From a virus, in the IMG/VR virus record IMGVR_UViG_3300002460_002708, positions 1 through 28,312 of that record: 28,312 nucleotides of DNA. One strand, written 5' to 3'. A program made the position numbers and the translations under genes. Within the stretch, counting starts at the first letter, position 1, and the number at the start of each line of letters is the position of its first letter. Below, one piece after another: positions 1 to 28,312 of the stretch. The notes below the pieces were generated by a model. That model was given only the letters and a program-made list of their open reading frames with translations. It did not search any database and was not told the DNA's origin.

Positions 1-455
1 ATACCAACAGCATTACCAGCGGTAATTCTCATCACTTCAGCCGAACTGGAATTAAATGTAATGTGCCCCGTTGTCGCTATTGAATTTTGAATATAAAGAA
101 TATCTGCAAGAGTCGCATGCGTGGCGCTAATCATTTGGATTAGGCCAGATCCAGAAGATATTTGGAGGGATAAACGTGATCTAACCGAAGTCCCTGCCCC
201 TGCATTATAAATTCTTAAACCAGTTATAGTATTTTGATCTTTTTGAATATCTAATGATACTGTGGGGGCACTAATCCCTATCCCTAGTCTGTTGGTAGTA
301 TCATCCCAAAATAAATTAGCATTATCTTCTGCAATATAAGTTGCTCCAGCAAATAAAATAGAGCCAGTAGTAAAACTACCTTTTCTGATTGCTCCAATTG
401 TTCGGGGACCACTGTGATCAAATTTCCCAGACAATGGATTAAAAGAAAAACTCAT
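1..455 (-). CDS. tail fibre-type protein, N-terminal part (cut by left edge)
   Basis: Reading left from an ATG at 455-453 gives 151 codons without a stop, running off the window edge, so only the N-terminal part is present. The protein starts MSFSFNPLSGKFD and has the segment NLFWDDTTNRLGIG near residues 40-55. This is the W-D-x-x-x-N-R-L-G-I-G pattern common in phage tail fibre and tailspike proteins, which often end in an intramolecular chaperone domain; that end is not visible here. Later parts (SLDIQ, ILYIQNS, HITFNSSSAEVMRI) look like beta-strand fibre repeats. The start codon overlaps the previous gene's stop as ATGA, indicating coupled translation. A receptor-binding fibre or spike is the likely role. 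Confidence 0.7.
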   Translation of the reverse strand, partial: MSFSFNPLSGKFDHSGPRTIGAIRKGSFTTGSILFAGATYIAEDNANLFWDDTTNRLGIGISAPTVSLDIQKDQNTITGLRIYNAGAGTSVRSRLSLQISSGSGLIQMISATHATLADILYIQNSIATTGHITFNSSSAEVMRITAGNAVG

Positions 456-730
456 TCTTCAGATCCCTTATTTAGAAACACTTCAACAAAACCTGCTCTA
501 GCATCAAGAGCTTCTGAATTGGTATCGTAGGAAAGGGGGACTGTTTTCATTATAGTCCCTGCTGAAAGACTAGATGTCGCTGTTGTGAATCTAAATGTGT
601 AAGTCAATATTTGTGAGCTAGTTCCGGAGATATCTGACTTGCAATAATTCCATTCAACATCAATTGGGCCTGCGGCTATTTCTGCCATCCTATAAGCAAC
701 ATTTCTTTGAGAAGTTTGTCCGTTTGCCAT
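452..730 (-). CDS. hypothetical virion-associated protein, 92 aa
   Basis: A 92-residue protein with an ATG start and no recognised domain. The N-terminal third (MANGQTSQRNVAYRMAEIA) is probably helical. The rest is rich in Ser and Thr with alternating hydrophobic residues, suggesting beta-strands. It lies between two tail fibre-type genes. Its start touches the stop of the upstream 154-aa gene at one base, and its stop overlaps the next ATG (ATGA), so all three are probably translated together. I infer a small structural or fibre-accessory protein. Nothing in the sequence fixes a function. Confidence 0.6.
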   Translation of the reverse strand: MANGQTSQRNVAYRMAEIAAGPIDVEWNYCKSDISGTSSQILTYTFRFTTATSSLSAGTIMKTVPLSYDTNSEALDARAGFVEVFLNKGSEE

Positions 731-1194
731 TATCTAATCCTTGTTATTTTAATTTGGGCGTAAATTTCAGGAACCCCAAAATCACTCGTAGTCAATCCTA
801 ATCCAAACGTGACACGGCTGAGCGTGACACGATATTGGAGTTCAAAAGACATGGAGGACGTTATAGTTATTATCCCTGCGATTGGAGAATATACCTGACT
901 CTCATCGGCATCATTTATAAATGATGTCGCCCCGATTATTGCGTCAGCAGAATTCGTTATATTCCTGATTTTAATTCTACAACTGTCAACGTCAAAGAAG
1001 GGAGCACTCCCTTCAATATCATAAGTCCCCGCAAGGAGAGTGAATACAAATGTAGCAGTATTCAATGATACACTCGCAGTATCTCCTTCAATCGTATTAA
1101 GTGGCCTTGCCACCCACGTTCCTGAGACGGCGTCCCCTCCTCCTGTATTCGCAGCTACTTGATGTTTCAAATAAGTGATTGGGAGGTATTTCAT
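730..1194 (-). CDS. C1q/TNF-like jelly-roll tail fibre protein
   Basis: A 154-residue protein with the pattern found in small phage tail fibre proteins of C1q/TNF-like beta fold. Near residues 14-35 it has NTGGG, then SGTWVARPLNT. A strand-rich core with FTLLAGTYDIEGSAP follows at about residues 51-65, then CRIKIRNIT. The phrase 'leaves a gap, sets a W-x-x-R-x-L-N-T, then LPAGTY-like' is typical of these trimeric adhesin heads. It starts at an ATG that overlaps the end of the upstream membrane protein by four bases. A receptor-binding or fibre-tip role is inferred from the fold pattern and from its place beside the partial fibre gene. Confidence 0.65.
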   Translation of the reverse strand: MKYLPITYLKHQVAANTGGGDAVSGTWVARPLNTIEGDTASVSLNTATFVFTLLAGTYDIEGSAPFFDVDSCRIKIRNITNSADAIIGATSFINDADESQVYSPIAGIITITSSMSFELQYRVTLSRVTFGLGLTTSDFGVPEIYAQIKITRIR

Positions 1195-1421
1195 TTCTTC
1201 TCCAAAAGCATAATTACAGTATCTATTTTCCCACTAATCTCGCCTAGTTTTTGCTGGGCCGAAATTAAATTATCTTCCACAGTAATAACCCTGTTCTCTA
1301 AAGTGGTCCCTTCTGCCCTAGTATAGATAAAACCATGGACATAAGTAATCCCAATAATAGAAGCAACAACTGTCATTGCTGCCCAGAACTTAAATAGATT
1401 TATTTTCCCCTCACTCATCAT
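1191..1421 (-). CDS. single-TM coiled-coil protein, holin or spanin candidate
   Basis: A 76-residue protein with one hydrophobic segment at about residues 10-33 (FWAAMTVVASIIGITYVHGF) after a short charged N-terminus. A heptad-like amphipathic tail follows (VEDNLISAQQKLGEISGKI). This layout resembles small phage membrane proteins of the XhlA/holin-accessory kind. The gene lies just downstream of the endolysin, where lysis genes usually sit. Its double ATG overlaps the stop of the tiny upstream ORF. A role in lysis is inferred from topology and position only. An alternative is a membrane anchor unrelated to lysis. Confidence 0.55.
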   Translation of the reverse strand: MMSEGKINLFKFWAAMTVVASIIGITYVHGFIYTRAEGTTLENRVITVEDNLISAQQKLGEISGKIDTVIMLLEKK

Positions 1422-1513
1422 TTCTTTTTAGAGGTCATTTCTCTTATTTGTTTTAAAAAAGTAATAATTGATGGGAGGTTTTTTATAATCTCCCATATTA
1501 ATTTATAAGGCAT
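1418..1513 (-). CDS. 31-aa micro-ORF, translationally coupled on both sides
   Basis: An ATG at 1513-1511 opens a 31-codon frame beginning MPYKLIWEIIKNLPS and ending in TSKKK, with a TGA at 1420-1418. The ATG overlaps the TAA of the 88-aa gene (TAATG), and the TGA overlaps the ATG of the membrane protein gene (ATGA). Without it there would be about 90 untranslated bases in a block where genes otherwise abut. The peptide has a hydrophobic/aromatic first half and a basic end. It could be a small membrane-active lysis peptide or only a coupling ORF. Confidence 0.5.
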   Translation of the reverse strand: MPYKLIWEIIKNLPSIITFLKQIREMTSKKK

Positions 1514-1779
1514 TATTTACCTTTCCCGGCCTCGATAATTTCATAGACCTTTCCAACAATAGAGATTAATTCAGCTTGATCTAAATCTTTTAGTTCTTTT
1601 AACGCTTGGTCTTTATCTTTTGATTCAGAGACGACATCATAGATAGCTTTAACTGCTTCTCCTAGATATGGAAGATCAGCGAAACTAACTTTGCCATCTT
1701 TCCCAATTTTTGAAACGACTGAAGCAAGACCTTTTAGTGCATCTAAAATTTCGATTGATTCTTTAATACTTTCAGACAT
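1513..1779 (-). CDS. hypothetical small helical protein, 88 aa
   Basis: An 88-residue, charged, probably all-helical protein (start MSESIKESIEILDALKGLA). A central GKDGKVSFADLPYLGEAVKAI resembles a family of small phage and bacterial proteins of unknown function found near lysis genes. No membrane segment is seen. It follows the endolysin by 12 bases, has an AGG-type ribosome site just before its ATG, and ends in TAATG with the next micro-ORF. It is probably co-expressed with lysis functions, but its role is unknown. Confidence 0.6.
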   Translation of the reverse strand: MSESIKESIEILDALKGLASVVSKIGKDGKVSFADLPYLGEAVKAIYDVVSESKDKDQALKELKDLDQAELISIVGKVYEIIEAGKGK

Positions 1780-1791
1780 AAAACCTCCGTG

Positions 1792-2172
1792 TTATATTTT
1801 TGGGTTCCTATTAACTTGGGCGTGTAAATGGTATTCATTACCTTTTACTTTATGATACACCACTACCCTTTGTTTTCCATCAGAATTAGAAATAGCTCCT
1901 AAATAACCAACCCTTCTATTCATAAAATCAATAAATTCTTCGATATCTTCCTTGCCCCAATTCCTGACTGAAATATCAAATGCTCTACCTTCTCTGTGAG
2001 TGTCTGTTTGTCTTCCAATTGCTTCATCAAAAATAGAAGTTATTAGGCATGGTAAATTGCTTAAATTACAGAAATAAGAGGCATAGCCAAGAACAATGAT
2101 TAGTGCTGGATTCATTTTTTGTAAATCCGTGAGTGCAACATTATTTTTGAACTCAAAATTTAATTTGTCCAT
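1792..2172 (-). CDS. M15-type peptidoglycan peptidase (endolysin)
   Basis: A 126-residue protein with the zinc-peptidase signature of the M15/VanY-like family. TDTHREGRAFDI lies at residues 56-67 (zinc ligands H59 and D66 in the SxHxxGxAxD-type motif), and HLH at 115-117 supplies the third histidine. Such enzymes cut peptide cross-bridges in peptidoglycan and often serve as phage endolysins. There is no signal peptide, so export would need a holin; the nearby single-TM protein is a candidate. The ATG overlaps the end of the NeuB-type gene by 13 bases, so the cassette boundary sits directly on this gene's start. The family call is fairly sure; the exact bond cleaved is not shown. Confidence 0.75.
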   Translation of the reverse strand: MDKLNFEFKNNVALTDLQKMNPALIIVLGYASYFCNLSNLPCLITSIFDEAIGRQTDTHREGRAFDISVRNWGKEDIEEFIDFMNRRVGYLGAISNSDGKQRVVVYHKVKGNEYHLHAQVNRNPKI

Positions 2173-2969
2173 CTTCTAGCATATTTTTCTATTAATTGCC
2201 TGCCTTCAATTGGTTCTGGAGCAATCATTATCCCTAGATTAAGTTTATTGATTTTTTCTTCTGGTTGCAACCGATCAAAATCGCACAATGATTTCAATTG
2301 ATTGAAGTCAATAGAAACAGGGCCATCCTTGGTCTCATTTCTATTTTTTATTGTAAAATGCTTTTCAATAAAAGCGGCACCTAAAGCAGAGGCATATTTT
2401 GTGGGTAAATCCCAATCTTTATGAAGTGGGTCAGTATGGTCGGACCACCCTACAGGTGATTTCCTCCATTTGCTTTTTATGGCCATCATGCGGAGGAGGT
2501 TTGCCTCATAGGGAGAGTGTGGGTATTTACTTACGCAGTGCATAACACATTCAACCGGCTCTACTCTAGTTATTTCATTCACGTCCCACCCACCAGTAGA
2601 CACAATAACATTAAAGCCAATCCCTTTTGCTAGTTTGATTAGTGCGGTATCTGTGGCCTGAGGAGAAGCTATTTTGACCCATCTGAAACCAATATTAGCG
2701 AGGATGGGGAGATATTCTTTTTTATTTATTGTTGTGATAGGAATTAAATCATATTTTTTGCATGTATCGAAAAATTCTATGTGCTCATTCCATGTGAGTT
2801 CTAGCTTTTTTAATCGTTGATAATCACTCTCGAATTCTTCTGATAAATCTCGAGCAAAAAAAGTTTGTATCTTTGCACCCCAAGCACCAGCTTCAGCGGA
2901 GAGCTTAACCATTTCTTTAACTGTTTCGAGATCCCCTCCATGATTTTGGCATAGCTCAGATATGATCAA
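2160..2969 (-). CDS. neuB: NeuB-type nonulosonate synthase lacking SAF domain
   Basis: A 269-residue TIM-barrel protein of the NeuB family, whose members condense phosphoenolpyruvate with an N-acetyl-mannosamine-type sugar to make sialic, legionaminic or pseudaminic acid. Family landmarks: ISELCQNHGG at 3-12, AKIQTF at 32-37, KIAS at 99-102, STGG at 124-127, HCVSKYP at 144-150, GWSDHT at 174-179 (metal-binding His) and IEKHFT at 201-206. Usual members have about 340-350 residues with a C-terminal SAF/antifreeze-like domain that contributes an Arg to the partner's active site. This one stops at YARRWTN, just where that domain normally begins. The KIxSxE motif reads KIASPQ, so the usual Glu seems to be Gln. 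The start is TTG at 2969 with AGGAG six bases upstream; no in-frame ATG is nearby. Substrate is unproven. Confidence 0.85.
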   Translation of the reverse strand: MIISELCQNHGGDLETVKEMVKLSAEAGAWGAKIQTFFARDLSEEFESDYQRLKKLELTWNEHIEFFDTCKKYDLIPITTINKKEYLPILANIGFRWVKIASPQATDTALIKLAKGIGFNVIVSTGGWDVNEITRVEPVECVMHCVSKYPHSPYEANLLRMMAIKSKWRKSPVGWSDHTDPLHKDWDLPTKYASALGAAFIEKHFTIKNRNETKDGPVSIDFNQLKSLCDFDRLQPEEKINKLNLGIMIAPEPIEGRQLIEKYARRWTN

Positions 2970-3030
2970 AATAATCTCCTGATAAATTTATAAATAGATT
3001 TTATGATAAATATTATAAATTTAAAGAATG
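2970..3030. other. AT-rich spacer with short direct repeats before neuB
   Basis: This is the only gap between leftward genes inside the cassette. It is almost pure A+T and holds two similar words on the plus strand, GATAAATTTATAAA (about 2981-2994) and GATAAATATTATAAA (about 3005-3019). On the minus strand a TATAAT lies at 3017-3012 but lacks a good -35, so I do not call a promoter. The neuB ribosome site AGGAG is at 2980-2976. Confidence 0.4.
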
Positions 3031-5070
3031 CTATAATCCCTGGTTCACGCACATTTTTGCCTTTCCTGTTTCCATCAAACAGATCATTTGATCGATGTAA
3101 TAATAAAAAGTTTTAAACAGACTATAGTAAAGAACGATATAAGTTTTTAGCCTTTCGTGTTTAGTGGGTTGTAAATTTTCCAGTGAATTGCATTTATTCT
3201 CAACCTGGAATAGGTCTAACTGGCACATATCAACTATTAGATCATTAAAATCCTTATTTGTTAAATAGCTAGATTTGAACTTATCAATCTCTCTCACGGA
3301 ATGGGTGAAAACTTCGACAAGAGATGATCTTAGATTATGAATATTCTTAAAAAATTCTTCTGGAGAATTATGTGCTTTCAGTTGTTGAATCATTTTTTCT
3401 TCCTCTCTTAAGGAATTGATCATTGAATCATCAACAAATAAAAATAATTTCTGAAGATCTTTTTTAGCATTTTTTAGAAGTTCAAGATTTAGATCTGATT
3501 GTTTCACTACTTTTTCAATATCTTTTTCATCATGTTTCTTTAGATTTGATCTAATAAAATTTATGACATCAAAATTAGTATCAAATAAAGGGATCAAACT
3601 ATCCCAGTCAGAAATAGTTGTACCATTTATTAAAGCACCTTTAAGTGATGTATTATATACAGTGGGATTTGACACATAATCTTTCCCAGTTGTTTCTGCA
3701 TATTTTTTCAAAGAACTCTCATATTCTCCCAAGCATCTATACCATACGGGGATAGTGGTCCCCATTCCCCCATCGTTGGTTTTAATATCAAACCATTTCC
3801 CCTGTTCTTTTGATTTGTTAATATCAAATTCAACTTCTGTCCCATCCATGTGAGACTTCCCATCCATCATTATAAGATCAATTCCTGAAAGGATAATTTT
3901 TTTACAACCAAGCATCCATGCTAATTCCAGGCAAGCATTAGCACTAGAGACACCACCATTAACCAATCCATGCTCTAGACCTGTTTGGATACAAACACCA
4001 TTAGTTCTAAAAAGCATAAAAGAATCTTTAAAAAGGTCAAAGAACTCTGGTGGGGTCCATGGGTAAGCAGCATAAAAGATATTTTCTGTGTCTTTGGGTT
4101 CAACACCTTCAAATATATGTGATAATTTCCTCTCGCATCTCACTACTATGTGAGGTCTTATCCCTTCTTTTAATAATCTTTTAAGAGCAGCATCACAGGC
4201 AATAACAATAGCTTTATTAGTAAGATCATGCTGTTTACACTGGATAATAAAATCTTCCATCGATGGGCCAGCACCCAAAACAATTGCAGGGACATCCTTT
4301 GTCTGATTAAGTAAATTTTTTAAATTTTCAAATTCATTCCCATTATATGCTTTATCTATCTCTTCTCTATTAAGGGATGGAAAATTTTTAAACTTGCCCC
4401 ATAAATTATTAACCTTGTAACAATTCATTAAATTAAATTTATTCCTAATAGTTTGTTCCCATCTATTGAAACCATCACTAGAACAACCCATAGAAAGAAA
4501 TAATTGTTTAGAGGCGTCAATAACATCTTGGATCAACCCTGACCTTTCTTGTATCTTTGATTCAATGGCATCCCCATAAACAAATGGATCGGCAATAATT
4601 TCAGGTACTAATGCGGTAGATGCTCTTGCCCCTACTTCTGGAGATGAATAAGCAAATAATTTGTAAATCTCTGCTCTTAATTCTGGCCCTTTTTGTCCGA
4701 GGATAAAATCAAATCTTTTATCTTTAAAATATTTCCCAACAAAATGTCGTTTTAGTGTTTGTTTGAAAATTGGGATACTTGGTTCAATAACAATAACATG
4801 CAATATTTTTTTATCTAACTTTAGGACCTCTTCTATAACCTTAATAGTGGAAAACCCCAAGATGACACAACAGACGGGGTTTTTTATCCCCTTTATAATA
4901 ACTGTTTCTTCTACTGGGACAGGTTCCTCTGGATATTGGTTGAGTAACTGCTCCATCCCATCGTCCATATGGAATAAATTTGCCTGATAAATGCCAGGGC
5001 ACTCAGGCAAGATGGTGTAGTTTGAAGTCTTTGTCGATTTTTCTTGATTCAATTTTTCTGTGTTTTTCAA
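3031..5070 (-). CDS. Maf/DUF115-type protein glycosyltransferase
   Basis: A 679-residue protein of the Maf (motility associated factor, DUF115/MAF_flag10) family. Cellular members transfer CMP-activated nonulosonic acids to Ser/Thr of flagellin in the cytoplasm. Key segments: an N-terminal Rossmann-like part around 67-97 (VILGF ... VIVIEPS), the core motif IVLGAGPSMED at 263-273, CDAALKRLLKEGIRPH at 292-307, and GGVSSANACLELAWMLG ... ILSGIDLIMMDG at 372-404. The C-terminal 200 residues are charged and helical. The start is a TTG at 5070 with AGGAG nine bases upstream, inside the last 68 bases of the epimerase gene. No flagellin is encoded nearby, so its acceptor must be a virion protein or a host protein. 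The family call is strong; the acceptor is inference. Confidence 0.85.
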   Translation of the reverse strand: MKNTEKLNQEKSTKTSNYTILPECPGIYQANLFHMDDGMEQLLNQYPEEPVPVEETVIIKGIKNPVCCVILGFSTIKVIEEVLKLDKKILHVIVIEPSIPIFKQTLKRHFVGKYFKDKRFDFILGQKGPELRAEIYKLFAYSSPEVGARASTALVPEIIADPFVYGDAIESKIQERSGLIQDVIDASKQLFLSMGCSSDGFNRWEQTIRNKFNLMNCYKVNNLWGKFKNFPSLNREEIDKAYNGNEFENLKNLLNQTKDVPAIVLGAGPSMEDFIIQCKQHDLTNKAIVIACDAALKRLLKEGIRPHIVVRCERKLSHIFEGVEPKDTENIFYAAYPWTPPEFFDLFKDSFMLFRTNGVCIQTGLEHGLVNGGVSSANACLELAWMLGCKKIILSGIDLIMMDGKSHMDGTEVEFDINKSKEQGKWFDIKTNDGGMGTTIPVWYRCLGEYESSLKKYAETTGKDYVSNPTVYNTSLKGALINGTTISDWDSLIPLFDTNFDVINFIRSNLKKHDEKDIEKVVKQSDLNLELLKNAKKDLQKLFLFVDDSMINSLREEEKMIQQLKAHNSPEEFFKNIHNLRSSLVEVFTHSVREIDKFKSSYLTNKDFNDLIVDMCQLDLFQVENKCNSLENLQPTKHERLKTYIVLYYSLFKTFYYYIDQMICLMETGKAKMCVNQGL

Positions 5071-6292
5071 ATCTTGATTCTCCTATATGATCGTGTGCAT
5101 TTTCTATTAGTGCTGGATAAACTAAAGACCCTTTTTTTGTAAAATTAATATCTTTTAAATGGTTTACAATATATTGAGCAGCTTTCCCTTTTCCATATAG
5201 ATAAGATCTCTCATATTTTTTAGCAATGAACTGATACTCCATCGCCTTAATAATATCTAATTTATTAATATTGTGGATATCAATAACATTCCATGAACGT
5301 TCTCTTAAGTTTTGTCTTAATCCAAGATTAATTGAAGGGACTCCCAAGTAAGAGCATTCTCTTATACCCACACTTGAATTCCCAATTACTAACCTTGCCT
5401 TCGCTAATCTTGTAAGGAAATTTTTAGGAGATTCATTTATTGCTTTTACAAATAATTCTTCATAATTACTTTTATATTCATCTAAAAGTCTGATTATTTC
5501 TTCTCTACCAGGATCAGGGTTTGGCCAGTACCAATAACATTTCACTTTGTTCTGAAGACAAAAATCCATAACTGCTTCAAGGACTATTTTTGTTTGTTCA
5601 TACTGCTCTTGAATTCTCTCTGTATCGGGATGGAAAATACATAAAAGATATTTCTCTTGGGTAACATTTGATGTTTTGATTGTACTTCTTTTTATTCTCC
5701 ATTCTCTAATTAAATCAAGACTAGGGCATCCAGTATTGAATACTCTTCCCCCATTTTCTCCCATCTTCTTCACATATTTTTTACTACAATCAGTTGAAAC
5801 AAAATGATAATCAGAAAGCTTGGTGACAGCATGTCTTACTTTTTCATCAATATTCCCAGTGACCTCACCACCTTGTAGGTGAATTATTGGGACATTCATA
5901 TATGCACATGCCATCGCAGTAGGGAGAGTTTCGAATCTGTCTGCCACAACAATGACAGCATCAAAATATCTCTTAGATAAAAACTCCCCAACATTATGAG
6001 TTATCATGGCAGCGATTTTAACCGAACCGAGTTCTGTATTTTCTTGCTTGTCTAATAATAATGAAACGATTTCTAATTGACGAAAATCTTCTCTGATGTA
6101 TTCTTCTGCTTTCCCAAATTTTTCTTCAAGCAATGATGAAGATAAAACCAAAGTTAATTCCATATTAGGGTGCTCAGAAATTTCTTTAATTAAAGAGTAA
6201 CAACGAGAATAAGTAGCTCTGTTAAATATAAAAAGACAAAACTTTTTATCTTTATTGTAAATGTCGTTAATTGTTTTTGTTTTTTCTATCAA
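5003..6292 (-). CDS. neuC: hydrolysing UDP-GlcNAc 2-epimerase (NeuC/LegG type)
   Basis: A roughly 429-residue enzyme of the hydrolysing UDP-N-acetylglucosamine 2-epimerase family, which releases UDP and makes ManNAc (NeuC) or the 2,4-diacetamido analogue (LegG). Motifs in order: ADRFETLPTAMA, IHLQGGEVTGNIDEKVRHAV, TKLSDYHFVST, GCPSLD, and VIGNSSVGIREC with LGVPSINLGLRQNLRER. The usual GDRxE reads ADRFE. A C-terminal tail of about 45 residues (from KKGSLVYPAL) extends past the usual end and overlaps the next gene. I chose the TTG at 6292 because AAGGTGG lies six bases upstream and the overlap with neuA falls to 26 bases. An ATG at 6316 or further upstream is possible but has no ribosome site. 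It supplies the NeuB substrate. Confidence 0.85.
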   Translation of the reverse strand: MIEKTKTINDIYNKDKKFCLFIFNRATYSRCYSLIKEISEHPNMELTLVLSSSLLEEKFGKAEEYIREDFRQLEIVSLLLDKQENTELGSVKIAAMITHNVGEFLSKRYFDAVIVVADRFETLPTAMACAYMNVPIIHLQGGEVTGNIDEKVRHAVTKLSDYHFVSTDCSKKYVKKMGENGGRVFNTGCPSLDLIREWRIKRSTIKTSNVTQEKYLLCIFHPDTERIQEQYEQTKIVLEAVMDFCLQNKVKCYWYWPNPDPGREEIIRLLDEYKSNYEELFVKAINESPKNFLTRLAKARLVIGNSSVGIRECSYLGVPSINLGLRQNLRERSWNVIDIHNINKLDIIKAMEYQFIAKKYERSYLYGKGKAAQYIVNHLKDINFTKKGSLVYPALIENAHDHIGESRFEKHRKIESRKIDKDFKLHHLA

Positions 6293-6953
6293 ACTCAACC
6301 ACCTTGGCAAATTCATAATCAATGGGTTTATCAATATTGATTGATGACCAATCATCCATTACATAGGCCTTACATGGCCATATATAGAAAGATTCATATT
6401 TAAGAAACTCTCCACACTTAAAAACATAAAAAACTCCATTTCTTAAATAGGCAGAAGGGAGATCTTGTTTATTTTTGAAATTAGTTCTTTTAAGAGGTCT
6501 CAAATTACCTTTTGAACCAATATGATAAATCCTTTGGTGATCCCCATAAGTATTGCGAACAGAAATTAAACTTTTAATATTATTTTCATATAATAACTGG
6601 TTTATTTCTTGAAAGTTTTTTATAGATCTGAATGGAGATGTTGGTTGGATTAACCACACCCAACTATCTTTATCTATAGCTGTTTCATTTATAACATCAG
6701 TGACAACATCCTTCATTAGAGCAGTATCAGAAGCTAAATTTTTCTTTCTTTTTAAATAAGTTATTTTACTCGTATTCTCTTGGTCTAAAAGACATTGGAT
6801 ATCAGTTGAAATAATTATTTTATCAAAAACTCCACTGTCTTTACAGATTCTAATAGCTCTTTCTGTTATATTTTCTCTGTTATTTATTTTAATAAGATTT
6901 TTGTTAATGATAGATTTACTTCCTGCTCTTGCAGGGATTATTGCTATATTCAA
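6267..6953 (-). CDS. neuA: CMP-nonulosonate cytidylyltransferase (NeuA type)
   Basis: A 228-residue nucleotidyltransferase of the CMP-sialic acid synthetase family. It joins CTP and a nonulosonic acid, giving the donor used by Maf. Visible motifs: NIAIIPARAGSKS at 2-14 with KNL following, IISTD near 47-51, LASDTALMKD (the ASDTA motif), WLIQPTSPFRS, LRNGVFYVF, and SINIDKPIDYE near the end. The last normally reads xxDIDxxxD with two metal-binding Asp; here the first is Asn. The start is TTG at 6953, since the family's N-terminus (M-N-I-A-I-I-P-A-R) begins right there, with GGGGAG close upstream. It overlaps the upstream methyltransferase stop as TTGA. The reaction is well supported; the exact sugar is not. 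Confidence 0.85.
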   Translation of the reverse strand: MNIAIIPARAGSKSIINKNLIKINNRENITERAIRICKDSGVFDKIIISTDIQCLLDQENTSKITYLKRKKNLASDTALMKDVVTDVINETAIDKDSWVWLIQPTSPFRSIKNFQEINQLLYENNIKSLISVRNTYGDHQRIYHIGSKGNLRPLKRTNFKNKQDLPSAYLRNGVFYVFKCGEFLKYESFYIWPCKAYVMDDWSSINIDKPIDYEFAKVVEFDRKNKNN

Positions 6954-7879
6954 ACGCTCCCCCCAACCAAAACTATTTTATACCCCTCCATCGATTGAAG
7001 TATTTCTTTTTCTAGATATTCTGGAGATGGCCAAAAGGTTGATTCTCCTAAAACTTCTTTAGTGATTGTTTTATCATAGGGATTAAATCCATTTTGCCAT
7101 CTTTTTATAGGCATTAATTCTGGTTCTATTGACCAGTTATTATTAACAAAAAAACCATTATTTTCTAATATTTTACTTAGTCTTGCATAATTAAAATACC
7201 ATAAGTGTTGAGGGCAATAGGTGAAGCTTTCACTCTTTAAATGCTTTACTAACTTTGAATAAACATTAGGGACACAAACAATTATAAAACCATTTTTTTT
7301 AATTAAATCTTTACATTGTTTCAACAACTGATTAGGGTTTGGATGGTGTTCTAAAACCCCCCAAATAGTTACGCAATCCCATTCCTGTTTATTGCTCTTA
7401 ATAAAAGAATCAATATCGCTAGATATTGCGTTTACCGTTCTATTTTTACATGCACTAATGGCCACATGAGATTCATCGATACCTAGCGTTTCCACTTCGT
7501 TGTTAACAAGAGATAAAAAGAGGCCATTCCCACACCCGATATCAAGCGTCGATAACTTGTTCTCTATAATAAAATCTGCTGCTTTTTGAAATTTTTCTTT
7601 CTGCCTTTGTATTTCATGACCAGTTTCTTTTATCTTTGACCATAAAGAGAGAGCGATTGATTTCTCATAGAATTCTGAAAGTCTTTCTGGTTTTGCTTGT
7701 CTTTCATTATAGACCATTCCGCAGGAACAACGCATAACTCTCATGGTCTCTTTTTTGAACATTTCTCTAGAATTTGTGTTATTTTTACAAAAAGGACACT
7801 GAGCAGTAATGAAATCTTCAGGGGGAAGATTATTGAAAAATTTATTTACATATTCGGAAAACTGTTGGTATTTGTCCAA
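6950..7879 (-). CDS. zinc-ribbon class I SAM methyltransferase
   Basis: A 309-residue protein from a TTG at 7879 (AAGGA six bases upstream). A zinc ribbon at the N-terminus (CPFC at 28-31, CSCG at 51-54) is followed by a Rossmann methyltransferase fold with LDIGCGNG at 112-119, an acidic residue in ETLGIDES, and WGVLEHHPNP. After HLWYFN comes a C-terminal tail ending VLVGGSV. Proteins with this ribbon-plus-methyltransferase layout are frequent in LPS, O-antigen and sugar-modification clusters and often act on nucleotide sugars or glycans. As first gene of the leftward cassette, just before neuA, it probably methylates the nonulosonic acid or its precursor. A longer frame upstream exists but would overlap the divergent promoter region, so I reject it. 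Confidence 0.75.
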   Translation of the reverse strand: MDKYQQFSEYVNKFFNNLPPEDFITAQCPFCKNNTNSREMFKKETMRVMRCSCGMVYNERQAKPERLSEFYEKSIALSLWSKIKETGHEIQRQKEKFQKAADFIIENKLSTLDIGCGNGLFLSLVNNEVETLGIDESHVAISACKNRTVNAISSDIDSFIKSNKQEWDCVTIWGVLEHHPNPNQLLKQCKDLIKKNGFIIVCVPNVYSKLVKHLKSESFTYCPQHLWYFNYARLSKILENNGFFVNNNWSIEPELMPIKRWQNGFNPYDKTITKEVLGESTFWPSPEYLEKEILQSMEGYKIVLVGGSV

Positions 7880-7891
7880 ACAAAATCCTTT

Positions 7892-7919
7892 TTGATCGAA
7901 TAATTTAATAATATATAAA
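7892..7919 (+). promoter_or_regulatory. candidate promoter of the 2-hydroxyacid dehydrogenase
   Basis: TTGATC at 7892-7897 and TATAAA at 7914-7919 are separated by 16 bases and point to the plus-strand gene at 7940. A GAGG ribosome site lies at about 7928-7931. The match to sigma-70 consensus is moderate in a very AT-rich stretch, so chance is possible. Confidence 0.35.
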
Positions 7920-7939
7920 AATAAAATGAGGCAAGTCAA
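7910..7939 (-). promoter_or_regulatory. candidate leftward promoter of the nonulosonate cassette
   Basis: On the minus strand TTGACT (7939-7934) and TATATT (7915-7910) are separated by 18 bases, upstream of the methyltransferase TTG at 7879. The same -35 hexamer TTGACT occurs in the candidate late promoter near 27.0 kb. It overlaps the opposite promoter, so the two could compete. This would let the cassette be expressed apart from the late operon. Confidence 0.4.
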
Positions 7940-8776
7940 ATGATATTAAATATAGCGAAAAAAACTCAAGGAGATAACGAATTTTATTCAAGATGGGAGG
8001 TTATTGGTCAAGTATTTAAGCATATCCCCCAGTTATCACAGTTAGCAAAAATCAAAATTCTTGTTGTCGATTTTAGAAGATCCATCACTGATGATTTCCT
8101 AATGCTATTCCCTAATCTTGAAGTAATTGCTTCAGCAACAACAGGACATACTCATCTCAAATTTAATAATGATAAAATAAAATTAATAACACTAAAAGGT
8201 GAACGTGATTTTCTTGATGGCATCACTTCAGCAGCAGAACATACCATCCATTTAATGTTTAAATTATTTAAAGAAGTCTCAAATCCTCCGATCAAATTGT
8301 CAAAAAAATCAATCGGTCTAATTGGCGGTTATGGGAGAGTAGCCACTCAAGTTTCAAGAATCTGCAAGTCACTAGATATGGATGTAAAAATATTTGATGT
8401 CGAACATAACAAATATTTTATGAATAGTATCATTAGGGATGTTGATGTTTTATCAATACACCTAGAAGAAAATAAAGATACAATCGGCCTCATCACTAGA
8501 GAGCATATTTATTCAATGAAAAAAACTGCCTTCATCATCAATACTGCCAGGCCTAGTCTTATTGATGAAAATGCACTTGAGCTAGCATTAGAAAATAATG
8601 TTATTGCTGGTGCAGCCATAGATTCGGATGATTCGATTCTTTATGGACGGAATATTAGAAATTTAATATTAACTAATCATGTTGGGGGACAGTCATTTGA
8701 AGATAGAATATCAACAGATCAATTTATTTGCGATAAAGTTAAGGATTGCTTCCAATCACTTCCCAGAAAACTTTAA
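7940..8776 (+). CDS. D-2-hydroxyacid dehydrogenase-like protein
   Basis: A 278-residue protein of the NAD-dependent D-isomer 2-hydroxyacid dehydrogenase family (3-phosphoglycerate dehydrogenase-like). SAAEHTIHLMF lies at 97-107. The dinucleotide site IGLIGGYGRVA is at 125-135, with an acidic residue in KIFDVE for NAD preference. NTARPSLIDE at 201-210 contains the presumed catalytic Arg204, and LTNHVGG at 244-250 contains His247. The usual TARG is TARP, and the region after AAIDS lacks a clear match to the normal catalytic Glu. It is also short (usual 310-330). It is the only plus-strand gene within the late block and overlaps the next gene tail-to-tail by 38 bases. Homologues occur in some bacterial surface-sugar clusters, so a role in making the sugar is plausible, but the substrate is unknown. 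Confidence 0.75.
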   Translation: MILNIAKKTQGDNEFYSRWEVIGQVFKHIPQLSQLAKIKILVVDFRRSITDDFLMLFPNLEVIASATTGHTHLKFNNDKIKLITLKGERDFLDGITSAAEHTIHLMFKLFKEVSNPPIKLSKKSIGLIGGYGRVATQVSRICKSLDMDVKIFDVEHNKYFMNSIIRDVDVLSIHLEENKDTIGLITREHIYSMKKTAFIINTARPSLIDENALELALENNVIAGAAIDSDDSILYGRNIRNLILTNHVGGQSFEDRISTDQFICDKVKDCFQSLPRKL

Positions 8777-9152
8777 CTGAAGCAGTGGTCACACTACTAA
8801 ATAACGCTGTCCCAGAGATTGTTCTACATTCAATAGTCACTGCTGTTTGGGTAATATCGGTTACATGAGCAGACACTTGCGTTGAAAGTGCATGAGCTTT
8901 TACAAAAATAATTTTATTTTGTTTCTCTTTTAATGAAAATGTTTTGGTAATAGTAGCACTACCAGTAGCAGAATAAGTGTTTTCTCCATGTTCCATTGAT
9001 TGATAAAGGAATGGGACATGCGCAGTGCTAGATTGTTGGTAAGAATGGATACTCTCTACTTTTACCTGGAATGATCTTTCAAAATTTTTATTAACAGAAG
9101 GGACTGTGCTTGCGTCTAAGGACTTTAGTTGGGATGGGACTTTAAGTGTCAC
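8739..9152 (-). CDS. hypothetical beta-rich virion protein, 137 aa
   Basis: A 137-residue protein starting at a GTG that overlaps the stop of the upstream ejection-type protein as GTGA. It has no recognised domain. The sequence is rich in Ser, Thr and Val with alternating polar and hydrophobic residues (TYSATGSATITKTFSL, VTIECRTISGTALF), suggesting a beta-sandwich. It is the last gene of the main virion block before the sugar cassette. Its final 38 bases are also the antisense 3' end of the dehydrogenase gene. A structural or tail-accessory role is inferred from position. Confidence 0.6.
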   Translation of the reverse strand: MTLKVPSQLKSLDASTVPSVNKNFERSFQVKVESIHSYQQSSTAHVPFLYQSMEHGENTYSATGSATITKTFSLKEKQNKIIFVKAHALSTQVSAHVTDITQTAVTIECRTISGTALFSSVTTASVKVFWEVIGSNP

Positions 9153-10867
9153 TTTATTTTCTTTTTAAATTCTGGATCATTTAGAAATTGCTCAACTATA
9201 ATAGTGAAATCTCTTGGCGATTTTGAAGCCGCTTCAAAAAGTGGCTGTGAATATTTACCCAATGATTCAGGCGTTCTCGCTAACAGCCCTGCTGCTTTGT
9301 TCGCAGCGACCGCAGTTACTGGCCCTGCATACTTGGAAAGTTTATTCACGGCATAGGCGGTTGCAATTCCAGCGAATGGGTCTTTTGAAGAAGCCCCAAC
9401 CGCAGCACCAACAATAGTTTCTTTTAAACCAAACCCTTTGGAGGCATTTTCTCTCGCAACCCCATTAATCGCAAGTTTATTGACAATAGAAAGGTTACTA
9501 AACGATCTATTGAGGGATATTAACTCTTTGGCATTGCTAGTTTTAGAAATATTATCTACCACTGATATTCTTTTTAATGCAGCCTCTTGAACTTTAAACA
9601 TTGATTTAGTGAGTATTTTTTCAACCCCAGGCATTTCAGCTATTGTCTTATCAAAATTAATAATGTCACCAAGACTTTTTCTATAATCATTAATATCAAT
9701 AAGCCTTGCATCATCCCCAAGGGAGGCCAGGGGTTTCAACGCATCCTCAAGTCTTTTTTGAACAGAGGCACCATTGGCCATAGTCCTTATGCTCCCAATC
9801 GATTCTTCAAAGATATCATTAGCAAGTTTTCTGGCATTTATTTTAGTAGAAGAAAGTAGGGCCTTTTCTTTCGGGAGTAAATTTTCTTCATTTAAATTAA
9901 GTAAAAAATCATTAGTGTCTTCATATATTTTACCAATTTTACTACCCATGGCATTTTTGGCCAAAGCTGTTTTTCTGGCAATATCATCAATGTTATCTCC
10001 AGCAGATACAATCCCATGATCTAATAACGTTTTCCCAATATCATTAACCTTCCCCTTAGCAAATTGCTTTTTTAAATCACCAACAATGGCCCCAGATGAT
10101 TTTAATGCCTCAACCTGTGCCAAATTCTTCAATCTTTTAGGAATATTAGTAAACCCCCTAAATGTTGCCCCAACAACTTCTCCTGCCCCCTGGAGAGGGA
10201 CTGAAAGTAAAGCTCCTTTGGCCCCACCTTCTAATCTTTCCCTTATCTGAACTGGGTCTACAATCCCCTCAGTATCCCCTGGATTTTGCAGAAAACTAAT
10301 AACCCCACCAGTTTTTAGTGCAGTCCCAAGCCTTTGTGATAATGTCGTGGCTTTTTGTGCTATCCCTGCGGCCCCAACTGCTTTACTAACAAGAGGAGCA
10401 CTGGCCACTGCTCCAGCTATAGATCCCTGTAAAAATCCTTTCGGTTCTTTACTTTCTAATTCTTGAATTCTTCTGATATTTTCATCTCTAATTTGGACAT
10501 AAGTCTGCTCTTCTGGGATATTAAAACCCATTGCCCTTAATTTTTGATCGACAGTATCAGTGGGGCTAAACCCAAGTTTAGATGCTATTTTTTCAGCACC
10601 TGCTTGCAATTGTGGGAGATAACCTCCAGTTGCTATCTGACCAAACCCTGCAAGCCTCGCTTCTCCTGCTCTACTAGGGGCAGCTCCCTGGACGTTTGTT
10701 TGAGCTTGGGCTGGTGGTGCCGAACCCTTCATTTTTTGCTCTACCATTCTATCAAGTTCTTCATCTGGCAATGATTCAAGGCTGACTTCCGTTTGAGATT
10801 GCTTCATTTTATTTTCAACCATTCGATCAAGCTCAGCGTCTGATAATTTATCAAAATTAATGGCCAT
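9149..10867 (-). CDS. internal virion / DNA-ejection protein
   Basis: A 572-residue protein, Ala- and Lys-rich and largely helical. The N-terminus holds two copies of one motif: LSDAELDRMVENKMKQ at about 8-23 and LPDEELDRMVEQKMKG at about 33-48. Short acidic 'LSDxELDxM' repeats of this kind are frequent at the start of podovirus ejection proteins. A hydrophobic, glycine-rich middle (FLQGSIAGAVASAPLVSKAVGAAG) and a second one near the C-terminus (VGAAVGASSKDPFAG) could insert into membranes during DNA delivery. It follows the 288-aa coiled-coil gene at a TAATG junction. The role as an internal virion protein is inferred from composition, repeats and gene order. Confidence 0.65.
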   Translation of the reverse strand: MAINFDKLSDAELDRMVENKMKQSQTEVSLESLPDEELDRMVEQKMKGSAPPAQAQTNVQGAAPSRAGEARLAGFGQIATGGYLPQLQAGAEKIASKLGFSPTDTVDQKLRAMGFNIPEEQTYVQIRDENIRRIQELESKEPKGFLQGSIAGAVASAPLVSKAVGAAGIAQKATTLSQRLGTALKTGGVISFLQNPGDTEGIVDPVQIRERLEGGAKGALLSVPLQGAGEVVGATFRGFTNIPKRLKNLAQVEALKSSGAIVGDLKKQFAKGKVNDIGKTLLDHGIVSAGDNIDDIARKTALAKNAMGSKIGKIYEDTNDFLLNLNEENLLPKEKALLSSTKINARKLANDIFEESIGSIRTMANGASVQKRLEDALKPLASLGDDARLIDINDYRKSLGDIINFDKTIAEMPGVEKILTKSMFKVQEAALKRISVVDNISKTSNAKELISLNRSFSNLSIVNKLAINGVARENASKGFGLKETIVGAAVGASSKDPFAGIATAYAVNKLSKYAGPVTAVAANKAAGLLARTPESLGKYSQPLFEAASKSPRDFTIIVEQFLNDPEFKKKIK

Positions 10868-11733
10868 TATTTACCTTCTAGAAATTTAATTTTTTCTTCT
10901 CTGCTCATAGATTTGGCCCTACCTTTACCAGTCGAGGGAGTTTCTGGGAATATTTGCTTTTCTGGTAGCCCTCTTTCTTTTGTTGCCTCTCTGTGTGCTC
11001 TTGTTGCCTCTCTAAAACCCATAATTTGTGATTCAACTAATTTATTTGCATTATCAACAAAATCCTTCCTCTGTTCAGGCAATAATGACTCCCCTGTATT
11101 TAATTTTTGAATGGCCTGTTTAACAAAAGATGGGACGGGTACCCCTTTGTCCTCTGTTTCACTCAGCCATGATCTCGCCTTGGCGGCAGTCGCAAATTCA
11201 CTCTCCCTTACCACTGATCCTGGATCTAACATTTTCATATAAGAAAAAATAACTGAAAGATCCCCTGCTGGGGATTTAGATGCTGCTGATTGAACTAATT
11301 TTTTATAGGATGTACTAACTTCATTTAAATCTTTTGTGACTTTCAAGCTAGAAACTTCTTTCCTTAATTCGTTAATCTCTTTAACATTTTCTTTTGTTTT
11401 ATCAAGAATATCTTTTTGTTTTTTTAATTCTAATTCTTCTTTTTTTAATCCAAGTTCAGCTTCTTTAATGCCAAATTCTTTTTCTTTTCTTTTTGATTCT
11501 TCTCCTGATTGTTTTACAAATCTTGCTTCTCTTTCTTTTTCAAATCCTAAGCGTTGTTCTGCCAAAGCAGTCCGAGCAGCTTCCCCTTTTGCCCTTCTTT
11601 CTTCTGCGGCCAAAGAAAGCCCTAATTTCTCCTCTTCAAAATCTTTATCTTTCCTATCTTTAATTCCTTGCTGCATTCCTCTGGCAAAACCACCAAGGAT
11701 TGCTGCTATCGCTGTTTCACTACCTTTTGCCAT
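10867..11733 (-). CDS. coiled-coil internal virion protein
   Basis: A 288-residue protein with an N-terminal glycine/alanine segment (AIAAILGGFARGMQQG). Then comes a long charged coiled coil at about residues 30-130, rich in Lys and Glu. A conserved-looking globular part follows around GDLSVIFSYMKMLDPGSVVRESEFATAAKA. That last motif is one I associate with internal or tail proteins of many podoviruses and marine phages. The C-terminus is basic. It sits between other ejection-type genes and is coupled downstream through TAATG. A part in the ejection complex or inner core is likely; enzymatic activity is not suggested. Confidence 0.65.
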   Translation of the reverse strand: MAKGSETAIAAILGGFARGMQQGIKDRKDKDFEEEKLGLSLAAEERRAKGEAARTALAEQRLGFEKEREARFVKQSGEESKRKEKEFGIKEAELGLKKEELELKKQKDILDKTKENVKEINELRKEVSSLKVTKDLNEVSTSYKKLVQSAASKSPAGDLSVIFSYMKMLDPGSVVRESEFATAAKARSWLSETEDKGVPVPSFVKQAIQKLNTGESLLPEQRKDFVDNANKLVESQIMGFREATRAHREATKERGLPEKQIFPETPSTGKGRAKSMSREEKIKFLEGK

Positions 11734-11744
11734 ATAAAACTCCG

Positions 11745-12374
11745 TTAAGACTGTCTCTCATCAAATGAATATTGTGGAGACACTGAAGTCTCAACTTTTT
11801 TAGCATTAATACCTTTTGATCTACCACTGCCAACCGCATAACCAACACCTTGTGCTACTCCAGCAAGCGCAGAGAATAATTGTAACTTTCTTTCTTGATC
11901 TACTTTTGCTTGAGATATTTGTCTATCAAACTCAATCCCTTGTTTTAATAATGCTATTTGAAAATTTCTATTCTTTTGTAATTGTTTTGCTCTTTCTTTT
12001 TGAGATTCTCCCTCATTGACAAATTCTGATCTTTCCATCAAATCTTCTAGATACATATTCAAAGCTTTAGAAGTATCTTGCAATTCTTTTTGCCCTATTA
12101 ATTGCCCCCTAACTCTCACAGCTTTAGGTTCTATCCCGTCTTTTAATGGAACAATCCCAAGATTTTTAGCAGTGTCTTGTGATTCTTGAACGATTCTTTG
12201 ATAATCAGATTCCAATCCTTGTTTATATTTTAAATTTTCACTCCCAACAACCTCTCTTGCTGGAGGAGCCCCAATCTGCTCAGGCAATGGAGCTTTTTCA
12301 TTTTTCCTTATTGCAATAACATCATCTGCAGAAATCCCTTCTGGGTTATCTAAATTAAAATCAGTTATGGCCAT
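11745..12374 (-). CDS. hypothetical internal virion protein, 209 aa
   Basis: A 209-residue helical, Gln/Lys/Glu-rich protein. Its N-terminal part is probably disordered (MAITDFNLDNPEGISADDVIA, then a Pro-rich stretch). It continues with helices likely to form coiled coils (ESDYQRIVQESQDTAKNLG; ERAKQLQKNRNFQIALLKQG) and a small hydrophobic segment LFSALAGVAQGVGYAVGSG near 166-184. The last element is also seen in the next gene upstream (ILQGVGGIAQLGAYLAFA), so the two may be related. It starts 9 bases after that gene. Position and composition suggest an internal virion or ejection component. Confidence 0.6.
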   Translation of the reverse strand: MAITDFNLDNPEGISADDVIAIRKNEKAPLPEQIGAPPAREVVGSENLKYKQGLESDYQRIVQESQDTAKNLGIVPLKDGIEPKAVRVRGQLIGQKELQDTSKALNMYLEDLMERSEFVNEGESQKERAKQLQKNRNFQIALLKQGIEFDRQISQAKVDQERKLQLFSALAGVAQGVGYAVGSGRSKGINAKKVETSVSPQYSFDERQS

Positions 12375-12383
12375 AATAAACTC

Positions 12384-13178
12384 CTATGCAAATGCTAAAT
12401 AAGCACCAAGTTGAGCGATTCCCCCAACTCCCTGAAGAATTGCCCCTCTTCTTTGTGTATCTAATTCTAATTGTGCTAATTCAGATTCAAAACTTTGGCG
12501 AATTCTTGTTGAGTCAAGTGCTAATAATTCATTCTCTATATCTTGTAACCTTCCAAATTCTATCTGTGCTTGAAGTCTTTCTCTTCTTTCTCCAATTTGT
12601 TGTTCAACTCTTCTTTGGGCCTCTCTTGCTTGTTCTGTCCCTGTAGCAGCTTGCGCTCGTGCAATCCCTGTTTGTTGTTGCTCTCCTAGCCTTTGTTTTT
12701 CAAATTGGCTTTGAGCAAAACTAGATCTTAATATCCCTCTCTGCGAGGCCGCTTCTCCAACATCTTGTCTCTGTTCTTGCCCAGCAATCCCAATCTCTTG
12801 CATTCTTCTTTGTAATTCATTTTCTAATGCTTGTTCCCTGGCCATGCGTTGAGTTTCAACTTGCCTTCTTAAATCTTCTTCTTTACCAATATTCCCTTCC
12901 AATCTTTTTTGAATGGCCTCTACTCTTCTCTTTTCATCTTCTTGTAACCCAGACAAATCAACTGGGGGTGCTCCAGGTGCTTCAGTTTTCCCACCTAATG
13001 CCATGCCTAAAGCTTGTTCAACTTGTGGTTTAATCCCAAAAGTAAGAGCGGCACCAAAAGGATCATCTTTTGCTCTTTTCAGCGTCCCACCAACAAATTC
13101 TTGACCAGTCTCTAAAACATCCCCAACTGATTTTACTGCCCCTTCAAAAACATTCCCAATATCATCAAATAATCCCAT
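12384..13178 (-). CDS. Gln-rich coiled-coil internal virion protein
   Basis: A 264-residue protein starting MGLFDDIGNVFEGAVKSVGDVL, a short amphipathic opening common in podovirus internal or DNA-transfer proteins. A long Gln/Arg/Glu-rich coiled coil (about 85-240) follows, and it ends in a hydrophobic glycine-rich segment (GAILQGVGGIAQLGAYLAFA). The motif SQRGILRSSFAQSQFEKQ lies in the middle of the coil. The gene shares a TAATG junction with the nozzle gene upstream. Such proteins are packed in the head and leave with DNA; this is inferred from composition and position. Confidence 0.65.
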   Translation of the reverse strand: MGLFDDIGNVFEGAVKSVGDVLETGQEFVGGTLKRAKDDPFGAALTFGIKPQVEQALGMALGGKTEAPGAPPVDLSGLQEDEKRRVEAIQKRLEGNIGKEEDLRRQVETQRMAREQALENELQRRMQEIGIAGQEQRQDVGEAASQRGILRSSFAQSQFEKQRLGEQQQTGIARAQAATGTEQAREAQRRVEQQIGERRERLQAQIEFGRLQDIENELLALDSTRIRQSFESELAQLELDTQRRGAILQGVGGIAQLGAYLAFA

Positions 13179-14986
13179 TATCTTTTTCCTATTGCTTTGA
13201 ATTCAACATCAAAGCCATTAATTCTCCAAGGTTGATCAGCATATTGATTTGAAAATCTAAATGCTATATGTCTCCCTATTATACTTTGGTTATTGATAGA
13301 TGTTAATTTGGTTTTTGGGGAGATAACATCTTCTCTTCCCCAAGAGGCCTCCCCCCATTTTGATAAACCCCAAATCATGGCACTTTCAAGTAGGGAAATA
13401 TTTTTAAGCCCTGCTCTACCTATTTTATGGAAATCAATAAAATAATGGAGTTTTAAGTTAAAGTTTCCTTCTTCTCTTAGTCTTGTATTTATGCTTTTAA
13501 ATAATTTAGAAATATCTGCACCCCCAAAATCATAATCCTTCGATCTCCAATAAGAATTAATACCGCCAACAGTATATTTTGAAGCAGAGTTGGGAATAAT
13601 AGAAAAATCAGATTCTAAGGTTAAAACAGAAGATGTATTTGTCGTTATATATCTTTCTTGTCCTTCCCCTGCCCCTGATACAATTTTTAACAAAAACCCA
13701 GATAATCCGTTATTGGCAGTTGAAAAAGTAGCTGAGCTTGCAGTTAAAGTATTTGCTGTGGCCGCTGCTGCGGTGTCATTGTAACCACTGGCGAGGCCTT
13801 CAGAATTTCCTCTATCGTCTTCATAAAGATACCCTCTGTAATCTCCAAATATTATTTTCGTTTTATCATTTGAATCGAAAAAACTAGATAAAAAACTTAC
13901 CTCTCTCCCTTCTATGGGTGGTTGCCAAATAAGTGTTCTGAAATCATAGATAAGACCAATATTATTTCTATTTGATCCAGACTTAGGTATATAAAGTTTA
14001 TATTGATTTAGTTCAACATCATAAATTGCCTTAGAAAATTTTAGAACAGATAAATTAGTATCGTCCAATAAGAAATCATCAACAACCTTAGATGAAAGAG
14101 AAGTTATATTGTTACCATCAAAGGTCATCACCCCTCTTTCACTTAAAAAGATATGGATACCCCCGACATCTGCTAAACTAAACGGTGCCAATAATCCTGT
14201 GTTCTCAACTATTCTTTGTAGATCATTGACGTCTCCAAGACCTGGAGTAAATTTCCATATTGATTTTTCAGTATAATAAATAATGTCATCATTCAAAGTC
14301 TTTTGACCTTGAATAGCACCATCTTTTGAAGAACCACCGATATAAAAAAATTGTGTGAATCTATGAGGATTTGGGACACCATCAGTACCAAATTCACTTC
14401 TAAAAACTTTTACAGCAGCATCCACTTCCGCTGTGTCAGTAATATTAGCAGCATAAATTCTATTCCTGTGCTGTAATAAATATTTTGCGATTGGAACAGA
14501 TGTCGCAGAAGTAAAAGAAGATAGATTTATTGTTGTTGCACTACCATTCCATACCTGAATGGGATCTACCCCATTAGACATTACAACAATGTCATCTGAA
14601 GCTGACCTTGGGTCTTGAATTTGAACGTAATTCCAAAAAGAATTAGAGGCACCAGATAAACCTGTTCTTATGGCCGAAGCAGTAGCAGAAGAATAATTAA
14701 ACAGAGAATCACCAGCAGCGACGACGTGAAAAGTTTGAGAAGACCCTAGTTTTGCAAAATGATAATGGCCTGTGACTACAGCACCAGCTGTAACTCCAGT
14801 GCTTGCCAGTCTTGTGTTAAGAAGTCTTAATGAACCTTTTCTTTTTTCTATATCAGAATTTGGATTATAAACAACATTTCTAGAATTGTTGGTTTCGGTA
14901 TCGTTTAAGTCAGAGAAGTCAGGAGTGCTTTTAAACCCACCTTTGAATTTATTAATTGTAACTGCTGGAGGTAAAAAAAGTGCCAT
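13178..14986 (-). CDS. tail nozzle / stabilisation protein
   Basis: A 602-residue beta-rich protein. The N-terminus (INKFKGGFKSTPDFSDLND, then NNSRNVVYNPNSDIEKRKG) matches the opening of podovirus tail nozzle or stabilisation proteins, in which a 'FxGGxxT...D...xNxxxxxxGxxxKRxG' pattern begins a beta-propeller-like body. Propeller-like segments follow (HRNRIYAANI; IIYYTEKSIWKFTPG; IHIFLSERGVMTFDG; IGLIYDFRTLIWQPP; IIFGDYRGYLYEDD). It follows the three adhesin-like genes and precedes the ejection proteins, as in podovirus gene order. The call rests on pattern and order; I cannot verify the exact family. Confidence 0.7.
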   Translation of the reverse strand: MALFLPPAVTINKFKGGFKSTPDFSDLNDTETNNSRNVVYNPNSDIEKRKGSLRLLNTRLASTGVTAGAVVTGHYHFAKLGSSQTFHVVAAGDSLFNYSSATASAIRTGLSGASNSFWNYVQIQDPRSASDDIVVMSNGVDPIQVWNGSATTINLSSFTSATSVPIAKYLLQHRNRIYAANITDTAEVDAAVKVFRSEFGTDGVPNPHRFTQFFYIGGSSKDGAIQGQKTLNDDIIYYTEKSIWKFTPGLGDVNDLQRIVENTGLLAPFSLADVGGIHIFLSERGVMTFDGNNITSLSSKVVDDFLLDDTNLSVLKFSKAIYDVELNQYKLYIPKSGSNRNNIGLIYDFRTLIWQPPIEGREVSFLSSFFDSNDKTKIIFGDYRGYLYEDDRGNSEGLASGYNDTAAAATANTLTASSATFSTANNGLSGFLLKIVSGAGEGQERYITTNTSSVLTLESDFSIIPNSASKYTVGGINSYWRSKDYDFGGADISKLFKSINTRLREEGNFNLKLHYFIDFHKIGRAGLKNISLLESAMIWGLSKWGEASWGREDVISPKTKLTSINNQSIIGRHIAFRFSNQYADQPWRINGFDVEFKAIGKR

Positions 14987-14996
14987 CGATTAAACC

Positions 14997-15503
14997 TCAT
15001 ATATAACTAGAATAACCAAAAACTGGAACAACAGCATGAAAATAATATCTAATACTAGTAAGAGAGAGAGGCTGTACCCCTGCCCCAACATAGGATGGTG
15101 TAATAGCACCATGATATTCTATCATGACACCACTATGGCCAACAACAACGACTCTCCCATTCGCTACTAAATCAGTAGCAGAATTATTTAAAATATATGC
15201 CTCACCAACAGTGTTATTCACCCCCACCGTCAACTTTGATTGATCGGCAAAAATACCATTGGGAAATCCAAAAATATAATTCCCACTACCAGCAGAACCA
15301 GCAAGCCCGCCATTACGAAATGAATAAAATATTTCCATAGAATCACCAATAAACCTATAAGAAGCGACATCCGCAATAGGAACAGACCCCTTAGATGGGT
15401 TTTGATTATTAGTACCGTCACCGCTAATAACCATATTAAAATTTTTCCAACCAGTATTTTTGGAGTTAATTTTTTTTATATAATTTAATACTTGTATCGA
15501 CAT
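14997..15503 (-). CDS. adhesin-like virion protein, paralogue C
   Basis: A 168-residue protein, third of three adjacent related genes. Shared features: a short helical lead ending in a Trp (NTGWKNFNM), a Thr/Pro/Lys/Gly turn (NPSKGSV), SYRFIGDSMEIFYSF, then GSGNYIFGFPNGI and a strand-rich remainder. This W ... PxKG ... SYRxxGxxxxxxYxF ... GxGxYxFxxPxG layout is typical of small jelly-roll receptor-binding or fibre-tip domains in phages. It begins with ATG six bases after its neighbour. It may be a tail adhesin or a head/collar decoration, as it sits beside the nozzle gene. Confidence 0.6.
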   Translation of the reverse strand: MSIQVLNYIKKINSKNTGWKNFNMVISGDGTNNQNPSKGSVPIADVASYRFIGDSMEIFYSFRNGGLAGSAGSGNYIFGFPNGIFADQSKLTVGVNNTVGEAYILNNSATDLVANGRVVVVGHSGVMIEYHGAITPSYVGAGVQPLSLTSIRYYFHAVVPVFGYSSYI

Positions 15504-15509
15504 AAACCC

Positions 15510-15995
15510 TCAGTAAATAGGGAAATTTGCCCTAATAGTAAAACCTACAGAAGCATTCGCTAATCCAAAAAGAGCTGCACCAGCAGAGACCACTGGGCCA
15601 GTCTGCGTAACATTCAAGACTAAACCATTGTTCGTCCTTAGTGTTACAAAACCATAATAAACATTCCCTGCAACCTCAGCGCTACAAGTCCCTACAACAC
15701 TACCGTCTCCATAATCTGTTATTGAGCCAGAGATTATTACAAAATTCTGATTTGCAACAATCCCTCCAGGAGTGGAAAACAAATAGTCTCCAGTCCCACT
15801 AGCACCAGCACCAGATTGCTGATATTGATAAAATAGTTCAACACTGCCATTATAAATACGATAAGAACCTTTATCTATAGAAGTGGCACCTTTTGTTGGG
15901 TCAGCAATACTTCCAGTAATGCCACATTGGTAAGGTCTCCATTTCCCTGATTTAAAATTAAATTTATTTAAAAAATTAATATCTTTTAGAGACAT
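15510..15995 (-). CDS. adhesin-like virion protein, paralogue B
   Basis: A 161-residue protein, the middle member of the triplet. It has KSGKWRPYQCGITGS, then DPTKGATSIDKGSYRIYNGSVELFYQY, then GTGDYLFSTPGGI, in the same order and spacing as its neighbours. The second half has diverged (GSITDYGDGSVVGTCSAEVAG) and carries two Cys. The ATG overlaps the stop of paralogue A at one base. A jelly-roll adhesin or decoration function is inferred. The sequence differences between copies lie mostly in the C-terminal half, where receptor contact would be expected. Confidence 0.6.
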   Translation of the reverse strand: MSLKDINFLNKFNFKSGKWRPYQCGITGSIADPTKGATSIDKGSYRIYNGSVELFYQYQQSGAGASGTGDYLFSTPGGIVANQNFVIISGSITDYGDGSVVGTCSAEVAGNVYYGFVTLRTNNGLVLNVTQTGPVVSAGAALFGLANASVGFTIRANFPIY

Positions 15996-16483
15996 TAAAT
16001 ATAACTCCTGAACTCTTTTATAGGGACTGTCACCGAAAAATCGATTCTTGCAGTTGTATCAAGATTAGCGTTAGTCTGTCCTACTAATGCTCCACTAACA
16101 CCACCAGAAAATGTATGAAGAGATACACCACAAAAAACCCCAGTATGAATAAAGGCATGGCCAAGAGTAATGGTGCTACTAAAAACATGGTGTACAGTCC
16201 CGACATAAAATCTATTAATAGTCGGATCAATAAAAGAAGTATCTATATGCCAATTATTGGGAAATCTAAAAATATAAGTCCCAGTACCAGCAGCCCCAGC
16301 GACAGTAGTCCTTAATGTGTATGTGATATCAATTAAATTTCCTCTTTGTTTATAATAAGATTTTTCTGTAGTTGTCCCTTTTGTCGGAGCAGTCCCAGTA
16401 CTATCAATCCTCATCTCAAAACTTTTCCAGTTTTGGTTTGATTCGCTATATTTTAATATTTGATTTGAAATCTTAAGAGACAC
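15995..16483 (-). CDS. adhesin-like virion protein, paralogue A
   Basis: A 162-residue protein, first of the triplet, beginning with GTG at 16483. It contains NQNWKSFEM, TAPTKGTTTEKSYYKQRGN, LIDITYTLRT and GTGTYIFRFPNNW, matching the layout of the two following genes. It ends FRSYI, very like the GYSSYI end of paralogue C, so A and C may be the closer pair. The strands after the core differ (VGTVHHVFSSTITLGHAFIHTG, His-rich). As with the others, a fibre-tip or decoration role is inferred. Confidence 0.6.
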   Translation of the reverse strand: MSLKISNQILKYSESNQNWKSFEMRIDSTGTAPTKGTTTEKSYYKQRGNLIDITYTLRTTVAGAAGTGTYIFRFPNNWHIDTSFIDPTINRFYVGTVHHVFSSTITLGHAFIHTGVFCGVSLHTFSGGVSGALVGQTNANLDTTARIDFSVTVPIKEFRSYI

Positions 16484-16484
16484 T

Positions 16485-16850
16485 TTAAGTCTCCGTTGAC
16501 CTATTTACATGGCCATAAATATGAATATTAGTGGTTGAAACATACATTTTAATAATTGTCGCTGTTGCAGCAGTATGCCCCTGGATAATGTTACCGTTAA
16601 ATAATGGGTACATTACTGCCCTCCCAGGAACTTCATCAATCAAAGTATTAGAAGTAGGGCCAAATTCAGTAAAAACAGTGATTGAATTACTAGAAGTATG
16701 AGAGGCATAAACAAATAATTGATCCATAATATTTGTGCCACTTACGGTTGAATGGATATCGGTTGTTTGTGCTGTGACCGTCCCCGTTATCGCTATAGGT
16801 AACATGTCCGTTGAACCACTTAATTTCCTGATCACAACTGATAATGCCAT
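16485..16850 (-). CDS. hypothetical small virion protein, 121 aa
   Basis: A 121-residue Ser/Thr-rich, probably all-beta protein (start MALSVVIRKLSGSTDMLPIA). It begins in a TAATG overlap with the preceding 83-aa gene and ends just before paralogue A. No known motif is seen. Its composition resembles phage head-decoration or fibre-accessory proteins. If the cassette glycosylates virion proteins, such exposed Ser/Thr-rich proteins would be candidate acceptors, but that is speculation. Confidence 0.6.
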   Translation of the reverse strand: MALSVVIRKLSGSTDMLPIAITGTVTAQTTDIHSTVSGTNIMDQLFVYASHTSSNSITVFTEFGPTSNTLIDEVPGRAVMYPLFNGNIIQGHTAATATIIKMYVSTTNIHIYGHVNRSTET

Positions 16851-17101
16851 TAGAATATCTCCTGGATTGCTACAATTGTTCCATAATCATTTTTTTCTAC
16901 AGTGATAGAACCATTATTCATCGCTCTCGTAATAACTGAACTAGTCTCTAAATTTGCGGCACCAACACCGCTACCAATAATATTTGCAGAATTAATATTC
17001 CCATTCTGGAGAGTGTATAAATCATCAACAACTCTATTAACTGAACTTGCTTCAGCAACAGTCCCATCAGCTTCAGAGTAGGCCCGAGTAATTATTGCGA
17101 T
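16850..17101 (-). CDS. small virion protein with apparent ATC start
   Basis: Between two structural genes lies an 83-codon open frame without an ATG, GTG or TTG near its beginning. It reads IAIITRAYSEADGTVAEAS, continues VNRVVDDLYTLQNGNINSANI, and ends GTIVAIQEIF with a TAA overlapping the next ATG (TAATG). The first plausible codon is ATC at 17101-17099, giving a phage-typical M-A-I-I-T-R start, with GGGGG six bases upstream and the previous stop 12 bases away. So this is either a rare ATC start or an ATG changed by mutation or sequencing error. The first in-frame ATG would leave only about 23 residues. The LxNGNINSxNI phrase is common in phage fibre-type proteins. Confidence 0.6.
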   Translation of the reverse strand: MAIITRAYSEADGTVAEASSVNRVVDDLYTLQNGNINSANIIGSGVGAANLETSSVITRAMNNGSITVEKNDYGTIVAIQEIF

Positions 17102-17113
17102 AAAACACCCCCG

Positions 17114-17497
17114 TTAATATTTTCTAAAACCACCAAAAACAATTCTTGCAGAGCCAGCCGTAGCAGTGCTCCCTGTCCTTGCTAAAAATCTTATCCATCT
17201 ATATGAGTTATCAATTGCAGAAGTTAAAACTGAAGCAGTCGCAGCTAAAGCAGATGGAGTTGGGATAATTGATGAATTTGCAGCAATCCAATCTTGAGCA
17301 ACATCGGCAGCAGAATCTGGCACTGTTGCATTAATAGAAATCTGTGCTTGCAATTCAGTAAATGCTATCGCTGTGTTGTTGTTTTTAAAAAGTATTGAAA
17401 ATCTTTCAAATTTTCTTAAATCAATTGCAGTAGTCACAACTCTTATGCTCGTAGCAGTTATGGCCAGAATGGGATACTCATCAGTCACATAACTCAT
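17114..17497 (-). CDS. hypothetical virion protein, 127 aa
   Basis: A 127-residue Ala/Thr/Ser-rich protein, probably a beta-sandwich (ISIRVVTTAIDL-type strands; FERFSILFKNNNTAIAF; YRWIRFLARTGS; ARIVFGGFRKY). It follows the adaptor gene by nine bases with its own ribosome site. Proteins with this 'fxxfsvxfkN' opening and 'WIRfxArtgs...' end occur in phage structural blocks as small head or decoration proteins. The position supports a virion role; the exact job is unknown. Confidence 0.6.
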   Translation of the reverse strand: MSYVTDEYPILAITATSIRVVTTAIDLRKFERFSILFKNNNTAIAFTELQAQISINATVPDSAADVAQDWIAANSSIIPTPSALAATASVLTSAIDNSYRWIRFLARTGSTATAGSARIVFGGFRKY

Positions 17498-17506
17498 AAA
17501 ACTCCT

Positions 17507-18190
17507 TTAATCAGTATCACCATATACTGACTTGACTCTTCTTGGTCTTTGTATTTGTCTATTTTCTGCATATTTAACTAATTTATTAACTCTTTTCTCA
17601 TATTCAGCAGTAGCAAAAGTTGAATCTGCTTGCTGTTGATATTGTGCCATTTTTACTATTCCCCAAACAAGTGTCCCATGATGCTCAGGAGGGATTTCAC
17701 TCGTCCCAGTAGAAGCAGAAACTCTTGCCATTTTTTTTACATAATGCAATTGTATTGCAGAAGCATCAGTAAAGGCAGGAGTAGTCGTTAAAACTATCTC
17801 TGTCCCTCTTAAATAATAACCGCCATTGTTAACAATTGATGATCCAAAATAATTATTTGCAACCCCATCTCTATTATTTATTGTAACAGGGAATATTTCT
17901 AAAGGGTTTCCACTTGCCCTAGTATCTTCAACTCTTCTAATTTTTATTGCAGCACTTGGAAGAATATAACCAGCACAACCATTAGTGATTGAAAGAAAAG
18001 ATTGAGTTAAAAAATAATCTTCATAGGTTTGGATTATTTCGTTCTGAACCTCTTCTTGAATCATATTAAAATATTCAATAAATGCTGAATCTGCCCAAAA
18101 TCCAGAAGAATTATCAGGGAAAACTCTAGTAGAATCCAATGGCTCTGAGAGCAAATGTCTGGCAGTATCAATGACTTCTATTAAGGTCAT
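17507..18190 (-). CDS. head-tail adaptor protein
   Basis: A 227-residue protein with the layout of podovirus head-tail adaptors. An N-terminal helix MTLIEVIDTARHLLSEP is followed by FWADSAFIEYFNMIQEEVQNEI (the 'W-s-d-xx-l-xx-lN-xaq-xx' pattern) and a beta-rich centre with GYILPSAAIKIRRVE. ARVSASTGTSEIPPEHHGTLVWGIVKMA comes next, with a final helical tail. These proteins bind beneath the portal ring and connect it to the tail. It overlaps the upstream 179-aa gene by four bases (ATGA). Gene order between capsid and nozzle agrees with the call. Confidence 0.7.
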   Translation of the reverse strand: MTLIEVIDTARHLLSEPLDSTRVFPDNSSGFWADSAFIEYFNMIQEEVQNEIIQTYEDYFLTQSFLSITNGCAGYILPSAAIKIRRVEDTRASGNPLEIFPVTINNRDGVANNYFGSSIVNNGGYYLRGTEIVLTTTPAFTDASAIQLHYVKKMARVSASTGTSEIPPEHHGTLVWGIVKMAQYQQQADSTFATAEYEKRVNKLVKYAENRQIQRPRRVKSVYGDTD

Positions 18191-18726
18191 CTATGATAAT
18201 TAGTCAAAGATGCGTTTAGTTTAGATCCCCTATAAGTCCTTTTTGCAGTCGTTGATTTTATAGTGGGTCTAGACCAATTCTCTTTGAATTCCTTTGCCTT
18301 GTTAAATGTTGGGTATTTCCCTTTAGCAGATCGATTAACTGATTTATGCTTAGTAAAATAGCGATTATGGACAGCGTGCCACATATCTTTTGCTCTATCT
18401 TTAAAATCACCCACTCGCTTATTGTATTGTGCAATTTTCCACTCTTTCCATCTACGATCATGCTTTAGAGCATTTTCTTTGGCAGATTTGTCTCTCCAGG
18501 AATCTGCTTCATACAACCACCATAAAATTCTTTCATCTAACCCAACAAATTCTTTTGGTTTTGATGTATCATAAATGGATTGAGTAATTGGCGTAATAAG
18601 AGTAGACCCTACTGCCATCTTACGCCAAAGTTCAAAATATTGTCCCTTATTATTCCAGCTAACATATAGAGCTTTATCGTAAGTTTGGATTTTATTAACA
18701 ATATTCCTATCGGGGGTCATGCACAT
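18187..18726 (-). CDS. basic hypothetical structural protein, 179 aa
   Basis: A 179-residue, strongly basic and aromatic protein. Near the N-terminus IVNKIQTYDKALYVSWNNKGQYFELWR resembles phage proteins with a 'xIxxxDxxLxVxWxxxxxxyElwr' opening found in head gene blocks. LDERILWWLYEADSW comes next, then a long Lys/Arg-rich helix and a basic C-terminus (RSAKGKYPTFNKAK). The start at 18726 is in a TAATG overlap with the previous gene; a second ATG lies at 18720. The basic tail could bind DNA. A head-completion or packaging-related job is possible, but I do not recognise a defined function. Confidence 0.6.
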   Translation of the reverse strand: MCMTPDRNIVNKIQTYDKALYVSWNNKGQYFELWRKMAVGSTLITPITQSIYDTSKPKEFVGLDERILWWLYEADSWRDKSAKENALKHDRRWKEWKIAQYNKRVGDFKDRAKDMWHAVHNRYFTKHKSVNRSAKGKYPTFNKAKEFKENWSRPTIKSTTAKRTYRGSKLNASLTNYHR

Positions 18727-19142
18727 TATTCGTTCTCTCTATGCTTTAAAGGGGAATAAGTAAAATCCAAAATTGCCTGAGAAATATTTGTTGTCCCAGT
18801 CAGATTAAACCCAATCCCTATAATTGTACCCTGTGTCAACGAATTATTGGCACTTGGCGTAATTCTAAACCTAGAGTTAGCAGAAACAACATTTCCTGTC
18901 CCACTCAAATTAGCAAGGAGAGAAGTCGTCGCAGTTTGTTTAAAAACTGTAATCTCACCCAACACCGCAGTTGATGTATTAGTAAAAGCAGTGGTGCTGA
19001 CAAGATCAATTCTCTCTAAAACACAAGCAACAGGAGCAATCCATACAGGAAATGCTAATGTCGTTGAAAAGTTCTGAAAACGCACAACGTCATGACGTTT
19101 CATTCCTTCTTTTCTGAAGTTTATATTTTTAATTCCAATCAT
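18726..19142 (-). CDS. hypothetical capsid-associated protein, 138 aa
   Basis: A 138-residue Thr/Ser-rich beta protein directly after the major capsid gene, with AGGAG six bases before its ATG. It reads VVRFQNFSTTLAFPVWIAP, then ERIDLVSTTAFTNTSTAVLGEITVF, and ends near QAILDFTYSPLKHRENE. Phage capsid decoration or minor head proteins commonly sit here and have this composition, so that is my inference. No catalytic motif is present. A strong hairpin lies between it and the capsid gene, which may reduce its transcription relative to the capsid. Confidence 0.6.
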   Translation of the reverse strand: MIGIKNINFRKEGMKRHDVVRFQNFSTTLAFPVWIAPVACVLERIDLVSTTAFTNTSTAVLGEITVFKQTATTSLLANLSGTGNVVSANSRFRITPSANNSLTQGTIIGIGFNLTGTTNISQAILDFTYSPLKHRENE

Positions 19143-19160
19143 TTTCTTCTCCTATTTTTA

Positions 19161-19194
19161 AAGAGTAGGAACAAATCCTTTTGTCCCTACTCTT
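19161..19194 (-). terminator. hairpin after capsid gene (terminator- or stabiliser-like)
   Basis: Two 15-base arms (19161-19175 and 19180-19194) pair with one mismatch around a 4-base loop. On the minus strand the second arm is followed by only TTT before an A-run (positions 19162-19155), so it is not a strong intrinsic terminator. It lies in the 61-base gap right after the major capsid stop, where partial terminators or 3'-end protecting hairpins are common. Confidence 0.6.
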
Positions 19195-19203
19195 CAGAGA
19201 TCA

Positions 19204-20463
19204 TTAAAGATCAATTTTAATGTCTCTAATCATTAATGTCTTCTTAGGATTATCATTAAGAGCTAAATTTTTGTATGCTCTAATAAATGCCTCAAAAGCA
19301 TCCTGGTTAGAAACTCTAGAAAGAATTGCTCCATCAGCATCAGCAAATTTGAAATCAGAAAGAGTAAACATTTTTATTGCATCTCTTCTTCCAACAAACA
19401 AACTGTTATAAGGAGCTTGACGATCTTTAACCAATGGAACCCCATTATAAGTTAAAGAACTCATCCCAGCATTGAACTCTGGAGAGTTGTAACGTCGATC
19501 TGCTGCAACGCTTTCTAAAAATGCTCTGATTGTATCATGATGGCCCCAAATGACATCAGGCTCAACACCAGATTGAGCAGAAATTGTGTCAAACGCAGTT
19601 TGCATTAAGTTCCCATCAACAATTCTTTCAACACCACTGTTCCCTAAAATATTAGCGTTCCATGCGGAAACAGAAGCTCTGTTGATATTCTGAACAGAAG
19701 ATCCAAAAAATGCATTTGAACCCCACATATTGGCCTGAGTATAAACATCGACCAATGCCTGAAGTCCCAACATCTCAATTGAACTACCACCAGCACCTCT
19801 GTTGAAAACAAAAGTTTCACACTGAGAAACTGAGACAGTTGAATCAGAAATTGTAATTGTATCAGTAGTTGTTGCAGGGTTTGTTGAGAGAGCAACACTT
19901 ACAACTGTTTGACTGGAAGCTAGTGCAGTAGGAGAAGCTACAGTCCCGAAATCGAGCAATTGAGATTGGTAGACGTAACGTGCTCCAGGTTGACCCGGCT
20001 CAGCATATCTATTATACACTGCAATAGAGGTACTAGATGCGCCAGCAGTTCCCACTTGAGCAATACGGCCATCTCCTGTTCCCCATGTTTGACGTCCAAG
20101 GTCATTGATAAGATCTGAAGTTACACCTTTCATCTCTGTTTCCATCGCCATTGCAAAAGCATTTTTACCTGCTTCAATTACTGGCCCAGAAACTTGAATT
20201 CTTCCATACTGATAAGTAGCAGTTACCCTTGCTTCTTGATAAGCTTGGTTCCCAGCAGTTGGGAGTGTCCCCCCTTCAGCTCTGGCCCCTACCCCAGGGT
20301 TTCTTGCTGTATGAACAGGAAAACGAACATGACGGCCTGCCCACATACGGTCAGATTCATCAAACATCTTAAATGCCATAACTTCGTTGTTAATAGTTTC
20401 ACGGATGGCACCCTCGTAAAACTCTTTTAAAGCTTGATCATAGTTTGTTAAATTTTGAACCAT
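19204..20463 (-). CDS. major capsid protein (HK97-like)
   Basis: A 419-residue protein. Features of a phage major capsid protein: N-arm helices (YDQALKEFYEGAIRETINNEV), then WAGRHVRFPVHTARNPGVGARAEGG, ATYQYGRIQVSGPVIEAGKNAFAMAMETEMKG and LINDLGRQTWGTGDG. Later comes DVIWGHHDTIRAFLESVAADRRY and a C-terminal SRVSNQDAFEAFIRAYKNLAL. This 'r-hvxfpvh-x-rn-x-gxgar-xegxxlp' type is widespread in podoviruses and marine phages. It follows the scaffold gene with a strong GAGGAG ribosome site five bases from the ATG, fitting high expression. Its base composition looks visibly less AT-rich than its neighbours, as often seen for abundant capsid proteins. Confidence 0.85.
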   Translation of the reverse strand: MVQNLTNYDQALKEFYEGAIRETINNEVMAFKMFDESDRMWAGRHVRFPVHTARNPGVGARAEGGTLPTAGNQAYQEARVTATYQYGRIQVSGPVIEAGKNAFAMAMETEMKGVTSDLINDLGRQTWGTGDGRIAQVGTAGASSTSIAVYNRYAEPGQPGARYVYQSQLLDFGTVASPTALASSQTVVSVALSTNPATTTDTITISDSTVSVSQCETFVFNRGAGGSSIEMLGLQALVDVYTQANMWGSNAFFGSSVQNINRASVSAWNANILGNSGVERIVDGNLMQTAFDTISAQSGVEPDVIWGHHDTIRAFLESVAADRRYNSPEFNAGMSSLTYNGVPLVKDRQAPYNSLFVGRRDAIKMFTLSDFKFADADGAILSRVSNQDAFEAFIRAYKNLALNDNPKKTLMIRDIKIDL

Positions 20464-20477
20464 AAAATCTCCTCAAA

Positions 20478-21176
20478 TTAAAAAGTTGTTTCAAAAAACT
20501 TTCGCATTCCTTTCGCAGCATCTCTGAGGTTTTTAGGTCTTTCAGCATCCGTTAACTTAATCCCAATACTGTTTCCAGTTGGGATAGTCGCACCTGCTCT
20601 CTTCTTTTTCTCTTCTACCATCGCTCGAATTTTTCTTTCAACTCTCGCAATGTTTTCATTATGAGATTTTTCCATCAAGTCAGAAATATTAGACCTTGGA
20701 TTGGCCTGTTTCCAACCTAATACAGCAAGTGTGTCAGCTTCAGGATATTTCCCCTCCAATCCTTTGATTTCAGAATTAACACTGTAGGAAGCTTGATCTT
20801 TTTTAATGCTAGTTAATTCACTACTTAAAGATTCAATTTGTTTTTGCAACTTTGTTGTTGCATCTTCCTCAAATTCAATTCCGTAATCATCCTTCTTGGT
20901 ATTTAGTGCAGCTAATTTGGCCTCATACTGTAATGTCATTTGACCTAAATGAGACTGAAATTCCTTTTTCATGTCATCAAATTCATCTCGTTGCATTTTC
21001 AGTTTTTCGTTCACCTCTTTAAACCTAGAGTAAGGGACTGTTTTTGCATTTTCGAGAGTCTTTAGATCATCTTCAGAAAACTCTGATTCAGTTTTTACAA
21101 CTGCTTCTGTTGTTGGAGTTGATGAATTTCCATTTGCATCATTTGGGTTTTCTGTTGGAGCTTGGCCTGCTGGCAT
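20478..21176 (-). CDS. capsid scaffolding protein
   Basis: A 232-residue acidic-to-basic helical protein between portal and capsid genes. The N-terminus is low-complexity and acidic (MPAGQAPTENPNDANG). The sequence VPYSRFKEVNEKLK (about 47-60) is the phrase seen in many phage scaffold proteins. A coiled coil runs to about residue 135, and a basic C-terminus (MVEEKKKRAG) ends in KNLRDAAKGMRKFFETTF, the part that would contact the capsid. AAGGA lies before the ATG. Composition, order and motif together make the call firm. Confidence 0.75.
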   Translation of the reverse strand: MPAGQAPTENPNDANGNSSTPTTEAVVKTESEFSEDDLKTLENAKTVPYSRFKEVNEKLKMQRDEFDDMKKEFQSHLGQMTLQYEAKLAALNTKKDDYGIEFEEDATTKLQKQIESLSSELTSIKKDQASYSVNSEIKGLEGKYPEADTLAVLGWKQANPRSNISDLMEKSHNENIARVERKIRAMVEEKKKRAGATIPTGNSIGIKLTDAERPKNLRDAAKGMRKFFETTF

Positions 21177-21318
21177 AAATATCCTTTGTTAAAGTTAACG
21201 TGTATTTTTACGTCGTTTCTCACGAGACGATAGTAAGGATTGTTTGTTTGCTTTTGATTATAGAATGAAATCTATAAAAGATATGTATGACTTATTATTT
21301 AGCAAAACATTATAAAAA
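21177..21318 (-). promoter_or_regulatory. leader region of scaffold-capsid genes with hairpin
   Basis: The longest gap inside the late block (142 bases) separates portal and scaffold. On the minus strand a stem at 21230-21224 and 21219-21213 closes a GTGA (GNRA-type) loop with one C-A mismatch. A GTTAA-CT-TTAAC inverted repeat lies nearer the ATG. A TATAAT lies at about 21270-21265, but no good -35 is 16-18 bases away. A promoter or RNA element raising scaffold and capsid expression is plausible but unproven. Confidence 0.35.
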
Positions 21319-23334
21319 TCAAGCACCCTGTGGGCCTACATTACCCATCGCCCCTTCTGGGACTGTTGGGCCTTCTGGTCTTCCTACTGCATTCTGATTT
21401 TGTTGTTCAGTAGCCCTCCCTTTGTTGGGTAGAGATTGTACCAAAAATTGCATATGGGCCTGCAATACTGCTAATGCCAATTGCTTCCGATCTTCTTCTA
21501 GTCGTAAAAACTCAGGGGTTTTAATCCAATCGCTCATGACTCTAAAATATGCCATATGATCTTGATACGGGAGAATTTGTGGTTCTTTCCCTTTTTTGAT
21601 TTCTGTTATGTCCATCCATACTTGGTCATCAGCATTTTCAATTTTTTCAATGATCTCATCAAAATTCCCAAATCTAAAGGCATTAAGGAATGTAGTTGGG
21701 TCAGAAATAATTCTTCTATCCCATAGATCTAGTAATCTTTGCTGTTTCCCACCTTTAAATTCAGGGAACATTGATTCAACTTCAATATGGACGTCAGTAT
21801 GGTGCCTAAAATCAGCATTACTCATCCATTCTGAGCCCACTTTCCCATTATCCCCCAGGATTTGGATCTTTCTTTTTTCATTGTATTCTTGATCCATAAG
21901 CAAAAGTTGTTGGTTGGCGACAACTCTCATTGCACTGGCAAGTTTTCTAATCATGGGGTTTAAAATTTCATCAGATTGTTCTGCTATAATTTGTAAAGCG
22001 ACACCAGCGGTTACGTTTGGAGGAGGAGCAACGCTCGCTTCTCTTTGTCCTGCTACATCCCTGAAATCAGAAATTAATTCTTGCGCCATTTGCACAGCAT
22101 AATTAGGGAGAGCAGCGAGTTGCGCTTGATGGGGTTCAGTCACTGCGGAATTATATTCTACAACTTCTGATTCTTCATCGTTTAAGGCATCTTCTTGTAG
22201 CTGTGCCCCTTTTGGGACCATCCACTTTCCGTTTGCCATAAGGTAGATATTTTTAAGCTTTTTCTGTCTTAATCTATTGTAAGCTCGCTGAATAGAAGTG
22301 AGTCTTTCAATCGTGCTCTGACCCCAAAAATGAAATCCATCAGATCTTTCAGAAAATTTAGCATAAGGATAAATATTATCACCGTAATCATTGGGAAATT
22401 CTCCTAGATAAGCAACTTGGTCTCCTGCAACAACACAAACAACCCCATTCTCATATTGAGAATTTGGTCTCATCCAAAAAATTTTGACCAAAACTTCAGA
22501 ATTAATTGAATCACGAACGCTGTTAGCGGCACTCCCAAGATGAGCAGATATAGGACTAGAAAGCCTACTGATGATTTTTTCATACTCTGTCCTTTCATCC
22601 CCACATGCTTTATCTATTTTATCTTTCAAATGGGGATACATTAATTCTATTTCTGATACACTTTTAAACGATCTCTCAATTAACCATGGTTGGTCTTTAA
22701 TTTCTGTAATATTGTCGTCACCATTTATAATAGAAAAAGATGATAATGGGGTTGATTCTACTTCTCCTAAAAATATTTTCTCAGTTTCAATCCCCTCACT
22801 ATTTGTGAAAATTTCTCCACTCTCAGACTTGGGGACAGTGATAAAATCTCCTGCTAATGGGTTCCATATGGTTCTAATGAAAGAAGATCCAGTAATAAGC
22901 CCCAAAACAATATATTTGTCATAGGTATTTTCGAGATCAATTTTTCTCCACAAATAAACCAATGATTTATCTGCTGATTTGGCTGCGTTTTTATCAATTT
23001 CATCGTTCCCATTTGGAATAACTCGTGGAGCAGGTCTATTTTTGGTTAATTTGGCATGACGAGATTCGATGAAAGAGCCAATTCTATTAATCGTGAGGGG
23101 TCTGGTCCCATCACTAGGGATAGTTATTTGATTGGTACGATAATTAAATAAAAGATTCTGGTAACCAAGGTAATAAGACAGGTTGACTGTCCACTGAAAT
23201 TCGTATTTAAGCCTTCTTTGGATGCCATCGTCATGGAGGCGATTAACATACATCCCCCATTCTTCTTTGGTTTTAGGAAGATCCCCCTGGCGTATTTTTT
23301 TAGGGACTTTAACTTGTTTCTTTTTGTCTAACAC
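21319..23334 (-). CDS. portal protein
   Basis: A 671-residue protein starting at GTG (23334) with AGGA six bases upstream. It resembles podovirus (P22-type) portals. N-terminal LPKTKEEWGMYVNRLHDDGIQ is followed by WTVNLSYYLGYQN, then PLTINRIGSFIESRHAKLTKNRPAPRVIP, and LVYLWRKIDLENTYDKYIVLGLITGSSFIRTIW. A central segment has FHFWGQSTIERLTSIQRAYNRLRQKKLKN, then GVALQIIAEQSDEILNPMIRKLASAM. The C-terminal tail is Gln/Pro/Gly-rich. It forms the ring through which DNA enters and leaves. It lies between terminase and scaffold, as expected. Confidence 0.85.
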   Translation of the reverse strand: MLDKKKQVKVPKKIRQGDLPKTKEEWGMYVNRLHDDGIQRRLKYEFQWTVNLSYYLGYQNLLFNYRTNQITIPSDGTRPLTINRIGSFIESRHAKLTKNRPAPRVIPNGNDEIDKNAAKSADKSLVYLWRKIDLENTYDKYIVLGLITGSSFIRTIWNPLAGDFITVPKSESGEIFTNSEGIETEKIFLGEVESTPLSSFSIINGDDNITEIKDQPWLIERSFKSVSEIELMYPHLKDKIDKACGDERTEYEKIISRLSSPISAHLGSAANSVRDSINSEVLVKIFWMRPNSQYENGVVCVVAGDQVAYLGEFPNDYGDNIYPYAKFSERSDGFHFWGQSTIERLTSIQRAYNRLRQKKLKNIYLMANGKWMVPKGAQLQEDALNDEESEVVEYNSAVTEPHQAQLAALPNYAVQMAQELISDFRDVAGQREASVAPPPNVTAGVALQIIAEQSDEILNPMIRKLASAMRVVANQQLLLMDQEYNEKRKIQILGDNGKVGSEWMSNADFRHHTDVHIEVESMFPEFKGGKQQRLLDLWDRRIISDPTTFLNAFRFGNFDEIIEKIENADDQVWMDITEIKKGKEPQILPYQDHMAYFRVMSDWIKTPEFLRLEEDRKQLALAVLQAHMQFLVQSLPNKGRATEQQNQNAVGRPEGPTVPEGAMGNVGPQGA

Positions 23335-23357
23335 TATTCATCCTTGAATAATTGTTA

Positions 23358-23549
23358 TTATAATGGAAATTCTTCTTTTATGGAAGGAAGCTTGCTTTTA
23401 AGTGACTTATTCTCAAGCTCAGCGAGAGCATATTCCTGATAATTCCTGGACATTAATCTATTAATTAAGTCCTTAGTTAAAATATAATTCTTAATTTCAA
23501 TAAAAACAATAAGACACAGCAAAAAAATAATAACAATAAGTGTTTCCAT
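23358..23549 (-). CDS. small single-TM protein between terminase and portal
   Basis: A 63-residue protein with a hydrophobic helix at about residues 3-18 (TLIVIIFLLCLIVFIE), then a charged helical tail (LINRLMSRNYQEYALAELEN). It starts in a TAATG overlap with the large terminase gene. Small membrane proteins are sometimes coded between packaging genes, but I do not recognise this one. It could be a holin-like, superinfection-exclusion or membrane-tethering protein. The coupled start supports that it is a real gene. Confidence 0.55.
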   Translation of the reverse strand: METLIVIIFLLCLIVFIEIKNYILTKDLINRLMSRNYQEYALAELENKSLKSKLPSIKEEFPL

Positions 23550-25030
23550 TAAATATCTCCATAAACACGTTTAATTTTTCTTTTTTTATCATAATTTTTT
23601 AAATCTTTCCAAACCCTCATTTCATTTTGAGTCAATCCCTTGTCATAAACAACTTGTAGTGAACTATCTGGCCTCATGTCACTAGGGAAAACGATATCTA
23701 CTTGGCTTTTAAGGGCATCTAATAAATCATCATGCTGGAGATTGGGATGAGTTGTAATCTGATGGTATAACTCAGTGTGCTCTTTCTTGATAAAAATCCT
23801 GCCTTCATGGAAAATTGGCTGTAAAGATCTAATCCTTGTACCTTTTGATATCCGAGTATTAGTCGTTACTTCTTTCAATGGGAAATAAAAGTCTCTTTTT
23901 TCCATTTCCTCAAAGAGTGAATGCTTCAAAAATTTTTCTAGAGCAAATTTTTCCATCGCAACACACATCATGGGTGAATATTTATTAACAAGATCAAAAA
24001 TGAGTACAATAAGTTCTGAAGGCTCACATCTTTTTTGTATGGCCTCACAGATATACCATTTCCCATCATAGTCAACTCCATTAACTATGATTCCTGAAAA
24101 ATCTGCACGGGATTTCATTGATATTGCAGGATCTAATGTCAAAAAATAGATAAGTCCTTTTGGTATTTCTTCAAAAAATTTGACTTCGAGGGCCTTAAAG
24201 GTGCACATATCCGACGAAACTGCTCTGTTGAGGTATTGGCAGTTGAAAATATATTCGCCCTGCGTCTTACGCATCTGCTCTAAAAAATCTTTGGTTAAAA
24301 CTTCTGGCATTAAAAGTTTTCCACTATCATCTTGTGCTTGTCTTACAAACGAATCAACGTTGTCAAATTCTGGGCCATCAGGGTCTAATAACCATGAATA
24401 GAGTTCATAAAATCCCCAACGAGTCCCAATAACTATGATTTCTCCATCAGGCTCTAAAATAGAAAGAAGAAGCTTGTAGTATTCAATTGTTTTTTCAACT
24501 TGCTCAGGAGAGTTGATGTTGTTCCGACTTACTACGTCATCTAAAATAATGTAATCAAAATGTAGTCCTACTATAGTACCTTTCTCTAAAGAAGATGCCA
24601 TAATCGTAGGCTCTTTTTTAACTTGGTTTCTAGTAGAGACGATGAATTCACCTTCTTTCCATGTATTGTTCTTGTTTACCCAATCTCCAAAAATAGTCCT
24701 AAATTTTACATTCTCCTCAAAATGGGTTTTTATCTCTTTGGCAAAACGAATGGCATTTCTTTGAGTTTCAGAAGCAATAAGGACCCTTAGATTGGGATTT
24801 TTGGTTATCTTATGGAGGGTTTTCCCTACTGTCACTACGGACGATTTGTATGAACCTCTAGGCATTAAGATTAGTTTGGTTCTCTTTTTTGACTTTTCTA
24901 TGAAATTTAAAAGATCCCGATGAGGGTTGGGATGTAATTTATTATAATTTAAAACATTTTTAATAAAATAATAAGAATCATTTCTCGATTTATCTTTTAG
25001 CCTTTCTACCTGGTTTTGGTAATCACTCAT
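23549..25030 (-). CDS. terL: terminase large subunit
   Basis: A 493-residue DNA-packaging motor. The ATPase part shows MPRGSYKSS at 56-64 (Walker A variant), IILDD at 161-165 (Walker B with catalytic acid region), and VIGTRW at 200-205. The nuclease part has LTLDPAIS (first Asp at 300), an acid around VAMEKF, and QHDDLLDA at 432-439. Length and motif order are normal for phage terminases. It overlaps the small-subunit gene by eight bases, and its stop is joined to the next gene by TAATG. Identification is firm. Confidence 0.93.
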   Translation of the reverse strand: MSDYQNQVERLKDKSRNDSYYFIKNVLNYNKLHPNPHRDLLNFIEKSKKRTKLILMPRGSYKSSVVTVGKTLHKITKNPNLRVLIASETQRNAIRFAKEIKTHFEENVKFRTIFGDWVNKNNTWKEGEFIVSTRNQVKKEPTIMASSLEKGTIVGLHFDYIILDDVVSRNNINSPEQVEKTIEYYKLLLSILEPDGEIIVIGTRWGFYELYSWLLDPDGPEFDNVDSFVRQAQDDSGKLLMPEVLTKDFLEQMRKTQGEYIFNCQYLNRAVSSDMCTFKALEVKFFEEIPKGLIYFLTLDPAISMKSRADFSGIIVNGVDYDGKWYICEAIQKRCEPSELIVLIFDLVNKYSPMMCVAMEKFALEKFLKHSLFEEMEKRDFYFPLKEVTTNTRISKGTRIRSLQPIFHEGRIFIKKEHTELYHQITTHPNLQHDDLLDALKSQVDIVFPSDMRPDSSLQVVYDKGLTQNEMRVWKDLKNYDKKRKIKRVYGDI

Positions 25031-25487
25031 CTTTGAATAATTCGGTTAATTTTTTTGCCTTCTCAAGCTCACTATCACCAGACCCCTTATCACTGAAAAT
25101 ATCAATGATGGTTTTAATAGCAGCAAGCTTTGTCTTGTAATCTACTACAGAATACACAGTCCCCTTTTTATCAACCTTTTGCTCTTGAGCACTAAGGCAT
25201 TCCTTTAAATGAGAAGCAATTGTAGCAAAACTTATCCCTTCATCTTTTAAAGATTCTTTTAAATCTTTATTAGGAATAGTGATGCTATCCTTCTTCTCTT
25301 TTGAAATACCAGACTCAGAAATGGCCCTCTCTAAGTTCCCATGTTCAATAAGCTTTTTTATAAGCTGCCTTTGATAAGGCTCTCTATTATTAAATTTATC
25401 AAAATTTTCTTGTACTAATATCTCATTAGCAAAAGGAGCACGAGCAAATAAAATAGGTTTTGGGTTATCCTCTTCTTCATGCTGCAT
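25023..25487 (-). CDS. terS: terminase small subunit
   Basis: A 154-residue protein from the ATG at 25487, preceded by AAAGGAG at six bases. A start at 25535 would add 16 residues but overlap the dehydrogenase gene by 59 bases and has no ribosome site. LIKKLIEHGNLERAISESGI is a helix-turn-helix-like DNA-binding region. The following helices and YSVVDYKTKLAAIKTIIDIF near the end match small terminase subunits that recognise viral DNA and dock on the large subunit. It directly precedes terL, which supports the call. Confidence 0.7.
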   Translation of the reverse strand: MQHEEEDNPKPILFARAPFANEILVQENFDKFNNREPYQRQLIKKLIEHGNLERAISESGISKEKKDSITIPNKDLKESLKDEGISFATIASHLKECLSAQEQKVDKKGTVYSVVDYKTKLAAIKTIIDIFSDKGSGDSELEKAKKLTELFKDE

Positions 25488-26277
25488 CGGCCACTCCTTT
25501 AGCGAGAGAATGTCTTCTCTTTTTATTAGACTCAAACGCAGCTCTTAAAGTAGGGATTTCTAAATCTTCAGTCACAGATAATAATGCTCCAAAGTCTTTA
25601 GGAAAACACGTCCCCCCAAACCCAAACTCTCCATCTGGCCCAGGGACTTGAGTATGTTTTAAATTAAGCCATCCAGTAATAGAAGAAACTTCCTTTATCA
25701 ATTTAGAATAATCAACTTCAAATTTTTGGCAAACAGAATGCAATTCATTAAGAACAGAAATTTTTGAAGCAAAATAAACGTTGTGCATATATTTAATCAT
25801 TTCTGCTTCCACTGGTAGTAAAATTTTAATATTGCAATCAAAAAGTGTGTGATAAAGCTTAATGACTTTACTGATATCTATTTTATACCCACTGCCAATA
25901 ATAACATCCTTTTGCTTAAGAAGATCACTCTCAGCGGTTTTGTGAGATAGGAATTCTGGGTTATTTATAATTGTTAACCCTATAAATTCTCTTGATAATG
26001 AATCAGTAGTCCCAGGAAGAATTGTACTCTTGATAACAACAATCCCTTTATAATTCATATCTTTTAAGCTTTTAAGAGTAGAAGTGATTGCTACTAAGGA
26101 TTGCTTCCCATTAACCGTGGGAGTGGGTAAACAAAGAAAACATATATCAGTTTTTTTTATGTCATTAATACTTGACCTTTCTTTAATATCATAACCGATA
26201 GTAGAAAATTTTCTGGAAAAAACTTTGAATAGAGCTCTCCCGACAACTCCCCTATGGCCCATTATCCCGATTTTCAT
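25477..26277 (-). CDS. short UDP-sugar 6-dehydrogenase-like protein
   Basis: A 266-residue protein of the UDP-glucose/GDP-mannose dehydrogenase family, which oxidises a nucleotide sugar C6 to a carboxylate with NAD. Motifs: GHRGVVG at 7-13 (NAD site), CLPTPT at 49-54, STILPGTT at 84-91, NPEFL at 106-110, AEMIKYMHNVYFASKISVLNE at 158-178 (catalytic Lys162 and Asn166) and FGFGGTCFPKD with Cys224. Full family members have about 390-440 residues. Here the C-terminal UDP-binding domain is absent and the frame ends soon after the catalytic cysteine. Similar short forms may work as a core or use another partner. It sits before terS with an 11-base overlap, apart from the sugar cassette, and may modify the same or another sugar. 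Confidence 0.8.
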   Translation of the reverse strand: MKIGIMGHRGVVGRALFKVFSRKFSTIGYDIKERSSINDIKKTDICFLCLPTPTVNGKQSLVAITSTLKSLKDMNYKGIVVIKSTILPGTTDSLSREFIGLTIINNPEFLSHKTAESDLLKQKDVIIGSGYKIDISKVIKLYHTLFDCNIKILLPVEAEMIKYMHNVYFASKISVLNELHSVCQKFEVDYSKLIKEVSSITGWLNLKHTQVPGPDGEFGFGGTCFPKDFGALLSVTEDLEIPTLRAAFESNKKRRHSLAKGVADAA

Positions 26278-26491
26278 TTTTTAATCCTTTTATAAGTTTG
26301 ATATTGGATCTGATTGTTTCTTTTTCTCTTTGTTTAAAAAATGCTTTCATAAAAGGCGAGAGTCTTGTTAGGTGATTTTGTCTATGGATAGCATGTGTTC
26401 CTAATTCTGATTGCATCTGGGCATGTTTATATTTTAACAAAATATTTTGTGACCTTTGCCACCAAGAATGACGAACTTTGTCAAGTTTCAT
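26252..26491 (-). CDS. hypothetical basic protein, about 79 aa
   Basis: A small, strongly basic, helix-prone protein (KVRHSWWQRSQNILLKYKHAQMQ; later FFKQREKETIRSNIKLIKG). The ATG at 26491 gives an 11-base overlap with the preceding gene, similar to other junctions here. An ATG at 26515 is also in frame and would give 87 residues but has no ribosome site. No domain is recognised. Its place before the dehydrogenase and terminases may hint at packaging or membrane work, but that is weak. Confidence 0.5.
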   Translation of the reverse strand: MKLDKVRHSWWQRSQNILLKYKHAQMQSELGTHAIHRQNHLTRLSPFMKAFFKQREKETIRSNIKLIKGLKNENRDNGP

Positions 26492-26690
26492 CTTTCTTTT
26501 GATCTTTTCCAGCATTTATTTTTTTTATTTGTTCTAGGAGAAATTCGTCTTGAATTTTTTTATAAAGAGATTCTCTATAAGATGACCATGCCTTTTTGAT
26601 TATCCAAGTGAATTGGTAAATATCTACGATCGATCCTAAAAGAAGGATTATAACACCGACTCTCTCCCATCCTTGGAGGTTTTCCCACAT
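26481..26690 (-). CDS. small single-TM protein, 69 aa
   Basis: A 69-residue protein with one hydrophobic helix at about residues 10-30 (RVGVIILLLGSIVDIYQFTW). A charged amphipathic C-terminal half follows (SYRESLYKKIQDEFLLEQIKK). It starts four bases after the regulator gene with GAGAG upstream. I do not recognise it; holin-like or membrane-signalling roles are both possible. It is distinct from the other two single-TM proteins in this window. Confidence 0.55.
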   Translation of the reverse strand: MWENLQGWERVGVIILLLGSIVDIYQFTWIIKKAWSSYRESLYKKIQDEFLLEQIKKINAGKDQKKDET

Positions 26691-26693
26691 TAA

Positions 26694-26963
26694 TCAACTC
26701 TCGTAATATTTCTTTCTAATATCCCTTGATCCATTTTTAATTTCAAAGTACTGCCTAATGGCATTAAAGTGCAAACCTATTTGTCTCGACGCAGCATGGG
26801 TATTACCGTCATTTAATTCAAGGGCATAAATGTATGTCTCAGTTCTAAGAGCTTGGACAACATCTTTCCATTTGTTGCCACGCATACAAGTTCTTTTAGC
26901 GAGCTGTTTTATTAGCCTTTTAGTATCCACATCAAATTCTTCTAGTTCGGTGTTCTTTGTCAT
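26694..26963 (-). CDS. Fis-type helix-turn-helix DNA-binding protein
   Basis: An 89-residue protein, first in the leftward late block. Residues 45-74 (YIYALELNDGNTHAASRQIGLHFNAIRQYFE region) follow the Fis-type pattern 'ALexnxGNxxxAAxxLGIxxxxLxxxx', a helix-turn-helix. The first half is charged and helical and may mediate dimerisation. The gene lies next to a candidate promoter and the repeat-rich intergenic region, so it could control late transcription or nearby early genes. The predicted transcript would start only about five bases before the ATG and no ribosome site is visible, so it may be translated leaderless. The domain call is fairly good; the regulatory target is inference. Confidence 0.65.
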   Translation of the reverse strand: MTKNTELEEFDVDTKRLIKQLAKRTCMRGNKWKDVVQALRTETYIYALELNDGNTHAASRQIGLHFNAIRQYFEIKNGSRDIRKKYYES

Positions 26964-26974
26964 AAATATTTATA

Positions 26975-27003
26975 ATTATTGTCGGATAAGAAAGAAGAGT
27001 CAA
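26975..27003 (-). promoter_or_regulatory. candidate late-block promoter with A-tract
   Basis: On the minus strand TTGACT (27003-26998), a 17-base spacer and AATAAT (26980-26975) match sigma-70 spacing well. A run of nine or more A residues directly upstream of the -35 could act as an UP element. It faces the regulator gene at 26963. Confidence 0.5.
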
Positions 27004-27036
27004 TTTTTTTTTGGGAAAATTTATGAGGTGGTTAAT

Positions 27037-27072
27037 ATGAATAAGAAAGACCCAGGGCACAACCCGGGGTAA
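27037..27072 (+). CDS. possible 11-aa leader peptide
   Basis: GAGGTGG at 27025-27031 sits five bases before an ATG that opens MNKKDPGHNPG and then a TAA. It has an excellent ribosome site for so short a frame. No stem-loop typical of attenuation follows convincingly. It could be a leader peptide, the relic of a longer gene, or chance. Confidence 0.25.
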   Translation: MNKKDPGHNPG

Positions 27073-27175
27073 ATGCTGTAAGTTATTGATTTTAAAGGGG
27101 CTTGTGTGGTGTACCAGTGGTCACAACAAAAGGTATCTAATGTTGTGGGTCTAATAAAATCAACTACTTACGAAT

Positions 27176-27193
27176 GTGTCAAAACTTTGACAC
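27176..27193. promoter_or_regulatory. perfect palindromic operator-like site
   Basis: GTGTCAAAACTTTGACAC has two perfect 8-base arms around a 2-base centre, as for a dimeric repressor site. Its right half contains TTGACA (27187-27192), which has a TATTGG 17 bases downstream (27210-27215). A protein bound here could block a rightward promoter. Confidence 0.55.
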
Positions 27194-27224
27194 TTCTTTG
27201 GGGGACTCATATTGGCACAATTGT

Positions 27225-27346
27225 AGTACCATATAATACTATGCACAATAAGTTTTTGCTTATATTAGTATAAACACAGGACTGTGTAACTCTACGCAAT
27301 AATGTTCACTTATATTAGTACAAATATAGTACTATATAATGCTGTG
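27225..27346. repeat. degenerate tandem repeat, about 50 bp period
   Basis: Copies begin at 27225, 27278 and 27328 (the last is partial). The word CTTATATTAGTA is identical at 27259-27270 and 27309-27320, exactly 50 bases apart. The copy starts at 27225 and 27328 (AGTACYATATAATRCTRTG) agree at 16 of 19 bases. Each of these contains TATAAT. Indels of a few bases distinguish copies. Confidence 0.6.
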
Positions 27347-27455
27347 TTTGATTGTATCCTTTTTTCTCCATCTACCAATTTTCAGTTTTAGTAAACCAGA
27401 CAAATTTCTACATTTGTAATTATTACATACCAGTTTAAAAGAGAACATTTTAATG

Positions 27456-27483
27456 TTGACATGATCTTTATATATGCTAATAT
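27456..27483 (+). promoter_or_regulatory. strong rightward promoter (extended -10)
   Basis: TTGACA at 27456-27461, a 16-base spacer and TAATAT at 27478-27483, with TGC just before the -10 (extended -10 type). Transcription would begin near 27490 and lead into the gene at 27532. An ACATT-TT-AATGT inverted repeat (27446-27457) touches the -35. This is the best promoter match in the window. Confidence 0.7.
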
Positions 27484-27531
27484 GAATATATAAAGACTTG
27501 CAATTAAGCAAGATGAAAAGGAGTTATTTTT

Positions 27532-27741
27532 ATGATTAATCATAACGCTGATAAAATAAACAAAGCTTTAGGTTGTGAGATTTTTAATGTTTCAAATATT
27601 AAAAGACTTGAAATTGTTAAACGCTCTAAAAAGTATATTAAAGAAAATTTACTTGATGACCTTCTTGGTTATGACTGTAAAGGTACACCTAGGCTTTCAA
27701 AGTTTGTAAAAGAAATATTATTTGAGAGAGGTATAAAATGA
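27532..27741 (+). CDS. hypothetical early protein, 69 aa
   Basis: A 69-residue, Lys-rich, helical protein (start MINHNADKINKALGCEIFNV; later IKRLEIVKRSKKYIKENLL). It has AAGGAG eight bases before the ATG and lies about 40 bases after a strong promoter. Its stop overlaps the next ATG (ATGA). I recognise no domain. A small basic protein at the head of a rightward block would suit an early regulatory or host-takeover role, but that is from position only. Confidence 0.65.
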   Translation: MINHNADKINKALGCEIFNVSNIKRLEIVKRSKKYIKENLLDDLLGYDCKGTPRLSKFVKEILFERGIK

Positions 27742-28103
27742 GCAACTACGACAAAGATCTAATTAAACAGTTCGGTAACACTTTAAGACTTGTAAGACAT
27801 GACACTTCTCCCACTGGTTATCCAGCTTATATTCAATGTCAGCTAGGTAAAAAACCAAAAGATATGGGAATGACGGCAATGGATTACTCTAATTTTATTT
27901 ATCGCAATTTTGTTCAAAGTTTTGTATCTACTCCAGAATATTTAGGCAGAGGCAAGACTACCAGTATTAGAATATTTTTAAAGTGGGAAGATATAGAACC
28001 TATGCGCTTAAATATCTTAAAATATTTTGGAAAAGAAAGAATGATAAAAGTTGAAAAATATCTACCATTTGAATTTCAAAGCATACCTTTGGGCCTAGAG
28101 TGA
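27738..28103 (+). CDS. hypothetical early protein, 121 aa
   Basis: A 121-residue protein beginning MSNYDKDLIKQFGNTLRLVRHD. It contains an aromatic-rich middle (MTAMDYSNFIYRNFVQSFV) and ends near VEKYLPFEFQSIPLGLE. No known motif is visible. It is translated with the preceding gene through an ATGA overlap and leads closely to the next frame, so all three likely form one early operon. Confidence 0.65.
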   Translation: MSNYDKDLIKQFGNTLRLVRHDTSPTGYPAYIQCQLGKKPKDMGMTAMDYSNFIYRNFVQSFVSTPEYLGRGKTTSIRIFLKWEDIEPMRLNILKYFGKERMIKVEKYLPFEFQSIPLGLE

Positions 28104-28106
28104 GCG

Positions 28107-28312
28107 ATGAATATAAATCAAATATGGCAAGCTATTGATAAAGGTAAGAAAGTTTATTGGTCACATAAAGGATATGAAATAATACCTGTAAAATCAGAAT
28201 TAAATGAATACTCAAAACTTTCTTACCGTAACGGATACGCTTTAAGGTGTATTTGTGTTGAAAATTACTTTGGTAGTTTGGTTATTAAATATGATCTTAA
28301 ATATTGTTATAT
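28107..28312 (+). CDS. hypothetical protein, cut by right edge
   Basis: An ATG at 28107, four bases after the preceding stop and with a GAGTGAG-like site in that stop, opens a frame that stays open for 68 codons to the window end. It starts MNINQIWQAIDKGKKVYWSHKGYEI. The WQAIDxGKxVYWxHxGYEI phrase is typical of small phage proteins of unknown function in early regions, but I cannot name a family. The C-terminus is outside the window. Confidence 0.6.
   Translation, partial: MNINQIWQAIDKGKKVYWSHKGYEIIPVKSELNEYSKLSYRNGYALRCICVENYFGSLVIKYDLKYCY

Follow-up and report, generated by a model that had tools for sequence, protein, structure and literature searches.

A podovirus-like phage lineage carries, between its virion genes and a lysis gene, a cassette of six genes from families that make, activate and transfer nonulosonic acids. 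We see about an even chance that this is a vertically inherited pathway for late CMP-nonulosonate synthesis and Maf transfer to protein, most likely a virion protein. The window, that is, the whole stretch of DNA analysed, comprises a complete IMG/VR virus record (28,312 bases), which is linear, lacks terminal repeats and represents a genome fragment. The initial annotation had placed NeuB, NeuC, NeuA-type, Maf, methyltransferase and dehydrogenase proteins in the range 2160–8776, and all six lie there and match the named families in profile searches. It had also set them between virion genes and an endolysin in a phage block; in agreement with this, terminase, portal and major head protein genes (PHROGs profile matches, minus strand) were found in the flanks and a probable lysin gene adjoins the cassette. 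The features are as follows.

1792–2172, minus strand: probable M15-type peptidase lysin, one cassette boundary (HxxGRAxD...HLH pattern read in the sequence)
2160–2969, minus strand: NeuB-like nonulosonate synthase, 269 aa, TIM barrel only (PF03102, E=2.4e-37, above cut-off; TTG start)
3031–5070, minus strand: Maf-type glycosyltransferase, 679 aa (PF01973, MptE-like/Maf, E=4e-28, 98.8 bits against a cut-off of 34.6; TTG start)
5003–6292, minus strand: NeuC-type hydrolysing UDP-HexNAc 2-epimerase (TIGR03568, 297.3 bits against a cut-off of 235.9; Epimerase_2, 1.2e-54)
6267–6953, minus strand: NeuA-type CMP-sugar synthetase, 228 aa (PF02348, CTP_transf_3, E=2.5e-16; TTG start)
6950–7879, minus strand: SAM methyltransferase, conserved in four phages (PF13489, Methyltransf_23, E=1.7e-19)
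7940–8776, plus strand: D-2-hydroxyacid dehydrogenase-like protein (PF02826, 2-Hacid_dh_C, E=2.6e-24)
8739–9152, minus strand: small Ser/Thr-rich (27%) virion-side protein, the other cassette boundary, present in 4/4 phages
13178–14986, minus strand: virion structural protein of tail/stabilisation type (phrog_3287, E=4.5e-23; HTVC033P 'putative tail structure protein')
19204–20463, minus strand: major head protein (phrog_14242, E=2.8e-66)
21319–23334, minus strand: portal protein (phrog_156, E=2.5e-39)
23549–25030, minus strand: terminase large subunit (phrog_38, E=8.4e-76)
25477–26277, minus strand: short UDP-glucose/UDP-ManNAc dehydrogenase-like protein, accessory (PF00984 and PF03721, without the C-terminal UDP-binding domain)

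Between the small virion-side gene and the lysin gene, the NeuB, Maf, NeuC, cytidylyltransferase and methyltransferase genes run on the minus strand and the dehydrogenase gene on the plus strand. The genes abut or overlap, and the NeuB stop overlaps the lysin gene start by 13 bp; an overlap with the lysin gene is found in three phages of the lineage despite their differing lysin type. The position between virion and lysis genes, together with the overlap of NeuB with the lysin start, makes late expression of the cassette probable. The lysin at 1792–2172 had no Pfam match in the profile search, its counterpart in one relative (L088, see below) has a weak Peptidase_M15_4 match, and the other two relatives (contigs G001 and G1074) carry Amidase_2 at that place. 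Start refinement indicates that NeuC most likely begins at the TTG at 6292 rather than at 6355, and the methyltransferase at the TTG at 7879 rather than at 7939. TTG starts occur in five of the six cassette genes and in 1 of the 31 other genes of the window. We considered them as a conserved trait of the cassette and rejected this, as the relatives mostly use ATG. A seventh sugar gene (25477–26277) lies outside the range 2160–8776; its relatives are at the same place in L004 and within the cassette in L086, and none was found in G1074 or G003. In the search for a host, no tRNA gene was found in the window and no close relative among isolate phages, and relatives of the window NeuC are spread over many phyla, all at ~40% identity.

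To find relatives, we used a NeuC motif-anchored scan of IMG/VR, which gave 25 loci, and a Maf-anchored scan, which added L142; tblastn with the window proteins was used for bacterial NeuC loci, viral loci and shared virion genes. Single-protein scans of viral contigs with the window NeuB and Maf returned nothing, probably because the exact peptides are not conserved. The initial annotation had suggested looking for the same set in related phages, and three further phages (35.6, 42.1 and 43.2 kb) contain all six genes and the same virion module, with portal, capsid and tail-type genes common to all four. The 42.1-kb phage (L086, contig G001) has the same gene row at the same place, in the order small virion-side gene, opposite-strand dehydrogenase, methyltransferase, cytidylyltransferase, NeuC, UDP-glucose-dehydrogenase-like gene, Maf and NeuB. 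Its contig closes on itself, as the ends share a 123-bp direct repeat and NeuB reads through the joint as an intact 269-aa frame that overlaps an amidase lysin. The 35.6-kb phage (L142, contig G1074) repeats this row, beginning with the small virion-side gene and ending at an amidase lysin, with a small RusA-like gene inserted, and the 43.2-kb phage (L088, contig G003) carries all six genes in a rearranged order together with GroES and GroEL. Thus the small virion-side gene and the lysin flank the cassette in the window and in two of the three relatives.

We also considered whether the viral contig might be a chimeric assembly or contaminated with bacterial DNA, for which the only hint is that the record is a metagenomic fragment. 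This is ruled out, because the cassette recurs, in the same order and with the same neighbours, in independent contigs of which one is closed; we regard its probability as practically nil. In addition, the divergence of the cassette parallels that of the virion genes. Mean identity over the six phage pairs is 55, 54, 41, 55, 42 and 42% for the core genes and 44, 43, 34, 45, 35 and 36% for the cassette in the same pairs, and the two are correlated at r=0.99, a value from six non-independent pairs of four genomes and hence from few independent points. A quick-search NeuC tree that also included 50 cellular and 23 further viral sequences, and that joins long branches, groups the proteins of the window, L086 and L088 on a single branch (SH-aLRT 100). 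Because cassette identity (34–45%) follows core-gene identity (41–55%), the sequence comparison argues for an old, vertically inherited cassette, as if it had been present in a common ancestor and kept since. The proposal that synthesis, activation and transfer occur together in a phage is strengthened by this six-gene set in four phages and its divergence in parallel with the virion genes. Scans with portal and capsid yielded only two short relatives, both ending before the cassette region, so that they bear neither way on relatives without the cassette. In a fifth contig (L103), which belongs to an unrelated phage encoding a terminase and a ribonucleotide reductase, NeuB and NeuC occur together with a cytidylyltransferase and a Maf that is more distant; this places the combination in a second phage lineage.

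The enzymes suggest how the sugar would be made. NeuC passes its equivalog cut-off, and the DRF, GGE and ID motifs are retained in all four phages and in human GNE. The NeuB-type assignment of the initial annotation stands for the PF03102 barrel and the fold, and does not extend to the SAF domain of a typical NeuB. This domain (PF08666) is absent from the window NeuB and present in 8 of 20 NeuBs scanned; the profile alignment ends near position 249 of 329, and the protein is 263–270 aa long in the four cassette phages compared with 331–355 aa in most bacterial loci. Relatives of 269–270 aa at 45% identity are found in two phages. The AF2 model of the window NeuB (pLDDT 89.9) best matches 6ncs, N. 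meningitidis NeuB, PseI and SpsE in Foldseek, with KDO8P and DAHP synthases also related in fold. The best match in both sequence and fold, the NeuB-like 6ncs of Leptospira borgpetersenii, is likewise short (a 290-aa entry) with no room for a SAF domain, but it is cellular and only 28% identical. Residues E5, K33, K99, H178 and H204 are conserved, which we take to be the active-site Glu, Lys and two metal-binding His, while the active-site Glu beside the K-I-G/A-S motif is replaced by Gln.

The cytidylyltransferase has N. meningitidis NeuA (1eyr, E=4.8e-21) as its best PDB match and retains the CTP-binding N-terminus; it has N-x-D in 4/4 phages where N. meningitidis NeuA has D-x-D. It scores 104.6 against the PseF model TIGR03584, below the cut-off of 205.7, and the window NeuB, despite its strong domain match, does not reach the NeuB equivalog cut-off. 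Both are thus members of their superfamilies to which the profiles assign no substrate. The methyltransferase has an N-terminal segment with Cys pairs, resembling a zinc ribbon. The dehydrogenase retains the active-site Arg and His and not the usual Glu, whose roles are presumably those expected of 2-hydroxyacid dehydrogenases. Bacteria of several phyla have homologues of it adjoining NeuB, NeuC and NeuA in gene clusters, which indicates that it belongs to the pathway. In two such clusters, from Formosa (L009) and Anaerolineaceae (L060), the same four families are neighbours; the bacterial clusters differ from the phage cassette in gene order, in a NeuB of mostly 331–355 aa, in several cases with a confirmed SAF domain, and in having no Maf in any of 80 NeuC loci, so that none of these represents a donor cluster with Maf.

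In the reaction order that we infer, NeuC would act on a UDP-HexNAc of the host (in the simplest case UDP-GlcNAc) and release a 2-epimerised free sugar, for example ManNAc, and the SAF-less NeuB would condense this sugar with PEP to a nine-carbon keto-acid, which the NeuA-type enzyme would activate with CTP. Modification of the sugar is the probable task of the methyltransferase and dehydrogenase, whose presence suggests a tailored product. Maf would then transfer the activated sugar in the cytoplasm to Ser/Thr of a protein, the acceptor most likely being a virion protein that the phage produces in the same period. The system had been described as self-contained from UDP-GlcNAc or its diacetamido analogue. 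This holds for a Neu5Ac-type route from UDP-GlcNAc and fails for the diacetamido route, since none of the four phages, the closed G001 among them, encodes the dehydratase (PF02719) or the aminotransferase (PF01041) used in legionaminic and pseudaminic acid synthesis; for a diacetamido sugar the phage would depend on host precursors. The changes at active-site positions leave room for a related keto-acid, and the chemistry may depart from Neu5Ac. It is conceivable, if decidedly unlikely, that the SAF-less NeuB, the altered cytidylyltransferase and the dehydrogenase use another substrate and yield a related keto-acid that is not of the sialic-acid type and is still placed on protein. The equivalog cut-offs for NeuB, PseF and related enzymes that are not reached, the changed active-site positions and the fold kinship of NeuB to KDO8P and DAHP synthases point in that direction. 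Against it, NeuC passes its equivalog cut-off, and the phage NeuB resembles NeuB, PseI and SpsE much more closely than it does KDO8P synthases.

The Maf protein is 42% identical to its L086 and L142 relatives over 648–668 aa. Its model is of low confidence (pLDDT 62), and from this poor model the Foldseek best match is the three-domain Magnetospirillum Maf 5mu5 (E=2.6e-13, 745 columns, TM 0.35); no other protein of similar size gave a strong structural match. Maf_flag10_N had no match in the three cassette-phage Maf proteins searched. Among ~1,040 sampled genomes of four phyla, the closest cellular Maf was a Bacillota protein (31% identity over 338 aa) encoded directly after a flagellin-like gene, identified by reading the open frame. 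Weaker matches were seen in Spirochaetota and Pseudomonadota; there were none in 198 Bacteroidota genomes and none in plasmids.

Mafs are flagellin protein O-glycosyltransferases that accept various CMP-nonulosonates, including CMP-Neu5Ac, and recognise surface Ser/Thr without a strict sequon, although CbMaf left a non-cognate flagellin unmodified (PMC11339370). Maf reportedly modifies flagellin before export (PMC4065374). Flagellin (PF00669) was absent from the five phage records searched. To our knowledge, every known Maf acceptor is a flagellin. This makes host flagellin the main rival to a virion acceptor: a sugar of this kind would be attached by Maf to flagellin or some other protein of the host, leading to a change in motility or to a block of superinfection by flagellum-dependent phages. 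Known Mafs act on flagellin (PMC11339370 and PMC4065374), the closest cellular Maf found adjoins a flagellin gene, and no acceptor was identified in the phage. However, the cassette has virion and lysis genes as its neighbours and its divergence keeps pace with that of the virion genes, and late modification of flagellin in a dying cell would be of little benefit; we therefore consider this explanation unlikely.

Alternatively, the sugar could be added to a host surface glycan, LPS or capsule, for superinfection exclusion, with the Maf-like protein as a transferase of other specificity. There are other phage contigs with NeuB, NeuC and NeuA but without Maf, some of which contain other glycosyltransferase-like genes; the phage Maf also has a weak match to phrog_4603 (sialyltransferase). 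Against this, its similarity to the Mafs of flagellin systems extends well past the central domain, and genes for export or for a polymerase were not seen in the cassette, which leaves a host surface glycan very unlikely.

Three features lead us to favour a virion acceptor: the cassette is flanked by genes for the virion and for lysis, it overlaps the lysin gene, and its divergence parallels that of the virion genes. That the lineage makes its own sialic-acid-type sugar, with a minimal NeuB devoid of the SAF domain, and that a Maf freed from flagellin O-glycosylates its own virion proteins, has in our estimate slightly less than an even chance. The small protein at 8739–9152, which had no family match in profile searches and whose Ser/Thr content is 25–28% in three of the four phages, is a speculative acceptor candidate. 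Other virion proteins that come into consideration are three paralogues encoded at 14997–16483 and the major head protein. Immune or receptor camouflage by such a coat, as raised in the initial annotation, is conjecture. Several observations count against our reading as a whole, namely the flagellin acceptors of known Mafs, the pickiness of CbMaf, the NeuB without SAF, the altered active-site positions of NeuB, the cytidylyltransferase and the dehydrogenase, the opposite-strand dehydrogenase gene and the long branches of the NeuC tree.

The bacterial Maf flagellin systems of Campylobacter, Aeromonas, Clostridium and Magnetospirillum share with the phage cassette NeuB/NeuC/NeuA-type synthesis and activation feeding Maf. 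In contrast to them, the cassette lies beside virion and lysis genes, lacks flagellin and the LegB/C and PseB/C families, and encodes a NeuB without SAF. Glycosylation of virions, on capsid and tail proteins, is known from mycobacteriophages (Freeman et al. 2023, as cited in PMC12619734 and PMC12691614). The outcome proposed here is of the same kind. The mycobacteriophage system reportedly combines phage glycosyltransferases with host-made sugars and has no phage-made nonulosonate or Maf. Viral metagenomes are already known to contain neuB and neuA (Roux et al. 2013, PMC3877843); NeuB also occurs in phage records, marine ones among them, with a distant NeuB in two records. For these virome genes and the marine phage NeuB, the open-licence papers searched describe no Maf and no complete synthesis-plus-transfer set, nor did those papers yield a phage reported to combine nonulosonate synthesis with a Maf. 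Of the 25 viral NeuC contigs, about 20 also encode a homologue of NeuB or NeuA, and only 3 a Maf. Across 50,697 phage records, the phage Maf and NeuC had no match, save one misfiled Moritella contig for NeuC.

If our reading is true, some phages would synthesise a sialic-acid-type sugar and attach it on their own instead of only borrowing sugars from the host, and the pathway would have persisted while their capsid genes diverged deeply. The Maf enzymes would gain a natural acceptor other than flagellin, and compact enzymes such as the SAF-less NeuB and a Maf with a new acceptor would be useful for probing domain and acceptor requirements. It would also raise the question of what role nonulosonates play on phage particles in the environment.

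Five of the six cassette genes of the window (2160-7939) have TTG as their start codon, in most cases together with a Shine-Dalgarno sequence, compared with 1 of the 31 other genes in the window, and most of their relatives start with ATG instead. Among the related phages that carry all six genes, L088 has a GroES-like and a GroEL-like gene inserted into the cassette between the dehydrogenase and methyltransferase genes (5418-7284), and L142 encodes a collagen-like protein with Gly-X-Y repeats downstream of the lysin gene (13244-14266).

Outside the cassette, we noticed a further dehydrogenase-like gene and a set of tandem paralogues in the virion module:

25477-26277, UDP-glucose-dehydrogenase-like protein lacking the C-terminal UDP-binding domain
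14997-15503, first tandem paralogue, ~165 aa
15510-15995, second tandem paralogue, ~165 aa
15995-16483, third tandem paralogue, ~165 aa

The dehydrogenase-like protein retains the GxGGxCxPKD motif, and its homologues lie at the same position in L004, a relative of the window phage, and within the cassette in L086, another of the phages with all six genes. The ~165-aa paralogue is present in one to three copies in the relatives, and the two of the three window copies that were searched had no PHROG match. In L002, another relative, the terminase large subunit (3111-5369) contains a ~250-aa insertion that begins with Cys and ends with Asn followed by Cys, and resembles an intein; the terminase large subunit of the window lacks it. 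The last part of the L004 contig (15975-17527) repeats the preceding sequence in inverted orientation, which suggests that the contig end is an artefact of assembly or amplification. Separately, the phage record collection includes FPLJ01000048.1, a contig of Moritella viscosa that encodes NeuA and NeuC.

Several SAF-less NeuB proteins (L059, L100, L110, L142 and the window) carry an Arg-Trp motif at the C-terminal end, which might stand in for the arginine of the SAF domain, in a region where the structure model is unreliable. NeuB, NeuC and NeuA also occur together without Maf on the viral contigs L090, L091, L092, L093, L094, L096, L105-L107 and L110, most of which encode a NeuB of SAF length and some of which contain glycosyltransferase-like genes. 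These Maf-less contigs represent a second phage use of nonulosonate synthesis, apparently separate from the first.

Follow-up and report, generated by a model that had tools for sequence, protein, structure and literature searches.

Enzymes of the UDP-glucose/GDP-mannose dehydrogenase family normally have three domains, and the UDP-glucose 6-dehydrogenases (UGDHs) work by way of a thiohemiacetal and a thioester, with two hydride transfers. The two-domain β-hydroxyacid dehydrogenases are not known to carry the Cys motif of the UGDH type. In human UGDH, according to PMC3184952, the UDP moiety is bound by the C-terminal Rossmann domain, Arg260 reaches across the dimer to bond the glucose in the other protomer (for Arg260 see also PMC7056728) and residues 265–280 wrap the UDP-glucose.

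Phages also carry such genes. Virus-genome papers count UDP-glucose 6-dehydrogenase among phage metabolic genes (e.g. PMC7029224). The UDP-glucose dehydrogenase of Campylobacter phage IBB_35 has been proposed to lower capsule synthesis, and over-expression of UGDH in E. coli is cited as decreasing K5 polysaccharide; the available part of that paper does not mention the length of the phage protein (PMC3322345). Short proteins named UDP-glucose dehydrogenase stand in the databases for Campylobacter phage CP220 (256 aa), the Kyanoviridae phage C48C1 (319 aa) and Microbacterium phage Fireman (262 aa). Nowhere in the literature surveyed, which took in few subscription journals, did we find the short forms treated as a class of their own.

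How does the gene considered here compare? It lies in a window of 28,312 nucleotides, the whole stretch of viral DNA that was analysed (IMG/VR record IMGVR_UViG_3300002460_002708). There it forms part of a dense minus-strand run of three small ORFs, the dehydrogenase, a putative small terminase gene (terS), the large terminase gene (terL), a small ORF, and the portal, putative scaffold and major head protein genes:

26252–26963, minus strand: three small ORFs (87, 69 and 89 aa) upstream of the dehydrogenase, in the same gene run
26275–26290, minus strand: Shine–Dalgarno-like AAAGGA, 7 nt 5' of the ATG, and the ATG of the dehydrogenase
25477–26277, minus strand: two-domain nucleotide-sugar-dehydrogenase-like gene, 266 aa, ATG start, NAD domain plus central domain
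25023–25487, minus strand: putative terS, assigned by position, with orthologues in contigs L007 and L001
23549–25030, minus strand: large terminase subunit, terL (phrog_38, E 8.4e-76)
21319–23334, minus strand: portal protein (phrog_156, E 2.5e-39)
19204–20463, minus strand: major head protein (phrog_14242, E 2.8e-66)

Pfam and PHROGs gave no family match for the three small upstream ORFs and none for the putative terS, whose name comes from its position alone and whose predicted model is poor (pLDDT 52.5). The best start of the putative terS is the ATG at 25487, preceded by AAAGGAG at 25494–25500, with an 11-nt overlap of the 3' end of the dehydrogenase. Shine–Dalgarno-like matches across the whole window show no excess over shuffles, and the promoter-like sites in 23000–28312 (19, against 22.9 in shuffles) give no signal.

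Judged by its sequence, this is a real gene, a complete two-domain relative of UDP-glucose dehydrogenase. The first-pass annotation had assigned it to the UDP-glucose/GDP-mannose dehydrogenase family, and Pfam agrees, placing two domains above their gathering scores: PF03721, the NAD domain (residues 38–130, E 1.5e-13, 51.2 bits against a cut-off of 27), and PF00984, the central domain (residues 157–252, E 1.7e-17, 63.7 bits against 25.4). The annotation had also held that the C-terminal nucleotide-binding domain is missing, and this too is borne out: the UDP-binding domain PF03720 was found neither in the protein by Pfam nor in a six-frame search of the window record at E 0.01. The DNA 3' of the stop codon is that of the putative terS and terL, and the protein ends 38 residues past its FGFGGTCFPKD motif. 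Against NCBIfam TIGR03026 it scores 139 bits, below the curated cut-off of 189.8, and matches model positions 68–306 of 413 only. It falls outside the three-domain definition and is for this reason not classed here among the canonical UDP-glucose dehydrogenases, although its mode of action is probably theirs.

Might the third domain be encoded elsewhere? A frameshift, which the annotation had offered as a refutation, and a C-terminal domain supplied in trans were both rejected, PF03720 being absent from every frame of the window record and from 39 non-redundant records of viral relatives. It was likewise absent from the 18 records searched first, a list that overlaps the other. The same search found PF03720 in 14 of 14 control genomes, 13 of them above cut-off, but it missed the full-length protein of Synechococcus phage Bellamy, and very divergent copies could therefore escape it. 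The Bellamy gene (L005, 3980–5218) is a 412-aa CDS for a full-length UDP-glucose dehydrogenase without a PF03720 match, so that its C-terminal part must be divergent. The protein lengths given below are independent of this model.

The annotation had called the gene truncated. To what extent is the short form peculiar to the window? Our viral sample is the best 80 of at least 592 loci and our cellular sample (GTDB) the best 80 of at least 579, that is, the loci closest to the window protein rather than a random draw; the scans for both used the GFGGxC stretch as search pattern. All of these best 80 viral relatives are short, ending 27–81 residues past the GFGGxC(F/L)PKD motif and reaching at most 309 aa; in two of them the 5' end lies beyond the contig edge. 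Among the best 80 cellular relatives, 69 are full length, by which we mean at least 130 residues after the motif (one, L126, runs off its contig), and 11 are short. These 11 come from SAR86, Marinimicrobia and candidate phyla, measure 266–322 aa, share 30–36% identity with the window protein and have a VPGxDG loop in seven cases. Gene length was read in seven of the 35 phage records matched: CP220 and C48C1 are short, and Bellamy, AG-345-E15, WO, Yong-DA and Kuja full length. Since the short form recurs in many viruses and in some bacteria, it is an established variant and not a broken gene, and ‘truncated’ is misleading.

Two IMG/VR contigs, L007 and L001, share both gene order and dehydrogenase with the window. 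Their dehydrogenases are 50% (L007) and 41% (L001) identical to that of the window, and their portal proteins 64% and 57%. Within this trio pN is 0.34–0.41 and pS 0.74–0.86, with synonymous sites near saturation; pN well below pS indicates purifying selection.

The main tree has 77 rows, from each of which the active-site loop was removed: 39 of the 80 viral relatives (below 60% mutual identity), all 11 short cellular forms, 23 of the 69 full-length proteins (every third), the trio and C48C1. CP220, on account of its long branch, and the full-length phage proteins L005 and L006 were excluded. A single branch with support of 100/100 divides the short forms from the full-length cellular ones, and the trio makes up a branch of its own (100/99). 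In an earlier tree of 80 rows the short forms were again grouped (SH-aLRT 91), viral and cellular ones intermingled, and L005 and L006 were their long-branched sister group (94). A single loss of the C-terminal domain would be the simplest reading of these trees, which is not to say that they prove it.

Are the catalytic residues retained, as the annotation had maintained for the NAD site, the Lys/Asn pair and the Cys motif? The relevant features of the window protein are:

26239–26259, minus strand: dinucleotide-binding loop G7-HR-G10-VV-G13, from sequence comparison
25954–25956, minus strand: E108 of the PEFL motif, invariant (73/73)
25780–25794, minus strand: catalytic Lys/Asn pair K162 and N166, invariant (73/73)
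25606–25671, minus strand: active-site loop W203–C224, spacing 21, with W203 where most relatives have Arg
25630–25656, minus strand: H208-x-x-V-P-G-P-D-G216 within that loop, from the sequence
25594–25626, minus strand: FGFGGTCFPKD motif with catalytic C224, K227 and D228, from the sequence and alignment A4

Alignment A4 has 73 rows, the trio and 70 of the best 80 viral loci, chosen by hand (L013, L031, L038, L042, L047, L048, L075, L076, L082 and L084 were left out). All 73 proteins contain PF00984 and PF03721, none contains PF03720, and all match phrog_9148, which is named UDP-glucose dehydrogenase. G7, G10, V12, G13, E108, K162, N166, C224, K227 and D228 are invariant throughout, so the three elements are indeed kept. 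The invariance of GFGGxCxPK is partly built in, because the scans used that stretch as a pattern; E108, N166 and D228 lie outside every scan pattern. The dinucleotide-binding loop is one residue longer in the window than in L001, CP220 and C48C1, and L007 reads as the window does.

Were the gene the decaying remnant of a full-length one from a host, the absence of a third of the usual protein would be explained. We regard this as very improbable, contradicted as it is by the short length of all 80 of the best 80 viral relatives, by their single grouping on the tree, by the invariant active site, by a pN well below pS and by the failure to find a C-terminal domain; the homologues do not show the decay that the annotation had named as grounds for refutation.

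How might a two-domain protein work? The AlphaFold2 model of the window protein (pLDDT 92.6, pTM 0.89; pLDDT 79 at residues 221–230) matches S. pyogenes UGDH 1dlj with a Z of 25.5 over 254 aligned residues (rmsd 2.1). With the three-domain UGDHs (S. pyogenes 1dlj, human 2q3e, Pyrobaculum 3vtf) it shares the N-terminal and central fold and the catalytic Glu, Lys, Asn, Cys and Asp; it differs from them in the absence of the C-terminal UDP-binding domain, in a loop to the Cys that is five residues longer and, in the window lineage, in a Trp for an Arg. The model also matches the two-domain 3-hydroxyisobutyrate dehydrogenase 5je8 (Z 19.5, 243 of 291 residues), from which we conclude that an enzyme with this fold can function with two domains. 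The two-domain β-hydroxyacid dehydrogenases, of which 5je8 is one, have the build and the fold of the window protein, but Pfam puts the latter in the UGDH domains. On sequence and model together we think it rather likely that the gene product is a complete and active enzyme of two domains, an NAD-dependent sugar 6-dehydrogenase within the UDP-glucose dehydrogenase superfamily.

The active-site loop sets most of the short forms apart. In 68 of the 69 full-length proteins among the best 80 cellular relatives, the spacing from the Arg to the catalytic Cys is 16, the same as from Arg260 to Cys276 in human UGDH. It is 21 in 77 of the best 80 viral short forms, the remaining three having a Trp at 21, and in the 11 short cellular forms it is 21 (six), 20 (two) or 18 (three). 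Given the spacing of 16 in full-length proteins and the wrapping of UDP-glucose by human residues 265–280, the stretch that is lengthened in the short forms is the substrate-wrapping one. The extra residues are usually VPGPDG and follow a near-invariant His (69 of the 70 viral short forms of A4). C48C1 resembles the window in being short and in having a VPGxDG loop; L001 has lost part of the VPGPDG loop. CP220 and its relatives have two domains and the catalytic residues, as the window does; CP220, at about 29–31% identity, lacks the VPGPDG loop and has neither Arg nor Trp at the loop position. The gene of IBB_35 matches the window protein over the same stretch as does that of CP220. With no C-terminal domain, an H-x-x-V(PGPDG) loop and a place among the short forms, the window protein belongs to the two-domain subfamily as we define it here.

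In the window protein the sugar-contacting Arg of the DxRIG motif, the equivalent of human Arg260, is absent and a Trp stands in its place. Throughout the trio T, W and N take the place of the D, R and G of DxRIG (giving TxWxN), whereas of the 70 other short forms of A4, 66 have the D, 66 the R and 63 the G; C48C1 keeps the Arg. Within the trio the Trp is at 21 in two members and one residue closer to the Cys in L001. A Trp at the Arg position occurs also in L015, L052 and L083, and the tree needs four Arg/Trp changes, of which well-supported branches impose no fewer than three. Since it has recurred in proteins whose catalytic residues do not vary, this change has the appearance of a switch in sugar preference, not of decay. 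We give some weight to an altered specificity brought about by the Trp in the sugar pocket, as the sequences suggest; the substrate would probably be an NDP-sugar, with shifted specificity.

What do the neighbouring genes tell us? Among the best 80 of at least 592 viral loci, a gene of the NAD-dependent epimerase/dehydratase type adjoins the dehydrogenase in 27, being found at −1 in 18 of 78 and at +1 in 9 of 77, and in no more than 7 of 74 at any of the remaining positions up to eight genes away. One member of this neighbour family was scanned with Pfam and 26 with NCBIfam. Adjacency to genes of this NDP-sugar-related type suggests an active enzyme. Other frequent viral neighbours are glycosyltransferases and a DegT aminotransferase; in C48C1 the dehydrogenase directly follows a nucleotide-sugar epimerase gene in a replication-gene context. 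Among the short cellular loci an epimerase-type gene is at −1 in 1 of 11. Ten neighbour genes from six of these loci were scanned: L091 has a glycosyltransferase and Wzz, L093 an epimerase, and L089, L092, L094 and L097 have APS kinase, CDP-alcohol phosphatidyltransferase, uvrC and SIS/CBS genes. No epimerase gene adjoins the dehydrogenase in any member of the trio. Such a neighbour accompanies 0 of 6 Trp forms and 27 of 77 others, a difference that is not significant (Fisher p 0.17). Radical SAM genes lie near the short dehydrogenase in L083 (6725–10147) and in CP220 (L003, 2916–3710 and 6294–7397).

Several points count against the reading as an active sugar 6-dehydrogenase: the absence of the UDP-binding domain, which makes an NDP-sugar no more than a probable substrate, the TIGR03026 score below its cut-off, the GFGGxCxPK invariance that is partly built in, the pLDDT of 79 at residues 221–230, the lack of an epimerase neighbour and the loss of D, R and G of DxRIG in the trio, the single short cellular locus of 11 with an epimerase-type gene at −1, and the mixed nature of the neighbour family. 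Most of its members are 4-epimerase-like, and some match best dTDP-glucose or GDP-mannose 4,6-dehydratase, enzymes that use no uronate. Might the short form then oxidize something else, such as a sugar on lipid, protein or DNA, or a small hydroxy acid? Stripped of the UDP-binding domain its active site would be more open, as in the two-domain β-hydroxyacid dehydrogenases, and the fit to 5je8, the Arg-to-Trp change in the window lineage and the radical SAM genes of L083 and CP220 are all in keeping with this. Yet the protein shares its Cys motif, K162 and N166 with the NDP-sugar 6-dehydrogenases, the UGDH match outscores that to the hydroxyisobutyrate enzyme, and NDP-sugar epimerase/dehydratase-type genes are neighbours in those 27 of the best 80 viral loci. 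We consider a substrate of this kind unlikely, if worth keeping in mind.

A phage enzyme of this sort might instead drain UDP-glucose and so lower host capsule synthesis, as proposed for IBB_35. The decrease in K5 polysaccharide, as cited in PMC3322345, is consistent with such diversion, and the related CP220 gene is short and the IBB_35 gene matches the same stretch; but the many short forms near epimerase/dehydratase and glycosyltransferase genes point to use of the product. Diversion is in our view a doubtful explanation.

If the preferred reading, a working NDP-sugar dehydrogenase, holds, why does the gene lie among packaging genes? The annotation had it directly before terS, and there it lies, with the proviso that terS is putative by position. 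The same is true of L001 and, apart from a small ORF overlapping the junction, of L007. Scanning with the portal protein yielded four loci, including the contigs of L007 and L001; the other two, L173 and L174, have no more than 720 and 1075 bases ahead of the portal, which is too little, so that the relatives in which the position can be tested number two. The annotation had proposed looking for the short form next to terminases in other phages; it is there in these two (2/2) and not in the other records with a detected terminase (0/6). In all six of the latter the terminase is about 17–117 kb from the dehydrogenase, and a general link is not supported. PF03237 found a terminase in 6 of the 39 non-redundant records, in one below cut-off; the model is insensitive and many of the records are incomplete, which leaves the other 33 uninformative. 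Around the CP220 gene, too, are tail, radical SAM and clamp-loader genes and not a terminase. From the six distant terminases, the packaging link looks like a trait of the window's phage group.

The protein might moonlight in packaging or head assembly or have a structural part there, its enzyme activity being incidental; this would suit the place directly before the putative terS in all three genomes and the overlap with it in the window. The catalytic residues are all kept, though, and the terminase is far away in the six other records, and we hold such a role to be quite improbable. Late co-expression is the simplest reading of the position. Residence in the packaging operon suggests late expression, with the virion or the cell surface as the target of the sugar modification.

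In L007 the large terminase (3111–5369, 752 aa) has an intein-like insertion of about 260 aa with Cys first, Asn last and then Cys.

The other sugar genes of the window (NeuB-, NeuC- and CMP-sugar-synthetase-like, 2160–6953) are more than 18 kb from the dehydrogenase, so the annotation was right to place it far from the sugar cassette. The annotation had also suggested that the enzyme may make an acidic sugar for the glycan of that cassette or may have been recruited to a different task; between these, the Arg-to-Trp change lends some weight only to an altered specificity. The minus-strand stretch 2160–6953 has NeuB, NeuC and PseF-like genes and, at 3031–5070, an MptE-like protein, presumably of the fold group of motility accessory factors; a phage-encoded nonulosonic acid pathway with a protein glycosyltransferase is possible. 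The NeuB-like synthase (2160–2969, minus strand) is itself short, at 269 aa with the Pfam NeuB domain only (residues 20–230). NeuB proteins usually have a further C-terminal domain, which may make this the second sugar enzyme of the phage to lack its usual C-terminal part. At 7940–8776, on the plus strand and opposite to its neighbours, is a 2-hydroxyacid dehydrogenase-like gene in which only the NAD domain was recognized. Three consecutive ORFs of about 165 aa whose starts and ends resemble one another (14997–16483, minus strand) may encode paralogous fibre or decoration proteins, and the relative L170 has an array of this kind (2740–4249).

We propose that the two-domain enzyme, its C-terminal domain lost once, would dimerize through the long central helix (residues 155–185) and hold NAD in the N-terminal domain. 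C224 would take the sugar C6 as thiohemiacetal and then thioester, two hydride transfers yielding a uronic acid. The longer H-x-x-VPGPDG loop may do some of the work of holding the substrate that fell to the UDP-binding domain before its loss. The product of many short forms is probably an NDP-uronate handed on to an epimerase encoded next door; for the window lineage, given the change from DxRIG to TxWxN, plain UDP-glucose is probably not the sugar accepted.

More speculatively, and with the odds against it, viruses may carry a separate two-domain class that shed the UDP-binding domain once and enlarged the loop, several lineages, that of the window included, then independently exchanging Arg for Trp and now oxidizing a different sugar, possibly bound to polymer or virion, in a late step tied to particle production. 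The best 80 of at least 592 viral relatives that were measured all lack the domain that binds UDP in the enzymes studied. If these short forms are active, the minimal NDP-sugar 6-dehydrogenase is smaller than has been thought, and the labels on viral genes need a test. If their substrate differs, they would be a new kind of glycan-modifying enzyme. The natural Arg and Trp forms make the choice of sugar directly testable.
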